Source: a virus
Strand: one strand, 5' to 3'
DNA: 58,342 nucleotides
IMG/VR virus record: IMGVR_UViG_3300044614_000336
Location: 1-58,342 of that record
The notes beneath the pieces were generated by a model. The model did not search any database. It was not told the DNA's origin and was given only the letters and a program-made list of their open reading frames with translations. Positions 1 to 58,342 of the stretch are shown here, in pieces. How positions within the stretch are numbered: the stretch's first letter is position 1; each line of letters opens with the position of its first letter. Both the position numbers and the translations under genes were made by a program.

Positions 1-130
1 TTGTGGTATTTGTTGCAACGAGAACTATATCTCCTGAGAAACCAGACTTCTTGATCGAATTGACCCAATACTTAAGATCGTCCCATCCATAGTTAGAAGC
101 GCCACCTATGATCAAATCTTTATTCATCAT
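1..130 (-). CDS. Partial protein at window edge, probably glycosyltransferase
   Basis: Only the first 43 codons are in the window; the rest lies beyond base 1. The start reads MMNKDLIIGGASNYGWDD and continues with a strand-helix pattern ending DIVLVATNTT, which resembles the N-terminus of phage nucleotide-sugar glycosyltransferases. GGAG sits 5 bases before the first ATG (130) and 8 before the second (127). It follows the FkbM methyltransferase gene by 9 bp and would be the last visible gene of the glycan cluster. The function is inferred from context and the short N-terminus only. Confidence 0.5.
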   Translation of the reverse strand, partial: MMNKDLIIGGASNYGWDDLKYWVNSIKKSGFSGDIVLVATNTT

Positions 131-139
131 AACTCTCCA

Positions 140-862
140 TCATACTTTAAAATAAAAATCATCCCATCTTGAGAACTCAATGAACTTTCTCTCATAACCA
201 TTTTTCATCATCAGTTGGTAAATTCTATCTCTGAACTCTACATTGAAGTTATGTTCAACAGTAAAAGTTCTAACGTCATAAGATTCGTTTGCAGAAAAAA
301 ACGATTCTAGAATATCATACTCACTACCTTCGGTATCAACAGAAATGTAATCGATAATATAAGGTGCTGAGTGTCTATCAAGTAAATCAACGAGACTTAC
401 AGTCTTAACGCTGATCAGAGAGTTTTCTTTTCTCTTCATTCGGTGTTCATCGTCATCACCAAAACCTTGTATAGTGGACAGACATGCATCATCAACAGCA
501 AGAAAATCTAAAGTCTTGTTCGTTTCAGTATAGACACAATCAAATGATATGTCTGTGTTTTCGTCATCTCTGTTTTGCTTTAGACTTGTATGCCAAACAG
601 GATTAGGTTCTGCTAGAATACCTTTCCAGTTATAATCTTTCGACAGCAGATATGTATTACTTCCATCTACACCATCGGTGGCACCAAACTCGACATAGAA
701 ACCATCTCTTTTGAATCCGCTTTCGTATAGTGCCCACACATCTTGAAAATTTTGTGAAGTTGATTCGTTACATAGAGATAGACAATGACCTAAAAACTTT
801 ATGCTCTCATTCTTTTTGACTTCATCTTGTTTTACAGTGTATAAAAAATTTATCAAATCCAT
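140..862 (-). CDS. FkbM family SAM-dependent methyltransferase
   Basis: A 240-residue protein with the FkbM methyltransferase layout. The SAM-binding glycine motif GFYVEFGATDG is at residues 54-64, a following acidic strand end is at ILAEPNP (about 82-88), and the family DTEGSEYDILE motif starts at residue 176. FkbM proteins O-methylate sugars or small molecules. The gene overlaps the upstream GT2 gene by 10 bp and is followed by another likely glycosyltransferase, so the natural reading is methylation of a glycan built by its neighbours. Whether the acceptor is a virion glycan, DNA or a host polymer cannot be seen. Confidence 0.85.
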   Translation of the reverse strand: MDLINFLYTVKQDEVKKNESIKFLGHCLSLCNESTSQNFQDVWALYESGFKRDGFYVEFGATDGVDGSNTYLLSKDYNWKGILAEPNPVWHTSLKQNRDDENTDISFDCVYTETNKTLDFLAVDDACLSTIQGFGDDDEHRMKRKENSLISVKTVSLVDLLDRHSAPYIIDYISVDTEGSEYDILESFFSANESYDVRTFTVEHNFNVEFRDRIYQLMMKNGYERKFIEFSRWDDFYFKV

Positions 863-1605
863 GGAAGTTGACCTTTGTAATGCTCAAGTTGTTTCTTGTT
901 ACCTTCAATGAAGAAGTTTCCATTAACAGATTGTGGATTGTTGTCTACACGATAGCATAGTGTATGCTTACCATTCGTGTCCCACTTGCTCATCTCTCTA
1001 ATCTTATAGAGATATCTGCGATCTTCACCCCATGCACCAGAATGCCAGAGATGACAAGTCAATTGAATAAACTCGCGCTTGAAAGCAAAAGCAGATGTAT
1101 CTACAAGATACTGAGGATTGTCGTGAGTGAAGTAGATAGGCCAGCGACCCAAGCTCTCACAGTTATCATCGACAATATACTGCTTGTCTGGAGTATAAAT
1201 CTTGCGAAGCGAATACGCCCAATCAAGATTGTTCTTTTCAATTGTTTGAACAAGAGTTGACACATGATCAGGTTCATACCAGTTATCTTCATCAAGAAAG
1301 AAGATATAATCTGAATCAATGAGATGTGGAAAAGAAGCGTAGATGCGTTGACCATTGAAACCGTTTGCACCAGTATTATAAGGTGTATATGCAACAGTCA
1401 CATTGTCTTGAAGCACCTCATCGTAATGAAGAGTGTTTGGAATCTGATCCATGACTGGACTGAAATGCTCAGGACCGTCAACAACGACAAGATGTTTGAT
1501 ATTTTTGTATGTTTGATTGGCAACGCTCTTTAATGCGTCAGTGAGTTTTGGTGAGCCAATAGTTGGTGTGATCACAGTCACAGATTTTTCAATAATGAGT
1601 TTCAT
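853..1605 (-). CDS. Family 2 glycosyltransferase (GT-A fold)
   Basis: A 250-residue GT2 protein. The N-terminal nucleotide-binding strand VTVITPTIGSP (residues 9-19) is followed by the helix LTDALKSVANQTYKNI, typical of GT2. DED at 105-107 in IFFLDEDNWYEP is the metal/nucleotide-sugar DxD-type motif, and GEDRRY near residue 194 could supply the catalytic acidic residue. It starts 52 bp after a sigma70-like promoter that begins at the pstS stop codon and leads a small operon with FkbM and the partial gene. Its substrate is unknown. Confidence 0.87.
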   Translation of the reverse strand: MKLIIEKSVTVITPTIGSPKLTDALKSVANQTYKNIKHLVVVDGPEHFSPVMDQIPNTLHYDEVLQDNVTVAYTPYNTGANGFNGQRIYASFPHLIDSDYIFFLDEDNWYEPDHVSTLVQTIEKNNLDWAYSLRKIYTPDKQYIVDDNCESLGRWPIYFTHDNPQYLVDTSAFAFKREFIQLTCHLWHSGAWGEDRRYLYKIREMSKWDTNGKHTLCYRVDNNPQSVNGNFFIEGNKKQLEHYKGQLPWI

Positions 1606-1620
1606 GATATACCTATAGTG

Positions 1621-1656
1621 AAAAGAGAGACACTAGTATATAGCATCTCTCTTCTA
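1621..1656 (-). terminator. Hairpin terminator after pstS
   Basis: On the minus strand a 12-bp stem (AGAGAGATGCTA with TAGTGTCTCTCT, two G-U pairs) encloses the 5-nt loop UAUAC and is followed by UUUUC. It lies directly after the pstS stop codon. The same CTA-UAUAC-UAG apex occurs in the terminator at 11177-11207. The loop DNA is also the -10 element of the next promoter. Confidence 0.7.
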
Positions 1657-1663
1657 TTGTCAA
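1635..1663 (-). promoter_or_regulatory. Sigma70-like promoter for the glycan operon
   Basis: The -35 box TTGACA (1658-1663, 6/6) directly abuts the pstS stop codon TAA (1664-1666). A 17-bp spacer leads to TATACT (1635-1640, 5/6 to TATAAT). It lies inside the pstS terminator hairpin, so transcripts starting here would carry only the 3' half of the stem. It would drive the GT2 gene starting at 1605. Confidence 0.65.
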
Positions 1664-2632
1664 TTAGTTGAGTGAGATAAGACCTTTTTCAGTCAAGTAA
1701 CCTTCTTCACCGATTGCGTCTTCACTCTGATACTCTTCCATAAATTCTTTCAAGTTTGGAATAACATCAAAGTGTTCGTTCTTGAAATACACAAACAATG
1801 GGCGAGAGATAGTATACTTACCTGCCTTGATTGCATCATACTCAGGAGCAATACCATCAACTGTAGCGCCCTTTACAGTAGATGAACTTTCTTCAAGGAA
1901 CGAATAGCCGAAGATACCAAGAGCATTTGGATTATTCTGTAGCTTCTGAATGATTAGAGTGTCATTCTCACCAGCTTCAATGAATGCACCATCTTCACGC
2001 ATAGACTTACACATAGACTTTTCTTCATCTTCGGTAACAGTCAATTCGTTGGCCTTAATAGCAGCCTTACATGCCTTTTCCATCACAAGTTCTACAAACG
2101 AGTCGCGTGTACCAGAAGTAGGCGGAGGACCAAGCACTTCAATCTTACCATCAGGCAATGCAGGATTTACGTCCTTCCATGTCTTATATGGATTCTCAAC
2201 AACTTCACCATCAATGATTACAAACTTAGCTAATGCACGATAGATATCATCTTTGGTTAAGTTCATATCTTCATGTTCTTTTGCCATAGCAATAACGATA
2301 GCATCATAACCAATCTTGACTTCGGTTGTAGTTACACCGTTTGACTTACAAGTTTCAGCTTCGCTGTCCTTCATAGGGCGAGATGCGTTCACTGCGTCAG
2401 GATGTTCGTCACCAACACCAGCGCAAAACAACTTAATGCCACCGCCTGTACCAGTAGACTCAACAACAGGAGTTGGTGCTCCAGATGTCTTACCGAACTG
2501 TTCTGCTACAGCAGTTGTGAAAGGATAAACTGTGGAAGAACCCACAATGCGAATAGTGTCACGGGACGCATATGCTGCGCTAGTACCAAAAGCAATAAGA
2601 GCAACAGCCAAAATAATCATATTATTCTTCAT
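1664..2632 (-). CDS. pstS: Phosphate ABC transporter substrate-binding protein PstS
   Basis: A 322-residue PstS-type phosphate-binding protein. The start at 2632 is preferred over upstream in-frame ATGs because GGAGA lies just ahead of it and it exposes a clean signal peptide (MKNNMIILAVALIAFGTSAAYA). The mature part begins with the family hallmark IRIVGSSTVYP, then STGTGGGIKLFC and PTSGTRDSF, the phosphate-contacting loops. PstS is a periplasmic phosphate receptor feeding PstCAB. Phage copies are known from marine cyanophages, where host PhoB can induce them; no clear pho box is visible here. It ends in a hairpin terminator and follows hsp20 and a DUF3563-like gene after another terminator. 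Confidence 0.93.
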   Translation of the reverse strand: MKNNMIILAVALIAFGTSAAYASRDTIRIVGSSTVYPFTTAVAEQFGKTSGAPTPVVESTGTGGGIKLFCAGVGDEHPDAVNASRPMKDSEAETCKSNGVTTTEVKIGYDAIVIAMAKEHEDMNLTKDDIYRALAKFVIIDGEVVENPYKTWKDVNPALPDGKIEVLGPPPTSGTRDSFVELVMEKACKAAIKANELTVTEDEEKSMCKSMREDGAFIEAGENDTLIIQKLQNNPNALGIFGYSFLEESSSTVKGATVDGIAPEYDAIKAGKYTISRPLFVYFKNEHFDVIPNLKEFMEEYQSEDAIGEEGYLTEKGLISLN

Positions 2633-2644
2633 ACATTTCTCCAT

Positions 2645-2676
2645 AATAAAACTGAGGGAGACCATTCCCCCTCAGT
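2645..2676 (-). terminator. Hairpin terminator before pstS
   Basis: On the minus strand ACTGAGGG pairs with CCCTCAGT (8 bp, 2669-2676 with 2651-2658), followed by TTTTATT. It separates the hsp20/DUF3563-like unit from pstS, with the pstS ribosome-binding site just beyond. Confidence 0.75.
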
Positions 2677-2687
2677 ATGTAGTTTAG

Positions 2688-2837
2688 TTACCAGTTACTT
2701 CTTTGTGCATGAGACATTCGGTCCCATTCACGCTGAAGGTATTCAAGATGTACTTGATCTGTAGCTTGACTTAGAAAGTCATGCATACGTTCTTGTTGAC
2801 TGCGAACAGAAAACAATTTCTTTAAGTATTTGACCAT
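2688..2837 (-). CDS. DUF3563-like small protein (49 aa)
   Basis: A short gene running from ATG at 2837, which overlaps the hsp20 stop as TAATG, to TAA at 2688-2690. It encodes 49 residues beginning MVKYLKKLFSVRSQQERM, then HDFLSQATDQVHLEYLQREW and DRMSHAQRSNW. The core pattern (a basic amphipathic start, then YL/FL-x-Q-A-T-D-x-V-x-LEYR-like, then a short helix) resembles the bacterial DUF3563 family. Function is unknown. Tight coupling to hsp20 and a terminator after its stop support a real gene. Confidence 0.65.
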   Translation of the reverse strand: MVKYLKKLFSVRSQQERMHDFLSQATDQVHLEYLQREWDRMSHAQRSNW

Positions 2838-3331
2838 TACTTGTCGCCATACTTTTCTGATAAGAACTGCTTTGTCGCTTCACCATTATGTGAATCTTCT
2901 TTTTCACCAATGTTGATCTTCTTTGGCTTCTTCTCTTCAGGAATGAAGCGTTCAAGCCAAATCTTGAGCATACCGTTGATCAAGTCTGCATTCTTGACTT
3001 CAACTGTATCTGCAAGTGTGAACTGTCGAGTGAATGCTCGTTCTGCAATACCCTTGTAGATATAGTCAGCATCTTCTGATGAGACATTACCCTTGATGGT
3101 AAGTGTACCATCTTGCAGTTCAAGTTCAAGATCCTGCTTACCGAAACCGGCCACAGCCAACTCAATCACATACTTATTTTCATCAACCTTCTTGATGTTA
3201 TATGGAGGATAAGTTGGAATCTTAGGCATGGCTTCACTCATCTCAGCAAGACGCTTGAGAATAGGTTCAAAACCAATTGTTGTGTTGAATTGCTTAGAAA
3301 AAGAAAAAGGATCGTAGATTAACTTGTGCAT
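2837..3331 (-). CDS. hsp20: Small heat-shock protein Hsp20 (alpha-crystallin)
   Basis: A 164-residue protein with an IbpA-like layout: an N-terminal arm (MHKLIYDPFSFSKQFNTTIGFEPIL), an alpha-crystallin domain from about residue 41 (YPPYNIKKVDENKYVIELAVAGF) to about 140, and the conserved strand LINGMLKIWLERFIPEE near its end. Hsp20 proteins hold unfolded proteins as oligomers without ATP. Hsp20 is a common accessory gene of marine T4-like phages, proposed to help scaffold or capsid folding. It overlaps the DUF3563-like gene by one base and starts about 50 bp after the tRNA-like element. Confidence 0.92.
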   Translation of the reverse strand: MHKLIYDPFSFSKQFNTTIGFEPILKRLAEMSEAMPKIPTYPPYNIKKVDENKYVIELAVAGFGKQDLELELQDGTLTIKGNVSSEDADYIYKGIAERAFTRQFTLADTVEVKNADLINGMLKIWLERFIPEEKKPKKINIGEKEDSHNGEATKQFLSEKYGDK

Positions 3332-3384
3332 TTGTAACTCCTATTAAGCAAGTTGTTTAGTTATAGCTTCCCATTAGGCGAAGC

Positions 3385-3454
3385 TGGAGCGGGGGTAAGA
3401 CTTGACACTCACATCGTTTGATTGGAACCAACCGTTTTCATTAAACTACCCCGC
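3385..3454 (-). tRNA. Degenerate tRNA-like sequence, Gly(UCC) or Trp(CCA)
   Basis: The 70-nt minus-strand sequence folds as a shortened tRNA. It has a 6-bp acceptor stem (GCGGGG with CCCCGC) followed by TCCA, a D-arm GTTT/AAAC, an anticodon arm GTTGG-TTCCAAT-CAAAC with one G-A mismatch, and a T-arm GTGAG/CTTAC with an 8-nt loop. Overall it resembles phage tRNA-Gly(UCC) but lacks the D-loop GG and one acceptor pair. The best-paired anticodon arm would place CCA (Trp) in the anticodon instead. The encoded CCA end and its position between genes argue for a former or unusual tRNA; function is doubtful. Confidence 0.45.
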
Positions 3455-3515
3455 ATAAGTGAGATACGCATTACTTCATTCTCACATCAATATATAGACA
3501 ACATTTTAGACAATT

Positions 3516-3887
3516 TTAAGATTTTGGACTACCATCAACTACAGTTTCTTCAGAAGAAGAGATTGGATGATATATACCATCAGCAACATATTCATCATCT
3601 TGACGAGCTAATCTTTTACCTTCTACATAGACAAATGATGAGCACACTACCATAGGAGGTATATGCACGGGACAACCGCAAGGAATTGTAGTGTGACCAG
3701 TCATCTTATCACCAAATCTAACTACACCATAAGGCGGATTACCTACAAAGACCGTAGATGATCCTTCATCTGTAGCTTGAGTTGATGGATTATCACACCT
3801 TGGTAAACCACTCGGACATATTGTACCTGGTGTACCGTCTGGTGCTGCTACAGTATCTATACCACCCTTACGTGCTAGTCCTGGCAT
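3516..3887 (-). CDS. PAAR-motif baseplate spike tip protein (gp5.4-like)
   Basis: A 123-residue glycine- and proline-rich protein with a PAAR layout: MPGLARKGGIDT at the start (in place of PAARxGD), two central stretches, and GHTTIPCGCPVHIPPMVV and RLARQDDEYVADGIYHP later. PAAR proteins form the sharp cone on the gp5-type puncturing spike; the Cys/His pairs CGCPVH are consistent with metal binding at the tip. In T4 this role is played by gp5.4. It overlaps the dUTPase gene stop by one base (TAATG). Confidence 0.82.
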   Translation of the reverse strand: MPGLARKGGIDTVAAPDGTPGTICPSGLPRCDNPSTQATDEGSSTVFVGNPPYGVVRFGDKMTGHTTIPCGCPVHIPPMVVCSSFVYVEGKRLARQDDEYVADGIYHPISSSEETVVDGSPKS

Positions 3888-4459
3888 TACACTACCTTTC
3901 TTGGTCTTCCTCTGCCGCGCTTAATCGGTAGAACAATTTCTAAATCACCTGAAAGAGAGACACCAGTTGAACCTAGACCACCAACTCTATCTGTCTTCTT
4001 ATTTGGCGCATCAAAAATTTCCCATAGAACATACTCTTCTTGCTTGATTAATTCTGCTTGTGCGATACGATCACCATCAAGAATTGAATAATCTACATCT
4101 GACAAGTTTGCTATGAGAATGAATGTTTCTTCAACATAATCTGAATCAATCACGGCTTCCATATTTGCAAGAACAAGACCCTGCTTTAAAGATAGACCTG
4201 ATCTTGGATGAATACGAACAGAGTATCCCTTTGGGATATCAAAGATCAATCCAGTAGGCAACATAGCACGATCACCAGGCATGATACGAGCTTTACCATT
4301 ACTCATTTGTCGTGTGTAAGGTGCATTGTATTGATTGTATCCTTTGAATTCAAATTTACCAGCACTCTGAAATGAGATATCAAAACAAGCCGACTGCCTT
4401 GTTGCGAACTTTGGTAATACGATATTAGGATGTGTCTTGTAAACGCTCAATCTATTCAT
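3887..4459 (-). CDS. dut: dUTP diphosphatase with C-terminal AT-hook-like tail
   Basis: A 190-residue trimeric-type dUTPase that hydrolyses dUTP to dUMP and pyrophosphate. The five family motifs are visible: ACFDI (24-28), PRSG (85-88), AVIDSDYVEE (102-111), DRIAQ (130-134) and GGLGSTG (160-166). An insertion at about 42-58 separates motif 1 from the core. The start at 4459 has GGAG seven bases upstream; the longer ORF would run into the preceding gene. Unusually, the last residues are IKRGRGRPRKVV, an AT-hook-like GRP core set in basic residues, suggesting DNA minor-groove binding. Confidence 0.92.
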   Translation of the reverse strand: MNRLSVYKTHPNIVLPKFATRQSACFDISFQSAGKFEFKGYNQYNAPYTRQMSNGKARIMPGDRAMLPTGLIFDIPKGYSVRIHPRSGLSLKQGLVLANMEAVIDSDYVEETFILIANLSDVDYSILDGDRIAQAELIKQEEYVLWEIFDAPNKKTDRVGGLGSTGVSLSGDLEIVLPIKRGRGRPRKVV

Positions 4460-4479
4460 AATATACTCCGTTGTCATTA

Positions 4480-5796
4480 TTATCTTGAAATTTCTTCCCA
4501 ATCCATGGAACCATGAACTTCTAAACCATCAGTCACTCCTGTAACTGAGAGAGTTAGAGGATAACCAGCTGTACCATTCAAAGAATCTCTTTCTAACTGG
4601 AACTTAAATAGTGCTTCTTTTAGAATATCGGTCGGCACGGAACTCTGAGTATCTGATGCCATATATCCTTGAGCCATTACTACGCCACCAGTTACAACAT
4701 TGTTTGCTACCATGTTATATTCAACAGCCGAATCTGTACCAGCAGATGTAAACGTGTTATTAGCCAATGTTCCGTTACGAATGACTTTCCATAAAAACTT
4801 ACCGTTATTACCAATACCCATTACTGATAATGCAGTAAGAATAACTATAGCATCTTTTCTGTCAGCTTTCAATCGTATTGATGCAACAACATAGTCTGTA
4901 CCAGCAATAGGCAAGTTTCTAGGTGTTTTTATTTCTGTACCAATAGCCTGCTGGAATCCTCTGAGTTCGTAACCACCTTCTGAGATGACAGTAGAACACA
5001 CCTGCTTCAATATGCTATTGTTGCCTGTAGTACCAACATTCCTAATCTCATATCTCAGAGGCAGAGATGCAGTAGTCATATATGTAGAAGTGATGCGATT
5101 GGCGTGATGAAAAGAGTGGCAGTGAATTAGTTGACCGTCGATTACAAATCCACAACGAACAGAACCAAGACCTAACCATTCAATATCTGTAAAGAGAATT
5201 TGTGCTTTACTCAAGTCTAAAGTTCTCTGAGATGGGCTACCCTCTACTGCACCAAGAAGTGTGTCTATATTCCAATCTGCTTGTGCAACTCTATTTTCAG
5301 TCACTACGCCAGATGATAAACTTCTTTCAACAAAATAGATATCGTTGTTGGCCTGTTCTAGGTAGATGCCGTTGTTTGCACCAAAGTATCCGACACGTTG
5401 TATTAGATTTGTCTGAGCATTGGCCATTACAAACGTATTCATTACCTGTAATGATTTACCAGGTTGATATGAGAAGACTTTGGTTGTCTCACGGATAATT
5501 TCTTGACTGCTAGTTGTACCAACAGAGAGATTGATTAGACCTTCGTTAGGAGAGAATGTGATTGTGGTACCAGAACTATTAGACTGTACCCAAAGTCCGT
5601 TGTCTCTATATCTGTGAGATGAATCGAATAGGGTTAATGGCATAGAAACTCTAGAACGACCAAATGCGTCTACGGACATACCAGACGGATTAGCTGGACC
5701 AACAAGATTGCCGTATTGATCGGCTAACATCATGACTTCAAAGATTGTAGTCTCTTGTGGTAGATACTTGTGAGTATCTTTACGGAACTGTGCCAT
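4480..5796 (-). CDS. Putative virion structural protein
   Basis: A 438-residue protein of a type conserved in marine T4-like phages and annotated there as structural. It begins MAQFRKDTHKYLPQETTIFE, continues with GPANPSGMSVDAFGRSRVS, is beta-rich throughout (for example TASLPLRYEIRN and KQVCSTVISEGGYELRGF), and ends LEVHGSMDWEEISR. No enzymatic motif is visible. The exact place in the particle is unknown; location beside a PAAR spike gene favours baseplate, tail or fibre. It overlaps nothing and is separated from regA by one base. Confidence 0.6.
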   Translation of the reverse strand: MAQFRKDTHKYLPQETTIFEVMMLADQYGNLVGPANPSGMSVDAFGRSRVSMPLTLFDSSHRYRDNGLWVQSNSSGTTITFSPNEGLINLSVGTTSSQEIIRETTKVFSYQPGKSLQVMNTFVMANAQTNLIQRVGYFGANNGIYLEQANNDIYFVERSLSSGVVTENRVAQADWNIDTLLGAVEGSPSQRTLDLSKAQILFTDIEWLGLGSVRCGFVIDGQLIHCHSFHHANRITSTYMTTASLPLRYEIRNVGTTGNNSILKQVCSTVISEGGYELRGFQQAIGTEIKTPRNLPIAGTDYVVASIRLKADRKDAIVILTALSVMGIGNNGKFLWKVIRNGTLANNTFTSAGTDSAVEYNMVANNVVTGGVVMAQGYMASDTQSSVPTDILKEALFKFQLERDSLNGTAGYPLTLSVTGVTDGLEVHGSMDWEEISR

Positions 5797-5797
5797 A

Positions 5798-6202
5798 CTA
5801 TTCTTCCTTGCGTTTCTTGCCTATATTATATTTAGCTACAAGATTCCACTCGGACTTTTCTTTATGTGAAATGATCTTGATTTGACTTAGCGGTGAGACA
5901 GGATCTTTGGACTTTTCTTCATCTACAAGATTTGCTAGATTCCATTCATGAAGCAGATTAGCAATCGTATTCAATCGACCACGATCTTCATCCGAAAAGT
6001 CTGATTGTTTACCATCCAATATGAATAGCTGTTTGAAGTGTACTATGTAGTACTTACCCTGCTTGTGGAGAATATGACAGGATTGATATAGTGTCTTTTC
6101 TTTTTTTGAGGCTACACCGATGCGCGAAAGCGTTTCTTTAATCTTTAAGAAGTCATCTGGTTCATTTAGCGTTACCTCCACGAGTTCGCTTAGATTTATC
6201 AT
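5798..6202 (-). CDS. regA: RegA translational repressor
   Basis: A 134-residue homologue of T4 RegA, which binds ribosome-binding sites of early phage mRNAs and represses their translation. Diagnostic stretches are TLNEPDDFLKIKETLSRIGVA, LYQSCHILHKQGKYYIVHFK and the C-terminal EWNLVAKYNIGK, which align closely with T4 RegA. It sits right after gene 62, as in T4, and overlaps it by 41 bp. The ATG at 6202 has GGTGG upstream; a downstream GTG (VEVTLNEP) would align best with the T4 N-terminus, so the start is slightly uncertain. Confidence 0.92.
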   Translation of the reverse strand: MINLSELVEVTLNEPDDFLKIKETLSRIGVASKKEKTLYQSCHILHKQGKYYIVHFKQLFILDGKQSDFSDEDRGRLNTIANLLHEWNLANLVDEEKSKDPVSPLSQIKIISHKEKSEWNLVAKYNIGKKRKEE

Positions 6203-6581
6203 TCAAACCACCTTTATCTATTCTTTTTCTTATCTCATTTATCTGGTCATTTGAAAGAATTTTCATAGCTTCCTTTGCCTTTTCATCAGAGTACTGGTAG
6301 TACTCTTTGATAACTTCTATGTCATCAGCACTATCTTTTTTATGCCATTTCTGAAAAGGTCTTTTATATGACCTGATAGTATTTAGCAGATAGTGAAATT
6401 GAAGAAGCTTATCTGTATTTGGCATCTTGTTCATCTCATTTGAGAACAGAATGCAGTCATAATGATATGACAAAGCACGGTTGATAATGAATGGATTGTA
6501 TTCTTTTTCATTATCAACCGTTATGACGTTCTTCTTTGTTTGCAGTATTGCAGGCACAACTTCTTTGAATAGATCAGTCAT
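6162..6581 (-). CDS. 62: gp62 clamp-loader small subunit
   Basis: A 139-residue protein matching marine-phage gp62: NEKEYNPFIINRALSYHYDC, NEMNKMP, RPFQKWHKK and KEYYQYSDEKAKEAMKIL. gp62 forms a 1:4 complex with gp44 that loads the gp45 clamp on DNA. It is shorter than T4 gp62 (187 aa), as in cyanophages. The ATG at 6581 overlaps the stop of the preceding gene (TAATG) with GGAG upstream; a GTG three codons earlier is possible. Gene order 45-44-62-regA matches T4, with extra genes inserted. Confidence 0.85.
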   Translation of the reverse strand: MTDLFKEVVPAILQTKKNVITVDNEKEYNPFIINRALSYHYDCILFSNEMNKMPNTDKLLQFHYLLNTIRSYKRPFQKWHKKDSADDIEVIKEYYQYSDEKAKEAMKILSNDQINEIRKRIDKGGLNDKSKRTRGGNAK

Positions 6582-7039
6582 TAATTCCACTCCGAAACTG
6601 AGTATCTTTGAAGTATCTTACACTCTTCTTCAGTCATAGAAAAGAGTTCTTTCATGCTTTCTTGCTTGATAGGTATGAGTATCATATCTCTACCATCTTT
6701 CGTCTGATAGCCACTATACTGCATCTTCTTTGACTCAATGGCATATACTTTACCAGTGCTGAAATGCTCTCTCTTTTTTGTTGGTATTGAAACAAAGAAT
6801 ACCCAGTCAGCATTGAGACACTTCTTAAGCTGGTTTTGCTTGAACGAAAATGAATCCTTGCTGACAAAGGGCACCTGAGTTTTGACCTCAATCTTCTTGT
6901 TCTTTACAATCATGTCTTTCTGACTGTCATACTGATCAATAGATGCCTCAACTACAACACCCTTTCGACTGAAGTAGTTGAGGACTATTGTCTCACCAGC
7001 GCGACCTAGCTTTGCCTGTAGACTATCGCTGTCAAACAT
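6581..7039 (-). CDS. Predicted PD-(D/E)XK nuclease-fold protein
   Basis: A 152-residue protein with a PD-(D/E)XK-like arrangement: an N-terminal helix GRAGE (12-16) with a conserved Glu, then SQKDMIV with Asp42, then the strand IEVKTQ (50-55) holding the E-x-K pair Glu51 and Lys53, then a predicted helix QNQLKKCLNADWVFFVSI. This matches Hjc- and restriction-type nucleases, though activity is inferred only. ATG at 7039 is inside the gene 44 stop region; a GTG at 7045 is an alternative. It lies between the two clamp-loader subunit genes. Confidence 0.62.
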   Translation of the reverse strand: MFDSDSLQAKLGRAGETIVLNYFSRKGVVVEASIDQYDSQKDMIVKNKKIEVKTQVPFVSKDSFSFKQNQLKKCLNADWVFFVSIPTKKREHFSTGKVYAIESKKMQYSGYQTKDGRDMILIPIKQESMKELFSMTEEECKILQRYSVSEWN

Positions 7040-7973
7040 ATTCACATTCTACCATCATCTCAGTCAGACATGCAACAAGATTGATCTCTTGATCTGCAAC
7101 GAAAGCCGACTGATACTGATACTTGGCAATGACGATGACAGCTTGAGGTATGAACTCAGGCTTGATGCTTTCTGACAAGCTATCGTAGATTTTACGAAAC
7201 ACTCTTGCTGGATCAATGTCAGAGTTCATGACAACCCACTTTCGCATTTCACCGAAGTTCTTTTCTTTTAGGTATTTAACCAGTTCACCAATCTTACGAA
7301 CATCGGACAGTTGAGCAACAATCCCAGCATCAAGAGAACCAGAAGAACTATAACGCTGTAATTCATTAAGAGTACGGCGATAGTCAGGGAAATACTTTTC
7401 GATAATCTTAACAAGAACTGTCTTATCATATGTCACACCTTCTTCGGTAAGAATGAATTGAAGTCTCTTGAATAGTTGAGACGCCATTTCTTTCTTCTCT
7501 TCATTCTTAAGAGCAAATTCAATGACAGAGCAACGCGAGTGAATAGCATCAATCAGCTTTGCTTTGTAGTTGCATGTTAAAATGAACGTACAGTTATTGG
7601 AAAACTCTTCGATGGTGCCGCGCATTGCGGCTTGTGCCTCACCAGTCAGATAGTCGGCTTCATCTAGTATGATGACCTTCTTACCTGAAGTGAGAGATAT
7701 CGTAGATGCATAGCCACGAATAGTTGTTCGTAGCATATCAATACCACGACTTTCTGATGCGTTAATGTACAGATGGTTGATACCAATTTCATCACACATT
7801 GCTCTGGCTACTGTTGTCTTACCGACACCAGCAGAACCAGTCAGCATGAGATTTGGTATCTCTTTCTTGTTCACAAATTCTTGAAAGACGTTCTTCAATC
7901 TCTCAGGAAGAATACAGTCATTAATCTTTTGAGGGCGATACTTTTCGACCCATAGGAAGGATTCGTTCATCAA
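7032..7973 (-). CDS. 44: gp44 clamp-loader ATPase subunit
   Basis: A 313-residue AAA+ protein of the RFC/clamp-loader clade. Walker A GSAGVGKTT is at 46-54, Walker B IILDEAD at 101-107, sensor-1 Asn135 in LTCNYK and the SRC arginine-finger motif at 146-148. The N-terminal WVEKYRPQKINDCILPE is the clade hallmark. With gp62 it loads gp45 for replication and for late transcription. It overlaps the 85-aa gene upstream by 53 bp and the nuclease-fold gene downstream by a few bases, giving a translationally coupled operon. Confidence 0.95.
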   Translation of the reverse strand: MMNESFLWVEKYRPQKINDCILPERLKNVFQEFVNKKEIPNLMLTGSAGVGKTTVARAMCDEIGINHLYINASESRGIDMLRTTIRGYASTISLTSGKKVIILDEADYLTGEAQAAMRGTIEEFSNNCTFILTCNYKAKLIDAIHSRCSVIEFALKNEEKKEMASQLFKRLQFILTEEGVTYDKTVLVKIIEKYFPDYRRTLNELQRYSSSGSLDAGIVAQLSDVRKIGELVKYLKEKNFGEMRKWVVMNSDIDPARVFRKIYDSLSESIKPEFIPQAVIVIAKYQYQSAFVADQEINLVACLTEMMVECEYV

Positions 7974-8178
7974 TTTTATCCGTCATGTTCTGAAAGAGTT
8001 CTTTGGCACCAGCACCACCAATATTTTGAATGTAGATTTCTTTGGCGGTCACTAGCATGTTTGATGCAAGCATTAGGACATCTAGAACATTATCGCTCAT
8101 CATGATTGCATTGTCAATTGGCACCATGAGTTCAGCCATACGTTCTACAGTCTGTTTTCTTTTCTCTTCTTCAGTCAT
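7921..8178 (-). CDS. Hypothetical protein in the clamp-loader operon
   Basis: An 85-residue, mostly helical protein: MTEEEKRKQTVERMAELMVP, then DNAIMMSDNVLDVLMLASNM, an IGGAGAKELF turn and a basic tail. I do not recognise the family. The 53-bp overlap with gene 44 downstream and an 8-bp overlap with the GIY-YIG gene upstream suggest coupled translation, so it is probably an expressed operon member and perhaps a replication-complex accessory factor. No catalytic motif is visible. Confidence 0.6.
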   Translation of the reverse strand: MTEEEKRKQTVERMAELMVPIDNAIMMSDNVLDVLMLASNMLVTAKEIYIQNIGGAGAKELFQNMTDKIDERILPMGRKVSPSKD

Positions 8179-8656
8179 AGATCAATCTTTCATTATAGCG
8201 TGTTTTTAGCAATGCTGCGACACACTCATCAACTCTATTCATATCATATTTGAAATTCTCAAATGTTGGAATTTCATCTCTGTGTAAAACTTTAATCATG
8301 AAAGTGTCGGTCGATTTCACACCATGTTGTCTCGCTTTCTTTGCTGCATAGTGATCTTCATCATCTCGTGATCTATCTTGAAGTTCTTTGATAAATCTAT
8401 AGATGCGCTGGGCAATGCTGTTGTTTGAATGTCCAGTGTACAGTGCTTCTAGCTTGTTATCAAGCTTTCTGTAGATCACATAAATTCCAGCGTGGTTCAA
8501 AGATACTTTTTGATTATTACCAGCAACGCTGTATGAGATGATGTTATCAGCATCAATATGCATCTGATAAAATGGCTTTCTGATACCAAGTGTGACCAGT
8601 TTCCTGGCCACATCTCGGTAACTCATGTATGTGTCACCATACAAGTCAGTTGGCAT
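8171..8656 (-). CDS. GIY-YIG nuclease-like protein
   Basis: A 161-residue protein with a GIY-YIG core: GIYVIY at 57-62, ALYTGHS at 71-77 (YTG replacing YIG), then SIAQRIYRFIKEL with Arg84 in the expected catalytic place, and an acidic helix VDECVAALLKTRYNERLIYD that could carry the metal-binding Glu. The first 50 residues form an additional domain, YGDTYMSYRDVARKLVTLG, which may bind DNA. Unlike typical homing endonucleases it has no NUMOD repeats and overlaps its neighbours by 1 and 8 bp, so a role in phage DNA metabolism is as likely as mobility. Confidence 0.68.
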   Translation of the reverse strand: MPTDLYGDTYMSYRDVARKLVTLGIRKPFYQMHIDADNIISYSVAGNNQKVSLNHAGIYVIYRKLDNKLEALYTGHSNNSIAQRIYRFIKELQDRSRDDEDHYAAKKARQHGVKSTDTFMIKVLHRDEIPTFENFKYDMNRVDECVAALLKTRYNERLIYD

Positions 8657-8943
8657 TACTTCATGACTCCATCATAGAACTCTTCGAAGCGGCGCTGATC
8701 TTCTTGCTCTTGTGCATAGTTTGCCTTGAAGTAGACCTTAGCCATGCGACGAATAGTCTTCTTATCAACACCAGTCTTTTCAGAGACATCATCAATAGCT
8801 GTCTTCTGGAAATCTCTCTCAGATGCAATCCGTGTCATACTATCATTCAATTCACGGATTGAATTGCGAAGGCGATCCTTCTGTTCATTCGTGAGAGATG
8901 AAATGCTAACATAGTTCTGCTGATTGTGTCCAATACCGCTCAT
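8656..8943 (-). CDS. DsbA/GapR-like double-stranded DNA-binding protein
   Basis: A 95-residue basic/acidic helical protein. The region RLRNSIRELND ... KTGVDKKTIRRMAKVYFKAN ... EEFYDGVMK follows the pattern of T4 DsbA, a dsDNA-binding protein that stimulates late transcription, and of the related bacterial GapR (DUF2312) fold. It starts on the stop codon of gene 45 (TAATG). Placement next to the sliding clamp, which is also the late transcription coactivator, fits such a role. Family assignment is by pattern only. Confidence 0.55.
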   Translation of the reverse strand: MSGIGHNQQNYVSISSLTNEQKDRLRNSIRELNDSMTRIASERDFQKTAIDDVSEKTGVDKKTIRRMAKVYFKANYAQEQEDQRRFEEFYDGVMK

Positions 8944-9608
8944 TACTTTGCCTCCAATGCGATGAAATACCTGATCTTGTCCTTAAAGATGCCACTTCTG
9001 CAAGTGAACTTTGCAAACGCACCAAACTCAATCTCTACATCATAATCAGCAGGAAGAAGCTTGATGTTCTCAACCTTGAATGTGGCAGCGAAATCTTCAC
9101 CGTTATAATCATTCAACTTGATTGACGCATAGTTTGATGTATCAACATTCTTGATATGTGTGTGCAGTCTGATTTCACCATCTTTACCAATCAAAGAGAT
9201 GTTGCTGAAATTATTCATTGCAGCAAGACGAAGAAACTTCTGTAAAACATTATTGGTCAATACGAACGAAGCATCAACCTTCTTCATCTTCAGTTCCTTA
9301 TCTGGCGGACTGATGATGTTGCTAGTCGGCGATGAGTAATAATTCAATTCGATTTCACCGTCACTCATCACAATTCGATTATCATAAAAAGTCAGTTCGG
9401 CATCACCCAGTGCTGAGACGTTACCTAAGAACTGGTTGAAATCATAGATGCCAAGCTGAAACGGAATAGATTCTTCAAAAGTTGCTTCAGCAAGAACCGA
9501 CTTCTCAGAAGAAATCGTTCTCTGTACATTTCCTTTATTGAGGACAAGACCTGAATTGATTGAAGCAAAATTCTTTAGAACAACAAGAGTGTCTTCACTA
9601 AACTTCAT
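8943..9608 (-). CDS. 45: gp45 sliding clamp
   Basis: A 221-residue T4-type processivity clamp. The start MKFSEDTLVVLKNFASINSG, the segment GIYDFNQFLGNVSALG and the C-terminal strand KDKIRYFIALEAK match T4 gp45. It is a ring-forming trimer that tethers DNA polymerase and, in T4, activates late promoters through gp33 and gp55. It leads the clamp/clamp-loader operon, 17 bp after the dNMP kinase gene. No separate strong promoter is seen in that short gap. Confidence 0.94.
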   Translation of the reverse strand: MKFSEDTLVVLKNFASINSGLVLNKGNVQRTISSEKSVLAEATFEESIPFQLGIYDFNQFLGNVSALGDAELTFYDNRIVMSDGEIELNYYSSPTSNIISPPDKELKMKKVDASFVLTNNVLQKFLRLAAMNNFSNISLIGKDGEIRLHTHIKNVDTSNYASIKLNDYNGEDFAATFKVENIKLLPADYDVEIEFGAFAKFTCRSGIFKDKIRYFIALEAK

Positions 9609-9625
9609 AATATAACTCCTTATAG

Positions 9626-10267
9626 TTAAGCTGCAATGTTAGCAGGATTTCGTGGACCTGTAAAGACTTTTAGCATGTGAGCCACATCACCTTCAAGCAT
9701 GGAAACAGTTCCTGTGTTATGCAGTTCATGATCCATGATTGAACCAATCCATGCCCACTCAGAATAGTGAATTGGATAATCAATCATCAGATCAGTATTA
9801 CCTTCTTTGTTGGCATGATAAGCAACATCATACCACTCAGGGTCAAGGCCGCGCTTCACACGAATTACAAAGCCACCCTTATCTTGAATGAACTTGATTT
9901 CGTTTGGAAAACGAACGTCAGCAATAACTACATTAGGATATAGTTCCATCTTACGTTCAAGTGAATAGACCCACAAGTCTTTATGGAAGACATCACGACC
10001 TGCTTCAGTGCCCATCATCTGTAGAGCAAGACGAGGAGAAATGTTGTAACCAAATCTCTTTGACCACCATTCATCTGGAATTTCTCGCCATGCACGACTT
10101 TCATCTGTATCACCTTCTAGAAGACCACGCGGCCATCCGAAGATGGCCGCTGTAGCATCCTTTACAGTGTCAGCAAAAGAGAGCTTGTGAAAAGAATATT
10201 TGTTCACAAGTACATCTGCAACAGTACCCTTACCTGAACCAATAAATCCAACTACACCAATAATCAT
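9626..10267 (-). CDS. 1: Deoxynucleoside monophosphate kinase (gp1-like)
   Basis: A 213-residue kinase related to T4 gp1, which phosphorylates dTMP, dGMP and hydroxymethyl-dCMP. The P-loop GFIGSGKGT is at 7-15, followed by HKLSFADTVKDATAAIFGWPR and the lid-like LLEGDTDESRAWRE; NVVIADVRFPNEI is the second conserved strand. Length and motifs fit phage dNMP kinases. The ATG overlaps the stop of the preceding glycosyltransferase gene (TAATG). Confidence 0.9.
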   Translation of the reverse strand: MIIGVVGFIGSGKGTVADVLVNKYSFHKLSFADTVKDATAAIFGWPRGLLEGDTDESRAWREIPDEWWSKRFGYNISPRLALQMMGTEAGRDVFHKDLWVYSLERKMELYPNVVIADVRFPNEIKFIQDKGGFVIRVKRGLDPEWYDVAYHANKEGNTDLMIDYPIHYSEWAWIGSIMDHELHNTGTVSMLEGDVAHMLKVFTGPRNPANIAA

Positions 10268-11160
10268 TAGAGGTTTCCTGTATGTTGAGCAATTGCCTGC
10301 ATGTTACCAGTGAAAGCAAACGTACCGATGTGCTGCGTCTTCATCCAAGGACACAACCAGACCTGAAGTCCAATTCGTCTTGCATACTGACAGAACATAT
10401 AATCTTCTGATAGATAGCGGTGTGAAGCGGTCTTTTCAATCTCAATCATCTTCTTGGCGTCTTCTGATACATTTTCTCCAGCAGAAGACCTGACAATGAG
10501 TGCATATAGATCATCGTAGGTGTAGCCGTTGTCGATCACAGTATCAAAGTACGCATGAATGTACCTAGAACCGTCAAAGTTTGCCTGTCCAACGTGGTCT
10601 GGCTTGTAGTTCTGCTTTGGATAAGCATCCTTGAACTTATCAAAGACTTCTCTCTTCACCATCATGAAGCCAGTACCAATCTCCATGACCTCAAGAGGCT
10701 CTGTAACTCTGAACTGCTTGGTGCCAGGCACGGGATTGAACACATAGTCACCTACCAGCATGTCCAAGACACCAGGAGCAACGGTGGGGTCTTTTACCAT
10801 AGCCGCTGCTATGTTCTTCCAGTTGATAGACTTCTTAGGGTACGGCGCTCCAATTATGTCCTTATTCAGTGCAATCAGAGCAAGAATATCTTGCGGATCG
10901 AAGTGAATGTCAGAGTCGATAAAAAGTAGATGAGTGTACCCAGAACGCAAGAATTCATCTACAAGGTAGTTTCGAGCGCGGGTGATCAGGGATTCATTGA
11001 ACAGAAAAGAGAAGCGGATCTCAATGCCGTTCTGCATACAGATGCCCTGTAAGTCAAGACAAGCCTTCATGTAGAGTCCGTTGTTCTGTCCACCATACAT
11101 TGGTGTGGCAACAAACAACTTTGCCTTTCTCAAATCTTCAAGCTTAATAGTCAATTCCAT
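10267..11160 (-). CDS. Phage glycosyltransferase (GT-A type)
   Basis: A 297-residue protein starting with a nucleotide-sugar binding strand KLFVATPMYGGQN (residues 14-26), then RARNYLVDEFLRSGYTHLLF and the DSD metal motif at 82-84. A second conserved patch is EVMEIGTGFMMVKREVF, followed by the acidic SEDYMFCQYARRIG. It resembles the N-terminal half of the larger GT-methyltransferase fusion at 45361-46689. The acceptor is unknown (virion, DNA or host). It lies downstream of a strong hairpin terminator and has GGAG before its ATG. Confidence 0.8.
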   Translation of the reverse strand: MELTIKLEDLRKAKLFVATPMYGGQNNGLYMKACLDLQGICMQNGIEIRFSFLFNESLITRARNYLVDEFLRSGYTHLLFIDSDIHFDPQDILALIALNKDIIGAPYPKKSINWKNIAAAMVKDPTVAPGVLDMLVGDYVFNPVPGTKQFRVTEPLEVMEIGTGFMMVKREVFDKFKDAYPKQNYKPDHVGQANFDGSRYIHAYFDTVIDNGYTYDDLYALIVRSSAGENVSEDAKKMIEIEKTASHRYLSEDYMFCQYARRIGLQVWLCPWMKTQHIGTFAFTGNMQAIAQHTGNL

Positions 11161-11176
11161 AAGAAAACTCCATAGT

Positions 11177-11207
11177 AAAAAGGGACGCTAGTATATAGCG
11201 TCCCTTT
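11177..11207 (-). terminator. Perfect hairpin terminator after the winged-helix gene
   Basis: The minus strand has a perfect 12-bp stem (AAAGGGACGCTA with TAGCGTCCCTTT) around the 5-nt loop UAUAC, followed by further U residues. It terminates the wHTH gene ending at 11226. The loop DNA again spells a TATACT -10 hexamer (11190-11195), but the best -35 match is only 3/6, so promoter activity is doubtful. Confidence 0.8.
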
Positions 11208-11225
11208 GATAGACTTCACATATTA

Positions 11226-11438
11226 TTAGGCTGCGAAGCGATAATAAACCTTGCTCTTACCATTGACCTGACGGCGGTCAGCCACGATATCAAAACCTTC
11301 GTTAACACGAAGATCATGAATGCGCTTCATGACGTTGGTACGAGGAACACCAGTACCACGAGCAATCATTGAAGCAGTAAGACCATTGCGCTTGGCATTG
11401 GTAAGAAGATACTTAGCAACCTTAGAAATCTGAGACAT
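11226..11438 (-). CDS. Small winged-helix transcriptional regulator
   Basis: A 70-residue protein that is essentially one winged helix-turn-helix: helix SKVAKYLLTNAKRNG, helix LTASMIARGTGV, recognition helix RTNVMKRIHDLRVNEG and a beta-wing FDIVADRRQVNGKSKVYYRFAA. Such mini-wHTH proteins act as DNA-binding regulators. It has a strong GGAG site, lies between two hairpins and has a leader able to form a pseudoknot, so it may be under its own RNA-level control. Targets are unknown. Confidence 0.8.
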   Translation of the reverse strand: MSQISKVAKYLLTNAKRNGLTASMIARGTGVPRTNVMKRIHDLRVNEGFDIVADRRQVNGKSKVYYRFAA

Positions 11439-11456
11439 TCAATTTTCTCCATAATA

Positions 11457-11510
11457 AACGCTACCGTGATATTAGACTGGTGAGACGCGGTAGCATTACG
11501 TCTCACCAGT
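11457..11510 (-). promoter_or_regulatory. Predicted H-type pseudoknot in the wHTH leader
   Basis: In the minus-strand transcript a perfect 12-bp stem (ACTGGTGAGACG at 11499-11510 with CGTCTCACCAGT at 11476-11487) closes an 11-nt loop. The loop segment GCTACCG (11488-11494) is complementary over 7 bases to CGGTAGC (11460-11466), located 9 nt beyond the stem and about 12 nt before the GGAG of the wHTH gene. The two pairings form an H-type pseudoknot or alternative hairpins. It could also end the CobS transcript, although the U-run lies on the wrong side for a normal terminator. Confidence 0.55.
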
Positions 11511-11519
11511 TTTTAGAAC

Positions 11520-12701
11520 TTAGAAAGCAATTTCTTGATCGGCGAGCTTTTCAGCTTCTTTTTCTGCCGCTTCAGTCTTGGGAGCAAGAGTGTCATCAAG
11601 CTTCATGTAAAGATCAAGAAACGAGTTCTTGGTATCAATGTCGAAGCGGTTCAGACACAACTTGATTGACTTCTCACGATCTTGACCGAAGATGGTGTAA
11701 GCTTGAGCGATATGAACCAGACGGCGAGTAGAGATGATATCAGACACAGCGCCTTCGTAGAAGCTCTTGCGAATTACATCAGCCCACTGCACCAACTTGT
11801 CAGCAAAATCTTTGGCTTCAATACCATTCTCAGCGAAGACATTGTTGATGATCTTCTGTTCGACCTTGAGAGCGGGATACTCTTGCTCAAACGTGATAGA
11901 GAAACGCTCAAGAAAAGCTTCGTTCATCACGTTGGTACCGATGAAGCGACCATCATCAGAACCCTTACCCTTCGTGTTCGCAGTGGCGACAATCGTGAAG
12001 CCAACAGCAGGAAACACGACCTTGTTGATCTTCTTGACGTAGACAGACTTACCTTCAAGGATCGGCTGAAGACACATAAGTTTCGCATCACCAAGATCGA
12101 CTTCATCAAGAAGAAGAACAGAGCCACGTTCCATCGCAACAAGAACCGGACCATTCTGCCAGACAGTCTTACCTTCAAGAAGACGGAAACCACCGATCAG
12201 ATCATCTTCATCGGTCTCTTTCGTGATATTGGCGCGAACCAATTCACGACCTTCATTGGCGCAAATCTGTTCAATCATCATCGTCTTACCGTTGCCAGAA
12301 AGACCAGTCACATAAGTCGGATAGAACCGCTTAGAGCGAATGATCGAACGAATGTCATTGAAGTGACCAAACGGAACGTAACCAGTCGCCTTCGCCGGCA
12401 CAAGATTGATGTTTGCAGTTGTAGAGTGAAGATTAGCGATAGTCATCTCTTCAACATTGGACACAACAGGAATGGAAGAAGACTTTCCAACAGCGTCAGC
12501 AGGTTTGGACGAAACTGCACCAGACAGAGAGTAGACACCACGGTCAACGCGGAGAGACTTGTCGCAAACGAGCCAACCGGGCCACTTTATATCATTCTTC
12601 TCACAGACTTCTACAATCTGTGCGCGAGTGATTGTGTTAAGTTCACCAAACATCGTTTCGACTGCATTCAGAAAAGCACTACGATCAGAAGTACGAGACA
12701 T
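11520..12701 (-). CDS. cobS: CobS-like AAA+ ATPase (MoxR-type)
   Basis: A 393-residue AAA+ protein of the CobS/MoxR type seen in marine T4-like phages. An N-terminal region of about 60 residues resembles a DNA- or partner-binding domain. Walker A GLSGNGKT is at 133-140, Walker B VLLLDEVD at 195-202, sensor ATANTKGKG and an Arg-finger region FIGTNVMNEAFLERFSI follow. Cellular CobS is the ATPase of aerobic cobaltochelatase, but phage copies pair with VWA proteins and probably remodel other targets. The start at 12701 lies after a consensus sigma70 promoter; the longer ORF would include that promoter and the upstream stop. Confidence 0.85.
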   Translation of the reverse strand: MSRTSDRSAFLNAVETMFGELNTITRAQIVEVCEKNDIKWPGWLVCDKSLRVDRGVYSLSGAVSSKPADAVGKSSSIPVVSNVEEMTIANLHSTTANINLVPAKATGYVPFGHFNDIRSIIRSKRFYPTYVTGLSGNGKTMMIEQICANEGRELVRANITKETDEDDLIGGFRLLEGKTVWQNGPVLVAMERGSVLLLDEVDLGDAKLMCLQPILEGKSVYVKKINKVVFPAVGFTIVATANTKGKGSDDGRFIGTNVMNEAFLERFSITFEQEYPALKVEQKIINNVFAENGIEAKDFADKLVQWADVIRKSFYEGAVSDIISTRRLVHIAQAYTIFGQDREKSIKLCLNRFDIDTKNSFLDLYMKLDDTLAPKTEAAEKEAEKLADQEIAF

Positions 12702-12731
12702 AAGAGATGTTCCTTTCTCAGTTACAAAGAG

Positions 12732-12760
12732 ATAATACAGGAAGTAGGGGTTAATGTCAA
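12732..12760 (-). promoter_or_regulatory. Consensus sigma70-type promoter for cobS
   Basis: TTGACA (12755-12760, 6/6), a 17-bp spacer and TATTAT (12732-12737, 5/6). The TGA inside TTGACA is the stop codon of the upstream VWA gene. It sits 31 bp before the chosen cobS ATG, leaving room for a short leader with AAAGGAAC. Confidence 0.75.
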
Positions 12761-14934
12761 GCAGCGATTTTCTTGATGAACCGCTGAAGAAGAACACGAT
12801 TTACCGACTTCTTTTCTGCGAAAGACAGAAAAGCTTTGGCAATCTTCGCCTTGCTCATGCCCTTGTCAATGACCAGATTGTTGGTCTTGATGTTCAAGCT
12901 ACCAGCACGAAGAATGTAGTATTCATCGTAGCCGGAATTCGTGACTGTGACAAAACCAAGTTCTTCAAAACTCTTCTTCGCTTCTTTGGCAAACTTGTCA
13001 TCATAGTTGTAGCCGTAGAAGCTGTGCATCATAGTACGGAAACCTTCACCATAGACATAGAAGCCAATCAGATTGCAGTTGGTACGTTCTTTCAGTACAC
13101 GAAGCAATGTAGCAGTGGTTTCTTTCGTTGAATAAAAACTACCACCATAAGATGAACCAAGATTGAAATCTTTCTTGGTAATTTCATCTTGAAGAATGAA
13201 CTTGCTAGTCTTGGGGCTGAAATGAGGTTGATTATGCAAAGAACAACCATCGGACTCACCATCAGTAAGAAAGACCGTATTAACAACCTGAACTTTGGTG
13301 CGGTTCTTGAAAGCATTCACTACAAGATCAGCAACCATAATCGCATCATTCAAAGGAGTAGAACCCAATGAATCGGTACGAATATGAGCACCACAAGCGA
13401 AAGACCAGAGATTGAAAAACGCGGTGTTCATTTCAGCAGAATTCATCCGAGAAGAAAGAATGTTGCGAAGCTTGAACGGACGCAAGTCAAGATCGGTCTT
13501 TTTGTATACACAAAAGTTCTTATTGAAGTTATCAGACTGATTGATCGAACGGAACGAGTAGACTTCAAAAGGAATCTGCACTCGCTTGCAGAACCAAACC
13601 AGTGAGAACATCTGCTTCAAAGTATTCTTAAGATGATGTTCCATAGAACCAGACCAATCAACAAACATCACGAAGCCGTGATTTTTACCTTCTGATACAG
13701 TGGTGATACGGCGGAAGAGATCGTCGTTATACTTGTAAGAGTGAAGCTTGTTCATATCAATGGCACCAGTCTTACCAGTAGCAGTGCGGCGATATTCATC
13801 GGCAGACTTACGCATTTCAAATTCTTTGACCATGTAAGAGATGGTCGCATTTTCAGAAACACGGAAAGCATTCAGTTCTTCACGCACTGACATCAACCAA
13901 GCAGAACCTGCACAAGCAGCAAGAGATGAACTCATCTGCTTGTGAACAATCTTGTAGTCATCAACAATGTCATTGATATTGCTCGGACGAGGAATAGTCA
14001 CATAAACGTAGTTGATATTAGAATTTGCAAGAAGTTCTTCCTGCTTCTTCTGCCAAGCTTTTTCAGTCTCAGGAGATTCGACTTCATCAACGTAGCTCTC
14101 TTTCGAAGAGCCAGCATTAATGTCACCATCAGTGTCACCGAATGCATCTGGAGATGCATCCTCATCGGAATCTTCATCATCATCAGCTTCTTCATCAGAA
14201 GCACCATTCGAAGAATAAGCTTCTTCATCTTCATCAGTATCAGAACCGCTGCTGAAATTACCTTCGAAATCTTCGTCAAAGTCAATTTCAATTTCAACAT
14301 CAGCATCAGCATCACCAGGTTCTTCCTGATTTTCAGACTGAGAAGTTTTGCTGAAGTTATATACATCTTCAACAAGAGTGTAGACTTCTTCAACAGTCTC
14401 AGCATTTTCAATGCGAGAGATGAAAGCCTTCTCTTCATTCGAAAACCGAATACCAGAGAGCGCACCACCCTTGAAGTAGATGTTGATACGATCAATGAAA
14501 GTCATCGAATTAACGTCACGCGAAGCAGTACCGAAAAAATCTTTTTCGATCAGTTCAGCATAACCCTTGATGTAGTCGCGGCGAGAGCCGGGATAGCGGC
14601 GCTTCTGACGCTTGTCAATTCGAGCATCTTCAATAACGTTGAAGAAATCTTTGACAACAGCGACACGAGCATTAAGCTTCTTAGAGATAGCTTCAATGTC
14701 ATCAAGAAACATAGGAGTGTCGAGAGCATGTCCGACCTCATGAATGACAAGCATGTCATAGAGAGGCTTAGACATTTCGCGCCAGACGGGCAGAATAAGA
14801 ACGCGGTTCTTAACATCAAACATCGCAGTCTTTGCAGATGCTTGATGCTGAACAGTGATGTTTTCCATGGCCAGCAGCTTTGCAAGCTGGCTCTGGGCTT
14901 CGTGAGATACTGTATGTGCAAGAGTGTTTGTCAT
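12757..14934 (-). CDS. CobT/VWA-domain protein with HExxH peptidase motif
   Basis: A 725-residue protein with three parts. The N-terminus carries a zinc-peptidase-like motif HEVGH (65-69) with a downstream EDARID (102-107) that could supply the third ligand. A highly acidic, Asp/Glu/Ser-rich linker spans about 200-290. The C-terminal von Willebrand A domain has the MIDAS DWSGS (426-430). This is the partner arrangement of AAA+ MoxR/CobS ATPases, and it lies directly upstream of cobS. Whether it is a metal chelatase-like machine, a protease or a chaperone is unknown. The ATG lies only 8 bp beyond a -10 box and has no Shine-Dalgarno, so it may be leaderless. Confidence 0.82.
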   Translation of the reverse strand: MTNTLAHTVSHEAQSQLAKLLAMENITVQHQASAKTAMFDVKNRVLILPVWREMSKPLYDMLVIHEVGHALDTPMFLDDIEAISKKLNARVAVVKDFFNVIEDARIDKRQKRRYPGSRRDYIKGYAELIEKDFFGTASRDVNSMTFIDRINIYFKGGALSGIRFSNEEKAFISRIENAETVEEVYTLVEDVYNFSKTSQSENQEEPGDADADVEIEIDFDEDFEGNFSSGSDTDEDEEAYSSNGASDEEADDDEDSDEDASPDAFGDTDGDINAGSSKESYVDEVESPETEKAWQKKQEELLANSNINYVYVTIPRPSNINDIVDDYKIVHKQMSSSLAACAGSAWLMSVREELNAFRVSENATISYMVKEFEMRKSADEYRRTATGKTGAIDMNKLHSYKYNDDLFRRITTVSEGKNHGFVMFVDWSGSMEHHLKNTLKQMFSLVWFCKRVQIPFEVYSFRSINQSDNFNKNFCVYKKTDLDLRPFKLRNILSSRMNSAEMNTAFFNLWSFACGAHIRTDSLGSTPLNDAIMVADLVVNAFKNRTKVQVVNTVFLTDGESDGCSLHNQPHFSPKTSKFILQDEITKKDFNLGSSYGGSFYSTKETTATLLRVLKERTNCNLIGFYVYGEGFRTMMHSFYGYNYDDKFAKEAKKSFEELGFVTVTNSGYDEYYILRAGSLNIKTNNLVIDKGMSKAKIAKAFLSFAEKKSVNRVLLQRFIKKIAA

Positions 14935-14941
14935 GTGAGTG

Positions 14942-14969
14942 AATATACAGGAGTTGGTTCGTATTGCAA
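14942..14969 (-). promoter_or_regulatory. Sigma70-like promoter for the VWA/CobT gene
   Basis: TTGCAA (14964-14969, 4/6), 16-bp spacer, TATATT (14942-14947, 5/6). The ATG at 14934 begins 7 bases after the -10, so transcription would start at or next to the codon. The remaining intergenic stretch to 15042 shows an A/T tract (8 T's in the minus strand) but no hairpin. Confidence 0.5.
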
Positions 14970-15042
14970 GCCATTTCCAAAAAAAAGTTTTATGTTGGAT
15001 TACAGTGGTTTAGCACGTAATATGACTGGAAGTTGTAGTTTT

Positions 15043-16344
15043 TTATCGACCAACTTGGTTCAGATAGCGTTCTTTTGTCTCTTCCCAAGAAATGTAGCTT
15101 AGGTCGTCATAGAACAAAGTCTCGTTGGTCATACGATTTTGTTCGATTAAAGAGCGAAGCCTCTTTGCTGCATACTTCTCTTTCCAAAGTTTGGTCAGAT
15201 ATTCATATGATGTATCAAAAGACTTCTTCAGTTCACTCTCTTTGATATCACCCCTCAAAAACTCACAACCATTCTCATAGAGCAATGAGAAGTAAATACC
15301 TCTCTGATGCGCCGTAGAAACCACATCTTTAGGAATAGAGAGTTTTGAATATGCAAACACTCTAGATCTATTTCTATGGTCTCTCTTGTAAGGCTGACCT
15401 GATGGATTCTTTGCGATGTACCATTCAAAATACTTGCGCGTATAATTCTTCTTCAGCCAGTCGAGTAGAAGCTTCTCCGTATCTTTTGTAACTTCATATG
15501 AAATTGACCCAGCAGAATAACCCATCTTCTTCCAGTGCTTCAAATTATCATACTGACTTAGACCACCAAGCTTGTCTTTACCATAGAGTGATGTGGTAGA
15601 GACACCTACTAGTCTGTCACCATAGAGTTCTTTCCATCTATTCTGCACTTCATCTGAAATAGAAAGAAGAGCCATAAGTTTTCCACCAACAGCATTGAAG
15701 CCAAGCGGCTGCAATGGTACTAGTGTAGAACCTACTGCTGTGAAGTTAATCATATGACCTTGTGTCTTCTTCTCTCTCGACCAACCAATGAACTGGTCTC
15801 TAGGAGTCAGATCAAGATAGTCTGAAGACACGCAGATGACACCAAGATACTTACCTGTTACATTATCCTGAACAATGTAATTCAGATTACGACCAATGTT
15901 AGAAGAGTTCTTCATTGTCGAAGTGAATGTTCTGATAGTATTCCATACGCGAGATAGCTCAGGATTCTTGCCTGTATAAACCAAGACTGGTTCAAGCTTC
16001 ATGTAGTCTTCTGTCGTTTCAGGTCTCCAGATATTGTTCTTGATATTCTTGATGTATTGCTCATCATCAATATTGACGAGTTGCTTTTCAACACCAAAAA
16101 GAGTTGAAACTTCATGAGAAGGATACTCTCGTTGGAATTCACACCACTTCTGATAAAGGGTGTACTCACCAACTGTCATCTGAGACACTTCAGAAAGCTC
16201 TGAAATCAGCTTCTGTTTTAGCTCATCGTCTCCTAGACATTCAATTTCGCTAGTATCATTACTTGCAATCCACTCATCCCATTGAGCTTCAAGCAATGGG
16301 TCTACAGTCTTAGCTTCTTCTTTAATCACAATTTCATCCGTCAT
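15043..16344 (-). CDS. DUF4338 (DruA-like) protein
   Basis: A 433-residue protein whose centre matches DUF4338, the family of the Druantia defence protein DruA: NYIVQDNVTGKYLGVICVSS, then DYLDLTPRDQFIGWSREKK and LVPLQPLGFNAVGGKLMALL, NRWKELYG and YDNLKHWKKMGYSAGSI. The N-terminal 120 residues are acidic and helical, and the C-terminal about 130 residues are additional. Biochemical activity is not established. Its 4-bp overlap with gene 46 upstream indicates coupled expression with the recombination nuclease rather than a stand-alone defence island. Confidence 0.78.
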   Translation of the reverse strand: MTDEIVIKEEAKTVDPLLEAQWDEWIASNDTSEIECLGDDELKQKLISELSEVSQMTVGEYTLYQKWCEFQREYPSHEVSTLFGVEKQLVNIDDEQYIKNIKNNIWRPETTEDYMKLEPVLVYTGKNPELSRVWNTIRTFTSTMKNSSNIGRNLNYIVQDNVTGKYLGVICVSSDYLDLTPRDQFIGWSREKKTQGHMINFTAVGSTLVPLQPLGFNAVGGKLMALLSISDEVQNRWKELYGDRLVGVSTTSLYGKDKLGGLSQYDNLKHWKKMGYSAGSISYEVTKDTEKLLLDWLKKNYTRKYFEWYIAKNPSGQPYKRDHRNRSRVFAYSKLSIPKDVVSTAHQRGIYFSLLYENGCEFLRGDIKESELKKSFDTSYEYLTKLWKEKYAAKRLRSLIEQNRMTNETLFYDDLSYISWEETKERYLNQVGR

Positions 16345-18053
16345 GCTAACCTGCTAAAATTTTTGTGCTTTTCAAAACGATAGACTTTATCGAACTTATC
16401 TAACAGTTGATCCTGTTTGTGTGAAATTATATAGATGTTAGTATCATCTGTCAAAGTTTTAATGATATTGAGGAATTCATCAGTACCATTTGCATCAAGA
16501 CTTCCGTCTAGAATTTCATCTAGTATCAGCAGATTTGTATTGATGCTGTTCTTCATCTTGGCGATTGCTCTCCATGTAAACATGAGCGCCAGATCAATAC
16601 GTGTCTTTTCACCTTCAGAAAAACTTGAGTATGCAAACTCATCACGATATCTGGACTTGATGACTTCATTGAAGTTTTCATCAATGTTGAATTTGACAAA
16701 GAAACCCATCTTGTCCAAATACTTGTTTACATGCTTGTTGATGATAGGAACATACTGCTTGATGATCTTTGTTTTTACACCACCATCTTTCAGCAGTGCA
16801 ATTGCAGTCTCAATCATTGTTCTTTCATTCAAGCGATGCTGAACAGATCCTTCCATTCTGCGAATTTCTTCGATTGCACTCTTTAGATCAGTCTCACTAT
16901 CAATCACAAGCTTATCAGAATTTCTAATCTTGCTCATGTTATCTTCAATGTCATTCATCATAGATACGATATGCATCATGGTCTGCTTACTGGATTTGAT
17001 TTCAGCGGAGATAGAATGAGTTCTTTTAGATTTATTTTCAAGATTGTTAATCTTCATGAGAAGATCATCAATGCTTCTTTTCATTAGATCAATATATTTT
17101 TGCGTTTCTGAAACATCGTTGTGTAGCTCATTCTTTCTTCTTTCTCTGAAGTATACATCAATATGCTGTTTGCATGTTGGACATTCATCATGCTCTGTAA
17201 GAAACTCAATCTCTTTACCATATCTTTGAACTTTTGATTCTTGGTTTGTGAGAGATATAATAGAGTTTGCATACTCATTACGCACATCTGTAAGGTTATC
17301 AGCATCTGAAACCAGAGCATCTTTTTCATTCAAAAGAATTTTTACCTTAGCAAGCAAGTCTTCTTTTTGTTGTGTGAAATCTGCAAGCTGCTTTTCAAGT
17401 TTTGTAAGCTTGTCATCATTGTTTTGACGAAGAGTGTTCAGCGTCTTCTCAACATAATCTTTCTTGTCTTGTGCAGACTTCAGGATCATACGGTTCTTTT
17501 CAACACTTTCTTTGTTTTCTTGAAACCGCTGTTTCACAAGCAAGTTCATCACTGAGAAGATTTGAATGTCTAGCAGGTCTTCAATGATTGTTCTACGGTC
17601 AGCAGGAGTTAGCTGCATAAACGGAGTAAATGATGCAGAACCAAGAATGACAATCTGACAGAAAGACTTCATGTTCATCTTGAGAATGAACTTTTCTAAG
17701 TATTCTTGATAATCTTTAGATGCTGAATCCTGATTAAGTAAAGAACCATCAACCCAAATCTCAAAGATATTCGGTTTGATACCACGCACGATCTTATAGT
17801 CTTTACCGTAAGCCTTGAATGTTATCTCAACAAGACAATCTTTACCGTTTACGCTATTGACTAACAAAGGCTTATTGATCTTACGAAACGGCTTACCAAA
17901 CAAAACAAAAGTAAGCGCGTCGAGAATGGTTGATTTGCCATGCCCGTTCGCGCCTACGATTAAGTTTGTCTTATGTGTATTGAGATAAATCTCTGTCCAC
18001 ATGTTTCCAGTAGACAGAAAATTCTTCCATCGAATCACTTCAAATGTTATCAT
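16341..18053 (-). CDS. 46: gp46 recombination nuclease ATPase (Rad50/SbcC-like)
   Basis: A 570-residue SMC-like ATPase. Walker A GANGHGKST is at 34-42, two long coiled-coil arms flank a zinc-hook CPTCKQH, and the C-terminal half carries the ABC signature FSEGEKTRIDLALMF and Walker B LLILDEILDGSLD. With gp47 it resects DNA ends for recombination-dependent replication and degrades host DNA. It overlaps the DruA-like gene and a small basic ORF by a few bases. Confidence 0.95.
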   Translation of the reverse strand: MITFEVIRWKNFLSTGNMWTEIYLNTHKTNLIVGANGHGKSTILDALTFVLFGKPFRKINKPLLVNSVNGKDCLVEITFKAYGKDYKIVRGIKPNIFEIWVDGSLLNQDSASKDYQEYLEKFILKMNMKSFCQIVILGSASFTPFMQLTPADRRTIIEDLLDIQIFSVMNLLVKQRFQENKESVEKNRMILKSAQDKKDYVEKTLNTLRQNNDDKLTKLEKQLADFTQQKEDLLAKVKILLNEKDALVSDADNLTDVRNEYANSIISLTNQESKVQRYGKEIEFLTEHDECPTCKQHIDVYFRERRKNELHNDVSETQKYIDLMKRSIDDLLMKINNLENKSKRTHSISAEIKSSKQTMMHIVSMMNDIEDNMSKIRNSDKLVIDSETDLKSAIEEIRRMEGSVQHRLNERTMIETAIALLKDGGVKTKIIKQYVPIINKHVNKYLDKMGFFVKFNIDENFNEVIKSRYRDEFAYSSFSEGEKTRIDLALMFTWRAIAKMKNSINTNLLILDEILDGSLDANGTDEFLNIIKTLTDDTNIYIISHKQDQLLDKFDKVYRFEKHKNFSRLA

Positions 18054-18228
18054 CTTTTGACTTTATTAAAATACAATCACTGGCAGGACCAAAAGACTGA
18101 GGAGTACGAAAGCTTCTTGTATTTACTCGCTCTTTCTTAAGGTTAGATCGCAACCGTTCGCGTTTCTCAAATGACATCTTATCAAATGATTTGAGCTTTT
18201 TCTTATTTGTTTTCTTTTTACGGCTCAT
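18040..18228 (-). CDS. Small basic hypothetical protein
   Basis: A 62-residue protein, strongly basic at its N-terminus (MSRKKKTNKKKLKSFDKMS) with more Arg/Lys in the middle and an acidic end. It overlaps gene 46 by 14 bp and the upstream gene by ATGA, and lies between 46 and 47. The composition suggests nucleic-acid or partner binding; no family is recognised. Confidence 0.6.
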   Translation of the reverse strand: MSRKKKTNKKKLKSFDKMSFEKRERLRSNLKKERVNTRSFRTPQSFGPASDCILIKSKDDNI

Positions 18229-18590
18229 CTATTATGATACTCATGCTGCTGCTTGATATATTCTTCAGCATCTTCTTTTGTTTGAAAGTATGCAACATAG
18301 TGACCACGATGTTCACCATCAAGTTCATCTTCCCACACTTCATCATAATGATCGCTGATCTTCATAGCATATCTATCACAATACTCATCTTCATACCACA
18401 TATTGTGACCTTCGACAATAGCATTGTATTTACCTACAATTTCAGCTTGTGTGAGTTCAAATTCAACGTTTTGCTTATCATAACGATACCATTCAACACC
18501 ATCAGCATCAGTCATCTTTATTTTATTACGATCTAAAGCACTGAAAATTTTTCTAACCTGCCAGAACTTATCACCAATATTATACTTCAT
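18225..18590 (-). CDS. Hypothetical protein between genes 47 and 46
   Basis: A 121-residue acidic protein rich in Tyr, Trp, Asp and Glu (HNMWYEDEYCDRYAMKISDH). It starts MKYNIGDKFWQVRKIFSALD, a small beta-type start resembling Sm/SH3-like modules, and ends in a possible helix TKEDAEEYIKQQ. It overlaps both neighbours by ATGA, so it is translated with the recombination nuclease subunits. The function is not recognised. Confidence 0.6.
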   Translation of the reverse strand: MKYNIGDKFWQVRKIFSALDRNKIKMTDADGVEWYRYDKQNVEFELTQAEIVGKYNAIVEGHNMWYEDEYCDRYAMKISDHYDEVWEDELDGEHRGHYVAYFQTKEDAEEYIKQQHEYHNR

Positions 18591-19666
18591 TCAATAGTCT
18601 CCAACGATAATGCTTCGGAATAGATTTCACGCATATAATGTTTCATCTTATCTGCTTCAACAGGTAATGTCAATCCAGAAATATAACCATCAAGAATGGT
18701 AAGTGTATCTTGAGCTTCATCAATCTTCTCATCTTCTTTTGTATCTATGAAGTTGCTGACATCTTCAACAATCGTAATGTCAGCAACTTGTTCTTTATAT
18801 AGTTTATCAACTAGCATATCAAATGCATATGGATTTGTCTTACTCACAACGACGATCTTCACATAGCAATCTTTATATTTGCTGTAGTCTGTAGCATTGA
18901 TTGTCTCTATGATATCAGGATTCTTTACATCATCGTAAGCCACCATATGGAAAATACGGAAAGGATTACGAATAAAATCTTTTTCCAGTGTGTCTGTATC
19001 AAGGATTGTGAAGCCGCGAGGATCGTTATAGTCAGACCAAATATGCTCAGAAAAAGCACCCAGATAGTGAATATTGTCCCGAAAGCTACGATGATGGTAA
19101 TGACCAGTAAAGACACTATGAAAACGGCTAAAAATTTTGTGATTGTATCCATGCTCTGATATCATTCCCTTCTGCATTTCAAATCCATTCAATTCTAAAT
19201 GAGCGCAGCAAATACTGGCAGTGGTTAACTCAATAGCATCAAGTGATTCTTTCTCGTTTGCACTGTTGATCCAAGGAAGCAAAAGAAAAGAACATGAATC
19301 AATCATCAGATGAGTTGCTGTCGAATAGATGTGTATGTTTTCATATCTCTTACCTACAAACTCTTCAAGAGCATTGACTTTATATGTGTCCTTGAAGTAC
19401 TCATCATGATTACCTGCAATGATGTGTACTTCACATAGTTCATTCAACGGTTCAAGAAAGTCTGTTCTCAGCCTAGAATGTGTAAGAACGTTAATATACT
19501 TCCTGCGGTCAACGAGATCGCCAAGATGAATGATATGCTTAATGCCATTCGCCTTGATAAATGGAATGAGAAATTCATCTACGCACCTCTTAAAGTAATC
19601 AAGAAAAACTGGAGAGTCATTTCTAACTCCCCAGTGAGTATCAGTAATGATCAGAACTTTAGTCAT
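18587..19666 (-). CDS. 47: gp47 recombination nuclease (Mre11/SbcD-like)
   Basis: A 359-residue calcineurin-type phosphoesterase. Metal-binding motifs are in order: DTHWGVRND (D8, H10), HLGDLVDRR, AGNHDEY, and GHYHHRSF. It is the nuclease partner of gp46 in the T4 Mre11-Rad50 equivalent. Three small genes separate or precede the pair with overlapping start/stop codons. The ATG at 19666 lies inside the end of the zinc-ribbon mini-gene. Confidence 0.95.
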   Translation of the reverse strand: MTKVLIITDTHWGVRNDSPVFLDYFKRCVDEFLIPFIKANGIKHIIHLGDLVDRRKYINVLTHSRLRTDFLEPLNELCEVHIIAGNHDEYFKDTYKVNALEEFVGKRYENIHIYSTATHLMIDSCSFLLLPWINSANEKESLDAIELTTASICCAHLELNGFEMQKGMISEHGYNHKIFSRFHSVFTGHYHHRSFRDNIHYLGAFSEHIWSDYNDPRGFTILDTDTLEKDFIRNPFRIFHMVAYDDVKNPDIIETINATDYSKYKDCYVKIVVVSKTNPYAFDMLVDKLYKEQVADITIVEDVSNFIDTKEDEKIDEAQDTLTILDGYISGLTLPVEADKMKHYMREIYSEALSLETIE

Positions 19667-19781
19667 CCTTAGATGGTCCTTGTGTTAAGTCTGGACAACG
19701 CTGTGAACCGCATCCATCTTTCTTTATCTCGTTCAAATATCTTTTGCACCCTGGGCAATAGGTATTATTTGATCTTTTCAC
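19659..19781 (-). CDS. 40-residue zinc-ribbon mini-protein
   Basis: This short gene starts at GTG (19781), which overlaps the upstream stop as GTGA, and ends with TAA at 19659, 8 bp inside gene 47. The product VKRSNNTYCPGCKRYLNEIK ... DGCGSQRCP ... has two Cys pairs, CPGC (9-12) and C-GSQR-C (24-29), spaced like a small zinc ribbon. It is positioned between a helical 61-aa gene and gp47. A role in DNA or RNA polymerase binding is possible but unproven. Confidence 0.6.
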   Translation of the reverse strand: MKRSNNTYCPGCKRYLNEIKKDGCGSQRCPDLTQGPSKDD

Positions 19782-19963
19782 GCTCTCTTTTTCCTAGTAT
19801 TGGACATGTAGAGTTCATTATCAAACTTTCTTACAGACTTCTCAATTACATCTCTGATTGTTTCTAGTCTCTGGCGATAGTTTTGTCTGATATGCACACT
19901 CTCTTTTTGATTCAAGAGATTGTTAATCAAATGCTCAATTTGAAATGGCACTTCGTTGTTCAT
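19778..19963 (-). CDS. Small helical hypothetical protein
   Basis: A 61-residue helical protein: MNNEVPFQIEHLINNLLNQK, then HIRQNYRQRLETIRDVIEKS and a basic end NTRKKRA. It overlaps gene 55 upstream by 29 bp and the zinc-ribbon mini-gene by 4 bp. Comparable small proteins occur next to gene 47 in marine T4-like phages. The function is unknown. Confidence 0.65.
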   Translation of the reverse strand: MNNEVPFQIEHLINNLLNQKESVHIRQNYRQRLETIRDVIEKSVRKFDNELYMSNTRKKRA

Positions 19964-20516
19964 CTTCTTCCTCGTAAAACTTTGTTAGACCTTCTTTTGC
20001 AGTCTTTCTTTTCTCTTTCTTGATTTCTTCTTTTCTTTCATATCTTTCCATAAACTCGTTAATATTATCGTATATGGGAGCCGAAAGCAAATGATTGTTG
20101 TCACTATCAGTTAACAACGCTGCATGTCCATTATTGATGATTGTTTCCTGAAAGTTCTTGTAGATGATGTATCTGTTCTTTTCTTCCTTGTTGATGCGTC
20201 TTAGGAAAGCGTAGTATATCACCTGTGTGAAGTATGCGAAAGGATTCTTTCCAAGATCAGGATTGTAGTCATTGAAGTAAAGAATACAGTTCTCAATACC
20301 ATCAGATACCATCTCTTCTCTAAAAGAATAGTTGATGAAACATGGCTTATTGGAAAGCTTGTTTGAAATCTTGTAAATGCACTCGCCTATGTAATTAGGA
20401 AGTCGTGGCTCTTCAAGACCATTTTCTTTTGCAATCTTTACTCTTTCTTTATGCTTCACAATTTCTTCATAGAACTTCTTGTTATCAACATAGTGCGGCT
20501 TCTTTTCATTTTTCAT
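19935..20516 (-). CDS. 55: gp55 late sigma factor
   Basis: A 193-residue phage sigma factor. It matches the T4 gp55 late sigma pattern: NYIGECIYKISNKLSNKP, FINYSFREEMVSDGIENC, and NPFAYFTQVIYYAFLRRINKEEK, a sigma region-2-like core that recognises the -10 element TATAAATA. The last third, SAPIYDNINEFMERYERKEE and a basic coil, fits the clamp-interacting end. The many TATAAATA boxes in the head and tail half of this window are its expected targets. It overlaps the HAD gene by ATGA. Confidence 0.9.
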   Translation of the reverse strand: MKNEKKPHYVDNKKFYEEIVKHKERVKIAKENGLEEPRLPNYIGECIYKISNKLSNKPCFINYSFREEMVSDGIENCILYFNDYNPDLGKNPFAYFTQVIYYAFLRRINKEEKNRYIIYKNFQETIINNGHAALLTDSDNNHLLSAPIYDNINEFMERYERKEEIKKEKRKTAKEGLTKFYEEEDEQRSAISN

Positions 20517-21025
20517 TCTAATACTCTCTCTAGACTGACTTTCAATTCTTCTAGGCTATTCTCATCTGCTTGATACTTTATACCAATTCCACCTGCATTG
20601 TTCCATGATGTGATGTTTTTTCGAAAGTCATCGATCAAAATGTTCGGTGTGCCGTTAGTCACAGCATACTTGTGCTTCTCTCTTTCAAAGATAATCTCAT
20701 CAGCAGGAACAGATATGAACTTTGAAAGCCATTCTTTCTTTCCTTCAATGCTACCGTTTAAATCATAGTTCAGTGGACTAGATAATATCTTATAGCCACC
20801 TGCCATAGACTTAACCATTTCCAATAGCTTGTTTGCATTAGGAAAAGCAGGCAAATCTTTGAAGAGATGATACGCATCTGTACTCTTGAAGAATGATTCC
20901 CAATCTTCTTCTGTCATCTCATTGTAGTGTTCTACATCATGTATCACAGCTACGTGATTGAACAGGTCTGCCAAGACACCATCCATATCAACATACACTA
21001 CACTCTCACTATTCTTTTTCATCAT
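20513..21025 (-). CDS. HAD-family 5'-deoxyribonucleotidase-like protein
   Basis: A HAD phosphatase, about 170 residues from the ATG pair at 21025/21022. Motif I is VYVDMDGVLAD, with the nucleophile Asp and second Asp; motif II/III features are KILSSPLNYD, KKEWLSKF and PNILIDDFRKNI with the C-terminal Asp pair. This matches pyrimidine 5'(3')-deoxyribonucleotidase (NT5C)-like proteins that trim dNMPs. Earlier in-frame ATGs at 21082 and 21064 would add about 19 residues; neither has a clear ribosome site. Confidence 0.8.
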   Translation of the reverse strand: MMKKNSESVVYVDMDGVLADLFNHVAVIHDVEHYNEMTEEDWESFFKSTDAYHLFKDLPAFPNANKLLEMVKSMAGGYKILSSPLNYDLNGSIEGKKEWLSKFISVPADEIIFEREKHKYAVTNGTPNILIDDFRKNITSWNNAGGIGIKYQADENSLEELKVSLERVLE

Positions 21026-21099
21026 GATCACTTTCTTATTGACAATCTCTTGACATGCACTCATAATGGCTATGCCATCCATGATATGAATAACTTTAA

Positions 21100-21378
21100 T
21101 TATACCTTGGTTAATGTCTTTAACTTCTGAATCTGCTTATCAATCATCTCTTTCCTGTTAGGCCACTTGATCATTGGCTTATCTGGATCCTTAGCTAAGT
21201 TCTCTAACAGAGGTAAGAAGATTTTATTCAAAGCAGTCAATCTCTTCTTAAGATCATCTACTTCAGCTTGAAGAGAAGAATAGTTGTGATTATTCTCAAT
21301 GAGTTCATCTTCATGAGAGAATGTAAAACCAAAATCATCACTATCAGCAAGTTCAAGATATGAGTTCTTGTTAGACAT
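21100..21378 (-). CDS. Hypothetical coiled-coil protein
   Basis: A 92-residue protein with an acidic start (SDDFGFTFSHEDEL), a central coiled coil SLQAEVDDLKKRLTALNKIF and a conserved-looking basic tail MIKWPNRKEMIDKQIQKLKT. Similar small proteins with the KWPNRKE motif occur in marine T4-like phages. Its ATG lies at the stop of the upstream gene. The function is unknown. Confidence 0.62.
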   Translation of the reverse strand: MSNKNSYLELADSDDFGFTFSHEDELIENNHNYSSLQAEVDDLKKRLTALNKIFLPLLENLAKDPDKPMIKWPNRKEMIDKQIQKLKTLTKV

Positions 21379-21839
21379 CAGTGTAATTTCCCTTTATCGG
21401 TCTTGTTTAGTTGTTCTAAGAATTCTTTCAGCATATCCATTGCATTACCATCATCTTCATAACCAAAATCATCATCTGTCATAATACTATCAAATTCAAG
21501 CTTTTGTTTGTCTTCTTTACTAAAGAAGTGTATAATGGAATCTTCATAGTGACCAGAAAGCATTTCACTAGGTGGTGATATGAAAAGCACTTCTGATTTT
21601 GGAATCTCAAACTTCTGTTGAGCGCATATGCGAGAGAATACCCACTGCATCAATGAGATTGACAGATATCCAGGTTTGCCTGAAGATAGGTACATGATTT
21701 TGCAAGGATTGCTTAGTACATAACCAAACTCAGTCTCTTTTACTTCCGATATGATGTCTTCACCGCTTTTTAAGCGAAAAAAAAGCACATCACTTGAGTT
21801 CGATTTTGTAGACTTTGAACTTGAACTTTTCTTCGCCAT
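21378..21839 (-). CDS. Sm/Lsm-like hypothetical protein
   Basis: A 153-residue protein. After a Ser/Lys-rich start (MAKKSSSSKSTKSNSS) comes a small beta-barrel-like segment VLFFRLKSGEDIISEVKETE followed by YVLSNPCKIMYLSSG, reminiscent of Sm-fold modules. The C-terminus is acidic (DDDFGYEDDGNAMDMLKEFL). The ATG at 21839 has AAAGGATC upstream and lies within the 3' end of uvsW (50-bp overlap). Sm similarity is only a pattern judgment. Confidence 0.55.
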   Translation of the reverse strand: MAKKSSSSKSTKSNSSDVLFFRLKSGEDIISEVKETEFGYVLSNPCKIMYLSSGKPGYLSISLMQWVFSRICAQQKFEIPKSEVLFISPPSEMLSGHYEDSIIHFFSKEDKQKLEFDSIMTDDDFGYEDDGNAMDMLKEFLEQLNKTDKGKLH

Positions 21840-23265
21840 ATAATTTGATCCTTTCGGCAAAATGCTTTAATGTATAGTTCTCATGTTTTTTATGTCTCAT
21901 ATCATCTGCGATATCAAACAGAGTTGCTGCATCTTTTGTGTCACTCTTACGTAGACCTCGACCAATAGATTGCAAGTTTCTTATGCGTGACTTAGATGGA
22001 CTAGCAAATATAATGTTGTGAAGATTTCTAATATTGATGCCAGTACTAAAAGTACCAAAACTAGCAACAATAATAGCCTGCGTTTCCGATTCAACGATCT
22101 TACGAATCCCTTCGCGTATATCCACATCTGTTTCTCCACTTACGAAAAATACCTTTCTGTCCACTCCCACTCTGTCTGAAATGAGTTTGTGTAGAATACG
22201 ACCGTGTTTGTCAACGTACTGGAAGAGAACGAGCGTGTTTCCTTCAAGTGAGACGGCAAGATTAGAGATGAACCGGTTTCTGGCATCGTTAAGGACAAGG
22301 TACTCAATCTCCTGTTGGTATGTAAAGTTCTTTGCTGCTTGGCAGATTGACTCATTATGTCTAAGAAGAAGACACTTGATTTGGAACTCAGCCAAGTGCT
22401 TTGCATCCATAAGTTCTTTCGTTGTGATGACTTTGCGAACGGTTCCAAATAACCCTTCAAGTACAAGCTTGTGAGTCTTTGTTCCATCAAGGGTACCTGT
22501 AGTTCCAATTCTATACTTTGCATTTGTCAATCCTGTCATAATATCTATAAGAGATTTAGCTTTGAACAGATGCGCTTCATCACCGATCACAAAATCAAAG
22601 TCAGCAAAGTACTTCTTCGGCATCTGATAGATAGACTGCCAAGTTGAAATAGTCAGAAACTTGTCGCTAGACTTTTCTTGACCCTGATAGATTTTATGTA
22701 TGTTGTCACTTACGTTCCAGCCATTCGTCTCACTGTAGTCTTTGAAATCGCTTGTCAACTGTTCTACGAGAGAAACAGTTGGTACGATAATCAAACCTCG
22801 TTTCAGTCCTTTATGTTCCAAAAAACGAGCCAGAAGATAGATAATAAGAGACTTACCACTTGCAGTGGGGCTAAGTAGTAAAGCTCTCCTTGTACGAATT
22901 GCGTGAACGAATGCATCCAACTGGTAATCTCTTGGAGCATGTTTCGGCCTTAACTGTTCTACAAACTCTTTTGCTTCTGTTAACGAAAACTCTTCATCAT
23001 AGTCTTCATTTTCATAGTTCCAATCATAACCACGTTCTTCACAAAACTTTGCAATCTCAGGAACAAGTCCACGATATACTTGTCTCTGTCTTGTATCAAA
23101 CAACCTGATTTTACCGTCCCACAACTTTGCTCTATATTGTGGTGTGAATTGATATCCTGGAACCATGAAAGTGAAATGTTCTCTCAGTTCGTAGGATACT
23201 CCTTCTGTACATTCAACACGAACGAAAGCTTCGTCCTTGTTATGAATAATAATTTTACTGTCCAT
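21790..23265 (-). CDS. uvsW: UvsW helicase
   Basis: A 491-residue SF2 helicase matching T4 UvsW, which unwinds branched DNA and R-loops and switches off origin replication. Motif I is SPTASGKSL, motif II GDEAHLF (DEAH), motif III IGTTGTLDG, and motif VI QSIGRGLRK. The N-terminal domain (YELREHFTFMVPGYQFTPQY) matches the UvsW double-stranded RNA-binding-like region. It lies downstream of uvsY with a homing endonuclease between, as in T4-type order. Confidence 0.95.
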   Translation of the reverse strand: MDSKIIIHNKDEAFVRVECTEGVSYELREHFTFMVPGYQFTPQYRAKLWDGKIRLFDTRQRQVYRGLVPEIAKFCEERGYDWNYENEDYDEEFSLTEAKEFVEQLRPKHAPRDYQLDAFVHAIRTRRALLLSPTASGKSLIIYLLARFLEHKGLKRGLIIVPTVSLVEQLTSDFKDYSETNGWNVSDNIHKIYQGQEKSSDKFLTISTWQSIYQMPKKYFADFDFVIGDEAHLFKAKSLIDIMTGLTNAKYRIGTTGTLDGTKTHKLVLEGLFGTVRKVITTKELMDAKHLAEFQIKCLLLRHNESICQAAKNFTYQQEIEYLVLNDARNRFISNLAVSLEGNTLVLFQYVDKHGRILHKLISDRVGVDRKVFFVSGETDVDIREGIRKIVESETQAIIVASFGTFSTGINIRNLHNIIFASPSKSRIRNLQSIGRGLRKSDTKDAATLFDIADDMRHKKHENYTLKHFAERIKLYGEEKFKFKVYKIELK

Positions 23266-23791
23266 TACGTTTCAAAACTTTCATATGGCTGTCGGAGTAA
23301 TTCTTTTTACCCTTGTAAGGACCTCTCTTCTTACCTTTAGTTCTCTGTCTAGCCATACTTATCTTTCTTCTGGAATCTTCGCTATGTGTTCTACCATACA
23401 TTGGATTACCTTCACCCGAAAAAATTTCTTTCATCTTCTCTACGTGATCAGCCGACAGTTTTTTACCTTTGCGGGCTTCGCTCATCTTTTGTATCGTATC
23501 TTTTGATCTCTTCTTACCTTTCCAAGGTGAAGCTTCACTCATCTTTTTTCTAGTGTCTTCAGACACTTTCTTTCCTTTATGTGTCTCACTGATAACTTTT
23601 GATATGATTTCTTGTTTGGATATCATTTTAGATAATCCTTTCCAAGCAAGTTCATCTTCCCAATGAGCAAATTCTTTCCATAGTTGCCTGTGAAGTTCGG
23701 CGTGTTCTTCTATTGTCACTTCAATTAGGTTGTTTTTTTCATCAGTACCTCCCATATGTTTCGGTATGATGTGGTGTATATGTTTCATCAA
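23255..23791 (-). CDS. HNH homing endonuclease with NUMOD3 repeats
   Basis: A 178-residue freestanding HNH endonuclease. The HNH core HIHHIIPKHMGGTDEKNNLI then EEHAELHRQLW is at residues 4-38. The rest is four NUMOD3 DNA-binding repeats with KGKK-x-S-x-DTRKKMSEA, KGKKRSKDTIQKM, KGKKLSADHVEKM and NPMYGRTHSEDSRRK. Such genes spread by cutting unoccupied alleles. It is tightly inserted between uvsY and uvsW, with overlaps of 4 and 11 bp, suggesting it is co-translated. Confidence 0.9.
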   Translation of the reverse strand: MMKHIHHIIPKHMGGTDEKNNLIEVTIEEHAELHRQLWKEFAHWEDELAWKGLSKMISKQEIISKVISETHKGKKVSEDTRKKMSEASPWKGKKRSKDTIQKMSEARKGKKLSADHVEKMKEIFSGEGNPMYGRTHSEDSRRKISMARQRTKGKKRGPYKGKKNYSDSHMKVLKRNGQ

Positions 23792-24237
23792 TTTCCTCCG
23801 ACATACTTCTCCCAGTCAATGATTGATCGAACTTGAAAAGTTCTGTTGTTCAGTTCTTTGAGTACCGATTTGCAGAAATCTGTAATCTCTTCATGAAGAG
23901 ACTTTTTCAGTAGTATGTTGTTCAGCTCTTTATCTGAATCTAGATATACGGATATATCTGCTCTCAATATCTTTTTCGTCATAGGCTCATAACCATACTT
24001 TTGAAGGTCTTCTGGATTATTTAGATCACCAGAATAGTAACTAAACTTCACTCTTCTCAATTCCTGATACTCAGACATCATCTTTTTCACAACAAGATTA
24101 TGGTGTGTCATAATGCGAAGATACTTTGAATGAAGAGAAGGAATTTTTTGCAGTTCTTTGCTAGGTTCAGTCAGATCAATAGAACTATCTTTTGACCATT
24201 CATCCATCAAGACATCAATGTTCACTGGGGGCTTCAT
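23788..24237 (-). CDS. uvsY: UvsY recombination mediator
   Basis: A 149-residue protein matching T4 UvsY, which loads UvsX recombinase on gp32-coated single-stranded DNA. Recognisable stretches are LHSKYLRIMTHHNLVVKKMM, RRVKFSYYSGDLNNPEDLQK, KTI-like MTKKILRADISVYLDSDKEL and an end RTFQVRSIIDWEKYVGG. It has its own sigma70-like promoter and leads the uvsY-HNH-uvsW series. The start has a plausible GGAG site. Confidence 0.83.
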   Translation of the reverse strand: MKPPVNIDVLMDEWSKDSSIDLTEPSKELQKIPSLHSKYLRIMTHHNLVVKKMMSEYQELRRVKFSYYSGDLNNPEDLQKYGYEPMTKKILRADISVYLDSDKELNNILLKKSLHEEITDFCKSVLKELNNRTFQVRSIIDWEKYVGGN

Positions 24238-24263
24238 AATATAACTCCAATTAAATAAACCAA

Positions 24264-24292
24264 ATTCTAAGATAGAACTCAGTTTATGTCAA
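24264..24292 (-). promoter_or_regulatory. Sigma70-like promoter for uvsY
   Basis: TTGACA (24287-24292, 6/6), 17-bp spacer, TAGAAT (24264-24269, 5/6). The -35 box abuts the TGA stop of the upstream tail-tube-like gene, repeating the stop/promoter arrangement of the promoters at 1635 and 12732. The start codon at 24237 leaves a short leader with GGAG. Confidence 0.7.
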
Positions 24293-24811
24293 TCATATTC
24301 TTTCGATTTCAAAGTAATCGTATCGAATACCTAGTTCAGATGTGATGACATTATCTGCCGTTTCAGATGTACTAAAAGTAACACCACTTAGAGATACTGG
24401 ATGGCAGTTACGAAACTTGAAACGAACATTTGGTATATTAGCATTTGTATTGATAGTGAGAATACCATCATAGTATAAAGGATTATCTGGATTGTAGTGT
24501 TTAGCATACTCTTCAAACTTGGTAGGTATAGCAACGCTGCGAAGCCAGTTATATGTTTCTTCCCATACTCTCAAGTCTTCATCAACAAGAAATGACATTG
24601 TTAACTGATCATAGTCTAGTTTCAATCCGTGACGATAGATGTCTGAGAATGGATTCAATTGAGTTATAGCAGAAACTGAAACGCTCGGCATGGTAACAGT
24701 CTGACAGAAGTATCTTGCAAAAGATAAGTTAGGTATGACAAACGTATACTTTGTTGGTTGCAGAAAACTTGTGTTTTCTGGCGTTCTCATTACTATGTTA
24801 TCTTTTGTCAT
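24293..24811 (-). CDS. Tail-tube-fold protein (gp19-like, second copy)
   Basis: A 172-residue protein with the T4-like tail tube/baseplate-tube pattern: FLQPTKYTFVIPNLSFARYF, TMPSVSVSAITQLNPFSDIY, LTMSFLVDEDLRVWEETYNW, and the end FKFRNCHPVSLSGVTF with DYFEIERI. It is distinct from the main tube gene at 36172-36774, so it may be a baseplate tube initiator or a related structural protein. It overlaps the upstream 293-aa gene by 4 bp and shares its late promoter. Confidence 0.72.
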   Translation of the reverse strand: MTKDNIVMRTPENTSFLQPTKYTFVIPNLSFARYFCQTVTMPSVSVSAITQLNPFSDIYRHGLKLDYDQLTMSFLVDEDLRVWEETYNWLRSVAIPTKFEEYAKHYNPDNPLYYDGILTINTNANIPNVRFKFRNCHPVSLSGVTFSTSETADNVITSELGIRYDYFEIERI

Positions 24812-25689
24812 TCGTCATTATCTTCTTTAACAAATAGATGAGATGCACCAGGATGCCAAGTACCAGAGTATGATTTCCACTTCTGTTTGGCTTTATCACG
24901 AGACTTTGCTGCCTTCACGATATCTTTTGGATCTTTTTTACCTAGTTTAACATCTTCATCATTGTTGAGACGTTGACGCACTAACCATGTTACTGCTTGT
25001 AGTTGATGCGGATGTAAGTAGTTAGCATCACCAAGCTTCGCACCGTTTCTCTGATTAACATGATCGGCAGCTTGAATATAAGCTTGCTTCACTCTGTTGT
25101 ACTTCTTCTTTGTCTTCAGTCCTGCTGCACCAAAAGCTGCGTCAGTAATTCTTGCACCTGATGCAACTGAGTGTGCGTGTCTATCGATAACAACTTGAGG
25201 ATCGCTTGGGTCTTTATCTCCTCCATGATCGATTAGATGAGCGAAGGCTAGGGTTTTCTGTCCTTTGATAACTTTGTTGTAATGCTCACCACTCAACAAA
25301 CGTTCTGCCGCTTGTCTTTGTAGATCACCAGCAAAAGTTCTTCCGTACTTGTAGTATGGCTTCTGCTTCTTACCACCGAGGGCTGTCTTGCGTCTTGCAA
25401 CTCTAGAAGCATCAATCATATTATTGTGCCAGTCTCTCTGAGGAGAATAGACAGATGTTAAGCCAGCAACAGTGTGATGAGGAACTCCTGTTGTCTTAGA
25501 TACCGATGCTGTATACTCTTGTGCATTTTTGTACCAATTTTTACCATTATGCAATTCAGCCTTTGATGCTTGATCATAGTGATTGACGATGTTCATAAAA
25601 TCTACTGGGTGCTGTTCATGCCATCTTTGACCTGGATGTAGATTTTCTCCAGCTTCGGCTATTAGCATATATTCTAAAAATGATAACAT
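24808..25689 (-). CDS. DUF7178-like protein with capsid-targeting N-terminus
   Basis: A 293-residue protein. The start MLSFLEYMLIAEAGEN is like the T4 capsid-targeting peptide (MKTYQEFIAEA) with an I-A-E protease site. The body resembles phage DUF7178 proteins: HHTVAGLTSVYSPQRDWHNN, KTLAFAHLI and VVIDRHAHSVASG, a helical fold reminiscent of HhH-type DNA-binding enzymes. The C-terminus is basic. It starts 26 bp after a T4 late promoter, so it is a late gene; it may be packed in the head. The biochemical function is unknown. Confidence 0.6.
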   Translation of the reverse strand: MLSFLEYMLIAEAGENLHPGQRWHEQHPVDFMNIVNHYDQASKAELHNGKNWYKNAQEYTASVSKTTGVPHHTVAGLTSVYSPQRDWHNNMIDASRVARRKTALGGKKQKPYYKYGRTFAGDLQRQAAERLLSGEHYNKVIKGQKTLAFAHLIDHGGDKDPSDPQVVIDRHAHSVASGARITDAAFGAAGLKTKKKYNRVKQAYIQAADHVNQRNGAKLGDANYLHPHQLQAVTWLVRQRLNNDEDVKLGKKDPKDIVKAAKSRDKAKQKWKSYSGTWHPGASHLFVKEDNDE

Positions 25690-25714
25690 ATGATGAGTCC
25701 TGAGTTGTTTATTC

Positions 25715-25722
25715 TATTTATA
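25715..25722 (-). promoter_or_regulatory. T4-type late promoter
   Basis: TATAAATA (8/8 to the T4 late consensus recognised by gp55). It lies 26 bp before the start of the DUF7178-like gene and joins directly onto the poly-T tail of the gp23 terminator. Confidence 0.8.
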
Positions 25723-25723
25723 T

Positions 25724-25750
25724 AAAAAAAGGGCAGCATTGCTGCTGCCC
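25724..25750 (-). terminator. Strong terminator after gp23
   Basis: A perfect 8-bp G/C-rich stem (GGGCAGCA with TGCTGCCC) with a GCAA tetraloop, followed by seven T's on the minus strand. It is 28 bp after the major capsid gene stop and is placed to isolate this highly expressed gene from the next late unit. Confidence 0.9.
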
Positions 25751-25778
25751 AGTTTGTACTCTTTGTTCTTGCTTCTTA

Positions 25779-27128
25779 TTAGGTAAGATTGCGAACTCTG
25801 AATAGTCTGTAGTACTGATTTGTACGATCAGCGATGACACCAAGACCAGGTGAAGCGTAGTCGTAACCACGTGCAAATGGATTTGCTACCATGCCGTAAC
25901 GTGTCTTGAAGCCGATCTTTGGCTGGAATGTATCCTGACCAATAGCACGAACCATCTGTAGAGGAACGTATGGGCAGTAGAATAGACCAGCGTCATAAGG
26001 AGAAGTACCCTTATAACCAACGCAAGCAAGTTCGTCACCAGATGAAGAACCACCGAAGTAAGGATCGATGTAGACCTTCACACGACCGTGCATTGTACCA
26101 GCGAATGTGTTACCTGTATCATCAACCTGTAGATTAACGTTTAGAGCAGGTGTGTAGTCAAGAACGCCAGCCATAGCAAGAGCAGAAGCAACGTCAGAAG
26201 ATACTAGAAGGATGTTACCCTTACCACGTCTTGTTGCCTTTGCGATAGCGTTACATTCACGTTCGATCTGGAACACAAGACCCTTGAACTTTTCAACAGA
26301 CCAACGGCCGTTTGAGTCAGTATCAAGATCGAATGTACCGGCGGTTGTTACACCGTACTGGGCACCTACAACAGCAGATGTGTAAACAGTTCTTACAACT
26401 TCACGATTGATTTCAGCAAGAATTTCTGTTGAAAGAATGTTTGCAAGCTCTGTTTCAGCATCAAGACCGTGAACAGCCTTAAGATCCTGTGCAAGTTCCA
26501 TTGTGTATTCAGCCTTTAGAGCGCGTGAACGTGCTGTGACTGTTACCTTTTCAATGCTGAAAGCCATTTCAGCAAAAGCGTTACCTGATACGCCATCACC
26601 TAGAGCTTCAGCTTGAGTTGTTGACATACCCTTAGCTGTTGTGTATGCACCAGTATTTGCTGTGTTTGCAACTGGGTTTGTACCAACATGACCGCCTGTA
26701 CCTGATAGACCTGAAGATGCGTTCTGTGATGAGAATGCAGTATCTACTTCATTGAAGAATGTTTCAGCGCCTGACTGATTTGTATAACGTGAGCGCATAG
26801 CAAAGATAAGTCCTGTTGGACCTGTCATTGGCTGAACACCTGCGATATCATAAGCAATCAAGTTAGGAAGAGCACGGCGAACCAAGCTGATAAGAATTGG
26901 ATCGTATGCGGCGATAGCAGAGTTACCACCAGATGCATTACCGAGACCACCACCGTAGTTAGTTGGAGCAGCTTCATTTAATACACGGCTTTCTTCTGCC
27001 ATTGCACGTTCTTGGTTTTCCAAGATCATAGCAGTTACGGCACGACGATAAGGATCTTTAATCTTACCGGCACCTTCGTGATCAAGAACTGGTGACCACT
27101 TATGTTCTAAATTTTCTGAAAGATACAT
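25779..27128 (-). CDS. 23: gp23 major capsid protein
   Basis: A 449-residue HK97-fold T4-type major capsid protein. Hallmarks are DPILISLVRRALPNLIAYDI, AGVQPMTGPTGLIFAMRSRY near the N-terminus of the mature part, and ARGYDYASPGLGVI near the C-terminus. A likely gp21 cleavage site is VLNE|AAPTN after residue 52, removing the acidic propeptide. Its own late promoter is 33 bp upstream and a strong terminator follows. Confidence 0.97.
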   Translation of the reverse strand: MYLSENLEHKWSPVLDHEGAGKIKDPYRRAVTAMILENQERAMAEESRVLNEAAPTNYGGGLGNASGGNSAIAAYDPILISLVRRALPNLIAYDIAGVQPMTGPTGLIFAMRSRYTNQSGAETFFNEVDTAFSSQNASSGLSGTGGHVGTNPVANTANTGAYTTAKGMSTTQAEALGDGVSGNAFAEMAFSIEKVTVTARSRALKAEYTMELAQDLKAVHGLDAETELANILSTEILAEINREVVRTVYTSAVVGAQYGVTTAGTFDLDTDSNGRWSVEKFKGLVFQIERECNAIAKATRRGKGNILLVSSDVASALAMAGVLDYTPALNVNLQVDDTGNTFAGTMHGRVKVYIDPYFGGSSSGDELACVGYKGTSPYDAGLFYCPYVPLQMVRAIGQDTFQPKIGFKTRYGMVANPFARGYDYASPGLGVIADRTNQYYRLFRVRNLT

Positions 27129-27160
27129 TTTTGTTATCTCCTTTAATCTTTCTTTTATTA

Positions 27161-27168
27161 TATTTATA
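27161..27168 (-). promoter_or_regulatory. T4-type late promoter for gp23
   Basis: TATAAATA, 33 bp upstream of the gp23 start, with TAATAA following. A perfect consensus match. Confidence 0.85.
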
Positions 27169-27176
27169 ATTCTTTA

Positions 27177-28655
27177 TTACTTAGGAAGAGTTCTACCAAG
27201 TGTTTGTACGTACTTTGCCATAGGACCTGATAGTTCTTCATTAATCATGTTTCTACCATCTGATACCGATTCAACAGAATCAAGAACTCTGTCTGACTTT
27301 ACAGATGAAGAGAAATAGTTTTCTTTTAGAATATTCAATTTCTGTGCATATTCATTCACACTAGAATATTCAATGCCTTCAGCCAATGTCTTAAGCTTGT
27401 CTGCTTGTGTAACTGTTAAATCTTCACACACATCAACTAAAATTTCGTTTGTCTTTGACTCATTAAGCATCTTGCTTAGAGCAACATTGCGTTCAATTTC
27501 TTCATTGAGTTTATCAGTCAACTCTTCGACCTGATTACCCATTTCTTCAAGAACATTGATCTTATCTTCTGGAATGTCGATATAATTTTCAGTGAATAGA
27601 TTACGAAGACCTGAGATAAAATCTTCTGTTAGTTCTGTACGAAGACCTGCTTCAATAGCAATTTCGTTGTCAGATGTCCACTGTTCAACAACATAGTTGA
27701 GATAGTCATCAACATTTGATGTTAGACCTTCTTCAAGTGACTGAACTTCTTCGGCAAGAGCGGCAGCATATGCTTCTTCAAGAACTGCAAGTTCTTCAGC
27801 AAGCTTTAGCTTTACGGCAGCTTCGAAGATTGTTGCAGCTTTTTCTTTGAATTCTTCTGAAAGTTCTTCGCCAGCAAACAATGCATCCATTGCTTCTTGC
27901 ATGTCAATTTCGTAGTCTTCAAGTTCTTCAGAAATATCATCTTCAAATTCTTCTGATACAAGTTCAAAGTTTTCTTCAATTGCTTCTGCGATCTGATCTT
28001 CATCATAACCTTCAGCAACAAGAGCATCAATGAATGATTCTAGCTCTTCTGAGATTTCAATTTCATCATCTTCTTTTAAAGCAACTCTACCAGCTTTAGC
28101 TTGCATGGCTCTTTCTTTTCTTGCCATTTCTGGTCCAAGAGCTTGAGATACGGCACTAATTTCACCGCCACCCTTCATTTCTTCAAGCTTACGATTACGA
28201 TTTGTTGATACTGCTTTACGACCAATATCACCAACAGCACCTTTGCTCTTAAATGTTCCTGAAGAACCTTTTGCTTTACCTGATGGTAAATATGTCACTT
28301 TTCTTCCTGCTGCTTTAAATGCAGCCGTTGCCTTTTCACCTTCTTCACGTTCTTGTGCTTTACCTTCTTCTAGTGTATCACCATCTTCATCAAGCTCTTC
28401 AGCAATTGAACCCATTGGTTCTGCTGGTCTTGCACCTGAAGTTGGTTGACTCTTATCTTTTTTGACAGCGCCAGAGGCAGCAGCACCAACATTTGAACCT
28501 TCGCCAGCAGACTTAGGTGCATCTGCAACAAACTGTGCAGAACCTAAAGACTGTGCTGGATCAGAATATGCTGAACCTGGTCTTAAAGTTGCAGCAAGAG
28601 CAGTATTCTCATTCATAAGAATTGCCTTTGCTGTTTCAGTAAGTGACTTACCCAT
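27177..28655 (-). CDS. 22: gp22 prohead scaffold core protein
   Basis: A 492-residue, highly acidic, helical protein located between gp21 and gp23 as in T4. The centre is rich in Glu/Asp helices (EISEELESFIDALVAEGYDE, EDYEIDMQEAMDALFAGEEL) and several LxE sites suitable for gp21 processing are present; the N-terminal third is low complexity and Ala/Gly/Lys-rich. T4 gp22 forms the core of the prohead and is degraded to small peptides on maturation. It begins 25 bp after a late promoter. Confidence 0.87.
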   Translation of the reverse strand: MGKSLTETAKAILMNENTALAATLRPGSAYSDPAQSLGSAQFVADAPKSAGEGSNVGAAASGAVKKDKSQPTSGARPAEPMGSIAEELDEDGDTLEEGKAQEREEGEKATAAFKAAGRKVTYLPSGKAKGSSGTFKSKGAVGDIGRKAVSTNRNRKLEEMKGGGEISAVSQALGPEMARKERAMQAKAGRVALKEDDEIEISEELESFIDALVAEGYDEDQIAEAIEENFELVSEEFEDDISEELEDYEIDMQEAMDALFAGEELSEEFKEKAATIFEAAVKLKLAEELAVLEEAYAAALAEEVQSLEEGLTSNVDDYLNYVVEQWTSDNEIAIEAGLRTELTEDFISGLRNLFTENYIDIPEDKINVLEEMGNQVEELTDKLNEEIERNVALSKMLNESKTNEILVDVCEDLTVTQADKLKTLAEGIEYSSVNEYAQKLNILKENYFSSSVKSDRVLDSVESVSDGRNMINEELSGPMAKYVQTLGRTLPK

Positions 28656-28679
28656 ATTAGATTACTCCTTGTTTTAATA

Positions 28680-28687
28680 TATTTATA
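28680..28687 (-). promoter_or_regulatory. T4-type late promoter for gp22
   Basis: TATAAATA, 25 bp upstream of the gp22 start in an AT-rich gap of 36 bp. Confidence 0.83.
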
Positions 28688-28691
28688 ATTT

Positions 28692-29336
28692 TTAAAGTTT
28701 TGAAAGATAATTCTTAAACACTTTCAATGCTACATCTTCAATATCATGTCTAGATGATTCACGAAGTAGTTTTTGAGCGCGTTCTTGATGAACTGCCTTC
28801 CATCCTTGATTAGTTAAAATCCATTCAGCTCCTTCCATAATACCTTGTACAAAAGCATCTGGTGCAGAAGGATCTGCGACGATATCTGCCGCTGTGGCAA
28901 GATGAAAATCGTCTTGAACGAGTTGAAAGCCGTTGGATGGCTTAAGAGACCCTACGCCTCTTGTTGAGACACCTAGACTTGCTCCACCATCAAGCAAACT
29001 CTTCACAATTTTTCCATTAGGAGTATCTAAGATTTTTGCCTTACCGATAAAGTTGTTACCATCTGGCATAAGACTTGTGATCATGTGTGATACACGATCC
29101 AAGTTAATTGTTGGTGAGTCAGGATGACCTAGTTCACCAAAAGCTCTATTCTTCATTACATAGTTTTGATTATATCTATCAACTTCTTTTGTTAATACAT
29201 GGCGTGGATATACACGACCATTACGGTTTTGCTTTTCAGCTTGCATAAAGATGCCTTGAATAAAAGCTTCTTTTTTACCGTTTACTTCTTCTGTTATGTA
29301 CTGAACATTCAGCACTTCTTCTTTGATCAGTTTCAT
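28692..29336 (-). CDS. 21: gp21 prohead maturation protease
   Basis: A 214-residue herpesvirus-assemblin-like serine protease. The catalytic His is in AFGELGHPDSP, the Ser in GASLGVSTRGVG, and the third conserved patch is ATAADIVADPSAPDAF. In T4 gp21 degrades the core and trims capsid and internal proteins at [L/I]-x-E sites. Several capsid-targeting peptides in this window end with such a site. Adjacent to gp22 and gp23. Confidence 0.95.
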   Translation of the reverse strand: MKLIKEEVLNVQYITEEVNGKKEAFIQGIFMQAEKQNRNGRVYPRHVLTKEVDRYNQNYVMKNRAFGELGHPDSPTINLDRVSHMITSLMPDGNNFIGKAKILDTPNGKIVKSLLDGGASLGVSTRGVGSLKPSNGFQLVQDDFHLATAADIVADPSAPDAFVQGIMEGAEWILTNQGWKAVHQERAQKLLRESSRHDIEDVALKVFKNYLSKL

Positions 29337-29339
29337 CTG

Positions 29340-30107
29340 TTACAGTCCCAGTGATGCTCTTTTGCGTATTGATTTTTGTCTCTTCATAAGAGTTCTTGTC
29401 ATCTTTGATCTGCGCTTGATTTTACCACGGCGTTGACCTAATTTTCTATTTCGTCTTTCAGCAGGTGACATTCTTTGTAACTGTCCACCTGATACTTTGT
29501 ATCCTTCAACATTAGATACTTTCTTGCGGCGTTGAATTTTACCACCGCGAATACGTGCTTTTATGATCTTTACTCTTGCTTCGTCTAGTTTTTCTTCACC
29601 GTCCATATAATCAGCAACGGAGTTTAAGTAGTCAGCAGCTTTTGTAATTTTTGATTGCGTCCAAGCTTCAAGTTCTTTGTTACCTTTAACTTTTGACATA
29701 ATGCTTTTAGCATCTTTTGTTATGGCATTTAGTTCTGAACGAGCCATAGAACTCTCTTCACCAGATTCTTCTTCTTTCAAGTTGTTCTTAGGCACAATTG
29801 TTTCATTGCTTGGTGTTGTCTTGTAGTGAGTGCTACCAGGTTTCTGTTTTGGTAAACCTCTTTCAACAGACAAACTATCTTCTTTTGGATCTACAGCTTC
29901 ATCGATACCATCTTCTTCAAGAACATCAGAACGAAGCTTCTCAGCACGAGATGGACCAATTATTCCCATCTGTTCAGACATCTTTGCTGCCACAGATTTC
30001 TTCATCTCAAACAGTTTCTTTTCCATGATAAGTGTGATATTCTCTGAGAGAATTTCGTTTGCAGCATCATAGTTTCTATTCTTGATATTTGAGATGATAC
30101 CACTCAT
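29340..30107 (-). CDS. Prohead core protein (gp68-like)
   Basis: A 255-residue protein; the start MSGIISNIKNRNYDAANEIL (ATG at 30107, one base beyond the upstream stop) followed by a helix that matches T4-type core proteins. The middle contains acidic and Ser-rich linkers; the last 70 residues are very basic (RIRGGKIQRRKKVSN and GQRRGKIKRRSKMTR), suggesting DNA or scaffold contact. Position between gp21 and the head cluster fits T4 gene 68. The longer ORF start at 30164 lies inside the previous gene without good support. Confidence 0.65.
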   Translation of the reverse strand: MSGIISNIKNRNYDAANEILSENITLIMEKKLFEMKKSVAAKMSEQMGIIGPSRAEKLRSDVLEEDGIDEAVDPKEDSLSVERGLPKQKPGSTHYKTTPSNETIVPKNNLKEEESGEESSMARSELNAITKDAKSIMSKVKGNKELEAWTQSKITKAADYLNSVADYMDGEEKLDEARVKIIKARIRGGKIQRRKKVSNVEGYKVSGGQLQRMSPAERRNRKLGQRRGKIKRRSKMTRTLMKRQKSIRKRASLGL

Positions 30108-30108
30108 G

Positions 30109-30597
30109 TTATGATACTCTATTGAATGCATATGGGTCAGCAGTTTGACCTGCATCATAATCACGACTGTCTTTCTTTAGATCAAGGAAAATTGTGATGG
30201 CATCACCAAACACAACATTAGCAGTGCTAATTAAAATATCACCTGTAGCATTTGCTTCTGGGTTAGAGATTACCGCGCCATCATTTTCAAAGTTGAAATC
30301 AACAGAAGTTGATCCAAACACGATGATTTCTGAATTTCCGTCGCCTTCCCATTTCAAACGAATAGAACCACTAGTTCTACTATATGCTTTGATCTTCTTT
30401 ATGGTAGTTCTGTAATTTGATTTTGCGTGTGTATTAGAAGACATAATGTATCCATTTGCATTTAAAGAAAACGCAAGGTTAGATGCATCAACTAATCGAG
30501 TATTTGCTTCTTGTGTACCATCTGATAGAATGATGTACTTAATTAAAGCTCTTTTATTAGAATCAATTAGCTTTTGTTCTCTTATTATGTTTGCCAT
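30109..30597 (-). CDS. Virion structural protein (head module)
   Basis: A 162-residue beta-rich protein starting MANIIREQKLIDSNKRALIK, with SLNANGYIMSSNTHAKSNYR and the end DYDAGQTADPYAFNRVS. Related proteins occur in marine T4-like phage head regions. Possibly a capsid decoration or connector component; function is not established. It is placed between the 772-aa core protein and the gp68-like gene. Confidence 0.65.
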   Translation of the reverse strand: MANIIREQKLIDSNKRALIKYIILSDGTQEANTRLVDASNLAFSLNANGYIMSSNTHAKSNYRTTIKKIKAYSRTSGSIRLKWEGDGNSEIIVFGSTSVDFNFENDGAVISNPEANATGDILISTANVVFGDAITIFLDLKKDSRDYDAGQTADPYAFNRVS

Positions 30598-30600
30598 CTC

Positions 30601-32919
30601 TTAGTGCCTTACCGCAAATGTTAAAACTTTATTGAAAGAAGTTGCACTTTCGTTTAACATTTCTTCCATCTTTTTCTTGTTCTTCTTGTTCATAGACTCA
30701 TGTAATGAAACAATCTTTTTTGCTACAGTGTTATTTATCGTAATTGCCTGCTCACCAATTACAATTTCTTTCTCTGTTATATTGTTTTCTAACATGTTTT
30801 GAATAGTGTGATAAACAGATTTTTGTTGATCTTGTTGTCTAAGCATTGCTTGATTTGCCTGACGACCAATTCTTTCCAGCCATCTTTGAACGGCAGCATC
30901 AGCAGAACTTGCTTTAGATACACTTACTCTAGGTCTTCTTCTGAAGTTATATACTGGTTTAGCATTTCCACTATTATCTTGTGTGGTCATAGCTGAACCA
31001 ACATCTTCATCATCTTCATTTCTTGAAGTGAACTCTCTAAGCATTGCTTGGTTAGCTTTACGATCAATAATACGGCTCCATGTGTCTATAGCAGCACGAT
31101 TAGTTACTGCTGTAGGTACAGAGACAGACGGCTTCAAACCAAACTGATAGTTTGGACCTGGATCTTTTGAACCTGGCGGTAAAGAAGGTAAAGAGATATC
31201 GGGCATACGGAATCTACCACCTCTTGATCTACCTGGTCTACGATTTTTAGGTCCAGATGATCTTCTCTTATCAGCATCTCTTTGTTTCTTATCATCTTGT
31301 TTTTGTGTTTTAGACGACTGCTGTGCATTAGCTTGTGCAGTAGCCTGTGCAAGAGCCTGCGCGGGGGCCTGTGCATTAGCTTGTGCTTGTACTTGGGCAG
31401 ACTGCTGTGCGCTCAACTGTCTTGACAAAGGACCAACTTGTGTAGAAACAACTGGTTCTTTTGTCGTAGATATTTGCGGCACTGGTCTATCTGGTGCATT
31501 CAAGAAAGATGTTGTTGGTCTTCTAACTCCCGCATCTTTAAACATGGTTGCCGCGGCAGCAGCATCGCGCTTTTTTATTTGCTTTGCTAAATCTTGATTG
31601 CCACCAGGTTCTCTTGCAGTAATTCTCTTTGTTGCTTCTTTGTCTTTCAACCATTGAACTTCTGGAGCATTTGCAGGTGTAGCATCAGAGATAGCACCAA
31701 TTAATGGATTTCTGTTGATACCGAACTTGAAAAGTTTTCCTATTTCAGGACCAACTCTTTTCAAGATAGAAGGTACACCTGATTTACCTTTTACCTTATC
31801 AGGTTTCACTTCAGCATTCTTACGAGCTATTCTTTCTTGCGCTGCTTTTTTATATTGTTCTCTTCTATTGTCTGATCTAGCTGGTTTTTCTTTAGCATCT
31901 ACAGGCGAAACTCTTTTTGTTCTGTCTATCTTTTGTTGAAGATTTTTCAGTTCTTTACGAACACTAGGTTTCTTCTTGAATACGTTTTTTTCTTGTGGGA
32001 ATTGAAGAATAGTAGCCGATTTTTTTGTAATATTATTTGTATTGATATTTCTTTGTTGGTTATCAGAAAAATCATACTTCAATGCTGCTTGTTCTCTTAG
32101 AACTTCTACACGATTTTTAAAACTCTCTTCGAGTCTTCTTTGTTTCCATACACCACTTGCAGCATCAGCCGTTGGTGAAAAACTTGTTGGAGCAGTTGTT
32201 TTCTTTGGTGCTTGTACTTTAGGTATATCAGAGAACTTTGGTTCTATCTTTGGTTTCTTTACGGCGGCAGCTTTCTTTAAACGTGACTTTATACCTGAGT
32301 ATGTTCCTAAGTTTATCAAAGCTGCGCTCAATGGATTTTTAGAAGCAAAAGTACTTCTTAGCAAATATTTTTTGATCTCTGGCAAATCTGCCATAGTCAA
32401 ATCTTTTCTCTTACTGATAGGAATTTCTTTTCTTCTTTGAGATGCAGGTCTTCTCTTATCATCATCTGACATTTCTTCATTGACAGCCATTACATGATTA
32501 CCGCCATACGGTATAGAGACATATCTATCTATTGATTGAGCATAATATAATGCAACTTTTTGATGATCTGGATACACTCGAATAGCCTTACGCTTCAATA
32601 TGATTACTGGAGGAAGTTCAGAATCTGATGGTTGATCTTTTTTACCTCTTGGATCATACTTTGAAAGATAATCTTCTTTTGCTTCCGATAACTGATCATT
32701 TGAGAACTGAACGATGAGTGACTCTAAAAGATTTGTTATAAATCTTTTTTCAGAACCACTCATCTTGTCAGCAGAACTTTCAAGTATCTTTTTAAGTACA
32801 GGAAGTTTTCTTTCTTCAAACAAACCAGCTTCAACCAACGCATCAAGATTGCGTTGGTCTCTATGTGACTTATCAGTAATAAAATCGTATGATTCTCTGA
32901 TTTGTTTGAGATTTTTCAT
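30601..32919 (-). CDS. Large basic internal/core head protein
   Basis: A 772-residue, largely disordered basic protein. The start MKNLKQIRESYDFI resembles a weak capsid-targeting peptide. A Gln/Ala-rich tract (QQSAQVQAQANAQAPAQALA and onward) lies at about 490-530, followed by an Arg/Lys/Ser-rich block (RRSSGPKNRRPGRSRGG). Two related motifs RxANQAMLR occur near 620 and 690, and the C-terminus KKNKKKMEEMLNESATSFNK looks like scaffold ends in relatives. Suits a core protein or DNA-condensing internal protein; no homologue in T4 with certainty. Confidence 0.6.
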   Translation of the reverse strand: MKNLKQIRESYDFITDKSHRDQRNLDALVEAGLFEERKLPVLKKILESSADKMSGSEKRFITNLLESLIVQFSNDQLSEAKEDYLSKYDPRGKKDQPSDSELPPVIILKRKAIRVYPDHQKVALYYAQSIDRYVSIPYGGNHVMAVNEEMSDDDKRRPASQRRKEIPISKRKDLTMADLPEIKKYLLRSTFASKNPLSAALINLGTYSGIKSRLKKAAAVKKPKIEPKFSDIPKVQAPKKTTAPTSFSPTADAASGVWKQRRLEESFKNRVEVLREQAALKYDFSDNQQRNINTNNITKKSATILQFPQEKNVFKKKPSVRKELKNLQQKIDRTKRVSPVDAKEKPARSDNRREQYKKAAQERIARKNAEVKPDKVKGKSGVPSILKRVGPEIGKLFKFGINRNPLIGAISDATPANAPEVQWLKDKEATKRITAREPGGNQDLAKQIKKRDAAAAATMFKDAGVRRPTTSFLNAPDRPVPQISTTKEPVVSTQVGPLSRQLSAQQSAQVQAQANAQAPAQALAQATAQANAQQSSKTQKQDDKKQRDADKRRSSGPKNRRPGRSRGGRFRMPDISLPSLPPGSKDPGPNYQFGLKPSVSVPTAVTNRAAIDTWSRIIDRKANQAMLREFTSRNEDDEDVGSAMTTQDNSGNAKPVYNFRRRPRVSVSKASSADAAVQRWLERIGRQANQAMLRQQDQQKSVYHTIQNMLENNITEKEIVIGEQAITINNTVAKKIVSLHESMNKKNKKKMEEMLNESATSFNKVLTFAVRH

Positions 32920-32925
32920 AGTGTA

Positions 32926-33489
32926 TTAGTCCTTCTTCATCTTACGAGCAACCATCTTCTTTTTTGGTATTATTGCTGGTCCGCTCATTTCACGTTCGTT
33001 TTTATCATCATCTTCCATATCTTTATCTTCATACACTCTTTTTGCACCGATCTGAGTCATTCTAGCACCTTGATCATCTATCTTTGCTGTTCCGATAGGT
33101 GCACCAGAACCAAGTCTTGATATAGATACCGTAGACTGACCATAACCTGTTTTTGGTTCATTTACGGTGCTTGCTACCATTTTTCCACTTCCATAACCAG
33201 GAACAGTACCGGATACTGTACCAGTTTGTGCGCTTCTGCCGCCCATGTTAAAACCAGGACGACCAAATGGTCTCTTTTCCATTGCACCAATACCCTGAGA
33301 TAATTGTGATGCCTGAACTGGTGATAGTTGCTGTTCATCTAGCTGTGCAAAGTAAGACTGAGCAATATCAATCTTTTTTTCTTCTAGCTTCTGAACTGCT
33401 TTTTCCATCAAGGCACTTGTGAAATTTTGGCGCATTTCATCAAGATTACCTGTTATGATATTTGATAATGCTTGTTTGATGTTATTCAT
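32926..33489 (-). CDS. 67: Prohead core protein (gp67-like)
   Basis: A 187-residue protein whose N-terminus MNNIKQALSNIITGNLDEMR continues to FTSALMEKAVQKLEEKKIDI, matching T4 gp67 in pattern (helix, FxxAL, then IAxxxF). The centre is Gly/Ser/Pro-rich and the tail is acidic then very basic (KKKMVARKMKKD). The ATG at 33489 has GGAG and lies 27 bp after a late promoter; the longer ORF would begin inside the promoter and the previous gene. Confidence 0.68.
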   Translation of the reverse strand: MNNIKQALSNIITGNLDEMRQNFTSALMEKAVQKLEEKKIDIAQSYFAQLDEQQLSPVQASQLSQGIGAMEKRPFGRPGFNMGGRSAQTGTVSGTVPGYGSGKMVASTVNEPKTGYGQSTVSISRLGSGAPIGTAKIDDQGARMTQIGAKRVYEDKDMEDDDKNEREMSGPAIIPKKKMVARKMKKD

Positions 33490-33515
33490 TTTCTTCTCCG
33501 AAATAGACTTTGAAA

Positions 33516-33523
33516 TATTTATA
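33516..33523 (-). promoter_or_regulatory. T4-type late promoter for gp67-like gene
   Basis: TATAAATA, 27 bp upstream of the ATG at 33489. It overlaps the last codons of the ADP-ribosyltransferase gene. Confidence 0.8.
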
Positions 33524-34442
33524 TTTCTTCTACTAGCTGACAATAAAACAGTGTAATAGGCAATTGTGATCCTGATCCTAAGAGTACATCGCTAGGCAAT
33601 GAGTGAGGCCCTGATACAACTACAATCTTTGATCCTCTTGGTAACATAGTTTCCATTTCACCAGACTGTGTGAAGGCTTCTGTATAGATCGACTTCTGTC
33701 CTTGCCCTATATCAATTTGCAATAAAGTAACAGAAGACATCTGTGCTTCTTCTGTTGCAGATTCGATACATACATTGTAATCAAGAGATGTTGAAACATA
33801 TCCTCTGAAGACATATTCACTGTTCATTTCTATCTGAGAAGGATTATATCTACCACTCAAACAAGTATAAACTGAGTAATTGAAAGGTGCTTGACTGTCT
33901 TCAAACAGCACATCAATTTCATCTACCATCTGAGTAACAAATCCTGCTAACTCTTCATCTGTACTAGGATCAAAACCTTGATATAGATATGTGTTAACAA
34001 CTTCAAAGTCAGAAGAAACAAAATCGATAAGAGTATTTATTTCCATCGAATCATACATTGAATCGTTGTAAAACTCTTTTAGAGCTTGATCAACTTGCAT
34101 GACCATATTACTCTCATCACTAAGAATTTTTTGGTCATTTTGAGTTCTTTTGTAGACTGTGTTTGTATATTGATCAGCTTGTTTTTTTAGTTCGTCAGTC
34201 TTTTCGTTCTTACCGCTTACTGAAGCTTTATAGTAATTTGCATACATGTCTTGCTGATTAGTGAAAGAAACAAGATTATCACCATCAAGAAGATATGCTA
34301 TTGATCCTTGATTATCAGCAAATCGACCAAATCCAACATATGTCAAACCCATCTTCTGAGCTTGTGACATTGCTTTAGATTTAGGTTGATCTAGTATCTG
34401 TGATGCTAAAGATTCTTTTAAGAACTCATCATACTTGAGCAT
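33519..34442 (-). CDS. Alt-like ADP-ribosyltransferase, probably head-packaged
   Basis: A 307-residue protein. The N-terminus MLKYDEFLKES is a T4-type capsid-targeting peptide with an L-K-E gp21 site. The C-terminal half has the R-S-E ADP-ribosyltransferase triad: Arg198 (TCLSGR), the STS motif at 217-219 (YVSTSL) and ExE at 262-264 (GEMETMLPRG), the last two closely resembling T4 Alt (FVSTSL, NEMEVILPRG). T4 Alt enters the host with DNA and modifies RNA polymerase. The ATG at 34442 has GGAG upstream; the gene lies next to the portal gene and overlaps it by 14 bp. Confidence 0.82.
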   Translation of the reverse strand: MLKYDEFLKESLASQILDQPKSKAMSQAQKMGLTYVGFGRFADNQGSIAYLLDGDNLVSFTNQQDMYANYYKASVSGKNEKTDELKKQADQYTNTVYKRTQNDQKILSDESNMVMQVDQALKEFYNDSMYDSMEINTLIDFVSSDFEVVNTYLYQGFDPSTDEELAGFVTQMVDEIDVLFEDSQAPFNYSVYTCLSGRYNPSQIEMNSEYVFRGYVSTSLDYNVCIESATEEAQMSSVTLLQIDIGQGQKSIYTEAFTQSGEMETMLPRGSKIVVVSGPHSLPSDVLLGSGSQLPITLFYCQLVEEI

Positions 34443-36117
34443 TCGCAGGCTCCATCGTATCATTCACAAAACGTTTCTTACTGGGTTGTGCCAATGGATT
34501 TGTTTGGTTTTTACCCATACCTGTTTGCTGTTCTGGTGCAACACCAGCACTTGCTGCTTTTAGACTTTCAGCAGGTGTAGGTGGCGGAACATTTGCTGGA
34601 ACTCCACCAGCGCCAGGCATAGTATTACCAAACTCATCTGTTGGCATATTTTGAGATGCTTCTTGATTGATTTGCTCTTGCATCTCTTCAATTTCTTCAT
34701 CATCCATCTGAAGGATGTTTCTGCGAACCCATTCCATAGAGTAGTAACGTCCTACATATGGATCAATAAGCTGTAGTGTTTGAACACGATTTTGAAGAAG
34801 CTCTGCTTCTTTCAGTTCTGTAAAGTTGTTATCTTTCTTGAAGTCGTACCATAGTTCTTCTTTGAATTCTTTCCACTCATCTTCGGTACAAATCTTCTTG
34901 AGAATGCACTGCACTCTAAGAAGATCATCAAATAGAGTAGAGAACTTGCTACGAAGACGATTGACAAATTTGGTAAATTTCAATTCGTCTCTAGTAATTT
35001 CTGTCGTGCGACCTAGTGAAAATCCTTGTTGCTGTTCAAGTCTTGAGATAGGAACACCAAGAGCCTTATATAGCTTCTTTTCAAAGTACTTAACGTCTTC
35101 TAATTCACCAAGGTTCATACCACCAGGAAGTGTTGTGATTTCCGTACCTTTACCACCTTCTCTACGTGGCAACCAAAAATCTTCAAGCATTGAGAGATGT
35201 TTGCGGTCGTCTTTGATTTCACCTGTGCTGGAATCATATACTAGCTTGTTACGATACTTGACCATAACATCACGTAAGTATTGTTCAGCTTTGATTGTTG
35301 GCATGTTACCAACATCAATATAGAATACTCTGCGCTCAGGTGCGCGAGAAAGTCTGTAGATAACTGTTGCGTCTTCGACCATGCGAAGCTGATTGAGAGG
35401 TTTGATAGCCTTGTGTAGATAAGAGAGAACCATAGCTCTCTTTGAATCCATTAGACCTGAATTGACATTTACAATAGCATCTAATGTGATCTTTGTGCCA
35501 AGTTGTGAATGGGCGCCGATCATACCTCTTTCATTATAGAGGTAATACTCTTTGATCTGCTTGATAACTTCCATTCCACTGTTTGGATCTTTTGTCTTCT
35601 GTACTTCACGAATTTTGCGAATTCTGCGAGGGTCAATGTACCTGATTTCTTGAATGCCCTTCTGTGGCGACTTGTCATCAATGACGATATGATAGAATAT
35701 TCTACCGTCAATGTACCATCTACGAAAAATATCATGACCCATATTACCAAAATCAAGTAGCTTCAGAATCTGATCAAATTCATCTCTGATTTTTTTCTTG
35801 ATAGCATTGGATTCTTTTATTTCATCTGTGTTAAGTTCAACACCGCGTTCTTCATCGTCATTGACAATAGCTTCATTGACAATTTCGTCTATAGCAGTTT
35901 CAAGTTCTGGCTGCATAGACATTTCACGGTATCTTGTGATGAGTTCGATTTCATTACGAACAACGCCATCTAGATCAACATATGTGCCATAGTAAGCACC
36001 CGACTGAATGGTTACGGCACCATCGTCGGTTGTTGGAATAGCAAACGATTTGTTACGTTCGTCTTCTTGTTGATTTTTCTTACGGCTTATTTCAAAACCG
36101 AAAAAGTTTACGGCCAT
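34429..36117 (-). CDS. 20: gp20 portal protein
   Basis: A 562-residue T4-type portal. Family landmarks are YRKLVY-like VKYRNKLVYDSSTGEI, the segment REGGKGTEITTLPGG then LEDVKYFEKKLYKALGVP, and GRTTEITRDELKF. The C-terminus is Pro/Ala-rich. It forms the dodecameric ring for DNA packaging and neck attachment. Preceded by a hairpin terminator, with the tail tube gene before it. Confidence 0.96.
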   Translation of the reverse strand: MAVNFFGFEISRKKNQQEDERNKSFAIPTTDDGAVTIQSGAYYGTYVDLDGVVRNEIELITRYREMSMQPELETAIDEIVNEAIVNDDEERGVELNTDEIKESNAIKKKIRDEFDQILKLLDFGNMGHDIFRRWYIDGRIFYHIVIDDKSPQKGIQEIRYIDPRRIRKIREVQKTKDPNSGMEVIKQIKEYYLYNERGMIGAHSQLGTKITLDAIVNVNSGLMDSKRAMVLSYLHKAIKPLNQLRMVEDATVIYRLSRAPERRVFYIDVGNMPTIKAEQYLRDVMVKYRNKLVYDSSTGEIKDDRKHLSMLEDFWLPRREGGKGTEITTLPGGMNLGELEDVKYFEKKLYKALGVPISRLEQQQGFSLGRTTEITRDELKFTKFVNRLRSKFSTLFDDLLRVQCILKKICTEDEWKEFKEELWYDFKKDNNFTELKEAELLQNRVQTLQLIDPYVGRYYSMEWVRRNILQMDDEEIEEMQEQINQEASQNMPTDEFGNTMPGAGGVPANVPPPTPAESLKAASAGVAPEQQTGMGKNQTNPLAQPSKKRFVNDTMEPANAQV

Positions 36118-36134
36118 TATTCACTCCGAGAAAG

Positions 36135-36156
36135 CGGCGGGGATTTCTCCCCGCCT
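36135..36156 (-). terminator. Terminator between tail tube and portal genes
   Basis: An 8-bp G/C-rich stem (GGCGGGGA with TCCCCGCC) with a GAAA tetraloop and a GCTTTCT tail on the minus strand. Only 15 bp after the tail tube stop; the downstream U-run is short, so partial termination may be intended. Confidence 0.72.
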
Positions 36157-36171
36157 TTGTTAATAATATAA

Positions 36172-36774
36172 TTAAGCAACAAAACCAACTGGTGCGGTTG
36201 CGGCTGGTACTTGTGGTTGATCATTATCAGTTGTATTTGCTGGATAATCTTCCCACCACTGATATGCAAATGTGACAGCAAACTCTTCAATTGTATCGTT
36301 TGCGCCCCAATCCATTTCAATAGGACTTAAATCAATTGGGAATATACCAACAAATTTGTAACTCTTTTTTCCAACTTCTGGTCTATCAGCATTAGCTTTA
36401 CCATACTGAGTAATATATGCGATAGATTGATATGAAGCAGGACTTACACGATTAGGATTACGAATATTACCAACGTGAGAGTTTAGGTCGCTCATCCACT
36501 TTTCCATGGAATTGCGTACAATAAAATCTTCATCATTGATAATAGTTACTGTCCATTCAGTAAATGTTCTATTACCTGCAAACTTCAGTTCACGACCAAA
36601 ATAGTTAACAGGAATCTGATTTACAGTTGAACCAGGTAACTGAGCGGCTCTACACATAAACGAAAATTTTGTTCCTACAGTAACAGGCAAGCCTTCAATT
36701 CTACATTGAAATAGATTAGGACGAGCGCCGTCACCAACCATTTGTGATCTAAAATCTGAAACATTAAAAGCCAT
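36172..36774 (-). CDS. 19: gp19 tail tube protein
   Basis: A 200-residue protein of the T4 tail tube family: MVGDGARPNLFQCRI, AAQLPGSTVNQIPVNYFGRE, FTEWTVTIINDEDFIVRNSM, and FVGIFPIDLSPIEMDWGAND near the C-terminus. Hexameric rings stack to form the inner tube. Sits between sheath gp18 and portal gp20, as in T4 order. A late-promoter-like CATAAATA is 20 bp upstream. Confidence 0.95.
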   Translation of the reverse strand: MAFNVSDFRSQMVGDGARPNLFQCRIEGLPVTVGTKFSFMCRAAQLPGSTVNQIPVNYFGRELKFAGNRTFTEWTVTIINDEDFIVRNSMEKWMSDLNSHVGNIRNPNRVSPASYQSIAYITQYGKANADRPEVGKKSYKFVGIFPIDLSPIEMDWGANDTIEEFAVTFAYQWWEDYPANTTDNDQPQVPAATAPVGFVA

Positions 36775-36793
36775 TTAAATTACTCCTTTTCTT

Positions 36794-36801
36794 TATTTAT
36801 G
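36794..36801 (-). promoter_or_regulatory. Late promoter variant for gp19
   Basis: CATAAATA (7/8 to TATAAATA) 20 bp upstream of the gp19 start in the 42-bp gap after gp18. Confidence 0.6.
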
Positions 36802-36816
36802 TTCATTTTTGTCATA

Positions 36817-38535
36817 TTAGAATCTACCTACGATTTCTTCGAAGGCAACACCAGTTCTAACAGCTACGAAGTTAAGCTGAATAAAGTTGATGCTTCTAGC
36901 TGGCTTAATGTAAATATCACCGATAAACTCGTTTCTATCGATAACTTCAGGAGTATTATTTGTAGTATCGCAAACTACTCTGTATGCATAGATACCACGA
37001 CGACCTTGAACGTCACGTAGATATGGTTCTACAAGACCAATGAACTGTGAGCGTGTGAACTCATCGTTGAATTCGAACAAGCTATACTTGGCTGCTCTTG
37101 CAATTGCTTTTTCAAGTACAATAAACAAGCGACGAACGTTGATACGATCAAATGCTGATGGACGAGTAAGCATTGTCTTATCACCATAAAGAACTGTGCC
37201 TTCGCCTGGGAATGAAACGACAGGATTGATACCGCTCTTATATAGTGTGTCACGATCAGTCTTATCTGGATTCCATGCAAGCTTTACTACGTTCTTGATT
37301 TGACCGCGATTGAAACCTGCTGGTGAATACCATGGATCACGATCTTGATCTGTTCTTACACATAGACCAGCGATGTCACCATTAAGTGGCACCCAACGAT
37401 ACACATTACTGTACTTGTCAAACTGATACTTCCAACCTGAATCCATTACAGCATATGATGTTGAAGGTAAATCATTTCTAAATGCTACAGATAAATCAGC
37501 TTCACGACCATACCTATTAACGACAGATGTATATGGTGGTGAAATAAACGCTACGCAGTCTTTACGTGTTTCAACAATGTTATCAATAACATGTCTAGAA
37601 ACTGTATTTGATGCTGCACCTGTTATGATGAGAGAAATATCTGTTTCTTCAGCGTTCTTAAAACGATCATAACCTATAATTAAATCAGCATCTGTTGTGT
37701 TTACTGATGCACCATTTTGCAACGTATATGAATATATTGCACTTGAAGTAAATGTTGTGTTTTGAGCTGTATTACCCCAACCAACAGAAGTTTCTGCATG
37801 ATTAGTTATGTAAATATATCTTGATTTATCGTTAATCACATTTACGTAATAGTTAGATGAACCATCATCGTTCTTTGCATCAACAGCTTTAGAAACATAT
37901 GAATACTTTTCAAGAACAGTATTTGGAGCAGCAAAAGTGCCTTTTTGATCAATGACAAGTATGTGCATTTCGTCCCAACGGCCGCCGCGAGTATTTGCGT
38001 AACCTGATGTTAATGGAATAGAATCAAATTGGTTTGCAAAGTTTATTGATGTGTTTGAACCCCATATTGTAAATGCGTTCGCATTTGCGCCATTAGCAAA
38101 AATTTCAATTCTTAGACCGTTACCTGCATCACCAGCATAACGTGCAGTGATCACATTGATTCCGGCGTTTGAGAGGGTTGTAAAAGGATAATTCCAGTTT
38201 GCATTATAATCTTCTTCATTTGCAATTAACACACCTGTATTGCCGCTAGTAGAATTTCTATCTGATACTGTATTAGAAGTACGAACGACCTTAAGATCAC
38301 GACCGTATGCCAAAAAGTTAGCTGCGGTAAACCATGTTGCGATAGCATTTGCGTCTCCTGTAGGCTTACCGAAAGTCTCTACAAGTTCATTTTCATTAGA
38401 AATAGTAACGATTGTATTTGAAGGGCCCCATGCAAATCTTGCTGCAATTGCACCTTGCGTAGTTCCAACTGACGGAACTATAGTTGTAAGGTCAAATTCA
38501 GTTACATTTACACCTGGTGACAGTTGAAATGCCAT
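36817..38535 (-). CDS. 18: gp18 tail sheath protein
   Basis: A 572-residue contractile sheath protein. N-terminus MAFQLSPGVNVTEFDLTTIV then GAIAARFAWGP is a family hallmark; the conserved C-terminal core includes RDPWYSPAGFNRGQIKNVV, NPVVSFPGEGTVLYGDKT and AFDRINVRRLFIVLEKAIAR. Sheath subunits assemble around gp19 and contract upon infection. A 7/8 late promoter lies 40 bp upstream. Confidence 0.97.
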   Translation of the reverse strand: MAFQLSPGVNVTEFDLTTIVPSVGTTQGAIAARFAWGPSNTIVTISNENELVETFGKPTGDANAIATWFTAANFLAYGRDLKVVRTSNTVSDRNSTSGNTGVLIANEEDYNANWNYPFTTLSNAGINVITARYAGDAGNGLRIEIFANGANANAFTIWGSNTSINFANQFDSIPLTSGYANTRGGRWDEMHILVIDQKGTFAAPNTVLEKYSYVSKAVDAKNDDGSSNYYVNVINDKSRYIYITNHAETSVGWGNTAQNTTFTSSAIYSYTLQNGASVNTTDADLIIGYDRFKNAEETDISLIITGAASNTVSRHVIDNIVETRKDCVAFISPPYTSVVNRYGREADLSVAFRNDLPSTSYAVMDSGWKYQFDKYSNVYRWVPLNGDIAGLCVRTDQDRDPWYSPAGFNRGQIKNVVKLAWNPDKTDRDTLYKSGINPVVSFPGEGTVLYGDKTMLTRPSAFDRINVRRLFIVLEKAIARAAKYSLFEFNDEFTRSQFIGLVEPYLRDVQGRRGIYAYRVVCDTTNNTPEVIDRNEFIGDIYIKPARSINFIQLNFVAVRTGVAFEEIVGRF

Positions 38536-38574
38536 ATTGTCTCTCCTTTAAAAGTGGATTATTATTCTTTATAT

Positions 38575-38582
38575 TATTTAGA
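38575..38582 (-). promoter_or_regulatory. Late promoter variant for gp18
   Basis: TCTAAATA (7/8 to TATAAATA) 40 bp before the gp18 start, in the AT-rich 58-bp gap after gp17. The same TCTAAATA variant occurs before the glycosyltransferase-methyltransferase gene. Confidence 0.5.
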
Positions 38583-38593
38583 AAAATGACGAT

Positions 38594-40258
38594 TTATAGT
38601 CTATCTGACCAGTTTAAATCGCTCCAAGGATATCTCTTGTCGATGTCTTCAAACCATACTGTACCTTTTTCATCCACTTCCATTTTAGGAGTATATCTAT
38701 CAAGTCCATCATCTATGATCGGCAAAGGAGTCAAATCGGAATCCATCAACTGCAATTGTTCTTCTTGCAGAGTTCGACGGATATCGTTCTTGATGTTTTC
38801 TTTAAAGTATCTCTGGGCGGTCAACCAGCCAAAATGCACTAAAGTCATGGCAAGATCGTCGTTGTTTCCTTCTTCTGCTTTGAATGTCTTCTTGTCTGCT
38901 GAGAATGTAGTTAATTCCATGATCGTCTCAGCATCATGAATGATGAGTTTATCGCTCTCAACCAAAGTTTTTAGATTAGCACAACCGATATTCTTTGTCT
39001 GTTGTGAGGTTCTGATACCATAAGCAATTCTCTTTTTAAAACCTGGTGTTTGCTGCTGACCTTGTTTGCCTTTGACTTCAATCTTGATGAGATTTTCATA
39101 TGCAATTTCATGGTGTAGAATTTCAGAAACTTGTAGTCCTATGCTATTGATCTCTACCAGTACAAATGCTTCATTGTAGTATCTTGCATGATTTACAATG
39201 ACAGCAGGATAAAGCATAGGTGATATCTTGTTGTTTCGATATTTGGCAACCTGTCGGTACGGTATCTCAGTAACGTCTATGATTGAAAATGTTGAGTTGT
39301 CCAAGTTCAAACCTTCAGCAACATCTACAGTCATGGTATATGTATGATCTTTGATAGGTTCTTCATAGATATCCAGAAACCCTTCTTTACGTATAGGATT
39401 CTTAAAAGCAAGTGTTCTTAGCTTGCTAGGATGAATGAGTGTATTTGTAGAACCAATAAATTCACACTCAAATTCTTGTCTGAACTGATCGGCTGAAGTG
39501 TTACGGATTGTCAGTTCTTTCCATGCTTGGTCACGACCTGGCACCATACTCCAGTGAATTTCAATAGGTATATAATCACTTCTCTTCTCAGTTGCTTCTA
39601 CCCACATACGATAGAACAAGTTCAGACCGTTTGGTGTAGAAACAATGATAACTTTTGTTGTGTTACCAGATGAAATGGTAGGATACGTAGACATGAAGAA
39701 TGCTTCAGCAATGTTATTTGGAACGAACGCAAACTCGTCTAAGAAGATAACATTGAATGATCTACCACGAACAGATGAACCAGATGTTGAATCAGCAATT
39801 GCGCGTGAACCATTAGCCAACTCAATAGAACCTTTGTTCCATTCTTTGACGCCTTGCTGTAGAAAGCGAGGAAGATATTCAAAGGCAAGCTGAAGTCTGC
39901 CCATAATTTCACGAGCAGTTGAAGACTTGTTAGCAAGAATAGCTATATTGACGTTTTCATTGAACAGAATGTAGTGTAGCAGAAATGCAACAGATGTTGT
40001 AGTCTTACCTACCTGTCTAGGCAACTTACAGATAGAAAATCGGTTCTCATGGAATGTTGTGAGCATTTCTTTCTGAAAGTCCCACATGCGGAATGGCATA
40101 AGACCATGATCGACGTTGATAATACGCATGTACTTGGTAGCAAAGTAAACAGGATCTTCCATGCACTTGGCAAACTCATCACGCTCAATCTGTGTAAAAG
40201 CATGTTGGTAATCTTCTTTTGGTAAATTAGGATTACCTTTGTAACCATTATTAAACAT
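38594..40258 (-). CDS. 17: gp17 terminase large subunit
   Basis: A 554-residue packaging motor. The ATPase domain has an adenine-binding Q-like region, Walker A LPRQVGKTT (79-87) and Walker B VIFLDEFAF; the coupling motif VSTPNGLN follows. The nuclease domain has the metal-binding TVDVAEGLNLDNS and later NDDLAM. It docks on gp20 portal to package DNA with gp16. The gene is close to the usual T4-like length. Confidence 0.97.
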   Translation of the reverse strand: MFNNGYKGNPNLPKEDYQHAFTQIERDEFAKCMEDPVYFATKYMRIINVDHGLMPFRMWDFQKEMLTTFHENRFSICKLPRQVGKTTTSVAFLLHYILFNENVNIAILANKSSTAREIMGRLQLAFEYLPRFLQQGVKEWNKGSIELANGSRAIADSTSGSSVRGRSFNVIFLDEFAFVPNNIAEAFFMSTYPTISSGNTTKVIIVSTPNGLNLFYRMWVEATEKRSDYIPIEIHWSMVPGRDQAWKELTIRNTSADQFRQEFECEFIGSTNTLIHPSKLRTLAFKNPIRKEGFLDIYEEPIKDHTYTMTVDVAEGLNLDNSTFSIIDVTEIPYRQVAKYRNNKISPMLYPAVIVNHARYYNEAFVLVEINSIGLQVSEILHHEIAYENLIKIEVKGKQGQQQTPGFKKRIAYGIRTSQQTKNIGCANLKTLVESDKLIIHDAETIMELTTFSADKKTFKAEEGNNDDLAMTLVHFGWLTAQRYFKENIKNDIRRTLQEEQLQLMDSDLTPLPIIDDGLDRYTPKMEVDEKGTVWFEDIDKRYPWSDLNWSDRL

Positions 40259-40263
40259 CTGTG

Positions 40264-41355
40264 TCAGTCTTTTCTATCGTTCTTTTTGATTTCTTCATAA
40301 CGATCATTCAGCTCTTTCATCTTTTTACGAAACTCATCACTGTCGATCAATTTTCTACCAAGAGCTTTTTCAATCTTGGCTAGTGGTGACACATAACTTT
40401 TGCCATATGCTTCTTTTACTGTACCTTTGATTACATGGACAGCCGCTGTTCTTCCTCTTCTGTTCATTGATGTCAATCTGGTATTACCACCAACATTATG
40501 TTCTATAGTTTTGCCTGAAAGAGGATCTTTAACTCTAAGTATTGTAGGTGATGTTTGAACTTTGCTTCTGCTTTTCTCTGCTCTTGCAACTCTTTCAGGT
40601 GTTAGCTGAGATTTAGCTGTATCCCAATCTTCTGTACCTGTAGTGTTTTGTACATTTCGTTGTTTGAGAGTATCTTTACCATAAAGTTCTCTTGGTTTTT
40701 TAAGTTGCTTGCGTATCATATCAGGTCTATTGACAAGATTTTGCATTGCTTTACGGATAGCAGGATGCAAGAACTTTGCTGTTTTATCATGAATAAGCTG
40801 ACTTGCAATTTCGCCTCCTCTAGTATCAAACTCTCTAGAGAATTCTCTAGATTGTTGCGGAGCTTCTAATGAACGCCATGATTCTTTGATCTCTTCTGGA
40901 TTATATCCCCACTCAAGATGAGAATCACCATTTGTATGTAAATGTTTTGCAGGAACTCTCATTGTAGCAATCTTGTATTTGCCATTTAAATTGGCTTCTC
41001 CATGTTCTTTTGCATAAGCCTTAGATGTTGTAACCCAATCACCAGGTCTTATCATTTCTCTCAAAGGATTATCACTTTTCAATGCTTTATTATACACTTC
41101 TACAGGTACAGCACGATGAATAGCAACTTTTTCATCAGGTTTATCTCTAAATCGCACAATCTTATCATGGTTTTCTTTGTCATATTCATTGCCATAATCA
41201 GAGTAATATTTGAATCCATTGTTGCTATAAAAGTCTGATGGATAAACACCATTTGATGTGACATCGTGCATAGGTGCACCACTATCAGGACCAGGAGCTT
41301 GATGTTCACCTTTATATTCTTCAGATTCTTTTAAAAACTGCTTAAGTGTTTTCAT
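40264..41355 (-). CDS. Capsid-targeted protein with ART-like and ParB-like regions
   Basis: A 363-residue protein beginning MKTLKQFLKESEE, a near-perfect T4-type capsid-targeting peptide with an L-K-E cleavage site. Residues about 75-150 (VAIHRAVPVE, RPGDWVTTSKAYAKEHGE, then SHLEWGYNP) fit an ADP-ribosyltransferase-like pattern with Arg81, S/T 109-111 and Glu148. Residues 268-312 (SPTILRVKDP, GGNTRLTSMNRRG, AAVHVIKG) resemble a ParB/sulfiredoxin domain with its GGxTR motif. Both calls rest on motif shape only. It sits between gp17 and gp16 and is probably packaged and delivered with the genome. Confidence 0.6.
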   Translation of the reverse strand: MKTLKQFLKESEEYKGEHQAPGPDSGAPMHDVTSNGVYPSDFYSNNGFKYYSDYGNEYDKENHDKIVRFRDKPDEKVAIHRAVPVEVYNKALKSDNPLREMIRPGDWVTTSKAYAKEHGEANLNGKYKIATMRVPAKHLHTNGDSHLEWGYNPEEIKESWRSLEAPQQSREFSREFDTRGGEIASQLIHDKTAKFLHPAIRKAMQNLVNRPDMIRKQLKKPRELYGKDTLKQRNVQNTTGTEDWDTAKSQLTPERVARAEKSRSKVQTSPTILRVKDPLSGKTIEHNVGGNTRLTSMNRRGRTAAVHVIKGTVKEAYGKSYVSPLAKIEKALGRKLIDSDEFRKKMKELNDRYEEIKKNDRKD

Positions 41356-41357
41356 AT

Positions 41358-41819
41358 TTAAGGTTTCCTAGGTATCTTATAAAATTTTTGAGTAATACCT
41401 TGTTCATTAGGTGGGGCTTCACCACCACCATGTTTTCTAGCTAAAGCATTATAGAGACTATCTCTGCTAGTATCTTCTCTTGATGATGAATAACTAATTC
41501 CGCTTAGTTTATGTTTATCTGCATGTTCTCTAGCTATATTAGCCACAGCAGCAATAACTTGAGGCGATCTTGTTCCCATTTTACCAGTTTTTTCTGTAGA
41601 ACCTCTGTCGTAAAATACCACACGACCAACTTTATTTCTATCATGGTGAATGTGTACATCAATGTTTGTAGGTTTTTCATCTTTTTTACTAGGAACAGTA
41701 AATGAGTATCCGTGGATCTCACTATCATGAGGCCCTCTTTTAGTATTTAATATACCTTTACTTTGATATGGTAATTTAGTATCAAATAGTTCTGTTACAA
41801 ATTGCTTAAATGTTTTCAT
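41358..41819 (-). CDS. Capsid-targeted hypothetical protein
   Basis: A 153-residue protein starting MKTFKQFVTELFD, again a capsid-targeting-like peptide, with V-T-E as the potential gp21 site. The body has a beta-rich start (GYSFTVPSKKDEKPTNIDVH), then VVFYDRGSTEKTGK and helix VIAAVANIAREHADKHKLSG, a pattern somewhat like an N-acetyltransferase fold but with no certain motif. It overlaps gp16 by 14 bp. Confidence 0.6.
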   Translation of the reverse strand: MKTFKQFVTELFDTKLPYQSKGILNTKRGPHDSEIHGYSFTVPSKKDEKPTNIDVHIHHDRNKVGRVVFYDRGSTEKTGKMGTRSPQVIAAVANIAREHADKHKLSGISYSSSREDTSRDSLYNALARKHGGGEAPPNEQGITQKFYKIPRKP

Positions 41820-42231
41820 TCTTCTTTTCTTTCATCTGTTTAAGTAGATCGGCAGTAGTTCCTACAAATACTGCTTTTTCTACTGTAACATTTGTTTTAT
41901 CTTCTTTCTTTGTACCACGTAAGTCTTGATTTTTCTTCTGTAGATCATACAGGTCTTTAGTAATATCTGCGATAGTCTTCATTGTTGTTGCTAATACTTC
42001 ATATGCTCTAGGAGATTCGGATTCTTTGGCCAAATCAGTCAAGTTTTCCATCGCAGCATTACCTTTCTCTATGAGAGATCGAAATGTGCGTCTTGATAGA
42101 TTGTAGTCAGCATCAGCATCATTGAATTCATGTGGAGTATTAATTATCACTTCTCTCTTAGGTTCTATGATTTCGACTTCATTGCCGATACCAAGAGAAC
42201 TTGAGATTATATCATTTGATTTTTCACTCAT
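41806..42231 (-). CDS. 16: gp16 terminase small subunit
   Basis: A 141-residue protein at the expected place next to gp17. The core FRSLIEKGNAAMENLTDLAK then SPRAYEVLATTMKTIADITK and LYDLQKKNQDLRG matches T4-type gp16 with its central coiled-coil oligomerisation domain. It recognises and feeds DNA to gp17. Two cargo-type genes are inserted between gp16 and gp17, unlike in T4. It overlaps gp15 by 4 bp. Confidence 0.87.
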   Translation of the reverse strand: MSEKSNDIISSSLGIGNEVEIIEPKREVIINTPHEFNDADADYNLSRRTFRSLIEKGNAAMENLTDLAKESESPRAYEVLATTMKTIADITKDLYDLQKKNQDLRGTKKEDKTNVTVEKAVFVGTTADLLKQMKEKKNENI

Positions 42232-43238
42232 TCAGTTTCTGGCCATTCTGTTATTGTTGTAGTAAATCCAAAATCTTCATCTGGTTCAGCATCAATTGGA
42301 TTTGGATCAATCTGTATCTGAGCAAGCTTTATCGGTGTTATATCAAAACTAGCTATATTGCAGACAGCATTCGTTGATGCTGCTCTAATAGTATTGTTTA
42401 CTTTAAACTGACCTTGAGAACCACCAATAACAAGTCTGTTGGTTTCATCATGCCAACTCAAAACATATCCGTATGCGGTAGCAGTTTGATAATTAGCACC
42501 TTGATATACGATATCATTTACTTTGAAATTGCTATTTGCCAAAGGTTCTGTTGTATTGATCTTGATGATATTACCTGCTTTAAGTGATTCATCATTGTAG
42601 ATATTAGCAAATACACGACGAATGATCTTGCCTGTAGAAACTGGACCGTAATAGTATGCCTTCATCGTGAAAGAAAGAGTCCATGATACATATCTTACAG
42701 CATCAAAGTTACCTTCATGCTCAATCACATTAGATACTTGATTAAGTATGATAGGAATGTCTTTGAGAAATCCCATTGTAGGTACAGAATCGATTGTCAC
42801 TGTGTAGTCAGGATTAAAATATGGTAAAATTTGTTCTACAATATGTGTACCATCATCAACGTTTCTTGCGTATATCTGTAGATCGAAATTCAAGTCATAC
42901 GGCACACCCATATACTGAGATGCACCACGTGAAGATGTATTTGCAATAGGATTTTTTAGCAGTGAATTTTGTTTTCTAGAAGCATCATATGAAAACCCAG
43001 TCAATTCAAATGACATTCTAGGTAGAACAACCTGTACTGGTCTCTCTAAGTCTGGGTCTGCTCTTAGTCTTGAGTAATACTTTTCTTTTGGTGCATAGAC
43101 AACAGGCACTTTGAAACGTTCAATTTCAACTTCTGAATTCTTGTTAATGCGCTTCACAGTAATATTGTTGAACATATTACCAAACAATATTACATATTTG
43201 CGAGTTAATTGATGATAAAAGTAAGCATTAGATAACAT
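42228..43238 (-). CDS. 15: gp15 tail terminator (sheath stabiliser) with extra domain
   Basis: A 336-residue protein. The N-terminal 230 residues match T4 gp15: AYFYHQLTRKYVILFGNMFN, VPVVYAPKEKYYSRL, VEQILPYFNPDY and WTLSFTMKAYYYGP. A C-terminal insert at about 235-310 (FKVNDIVYQGANYQTATAYG then VLSWHDETNRLVIGGSQGQF) is not in T4 and is repeated in gp14. gp15 hexamers cap the tail and connect the neck. Confidence 0.9.
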   Translation of the reverse strand: MLSNAYFYHQLTRKYVILFGNMFNNITVKRINKNSEVEIERFKVPVVYAPKEKYYSRLRADPDLERPVQVVLPRMSFELTGFSYDASRKQNSLLKNPIANTSSRGASQYMGVPYDLNFDLQIYARNVDDGTHIVEQILPYFNPDYTVTIDSVPTMGFLKDIPIILNQVSNVIEHEGNFDAVRYVSWTLSFTMKAYYYGPVSTGKIIRRVFANIYNDESLKAGNIIKINTTEPLANSNFKVNDIVYQGANYQTATAYGYVLSWHDETNRLVIGGSQGQFKVNNTIRAASTNAVCNIASFDITPIKLAQIQIDPNPIDAEPDEDFGFTTTITEWPETE

Positions 43239-43240
43239 TT

Positions 43241-44116
43241 TTACGGCATCCCGAATGGATTGATCTCTGATAGATCAATGAATGTATTAGCTTCGTTTTG
43301 TATAACGCGATTATCAGAATCATCGTATTCAATGAGATCAGACATGTCATCAAACGATATGACATTGTATCTTGTATTTGAACTTACACCAATAACGTTT
43401 ATTGATGATCTTATATTGCCTGCAATATTGATAATCTGCAATATCTTTGTTCCAGGATTCCAGTTCTTCACTTCTGCCGTTGCTGAAGCATATGCAAGAT
43501 TAGCACCTTGATACACAATTTCATCTTGTATGAAATTACCAGAACCTGTGCCTAAGTTCATCTCAATAGAATAAGATACCACATGTTCAATATCATCAAC
43601 TTCTGCAACACCAGTATCAAAGTTTTCATTGCTGTAACGGAATGTTTCACAACGCAATTCATACATATATGGTTTTCTTTTACCAAGCGAGAAGAACATC
43701 AATTCTTCTTCTACGAACTTGATTTCAAATATCTTGTTTAACAAAGGAACATACAACAGATCACCTTCTCTTGGTCTGATTGCTGTATTTGAAGGTACAT
43801 ATTTTTCAAATGATCTTCTTGATACAACAAAGTTTGATGTGTCTCGAATTTCAAGACCAAACTTAGAAAAGAAGTCACCATCACCTTCGTAACCTTCTAC
43901 GTTAGCCAGATACATTTCTATGGTATATGCTCTGCTGAACTTTGAATTTACGCTTTCACCAAGAACATCATCAGCGGAATCATAAACTTCTCTTGGTAGA
44001 TACTTGACATCATGACCCATGATTTGAATTGATTCGATTATCAAATCTTCAAGAAGAAAATTTTCATTGATATCAGAAGGTGAAAAATTATTGAAGTATA
44101 CGGAAGTTGCCATCAT
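43241..44116 (-). CDS. 14: gp14 neck protein with extra domain
   Basis: A 291-residue neck protein. The core matches T4 gp14: LLEDLIIESIQIMGHDVKYL, REVYDSADDVLGE, YLANVEGYEGDGDFFSKFG, REGDLLYVPLLNKIFEIKFV. After residue 185 comes the domain FIQDEIVYQGANLAYASATA then EVKNWNPGTKILQII, shared with gp15. The C-terminus returns to a gp14-like ending (INPFGMP). The double ATG at 44116/44113 follows GGGG. Confidence 0.92.
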   Translation of the reverse strand: MMATSVYFNNFSPSDINENFLLEDLIIESIQIMGHDVKYLPREVYDSADDVLGESVNSKFSRAYTIEMYLANVEGYEGDGDFFSKFGLEIRDTSNFVVSRRSFEKYVPSNTAIRPREGDLLYVPLLNKIFEIKFVEEELMFFSLGKRKPYMYELRCETFRYSNENFDTGVAEVDDIEHVVSYSIEMNLGTGSGNFIQDEIVYQGANLAYASATAEVKNWNPGTKILQIINIAGNIRSSINVIGVSSNTRYNVISFDDMSDLIEYDDSDNRVIQNEANTFIDLSEINPFGMP

Positions 44117-44857
44117 TTACCCCATTATGAAATTTGGAGGTTCTTCGTAGGTATCTCGTATCAACTGTTCTATCTCTTTGACTTCAGCATCTGCTTCATT
44201 GTAGATTTGTTGACCGTTCATTGTCACACCACCAGGTAACTGCATACCAGCAAACTTCTTCATGTTGTTACCCCAAATTCTCTTGATATGTGCTGTTGTC
44301 AATCTCTTCAACATACGATCATTCCATACATCAGCATATGAACTTGGATCAACTATGATAAATCCTTCAACAATCAAGTACTCTCCTACATTTGCCATAG
44401 CCCAGTTCCAATCAAGATATAGCTTGTCTGTGTGTCTATTGAATCGAATTGGTTGTTCACCTGAGAATAGCATATCTAGTGTTCTAATGTGCTGCATAGT
44501 TAAAGCATAGTTGACATATGATACTGAGGTAAAGTCATAAAGTTCATGAAGTCTTAATTGATAGCGAAGATCGAACATGTTAACGCTGGCGTTTGTCGTA
44601 GATATAGGAAATATTCGAGTGACACCAATGATGTTCTCTGTAATAGGAATGTATCCGTTTGTGATGTTTTCTTGTGTGACCTGGTGCTTCGTGTACCAGC
44701 GTTCTACACCGTCAAAATGAAAGTCTTGAAAATACTGTAAAGCGGAATCTACACAATCATCAACCTGATCGTCATCGACGTTGATATTGATGACTGGATG
44801 TCCTAGTTGTCTAAGACACCAGTCTTTGTGCTGCTCTCTTGTGGTAGGAATAGCCAT
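44117..44857 (-). CDS. 13: gp13 neck protein
   Basis: A 246-residue T4-type head-completion/neck protein: MAIPTTREQHKDWCLRQLGH, PVININVDDDQVDDCVDSAL, YFQDFHFDGVERWYTKHQVT and KRIWGNNMKKFAGMQLPGGV. With gp14 it seals the head and allows tail attachment. It begins 24 bp after a late promoter, leading the 13-14-15-16-cargo-17 series. Confidence 0.95.
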   Translation of the reverse strand: MAIPTTREQHKDWCLRQLGHPVININVDDDQVDDCVDSALQYFQDFHFDGVERWYTKHQVTQENITNGYIPITENIIGVTRIFPISTTNASVNMFDLRYQLRLHELYDFTSVSYVNYALTMQHIRTLDMLFSGEQPIRFNRHTDKLYLDWNWAMANVGEYLIVEGFIIVDPSSYADVWNDRMLKRLTTAHIKRIWGNNMKKFAGMQLPGGVTMNGQQIYNEADAEVKEIEQLIRDTYEEPPNFIMG

Positions 44858-44880
44858 TCTTAAATACCCTCTTTATAGAG

Positions 44881-44888
44881 TATTTATA
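44881..44888 (-). promoter_or_regulatory. T4-type late promoter for gp13
   Basis: TATAAATA, 24 bp upstream of the gp13 start. It lies in a small imperfect hairpin (AAATACTCT with AGAGGGTATTT). Confidence 0.82.
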
Positions 44889-44899
44889 TGTATGATTTT

Positions 44900-45337
44900 T
44901 TACGGCTTAGGATACTTTTCTTTAACTTCTTGAATCTTTGCTTTTATAGCTTCATACTCAACTGAAGTTATGCCTTTAGCAATTGCACCTAGCTGATCAC
45001 CAATTGGAGGGTACTCTGCACGGCGAAGAGCATAGTAGTCAGGACTATCTGCTTTTACTATTTCTTCTTTCAGAATAGGCACTTCTGTTTGTGTGCCTAA
45101 GATAAGATCATCAACAGTTCTTGTTTTAGGAGTTAGTGCTTCCCAAGCAGCTTCTTTTCTGTCTATGTCTGCATATACTGAAGCTTCAATATTTAAAAGT
45201 GACTGACTGACATCTTGCCCTCTTGGAATATATGCTAACCAATCATATGTTTGTCCATTGTGAACGACTTCTAGATAAGCAATGTCACGAGTTTCTGGTT
45301 CTGGTGGTGTGTAAAGTCCTTTTAGACCTATTGTCAT
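44900..45337 (-). CDS. Tail-fibre-assembly-like hypothetical protein
   Basis: A 145-residue protein. The N-terminal half is beta-rich (TRDIAYLEVVHNGQTYDWLA). The end LRRAEYPPIGDQLGAIAKG then IKAKIQEVKEKYPKP resembles the C-terminal motif of many phage fibre-associated proteins. It precedes gp13 and follows the fibre cluster in transcription order, so a role in fibre or tail assembly is the natural guess; not certain. Confidence 0.62.
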   Translation of the reverse strand: MTIGLKGLYTPPEPETRDIAYLEVVHNGQTYDWLAYIPRGQDVSQSLLNIEASVYADIDRKEAAWEALTPKTRTVDDLILGTQTEVPILKEEIVKADSPDYYALRRAEYPPIGDQLGAIAKGITSVEYEAIKAKIQEVKEKYPKP

Positions 45338-45360
45338 TTTATTCTCCTAATCAGTTTTAA

Positions 45361-46689
45361 TTATTCTTTTACCCAATACCAAAGGTCTTGCCTTGCATTC
45401 TTGATTTCAGCGTTTACTGAATTAGCAAATTCATGAACAGCTTTGTTAACACCTTCAATGCGGGCAAAGTCATGACCAATAATCAGACCGCCTTTGCGAA
45501 CCTTAGGATAGTAGTTCTTACAGTCAAGAAGAACTTGATCGTATGTATGAAGACCGTCAATGAACACAAAGTCTAAACTCTCATCTTCAAAGTCATCTAC
45601 AGCTTCATCAGAACTCTTGTATATGTGATCATACCTTGATTCAAAAGGTGATGTCTTTTTCAACATTTCATTCTTGTTCTTATCGCCAGCAGGTTGATTT
45701 CCATCCCAATCAATATATGTTGGATAAGAATCGATTCCCGTCAGCTTCAAGTCTTTTACAGTTGATAGCAGATACTCAGTAGTAAATCCTTCAGCAACAC
45801 CAATTTCTAAACCAACAGGATTCTCTATACCCTCAATTAGTTTTGGAATATCTTCACCAGGAAGCCAGCGGGTTACACCCTCAGTTGGATTGTTAAGCCC
45901 ACCAGGAAGTCTTGAAGTCCAACGATAGTCAATGAACATCTTATCTTCAATCGTCAAAGGGACAGTTGGCTTGATGTTCGTGAAGTAATGATTTAGATTT
46001 ACAGACGGATGTGCTGTATACTTACCTGTTGCTATATCCATGTGTAAGCACTGAACATCTGTATTGACAAGTACCTTGACACCAGACTTTCGGCAACGAT
46101 GCAAGAAGAAATTATCTTCACCAATAAAAGGAATATCTTCAATGCCGTTAGCAATGCAAGTAAATGGCAAATCAGGGTCTTCATTTTTCATTCTGCGAAG
46201 TGTCTCAACAGGAATCAACATAACATCCATGCCCGTCTGCCATGCTTCAAATACTTGACCAGGAGATACATCAGGAACAATGATGTGATTATTCTGCTTG
46301 ACTGAAATCATTGCATGAGCGCACTTGATGTAATAGACACCAGCAGCAATATGCCCTGGATTTTCTTCGCAAGTCTTGTGAAGCTTTTCAAATGCATCAT
46401 AGGGAACAACAGTATCATCACCAATGAAGAACATATACTTTGCATCAGATTCTAATACAGTATCAATCAAATAGTTTCTAGCAACATCAACGAGCATCTT
46501 TTCACAGTCAACATAACCATGTGAATGTCCCATCAGAGCAACATGGCATAGCCCATAACCATTGAATGTTTGTGCTGCTGTTTCTTCTTTGTTACGGCGA
46601 GGTTGCGCTATGATAACATAAGGTGCAATTTCTTTTGATTCTTCTTTGATATTACGAAGAGTCTGAATGATCTTTTCACGATTGTACAT
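45361..46689 (-). CDS. Glycosyltransferase-methyltransferase fusion
   Basis: A 442-residue two-domain protein. The N-terminal about 240 residues are GT-A-like: APYVIIAQPRR, SDAKYMFFIGDDTVVPYDAF with GDD as the DxD motif, AWQTGMDVMLIPVETLRRM and IGEDNFFLHRCRKSGVKV. The C-terminal about 190 residues form a class I SAM methyltransferase: GLEIGVAEGFTTEYLL, LTGIDSYPT, FVFIDGLHTYDQVLLDCKNY and VRKGGLIIGHDF. It could both add and methylate a sugar, perhaps on the neighbouring fibres. A TCTAAATA box lies 36 bp upstream. Confidence 0.82.
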   Translation of the reverse strand: MYNREKIIQTLRNIKEESKEIAPYVIIAQPRRNKEETAAQTFNGYGLCHVALMGHSHGYVDCEKMLVDVARNYLIDTVLESDAKYMFFIGDDTVVPYDAFEKLHKTCEENPGHIAAGVYYIKCAHAMISVKQNNHIIVPDVSPGQVFEAWQTGMDVMLIPVETLRRMKNEDPDLPFTCIANGIEDIPFIGEDNFFLHRCRKSGVKVLVNTDVQCLHMDIATGKYTAHPSVNLNHYFTNIKPTVPLTIEDKMFIDYRWTSRLPGGLNNPTEGVTRWLPGEDIPKLIEGIENPVGLEIGVAEGFTTEYLLSTVKDLKLTGIDSYPTYIDWDGNQPAGDKNKNEMLKKTSPFESRYDHIYKSSDEAVDDFEDESLDFVFIDGLHTYDQVLLDCKNYYPKVRKGGLIIGHDFARIEGVNKAVHEFANSVNAEIKNARQDLWYWVKE

Positions 46690-46716
46690 AGTAACTCCAT
46701 TATGTAGTTGGTTTTA

Positions 46717-47853
46717 TCAATACTTATTTAGATACGAGTGGAGAGCAACTCCTTTTGGAAATGTGATGCCTGAGTTGTTTCTGATAAGCTGACCTCTGTT
46801 GGCATTACCATTTATAAAATGAATATCACCATTAGGCGCTAGAACACCACCAACATAAGCTAAAGTGGTGGTATAAACAAGACTGTATGTTGATACAACA
46901 CCAGCAGCAGATATCTTTTGCCCTACAGCAGCACTATAAGGTACAAAATGTATATCACCATTAGGCGCTAGGACACCACCTTCATAACCATTAGTAGTAG
47001 TATAAACTAAAGTATAAGTAGACACTACACCAGCAGCAGATATTTTTTGACCTACAGCGGCACTACGAGGTACAAAATGTATATCACCATTAGGCGCTAA
47101 GACACCGCCAGTATAGGCGGCAGAAACAGTATAAACTAGTGAGTAGGTCGAAACAGTACCGGCAGCAGATATTTTTTGACCTACAGCGGCACTACGAGGT
47201 ACAAAATGTATATCACCATTAGGCGCTAAAACACCGCCTTGATAAGCTAAATTAGTAGTATAAACTAAACTGTATGTTGATACAGTACCAGTAGTGGATA
47301 TTTTTTGTCCTCTATTAGCAAAATTAGGTACGAAATGAATATCACCATTAGGTGCTAGAACACCACCAGCATAAGCTTGAAGAGTAGTATAAACTAAACT
47401 GTACGTTGATACAATATTAGCAGCAGATATCTTTTGTCCTCTGTTAGCAGAATGAGGTACGAAATGTATATCACCATTAGGTGCTAGAACACCTCCTAGG
47501 TAAGCATTAGATGCGGTATATACAAGACTGTACGTTGATACAATATTAGCAGCAGATATCTTTTGCCCTCTGTTAGCATTATTAGGAATAAAATGTATAT
47601 CACCATTAGGTGCTAGAACACCTCCCCAATACACTATTGAAAGAGAATTTGTATTTAGTAAACTATATGTACTAACAATATCATTCGTAAACAATCTACC
47701 AGCAGTATTTGCCTCATCAAGAAATTCTTTAAATTGATTCCAACCTGCTAGATCAGTTCCAATGCTACTGTTATCAGCACTAGGTAATGCACCTTGTATT
47801 TCACTGTGAACTTCTTGAACAAAACTTGGTGATATTTTGCGAATGTTTGACAT
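46717..47853 (-). CDS. Seven-repeat beta-propeller-like fibre protein 1
   Basis: A 378-residue protein: an N-terminal helix region (about 1-58), then seven copies of a 43-residue unit with GGVLAPNGDIHF at its heart, then a short end HSYLNKY. Seven repeats with the GGVLAP core suggest a seven-bladed propeller. Framework residues are nearly identical whereas the residue before GGV (W, L, A, Q, T, E, V) and two after HFVP vary, as in a ligand-binding surface. Tandem with two paralogues next to fibre genes, so receptor or glycan binding is likely. Confidence 0.7.
   Translation of the reverse strand: MSNIRKISPSFVQEVHSEIQGALPSADNSSIGTDLAGWNQFKEFLDEANTAGRLFTNDIVSTYSLLNTNSLSIVYWGGVLAPNGDIHFIPNNANRGQKISAANIVSTYSLVYTASNAYLGGVLAPNGDIHFVPHSANRGQKISAANIVSTYSLVYTTLQAYAGGVLAPNGDIHFVPNFANRGQKISTTGTVSTYSLVYTTNLAYQGGVLAPNGDIHFVPRSAAVGQKISAAGTVSTYSLVYTVSAAYTGGVLAPNGDIHFVPRSAAVGQKISAAGVVSTYTLVYTTTNGYEGGVLAPNGDIHFVPYSAAVGQKISAAGVVSTYSLVYTTTLAYVGGVLAPNGDIHFINGNANRGQLIRNNSGITFPKGVALHSYLNKY
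46725..46732 (-). promoter_or_regulatory. Late promoter variant within propeller gene end
   Basis: TCTAAATA (7/8) 36 bp upstream of the glycosyltransferase-methyltransferase start. The same bases encode part of the C-terminal YLNKY of the preceding gene. Confidence 0.45.
46780..47676 (-). repeat. Seven 129-bp repeats (propeller units)
   Basis: Seven tandem units of about 129 bp, each containing GGVLAPNGDIHF at protein level. Framework codons often differ synonymously between copies, so the protein repeat is better conserved than the DNA. Confidence 0.85.
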
Positions 47854-47861
47854 TGTTTACC

Positions 47862-49004
47862 TTAAAACTTATTTAACCAAGGTGATCTACAGATAGATGC
47901 TTCAAATGGTGATGACATTGTTGATATCTTTTGTCCTCTGTCCGCAGTATGAGGAACAAAATGTATATCACCATTAGGTGCTAAAACACCACCAGCATAA
48001 GCACCAGATGAAGTAGTATAAACCAAACTGTATGTTGATACAACACCAGAAGCAGATATCTTTTGTCCTCTGTTCGCAGTATGAGGAACAAAATGTATAT
48101 CACCATTTGGTGCTAGAACGCCACCAAAATAAGCAGTAGAAGTAGTATAAACAAGACTATAAGTAGATACTACACCAGAAGCGGATATCTTTTGTCCAAC
48201 AACAGCAGCATAAGGAATAAAATGAATATCACCATTTGGCGCTAGAACACCGCCTCTATATGCATCAGAAGTAGTATAGACAAGACTGTAAGTTGATACA
48301 ACACCAGCAGCAGATATCTTTTGTCCTCTATTACCACTATTAGGAATAAAATGTATATCACCATTTGGTGCTAGAACACCACCTCTATAACCACCAGATG
48401 AAGTGGTATAAACCAATGAATAAGTTGATACTACACCAGCAGCAGATATCTTTTGCCCTCTATTTGCTTGAGAAGGCACAAAATGGATATCACCATTAGG
48501 TGCTAGAACACCACCACGATAAATTTGAGAACCAGTATAAACAAGACTGTATGTTGATACAGTGCCATCTTGTGCTATCTTTTGTCCTCTATCAGCACTA
48601 CAGGGTATAAAATGAATGTCGCCGTTTGGTGCTAGAACACCACCATGATAGGCACCGCCGAACACGCTTGTGGTATATATCAAACTGTATGTAGTTACTA
48701 CACCAGCATTAGATATCTTTTGCCCTCTATTGGCTGTATTAGGAATAAAATGAATGTCTTCGTTAGGTGCTAAGACACCACCGATATAATCTTGAGAACT
48801 AGTATAAACAAGACTGTACGTACTAATAATTTCAGTAGAATACAGTTTACCTTTAGCAATGCTTTTCTGTAGTAAATGCTGAAATTTACCAAATGCAACT
48901 CGCCCGCTATCAATAGAACTGTTATTTGCGGTTGGTAGTGTGCCCCAACCACGTGCTACTGTTTCTGATACCCATTGTGGTGCTATGTTGAATGTATTTG
49001 TCAT
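47862..49004 (-). CDS. Seven-repeat beta-propeller-like fibre protein 2
   Basis: A 380-residue paralogue of its neighbours, with the same N-terminal pattern (WGTLPTANNSSIDSG, then FGKFQHLLQKSIAKGKL) and seven units around GGVLAPNGDIHF (first copy NED). The end RSPWLNKF matches the other copies. Variable positions precede GGV (I, H, R, R, R, F, A) and follow HF[I/V]P. The start has weak ribosome-binding sequence and TCTAAATA 12 bases upstream. Confidence 0.7.
   Translation of the reverse strand: MTNTFNIAPQWVSETVARGWGTLPTANNSSIDSGRVAFGKFQHLLQKSIAKGKLYSTEIISTYSLVYTSSQDYIGGVLAPNEDIHFIPNTANRGQKISNAGVVTTYSLIYTTSVFGGAYHGGVLAPNGDIHFIPCSADRGQKIAQDGTVSTYSLVYTGSQIYRGGVLAPNGDIHFVPSQANRGQKISAAGVVSTYSLVYTTSSGGYRGGVLAPNGDIHFIPNSGNRGQKISAAGVVSTYSLVYTTSDAYRGGVLAPNGDIHFIPYAAVVGQKISASGVVSTYSLVYTTSTAYFGGVLAPNGDIHFVPHTANRGQKISASGVVSTYSLVYTTSSGAYAGGVLAPNGDIHFVPHTADRGQKISTMSSPFEASICRSPWLNKF
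47920..48840 (-). repeat. Seven tandem repeats in propeller protein 2
   Basis: Seven tandem units, 129 bp or slightly longer where SGGY/SGAY-type insertions occur before GGV. Same family as the repeats in the flanking genes. Confidence 0.85.
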
Positions 49005-49007
49005 CTG

Positions 49008-50138
49008 TTATAACTTATTTAGATAAGGTGAAGCACAAGTACCAAAGTCTAGTGGGCGTGCTGAGTTTGTGTGAAGGATTGTGCCTCTGTTGGCACTTCT
49101 AGGAACAAAATGTATGTCTCCATTAGGTAATAAAATACCACCATTATACGCATTTGCAACTGTATATACAAGACTGTAAGTTGAAACAACACCAGAAGCT
49201 GATATCTTTTGACCTATAGGTGCATTATAAGGCACAAAATGTATATCACCATTAGGAGCTAAGACACCACCTTGATAAGTACCACTTGAAGTTGTGTACA
49301 CAAGACTATAAGTGGATACTACACCATCAGCAGAAATCTTCTGTCCTCTATTAGCATTTCCAAGAACAAAATGAATATCACCATTAAGTGCTAGAACACC
49401 ACCAGTATAAGCACCAGAAGAAGTTGTGTACACAAGACTATATGTACTTACTACGCCAGAGGCAGATATCTTTTGACCAACAGCAGCACTACCAGGAATG
49501 AAATGAATATCACCATTAGGCGCTAGAACACCACCATAATAAGCACCACCTGATGTGGTATAAACTAAACTATACGTACTCACGACCCCGCTAGAAGAAA
49601 TCTTCTGACCTACTCTAGCATTTGCAGGAGCAAATTGAATTTCGCCGCTCGGTGTTAATACACCACCAATATAAGCACCAGTAAAAGTTGTGTACACAAG
49701 ACTATAAGTGGATACTACACCATCAGCAGAAACTTTTTGGCCTACGGCAGCAAGATAAGGTACAAAATGAATATCACCATTTGGTGCTAGAACACCGCCG
49801 ATGTACATAGCTCCTGTAGTGTATACCAAACTATATGTGCTTACAGTTCCATTAGGTGCTATCTTTTGCCCTCTATTAGCATTCCAAGGAATAAAATGTA
49901 TATCACCATTAGGTGCTAAAACACCTCCTAGGTAAGCATCAGTAGTAGTATAAACTAAACTATACGTAGATACTATATCAGTAGTAAATGTCTTACCTGC
50001 TCTTACACTTCTATCGATGTTTGCTTTAAATCCAATCCAATCATCTGTAGGTGTACTAGCATCACCACGAGGAATAATACCATGTGCTGTTTCATAAAAG
50101 TCTGATAGATTAGTTGGACCTAGATAGTTACCTGGCAT
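49008..50138 (-). CDS. Seven-repeat beta-propeller-like fibre protein 3
   Basis: A 376-residue third paralogue. The N-terminus LSDFYETAHGIIPRGDASTP shares the LP-[RST]-AD/GD-x-S motif with the others. Seven units again, but with more drift (GGVLTPSGEIQFAP, GGVLALNGDIHFVL and GGILLPNGDIHFVP). C-terminus CASPYLNKL. It is the first of the three in transcription order and lies after the fibre gene at 50140-52089. Confidence 0.7.
   Translation of the reverse strand: MPGNYLGPTNLSDFYETAHGIIPRGDASTPTDDWIGFKANIDRSVRAGKTFTTDIVSTYSLVYTTTDAYLGGVLAPNGDIHFIPWNANRGQKIAPNGTVSTYSLVYTTGAMYIGGVLAPNGDIHFVPYLAAVGQKVSADGVVSTYSLVYTTFTGAYIGGVLTPSGEIQFAPANARVGQKISSSGVVSTYSLVYTTSGGAYYGGVLAPNGDIHFIPGSAAVGQKISASGVVSTYSLVYTTSSGAYTGGVLALNGDIHFVLGNANRGQKISADGVVSTYSLVYTTSSGTYQGGVLAPNGDIHFVPYNAPIGQKISASGVVSTYSLVYTVANAYNGGILLPNGDIHFVPRSANRGTILHTNSARPLDFGTCASPYLNKL
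49090..49990 (-). repeat. Seven tandem repeats in propeller protein 3
   Basis: Seven diverged units of the propeller repeat, most about 129 bp. This copy carries the largest number of framework substitutions. Confidence 0.8.
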
Positions 50139-50139
50139 T

Positions 50140-52089
50140 TTATCCTAACACAATGACTGTATACTGATTTGTTGTTGGTGCCGTCACAAATTCCAATACT
50201 ATAGTATTTGCAGATGTATGTTTCATATCTGGATAGACATAGTATCCAGTAGAGTTTTCACGAACAGCAGGAACAACAAAGTTCTTATTGAGATTATGAG
50301 ATATACTAAACAAATTTGCAGAGTTGTTACCTACATTTGCAGAGAATACTGCGGCACCACCACCAGTAACCGTTGCACCGTTAACATAAAGTGCGGCTGT
50401 ATTGATTGCACCTGCTACATCAAGCTTGACACCAAGACCCACTGTAGAATCTGCTGTACGACCAACAAGAACATTACCTGTAGCAGTAACAACAAAAGGT
50501 GTAGAATCTGGATTTGCTTCGTCTTCTACTCTGATTGCTTCACCAGTTCCAGTTTGTGTAATTCTTAAAGCAGCATTAGTATTATCTGCAACAGAGATGA
50601 CTAGATTGGATGTATATGAAGTAGAATTAGCTTTCGCAAAAGCTGCTATGGCAATAGTGTTAGATGCTGCACCAACAGCATTTGTGTAATTATTACCAGC
50701 AGTACCTATAGAAACGCTTATAGCATTTGTGTAATTGTTACCAGCGGTGCCTATAGAAGTACTTATTGCATTAGTATAAGCGTTACCAGCCGCACCAACA
50801 GCAGTACCATAAGAATTGGCTATAGTTAAAATTGAAACACCATTAACCAACACAGCAGAAGCATTAATTGCGCCGTTAACGTCCAGTTTGACACCTTGAC
50901 CTACTGTTGAATCTGTGCGGCTGATGAGAACGTTGCCATTACCGTCAACTCGCAATCTTTCAGTAAATACAGGAGGAACAGTGTTAGCTGCTCCACTATT
51001 ATATCCTGTCCATAGTGCAAACTGGCCACTTGTGTTACGAATTACCCATCCACCCTGAGAAGCAACAGTGCTTCTCCAGTTTCCGCCATCCCAATATGCG
51101 CCACCACCAATATAACTACCATCAGATGCAATGAGAGGATCTCTAGTGCTAATGAAAGTTGTTGTTGATGTGAAAGGTGTTGCTGTGCCAACACCGACTT
51201 CACCGGACGCTGTAACAACAAAAGGCGTTGCATCCGGATTAGCACTGTCCTCCACTCTAATTGCTTCGCCGGTGCCAGTCTGAGTAATACGCAATGCAGC
51301 ATTGGTATTGTCAGCAACAGAGATGACTATATTGGATGTGTATGTGGTAGAGTTGGCTTTTGCAAAAGCTGCTATGGCAATAGTGTTACCGGCAGTACCT
51401 ACGGCATTAGTATAAGCATTACCGGCAGCACCAACAGCAGTACCATAAGAATTGGCTATAGTTAAAATTGAAACACCATTAACCAACACAGCAGAAGCAT
51501 TAATTGCACCTGCTACATCTAGTATAACACCTTGACCTACTGTGGAATCTGTGCGACCGATAGTTACATTACTTTCAACATATAACTGTGCCGCGCCTGC
51601 GCCAATATTAATAATTTGAACTTGATTTGTATTTGAACCACCGGTAAAAAGTCTTAAAGAATTTTGAAAAGAATCAATGTTCCAATCATCATAGAAAGCA
51701 GTGCCTCTAGCACCACGAAGACTTATTTCTCCTCCTTCACTAGTACCATTAAAAGCAGTAACAATCAAAGATGCATTTGCAGTAATAGAGCCGCTAGATG
51801 TTATCGTTCCTGTTGTTGTTAGTGAACCATTAAGAGTTGCTGTTGTATTTGAAAATGCAGGAGTACCATTAATCAGAACAGCAGAGGCATTAATTGCGCC
51901 TGCAACATCCAGTTTGACGCCTTGACCTACAGTACTATTAACTCGACCAATGAGCAAGTTACCAGAAGCATCAAAACGAGCATCTTCAGTATTTCCTGTA
52001 ACAAATGTTAGTACATTAGCACCGTTAGCTTGTAGTCTTGTTGAACCTGTTACATCAAAATGTATGTTTGCGACTTTAAGAATAGCCAT
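50140..52089 (-). CDS. Tail fibre protein with distal C-terminal domain
   Basis: A 649-residue fibre-like protein. A unit NLLIGRVNSTVGQGVKLDVA followed by GAINASAVLVNG occurs four or more times (near residues 46, 176, 393, 553). Ala/Asn/Gly/Thr-rich repeat segments with AVGAAGNAYTN-type units separate them. The C-terminus NLFSISHNLNKNFVVPAVRE then TAPTTNQYTVIVLG matches the tip domain common in phage fibres. It begins 24 bp after a perfect late promoter. Confidence 0.8.
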   Translation of the reverse strand: MAILKVANIHFDVTGSTRLQANGANVLTFVTGNTEDARFDASGNLLIGRVNSTVGQGVKLDVAGAINASAVLINGTPAFSNTTATLNGSLTTTGTITSSGSITANASLIVTAFNGTSEGGEISLRGARGTAFYDDWNIDSFQNSLRLFTGGSNTNQVQIINIGAGAAQLYVESNVTIGRTDSTVGQGVILDVAGAINASAVLVNGVSILTIANSYGTAVGAAGNAYTNAVGTAGNTIAIAAFAKANSTTYTSNIVISVADNTNAALRITQTGTGEAIRVEDSANPDATPFVVTASGEVGVGTATPFTSTTTFISTRDPLIASDGSYIGGGAYWDGGNWRSTVASQGGWVIRNTSGQFALWTGYNSGAANTVPPVFTERLRVDGNGNVLISRTDSTVGQGVKLDVNGAINASAVLVNGVSILTIANSYGTAVGAAGNAYTNAISTSIGTAGNNYTNAISVSIGTAGNNYTNAVGAASNTIAIAAFAKANSTSYTSNLVISVADNTNAALRITQTGTGEAIRVEDEANPDSTPFVVTATGNVLVGRTADSTVGLGVKLDVAGAINTAALYVNGATVTGGGAAVFSANVGNNSANLFSISHNLNKNFVVPAVRENSTGYYVYPDMKHTSANTIVLEFVTAPTTNQYTVIVLG

Positions 52090-52101
52090 TTCTTTATCCT
52101 G

Positions 52102-54126
52102 TTATGTTAACATATTTATATCACCGTAGATCATAATCATTCCATTTGGTAAAATACTCATAGCAGAACCAAAATTAATGACGTTTGAGGTGACGTTAAG
52201 TCCTTTAGTTGTTACGTTTTCTGAAACATTTAAAACGCCTGTAAATGTAGTACCAGAAGTATTTGAAAGTGCCGCATTTGCCTTGTTGAATGATGCTGTG
52301 ATCCAATTAATTGTATTAACACCACCAAGAAGCAAATTGCTCGTTCTCAAATCAGCATTGAGAACAGCAAGTGACATATTGTTAGAAAGCGCGCCAATAT
52401 GATTGTTTTCAGGTTCTTTATCATAACCTTGAAACAGATAATACATCTTGTCTACATGTTCACGGTATAATCCTGTGTGAACATTAGAACCTGTGGCATT
52501 TACATAGTTTCCAATAAAACCAATATCTACAATATCAGAAGTGTAGTTGTTACCAGCTAGATAAATGAGAGGATCTGATACGCTAAGGTTTTCAGCATTA
52601 ACTATAGTTGTATTACCAGAAATTGTTAAACTACCTACAACAGAAAGATTACCAGTTATAGTTTGACTTGATGCAGTCAACTTTACAAAAGTAGAGTTTG
52701 CATAACTTTTGGCATCTGTACCAACTGTGTTAGTCCATCCATTAGATGCTACACCTACAGCAATTGTGTAGTTATTTCCTGCTGAACCTACTGCAATCGT
52801 ATAATTGTTACCGGCAGTGCCTACAGAAGCACTTACAGAAACTACATAATTGTTACCAGCAGTACCAACAGTAGTGGTAAAATTATTACCAGCAATACCA
52901 ACAGCAGTTGCATACGCATTAGAAGCTGTAGAACGAGTTGTTGATATAGAATTTGCCCAACCGTTAGCCGCTGCACCAACAGCATTCGTATAATTATTAC
53001 CAGCAGTACCAACAGAAATTGTATAATTGTTACCGGCAGTACCAACAGCATTCGTATAATTATTTCCTGCTGTGCCTACTGCAATCGTATAGTTGTTACC
53101 AGCAGTGCTTATAGAATTAGCCCATGCATTGGCACCAATACCTGTATTGAATGCTAAAACGTTAGCAGCATTAGCTTTATCAAATGCCGCTGTTACATCA
53201 ACGGCAGTGCCGTAATAAGATCCATGCTGACCATCAAGAAGATCGGCATCTAAACCTGATGATGCGCCATCATTACCGGCATGCCAAATAGTATTTGCGT
53301 CATATGTAAGAGGTCCTGCACCATCTCGACCTAAAAGTTTACCGTCGTTTGGACCAAACATAACGTAACCAATTGATGCGTTTTGTTGACCTTTGATACG
53401 AAGAGCATTAGCGAGATTTGTGTCACCGATCCAAGTGTCATCACCGACTCTAAAATTTTCGCCATTGCCGTTATTGAGTGTAATTACACGATCTGAAGTA
53501 AGGTTTTGAGTGACTGTGAGATTACCATTGAAAGATACACCTGAAACATTTGGTAAAGCAGCGTTTGCTGTTGCTCTAGCAGTAGCGTCAGTAGCAGAAG
53601 CTGCCGCTAAAAGGTCAGTACCAACAGTTGCTGAAGTAGCAGCTAAATTGATAAATGCACCTCTTGCATCTCCACCAGCTACAAAAAATCTTAGTTGATT
53701 TCTAAAGATATCAATGTTTACAGGTCCAGCAAGAAGAGAATTTGTGATTGCATTTGCAAGTCTTATTTCACCACCTTCATCACCACTAGCTGCGGTTATT
53801 GAAAGAAGTCCTGGAATTGCTACATCATCTTTTAGACCAATTGTAACCTTGTCATTGACAGCATCACCAACAATGTTGATATTGTTACCTGGTGCAATGC
53901 TCAAAATATCATTAGACGTATCTGCAACTAACAGTGTGCTATTGGCGTTTACCGTACCAAAATAGTTACTTGATGTTGTTGGTGCAAATTCTACAATAAA
54001 ACCAGCAGTGTTTTTGTAGTATATTTTACCGTCAGCATAGTTTAAAGCTAACTCACCGTTAGCCAAACTTGTTGGTACCGCTAATGCTGTTGCTGATTTT
54101 TTAAGTGCGATTACTGTATTTGGCAT
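52102..54126 (-). CDS. Tail fibre protein with 11-residue repeats
   Basis: A 674-residue fibre protein. The N-terminus MPNTVIALKKSATALAVPTS with NGELALNYADGKIYYKNTAG is the attachment module typical of marine phage fibres. Residues about 335-485 carry many 11-residue repeats AVGTAGNNYT[N/I], suggesting a hendecad right-handed coiled coil or other trimeric shaft. Then comes the domain TITGNLSVVGSLTISGNTTI through YREHVDKMYYLFQGYD, shared with the next fibre gene. A TATAAATA promoter for the following gene lies in its last codons. Confidence 0.8.
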   Translation of the reverse strand: MPNTVIALKKSATALAVPTSLANGELALNYADGKIYYKNTAGFIVEFAPTTSSNYFGTVNANSTLLVADTSNDILSIAPGNNINIVGDAVNDKVTIGLKDDVAIPGLLSITAASGDEGGEIRLANAITNSLLAGPVNIDIFRNQLRFFVAGGDARGAFINLAATSATVGTDLLAAASATDATARATANAALPNVSGVSFNGNLTVTQNLTSDRVITLNNGNGENFRVGDDTWIGDTNLANALRIKGQQNASIGYVMFGPNDGKLLGRDGAGPLTYDANTIWHAGNDGASSGLDADLLDGQHGSYYGTAVDVTAAFDKANAANVLAFNTGIGANAWANSISTAGNNYTIAVGTAGNNYTNAVGTAGNNYTISVGTAGNNYTNAVGAAANGWANSISTTRSTASNAYATAVGIAGNNFTTTVGTAGNNYVVSVSASVGTAGNNYTIAVGSAGNNYTIAVGVASNGWTNTVGTDAKSYANSTFVKLTASSQTITGNLSVVGSLTISGNTTIVNAENLSVSDPLIYLAGNNYTSDIVDIGFIGNYVNATGSNVHTGLYREHVDKMYYLFQGYDKEPENNHIGALSNNMSLAVLNADLRTSNLLLGGVNTINWITASFNKANAALSNTSGTTFTGVLNVSENVTTKGLNVTSNVINFGSAMSILPNGMIMIYGDINMLT
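52113..52120 (-). promoter_or_regulatory. T4-type late promoter for fibre gene
   Basis: TATAAATA, 24 bp upstream of the 50140-52089 gene start, within the final codons of the upstream fibre gene. Confidence 0.78.
52700..53130 (-). repeat. 33-bp (11-residue) fibre repeats
   Basis: Repeated 33-bp units encode AVGTAGNNYT[N/I/V]. The unit recurs about ten times with small interruptions (SISTTRSTASNAYA). Similar units occur in the fibre genes at 50140-52089 and 54582-55916. Confidence 0.8.
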
Positions 54127-54563
54127 TAAAAGTCATCTATTGAATTTTCTAATTTTATCTCTTCAACTTTTTTCTTTGGTTTTATATTTATGACTTTTTT
54201 TGGTGTTTTTAAATCTTTAATGTTTTGTTGCAACTCTAATATAATTTTATCTTTTTCTAGTATGATGGTTTTCATATCTTTTACTTGATTCAGTAAAGTT
54301 TCCATGTGAGCAACTTTGTTCACCATTGTGTGATATAAGTCTTCCCATTGTTTGGCTTTTTCTTTAGCGGTTTGAACATCATTATCGTTGTTTTTAGCAA
54401 CATTCAGATGATTTTGCATATCACCAATGAGATTATCTTTTTCTTGAATGATCTCATTGGCAAGCCTATTCTGTGTCTTCAGTTGCAAGTTATTTGATAG
54501 CATCTCATGTAACTGACCGATAACAATATCAACATAAGCATTTATATATCTATTTTGATCCAT
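54126..54563 (-). CDS. Coiled-coil protein between fibre genes
   Basis: A 145-residue, almost fully helical protein: IVIGQLHEMLSNNLQLKTQN, NEIIQEKDNLIGDMQNHLNV, MVNKVAHMETLLNQVKDMKT and a basic end KKVINIKPKKKVEEIKL. It is shaped like a fibre chaperone or connector. It starts 18 bp after one fibre gene and ends on the start of the next (1-bp overlap). No known family is recognised. Confidence 0.6.
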   Translation of the reverse strand: MDQNRYINAYVDIVIGQLHEMLSNNLQLKTQNRLANEIIQEKDNLIGDMQNHLNVAKNNDNDVQTAKEKAKQWEDLYHTMVNKVAHMETLLNQVKDMKTIILEKDKIILELQQNIKDLKTPKKVINIKPKKKVEEIKLENSIDDF

Positions 54564-54581
54564 AATATAGTCCTTTCAAAA

Positions 54582-55916
54582 TTAAAAGCCACCACCATCT
54601 AGCATTGCAAACTGTGGAATTCCAGTAGATGATGCTTGCAGAACTTGTCCTTCTGTACCTGCCGATGTCACTTTCAATGCACCAGCAGTGTTACCAAAAA
54701 GAACACCATTCTGAGTAAACGATGTCATTGCAGTACCACCAAAAGGAACAGTTAGCAATCCTGTGTTTATTCTTGATGCATCTCGTGATGCGGTATTTGC
54801 GGCTGCACCTATTGCTTCAGCGTAAGCATTAGATGACAACGCTCTAGTACTAGAAATAGTGTTCGCCCAATTATTAGCCTCGGCACCTATTGCGAGTGTA
54901 TAGTTGTTACCAGCAGTACCTACGGCATTTGTATAGTTATTACCAGCGGCACCTATAGCAGTTGCATAAGCATTACTAGAGACACTTAATGCATTAGCCC
55001 ACGCATTGGCACCAATACCTGTTTCGAATGCTAGAACATTGGCTGCATTAGCTTTATCGAATGCGGAGGCAATCAAAAGAATTGCATTGGCACCACCAAG
55101 AGTCAAATTGCTTGTTCTCAGATCAGCATTCAATACAGCCAAAGTCATGTTGTTAGAAAACGCACCAATGTGGTTGTTTGCTGGTTCTGCATCATAGCCT
55201 TGGAATAGATAATATTGTTTGTCTACATGTTCACGATACAATCCTGTATGAACATTTGAACCTGTGGCGTTTACATAATTGGCAATAAAACCAATATCTA
55301 CGATGTCTGAGAGATAGTTGTTACCAGCAAGATAGATGAGAGGATCAGTTACTCTTAAATTTTCAGCATTGATTATAGTTGTATTACCAGAAATTGTAAG
55401 AGAACCAACAATAGAAAGATTGCCTGTGATTGTTTGACTAGGTGATGTAAGTCGCACAAAAGTAGATGTTGCAAAACTATTAATAGTGTTTGACCAAGCA
55501 TTAGCTGCTGCACCAACAGATACACTATAATTATTACCAGCAGTACCTACGGCATTTATATAAGCATTACCAGCACCACCAACAGCATTTGTATAGTTAT
55601 TACCGGCAGTACCTATTACTTGTGTATAAGCATTACCAGCTGCACCTACAGCAACTGTGTAGTTGTTTCCTGCTGCACCAACAGCAGTCGCATAAGAGTT
55701 CGCAATACCTGGTGCAGCATTGGCTTGCTGAAAAGCTGCTACTGTAGTATCTACCCAGTATTTACCACCAATTTCTATTACACCAGTACCAGCGGTGTTA
55801 CCGATGAAAAGTTTATCTGAGTTAAATGAATAAGCCGGTTCGGCTGCCGCCAAAGAACCATTAGTCGGTGTAGCTGTAGATGACGATCTTTTAATTTGAA
55901 TTACTGTATTTGCCAT
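54582..55916 (-). CDS. Tail fibre protein (paralogue)
   Basis: A 444-residue fibre protein. The N-terminus MANTVIQIKRSSSTATPTNG then YSFNSDKLFIGNTAGTGVIE is the same type of attachment module as in the 52102-54126 gene. The middle has 11-residue AVGTAGNNYTN repeats and the domain TITGNLSIVGSLTISGNTTI ... YREHVDKQYYLFQGYDAEPA, nearly identical to its neighbour over about 115 residues. The end (TSAGTEGQVLQASSTGIPQF) is typical of trimeric fibre ends. Confidence 0.78.
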   Translation of the reverse strand: MANTVIQIKRSSSTATPTNGSLAAAEPAYSFNSDKLFIGNTAGTGVIEIGGKYWVDTTVAAFQQANAAPGIANSYATAVGAAGNNYTVAVGAAGNAYTQVIGTAGNNYTNAVGGAGNAYINAVGTAGNNYSVSVGAAANAWSNTINSFATSTFVRLTSPSQTITGNLSIVGSLTISGNTTIINAENLRVTDPLIYLAGNNYLSDIVDIGFIANYVNATGSNVHTGLYREHVDKQYYLFQGYDAEPANNHIGAFSNNMTLAVLNADLRTSNLTLGGANAILLIASAFDKANAANVLAFETGIGANAWANALSVSSNAYATAIGAAGNNYTNAVGTAGNNYTLAIGAEANNWANTISSTRALSSNAYAEAIGAAANTASRDASRINTGLLTVPFGGTAMTSFTQNGVLFGNTAGALKVTSAGTEGQVLQASSTGIPQFAMLDGGGF

Positions 55917-55917
55917 C

Positions 55918-56157
55918 TCAGAAAGTTCCTCCGCTTATACTTGGCAATATTTTTACTATGTATTTTCCGCTTGCTTCATCATAAACGAGTGTTTCATTTT
56001 GATTAGGATCTGTTGCTATAACATCTGACAAAGAACCAAGTGTGGAAAGAGTGCCTAAATCTGGTGTAACTGCAACAGTTCTAATGGTTTTTCTCTGTTG
56101 ATTGTTTATTGATATTCTATTTTTTGTGTCTGATACAAGAGTTACTTTGACTGCCAT
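55918..56157 (-). CDS. Small fibre-associated protein
   Basis: A 79-residue protein with LGTLSTLGSLSDVIATDPNQ followed by ETLVYDEASGKYIVKILPSI, a short module that also appears as part of longer phage fibres. It is flanked by fibre genes with tiny gaps. Possibly a fibre adaptor. Confidence 0.6.
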   Translation of the reverse strand: MAVKVTLVSDTKNRISINNQQRKTIRTVAVTPDLGTLSTLGSLSDVIATDPNQNETLVYDEASGKYIVKILPSISGGTF

Positions 56158-56162
56158 TTGTT

Positions 56163-56501
56163 TTACCTTGTGATTTCTGGTGTCACTGTTATGATACCTT
56201 CTAGAATTCTAGAAGTAACACCATTGGAGTCTACGGTCTCAAGATCAAACAGATAACGACCTGCTTTTATGTTAGCTGTCGTATTTGCAGGCAAATTCAT
56301 GGTAATCTCACCATTAACAGCATTTGTTATAGTGCAAATGATACTTGCTGATGCATTAGCAGAGTAATACGATCTACGCATTTGACTGCGAACAATATAA
56401 CCAGAAATATTTATGTTTGCGTTTGTCAAATCATCAGAGAGATTGATAACATTGTTGAATGTTGCTCCTTGATCCATAAAAAGTTCTACATATGCTGCCA
56501 T
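56163..56501 (-). CDS. Beta-sandwich virion protein
   Basis: A 112-residue protein: YVELFMDQGATFNNVINLSD, NISGYIVRSQMRRSYYS, and GRYLFDLETVDSNGVTSRIL then EGIITVTPEITR. This pattern, a strand with QG, then GY-x-x-R-x-Q-x-R, and a closing EG-x-[IV]-TV-x-PE[IV]TR, is common to many phages and is found with tail or fibre genes. Probably a small structural component; role unknown. Confidence 0.68.
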   Translation of the reverse strand: MAAYVELFMDQGATFNNVINLSDDLTNANINISGYIVRSQMRRSYYSANASASIICTITNAVNGEITMNLPANTTANIKAGRYLFDLETVDSNGVTSRILEGIITVTPEITR

Positions 56502-56510
56502 CTTGTTTCC

Positions 56511-58136
56511 TTACAGTAGATTGAGCACAGAAGTTGCGCCAGATAAGATTACATTTCCTGTAATTATCAAATCAGATATCACTAGTGTGTATGATGTTGT
56601 ATTAGCTAAAGCTAGATTTGCTTTATCTCTAGCTGTGTTTGCTTGTGTAAATACAGTATTGATATTTGTATTAGCAAGATAATTAGCTACTTGAACATTT
56701 GCTGTATTGTATATTGTTGTTGTTACATTTGGATCTTGTAATACAGCATTAGCAAGTTGACCTTGAGCAATCAATAATGTAATTGCGGTATTAACAAACG
56801 CATTACTGAATACCACATTAGATGCTGCTATGTTAGCAATTACGTTTGCATTATTATAGATTGTGTTAATAATTGTGTTATTTGCTAATACTAGATTAGA
56901 AACATTACTTGATTGTGTAGTAATGAATACATTTGCTATGTTACTAACAAATCCTGCACTATAGACAATTGTTGTTGTAGTAGCATTTGAATTGGTATAA
57001 ATTTGATTTAGAATTGTTGCGTTATTAGCAATGACATTAGGCACTGAACCGCCACTGACAATAATATTGGCTACATTATTTGTATAACCAGAAGTTCCTA
57101 TTAAAGTGTATGCTCCAGCGTTAGCTGAAACATTAGCTGAATCTCTCAAAAGTTTTACTAAAACAACATTATTGGCTACTGTGTTAGCAGTTCTACCATC
57201 GGCAACTAAAGTATTAGCAACACCACTTGTATATGCAGCAGTTCCTATAAGGGCATATGCTCCAGCATTGGCTGAGACATTGGCTGAATCTGCAATTAGT
57301 TTAACAAGTACAGCATTATTGGCTACTGTATTGGCTACTTGACCATATTGAATGAGAACATTAGCAACATCATTTGTGTATCCATCAGTTCCTATAAGGG
57401 CATATGCTCCAGCATTGGCTGAGACATTAGAACTATCTCTAAGTAATTTCACTAAAACAACATTATTAGCTACTGTGTTAGCAGTTCTACCATCAGAAAC
57501 CAAAGTATTAGCAACACCACTTGTATATGCAGCAGTTCCTATTAAAGTGTATGCTCCAGCATTGGCTGAGACATTGGCTGAATCTCTTAAAAGTTTAACA
57601 AGGACAGCATTGTTTGCTACTGTATTGGCAGTTCTACCGTCAGAGACCAAAGTATTGGAAACGTCATTTGTATAACCATCAGTTCCTATAAGGGCATATG
57701 CTCCAGCGTTAGCTGATACGTTAGCTGAATCTCTTAAAAGTTTTACTAAAACAACATTATTGGCTACAACATTTGCTGTCTTACCATCGTTAATCATGAG
57801 ATTGGCTACGTTGCTGACATAACCACTGCTATAAACTATGTTTGATGTTATAGTGTTTCCGCTACTATAGAATTGCGTCAATACAGTTGAGTTTGCAATG
57901 ACGTTATTTGCCAGATTACCTGATGTGACAACAGCATCTATAATAACATTATTAAATCTTGTATTGGCAACAAGAATAGCAGCAGAGATATTTGCAGCAG
58001 TAAACGAAGCAGCATTCGTTGTATTGTATGCGCTTACAGCTAACTGATTTGTTTCACCATATTGAACAATCAACTGATTTGTTGATGTCATCCATTGAAA
58101 AAATGTATCTGATAACGATACGTTGGCAATAGTCAT
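56511..58136 (-). CDS. Repeat-rich fibre protein with 49-residue units
   Basis: A 541-residue Asn/Ala/Val-rich protein. Five nearly identical 49-residue repeats (111-355) have the core DGRTANTVANNVVLVKLLRD then SANVSANAGAYALIGT, with degenerate copies before and after. The N-terminus (MTIANVSLSDTFFQWMTSTN) is distinct and may attach to the virion; the C-terminal 60 residues (ANTARDKANLALANTTSYTL) resemble fibre ends with a beta-rich finish. The first large gene of the fibre cluster in the window. Confidence 0.75.
   Translation of the reverse strand: MTIANVSLSDTFFQWMTSTNQLIVQYGETNQLAVSAYNTTNAASFTAANISAAILVANTRFNNVIIDAVVTSGNLANNVIANSTVLTQFYSSGNTITSNIVYSSGYVSNVANLMINDGKTANVVANNVVLVKLLRDSANVSANAGAYALIGTDGYTNDVSNTLVSDGRTANTVANNAVLVKLLRDSANVSANAGAYTLIGTAAYTSGVANTLVSDGRTANTVANNVVLVKLLRDSSNVSANAGAYALIGTDGYTNDVANVLIQYGQVANTVANNAVLVKLIADSANVSANAGAYALIGTAAYTSGVANTLVADGRTANTVANNVVLVKLLRDSANVSANAGAYTLIGTSGYTNNVANIIVSGGSVPNVIANNATILNQIYTNSNATTTTIVYSAGFVSNIANVFITTQSSNVSNLVLANNTIINTIYNNANVIANIAASNVVFSNAFVNTAITLLIAQGQLANAVLQDPNVTTTIYNTANVQVANYLANTNINTVFTQANTARDKANLALANTTSYTLVISDLIITGNVILSGATSVLNLL
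57072..57806 (-). repeat. Five 147-bp tandem repeats
   Basis: Five in-frame 147-bp repeats of the 541-aa fibre gene. The ends alternate GTDGYTNDV, GTAAYTSGV, GTDGYTNDV, GTAAYTSGV, GTSGYTNNV, pointing to a 294-bp super-unit and possible past pairwise duplication. Confidence 0.88.
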
Positions 58137-58333
58137 TTATTTAAAGCCTTTATTAACAGTTCTTTTATCTCTGATATTTGTTGTTCAAGATTATCAACTC
58201 TCTCTGAAATGCTATTCATTTTCACCATTCGCATCTTGTTAGCTCTATAGTTTTGAAGAGACTCATTATCTTTATTTATAAGGTATCCCTTTTCGGTTCT
58301 AAAGATACCTTGCACATCTGTTTTGATATCCAT
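58133..58333 (-). CDS. Small conserved coiled-coil protein of the fibre module
   Basis: A 66-residue protein: MDIKTDVQGIFRTEKGYLIN then KDNESLQNYRANKMRMVKMN and a coiled coil ISERVDNLEQQISEIKELLI with end KALNK. Close relatives are common in marine T4-like phages near structural genes. GAGGAAAT precedes its ATG. It overlaps the 541-aa fibre gene by 4 bp (ATGA). Function unknown. Confidence 0.72.
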   Translation of the reverse strand: MDIKTDVQGIFRTEKGYLINKDNESLQNYRANKMRMVKMNSISERVDNLEQQISEIKELLIKALNK

Positions 58334-58342
58334 TATTTCCTC

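Follow-up and report, generated by a model that had tools for sequence, protein, structure and literature searches.

Three adjoining genes in viral DNA encode predicted seven-bladed propellers that are likely to be receptor- or glycan-binding heads of tail fibres, diversified by recombination among their blades, with ligand binding and a place on the virion as putative parts of this reading. The genes, here called A, B and C, lie on the minus strand of the window (the whole stretch of DNA that we analysed, 58,342 nucleotides long) and are transcribed in that order.

Architecture and fold of the three genes

Gene A (49008-50138, minus strand, 376 aa) consists of an N-terminal module (residues 1-55), seven blades (approximate bounds 49062-49973, same strand) and a C-terminal SPYLNKL end. 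It is followed after 3 bp by gene B (47862-49004, minus strand, 380 aa), with seven blades (approximately 47922-48827, same strand) and an SPWLNKF end, and after a further 8 bp by gene C (46717-47853, minus strand, 378 aa), with an N module, seven blades (approximately 46771-47676, same strand) and an HSYLNKY end. An earlier note on this DNA had described three adjoining genes of seven repeat units each; we recovered them at exactly the same coordinates and counted seven units of 43-46 aa in every gene. The shared ends that it had also described are clear at the C-terminus, where A, B and C all finish in LNK[LFY], and much looser at the N-terminus, where the modules fit a single plan of two predicted helices (residues 11-20 and 36-51 in the AF2 model of B) and have eight invariant residues in common up to I55. 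Exactly seven units were present in 186 of 197 related ORFs, which excludes a chance origin of this layout, and the ORFs that deviate from it are truncations, frameshifts, interruptions or fusions.

Protein B is predicted by AF2 to form a closed seven-bladed propeller (pLDDT 89.5, pTM 0.88), in agreement with what had been proposed from the repeats, and the top Foldseek matches of the model are 2qc5 and 2z2p (TMt 0.86-0.90). The fold family is another one than the WD/kelch type first suggested: no WD40 or kelch Pfam match was seen for any of the three proteins at E up to 1, and we rejected such membership for want of Pfam support. They belong instead to the virginiamycin B lyase (Vgb) type, Vgb structures being their best matches both by fold and by sequence; against the curated cut-off of 50 bits for PF24684, B (67.7 bits) and C (53.6 bits) score above and A (47.2 bits) just below. 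PHROG matches of the propellers were short, chance-like and to the repeat.

Genomic setting and recurrence

The trio is located directly upstream of T4-type neck and tail-stabiliser genes (42228-44857, minus strand), which encode a head-tail adaptor, head closure and a tail sheath stabiliser and follow two further cassette genes. The first of these (45361-46689, minus strand, 442 aa) combines an N-terminal glycosyltransferase-like domain, with weak GT2 and PHROG glycosyltransferase matches and an acidic GEDT-type motif in which D92 and T93 are invariant, with a C-terminal methyltransferase (Methyltransf_24); a PDB profile search gave no match for it. The presence of a glycosyltransferase beside the trio could also point to a role apart from adsorption. 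The second (44900-45337, minus strand, 145 aa) has a beta domain and C-terminal helices, and resembles nothing solved in the PDB by sequence or by fold, known chaperones included. Its helical C-terminal segment recurs in other small phage proteins, and the protein may be chaperone-like; the tail fibre assembly chaperones of the Pam3 gp25 type have a similar beta N-terminal domain and helical C-terminal segment (PMC9608196). On the other side of the trio lie two fibre-like genes: one (50140-52089, minus strand, 649 aa) has relatives that precede the trio in T4-like contigs, and its C-terminal domain is found in isolate tail fibres; the other (52102-54126, minus strand, 674 aa) carries degenerate GTAGNNYTNAV-type repeats and had no confident family in Pfam and PHROG profile searches.

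Dozens of IMG/VR contigs, T4-like and others, carry the propeller trio, and of 52 well-flanked clusters 45 have 21 blades exactly; the glycosyltransferase-methyltransferase gene adjoins the trio at nearly all loci, and the 145-aa gene is also part of the cassette. The carrier of the trio is a virus of aquatic bacteria. Pattern-limited scans of GTDB genomes returned no relatives, and we set aside a bacterial origin or prophage copies. Among the papers searched, none describes the trio or the cassette.

The neck genes, the fibre-like neighbours and the position of the cluster place the trio in a tail-fibre or host-recognition region. Pelagimyophages and cyanomyophages have a host recognition cluster with fibres and glycosyltransferases at the same place, before neck gene gp14, although propellers are unreported there, the word being absent from that paper (PMC7029224). 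A long form of the N module is homologous to tail-fibre N-termini of isolates, a link that is indirect for the window, whose short form has the common helical part only. Some trio members have an insertion, either a Laminin_G_3 lectin-like domain or a second propeller, and some end in Gly-rich, fibre-tip-like segments. Position, N-module homology and these domains support the fibre association of the heads proposed in the earlier note, if not their WD/kelch fold.

Part of this setting would also suit virion decoration, in which the propellers sit on head, neck or tail and let particles adhere through general glycan or surface binding (to mucus, biofilm or host sheath), rather than forming receptor-binding tips. 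The genes do adjoin neck genes, the C-terminal domain of the upstream gene matches a PHROG annotated as head decoration, and lectin-like insertions are compatible with general glycan binding. However, the N modules and the neighbouring genes are tail-fibre-like, and the replacement of pocket residues between near-identical phages described below suggests a specific, selected ligand. We consider decoration unlikely, while still deserving attention.

Variability and probable exchange of the blades

Across 1,099 units from 157 proteins, per-position entropy was highest at unit position 15, the residue before GGV (3.79 bits), at positions 30 and 31, the pair after HFVP (3.65 and 3.18 bits), and at position 12 in a loop (3.27 bits). 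Positions 10, 11 and 33 are likewise variable (2.8-3.0 bits), and typical framework positions stay below 0.7 bits, so that the near-fixed framework and hypervariable residues before GGV and after HFVP, as first noticed in the three genes, hold for the family. The variability is mainly on the top face (top loops versus remainder, p = 0.0005; faces assigned by alignment and from the order of the strands rather than from coordinates), which is the opposite of the even spread that had been named as grounds for abandoning the idea. N:S amounted to 32:7 at the pocket versus 30:64 elsewhere (p = 1e-7). Pocket positions showed no blade-index preference worth noting, with a similar residue make-up across blades 1-7. 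Blade 7 often has Y instead of H at position 26.

The only isolate relatives found were those of two Cylindrospermopsis phages, CrV-01T gp012 and Cr-LKS4 g13, both annotated as hypothetical and about 35% identical; each carries a C-terminal set of exactly seven related blades. These two genes have 98% DNA identity over their N-terminal part; between the two phages, 25 of 35 pocket codons have changed, as against 4 of 91 framework codons.

When A, B and C were mapped as labels on a tree of the terminal segments, 10 changes were needed (57 when shuffled), whereas the blade tree needed 55 (again 57 when shuffled). Judged from these trees, the three genes keep gene-specific ends and their blades retain no memory of the gene that they are in. 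At fourfold sites, identity of different blades was 0.457 and 0.434 within genomes and 0.34 between genomes, where blades are saturated, with 0.349 expected from codon usage. Blades of a single genome are thus more alike at silent sites than codon usage predicts, and this sharing, though the excess is modest (0.43-0.46 vs 0.34), indicates gene conversion. Long exact tracts are shared among blades, including one of 68 nt between C4 and C5, and blade C2 of contigs L026 and L030 shows a tract replacement that for 58 nt matches B2 or B1 of the same contig. Silent-site homogenisation, long exact tracts and this one donor-matched replacement all favour recombination among the 21 blades, as the earlier note had supposed, and we infer gene conversion mostly from metagenome contigs.

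Repeats of this kind have been misassembled from short reads in a parallel case (PMC12222747), and the diversity could be passive, a product of neutral drift at unconstrained loops and of assembly mixing, with neither a selected pocket nor blade exchange. All sequences except two records are uncultured assemblies, misassembly might account for the tracts in which L026 and L030 differ, and blades are saturated between genomes. Yet pocket replacements are in excess in the B pair of contigs L008 and L010 as well as in the two deposited Cylindrospermopsis phage genomes, and nearly all clusters have a blade number divisible by seven, a regularity that would be lost if repeats had been artificially collapsed or expanded. 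Passive diversity is in our view rather improbable.

The family assignment raises the question of virus-carried lyases, that is, enzymes that inactivate antibiotics or perform a related reaction, with two of the three proteins above the PF24684 cut-off and Vgb structures as closest matches. Unit position 15 aligns with Vgb H228 and, in the next blade, with the equivalent His of 2qc5, so it is the most variable position of the unit that corresponds to the catalytic-type His residues of Vgb. The pair (H228/H270 type; position 15 in consecutive blades) occurred in 0 of 120 proteins, seven of which have a His at position 15 anywhere, and from this absence we conclude that A, B and C are not virginiamycin B lyase enzymes. 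A tandem triplicate that sits among tail genes and has a phage attachment module is, moreover, ill-suited to a resistance enzyme, and we give the lyase reading very little credence. Hardly credible at all is the idea that a diversity-generating retroelement located elsewhere in the genome acts on the three genes: hypervariable sites within a constant framework do look like those of its targets, and the window holds an Mtd_N-like fibre (weak match), but none of 35 cassette-carrying contigs, most incomplete and several longer than 160 kb, had a reverse transcriptase (RVT_1) match, and relatives differ from one another at non-adenine positions too, and by the replacement of multi-base blocks.

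Proposed explanation and implications

If the trio does encode diversified fibre heads, each head would be a seven-bladed Vgb-fold propeller on a small N-terminal module, and a few hypervariable positions, repeated in each of the seven blades, would line a pocket at the centre of its top face. That A, B and C have a conserved order and ends specific to each gene suggests that they occupy separate, fixed structural places, perhaps as unlike subunits of a single tip or each on a fibre of its own. The blades would form one interchangeable pool of 21 units, in which gene conversion leaves the framework the same throughout and carries pocket residues from one unit to another, and selection would favour pocket change. 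Either the heads or the host surface are the probable substrate of the glycosyltransferase-methyltransferase, and the 145-aa protein probably assists assembly. More tentatively, and on balance short of what we would expect to hold, the five genes could be a mobile host-recognition cassette across unrelated aquatic phages, with three non-equivalent subunits, a 21-blade pool and diversity from retroelement-free conversion.

Were this explanation true, phages would have a retroelement-independent route to vary host recognition, in which the unit of exchange is one blade, the number of blades is fixed (three times seven) and few pocket positions change. The link between adhesin diversification and host recognition would become directly testable, and viral genes labelled virginiamycin B lyase in metagenomes might be adhesins rather than resistance genes.

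Comparison with known systems

Vgb, or streptogramin lyase (PF24684; PDB 2z2p, 2z2n, 2qc5), agrees with A, B and C in its seven-bladed fold, its repeat period and the register of its blades, with detectable sequence homology. Unlike Vgb, the trio has hypervariable positions in place of the catalytic His pair, nearly identical blades, viral N- and C-terminal modules and three tandem paralogues. Propellers are also known from phage receptor-binding proteins, namely phi11 Gp45 (five blades, a homotrimer with a GlcNAc-sized cavity), phiKZ gp131C (seven blades) and PRD1 P2, which have been proposed to bind host surface sugars from the tail or vertex (PMC4901313). These are single genes, for which hypervariable near-identical blades or a tandem trio are unreported (PMC4901313), and PDB searches revealed no sequence relation of A, B and C to them. 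The Cylindrospermopsis phage genes resemble the trio in that the residue before GGV is variable and the protein ends in LNK[FI], but each is one gene of 1,130-1,138 aa with a long unrelated N-terminal part and no trio.

Concerted evolution keeps the blades near-identical in the HNWD (het-d/het-e) WD40 sensors of Podospora, where diversifying selection acts on a few hypervariable sites of the surface that makes the interactions (PMC12222747). HNWD is a fungal NLR immune receptor of the WD40 family with a variable number of repeats, whereas A, B and C are viral and have seven per gene. The higher than expected silent-site likeness within a genome that an HNWD-like mode would predict is seen in the trio blades, and the five-gene cassette may, by an analogy that we draw with the same reserve as the cassette itself, be a phage counterpart of conversion-based receptor diversification.

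A trio of predicted seven-bladed propellers in a T4-type phage

The window, an IMG/VR virus record of 58,342 bases, holds a T4-type gene set (portal, major head protein, sheath, terminase, head closure and tail sheath stabiliser), and Pelagibacter phage Mosig EXVC030M is the nearest isolate when major head proteins are compared (67% identity). On the minus strand, immediately ahead of the neck genes, lies a trio of propeller genes, A (49008-50138), B (47862-49004) and C (46717-47853), for which we reproduced both the coordinates and the seven units apiece claimed in an earlier note. Elsewhere in the window, a fibre-like protein (54582-55916) has a weak match to Mtd_N, the N-terminal domain of the major tropism determinant, and the gene at 33519-34463, which adjoins the portal gene, has a PHROG match to an Alt-like ADP-ribosyltransferase (E 9e-6).

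B and C score over the cut-off of the Pfam virginiamycin B lyase (Vgb) family and A slightly under it. The seven-bladed fold proposed in the note is borne out for B, which AlphaFold2, run on 41 sequences, predicts (pLDDT 89.5, pTM 0.88) as seven groups of four strands (28 in all), preceded by two helices at the N terminus and followed by a short C-terminal tail; when the PDB was searched with this model in Foldseek, streptogramin lyases ranked first (2qc5, 2z2p; TMt 0.86-0.90). Judging from strand order, the ring would be closed in the manner usual for propellers, by pairing of the first unit's strand VSTYS with the last unit. Among viral structures, the best match is a giant-virus collagen-repeat protein of Hokovirus HKV1 (BFVD A0A1V0SG21; 25% identity, TMq 0.79).

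Variation within the blade

Per-position entropy, taken over 1,099 units from 157 distinct proteins, is highest at unit positions 15 (the residue before GGV; 3.79 bits), 30 (3.65), 12 (3.27), 31 (3.18), 33 (3.00), 10 (2.90) and 11 (2.77), and falls below 0.2 bits at G16 and G17. By strand order, the loop between blades spans 10-13, the inner strand starts at 15 and the B-C loop covers 29-34; the top face of all propellers carries the between-blade loops and those joining internal strands (PMC8916777). As expected from the hypervariable pocket described earlier, variability is concentrated in these top loops, which exceed all other positions (p = 0.0005), and is not evenly spread. The C-D loop (40, 41) is moderately variable (~2.2 bits) and the A-B loop (PNG), on the face opposite the top, is almost invariant. 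Position 34 is two-state across all trio loci (R 46%, V 43%), its neighbours being fixed or freely variable.

In alignments, position 15 corresponds to Vgb H228 and to the next-blade His of 2qc5; the PDB title of 2z2p gives H270A as an inactive mutant, and 270 is exactly 42 residues past 228. The variable positions thus lie where Vgb has its active site. The Vgb-type His pair is missing in 120 of 120 proteins examined.

A conserved cassette

Our IMG/VR scan returned 78 loci. Exactly seven units occur in 186 of 197 related ORFs, the others being truncations, frameshifts, interruptions or fusions (e.g., the L064 protein, with 14 blades and a Gly-rich end), and 45 of the 52 clusters lying well inside their loci have exactly 21 blades, exceptions including 14 and 7. 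At two loci (L032 and L048) the third propeller ends after five blades, continuing in L032 into a Gly-rich end, and blade fragments resume after ~1.2 kb, a layout that would fit an interruption of the gene or the replacement of its end.

In nearly all 47 other trio loci, the trio is followed by relatives of gene 4 (45361-46689) and then of gene 5 (44900-45337). Weak sequence matches suggest that gene 4 may encode a glycosyltransferase; the gene and its relatives join one glycosyltransferase-like N-terminal half to two methyltransferase kinds in different phages (Methyltransf_24 in 4 of 24 members, Methyltransf_11/23 in 19). A second gene in the window (10267-11160) carries the phrog_1574 domain, which also matches that N-terminal half. 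The 145-aa product of gene 5 combines a beta domain with helices, and a fold search with it gave no match. Blades lie upstream in 48 of 48 loci of its family with enough upstream sequence (exactly 21 in 43), a count biased toward trio-associated hits by a profile derived from trio loci.

Some carriers are T4-like contigs with a short N-terminal module. In other contigs nothing near the trio matches the window's T4-type genes, and the module is longer, with homology to the tail-fibre N-termini of isolates. Extra domains, either a second, different propeller or a lectin-like Laminin_G_3 domain, are inserted in the N-terminal region of one trio member each in L035, L054, L056 and L067, of C in L005 and of B and C in L079.

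Gene ends and blades have different histories

Label trees of 40 non-redundant trios separate the two parts of these genes. The terminal-segment tree sorts by gene, A, B and C each grouping with their own kind (10 label changes vs 57 when shuffled), whereas the blade-region tree keeps no memory of A, B or C (55 vs 57). Although the terminal-segment tree is built on few columns and its branches are long, the two trees differ strongly. At fourfold-degenerate codons at matching blade positions, different blades within a genome agree at 0.457 (same gene) or 0.434 (other gene), compared with 0.340-0.347 between genomes and 0.349 expected from codon usage; in the window itself the value is 0.542. 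Exact tracts of at least 50 nt are shared by 27 of 8,400 within-genome pairs of non-orthologous blades and by 0 of 327,600 between-genome pairs. Between L026 and L030, two near-identical contigs, blade C2 diverges in a stretch that takes in pocket positions 30 and 31; the L026 copy is the same as that contig's B2 over 58 nt, and the L030 copy is the same as that contig's B1. Together, the silent sites, shared tracts and this C2 stretch support the recombination among blades suggested earlier. Between L008 and L010, A is ~93% and C ~98% identical, B only ~80% across the whole propeller, with replacement:silent changes in B of 32:7 at the pocket and 30:64 elsewhere (p = 1e-7).

Function and comparison with known systems

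The trio sits in the region where pelagimyophages have their host recognition cluster (PMC7029224). This position, the fibre-type long N-terminal modules, the inserted lectin-like or second propeller domains and the Gly-rich tips point to proteins that bind the host surface. Each could be a head whose pocket is seven-fold; given the distinct ends that they retain, A, B and C would occupy fixed, different places, and blade exchange may provide new pocket combinations while the frame stays constant. Neither the window nor any of the 35 carrier contigs searched yielded a reverse transcriptase.

The Cylindrospermopsis phages CrV-01T and Cr-LKS4 each encode one protein of 1,130-1,138 aa whose last part is made up of exactly seven blades related to those of the trio and of LNK[FI]. 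The N-terminal part of the gene is 98% identical in DNA between them, and their propellers differ at 25 of 35 pocket codons but only 4 of 91 in the framework (Fisher p = 2e-14); blades within each phage share 91-93% DNA identity. These are deposited phage genomes, outside the metagenomes, and assembly error may affect them as well. Assembly is the chief caveat on blade exchange here, as repeats of the kind found in fungal HNWD receptors are reported not to be reconstructable from Illumina-based assemblies (PMC12222747). The evolutionary mode proposed for the blades of the trio is also known from those receptors.
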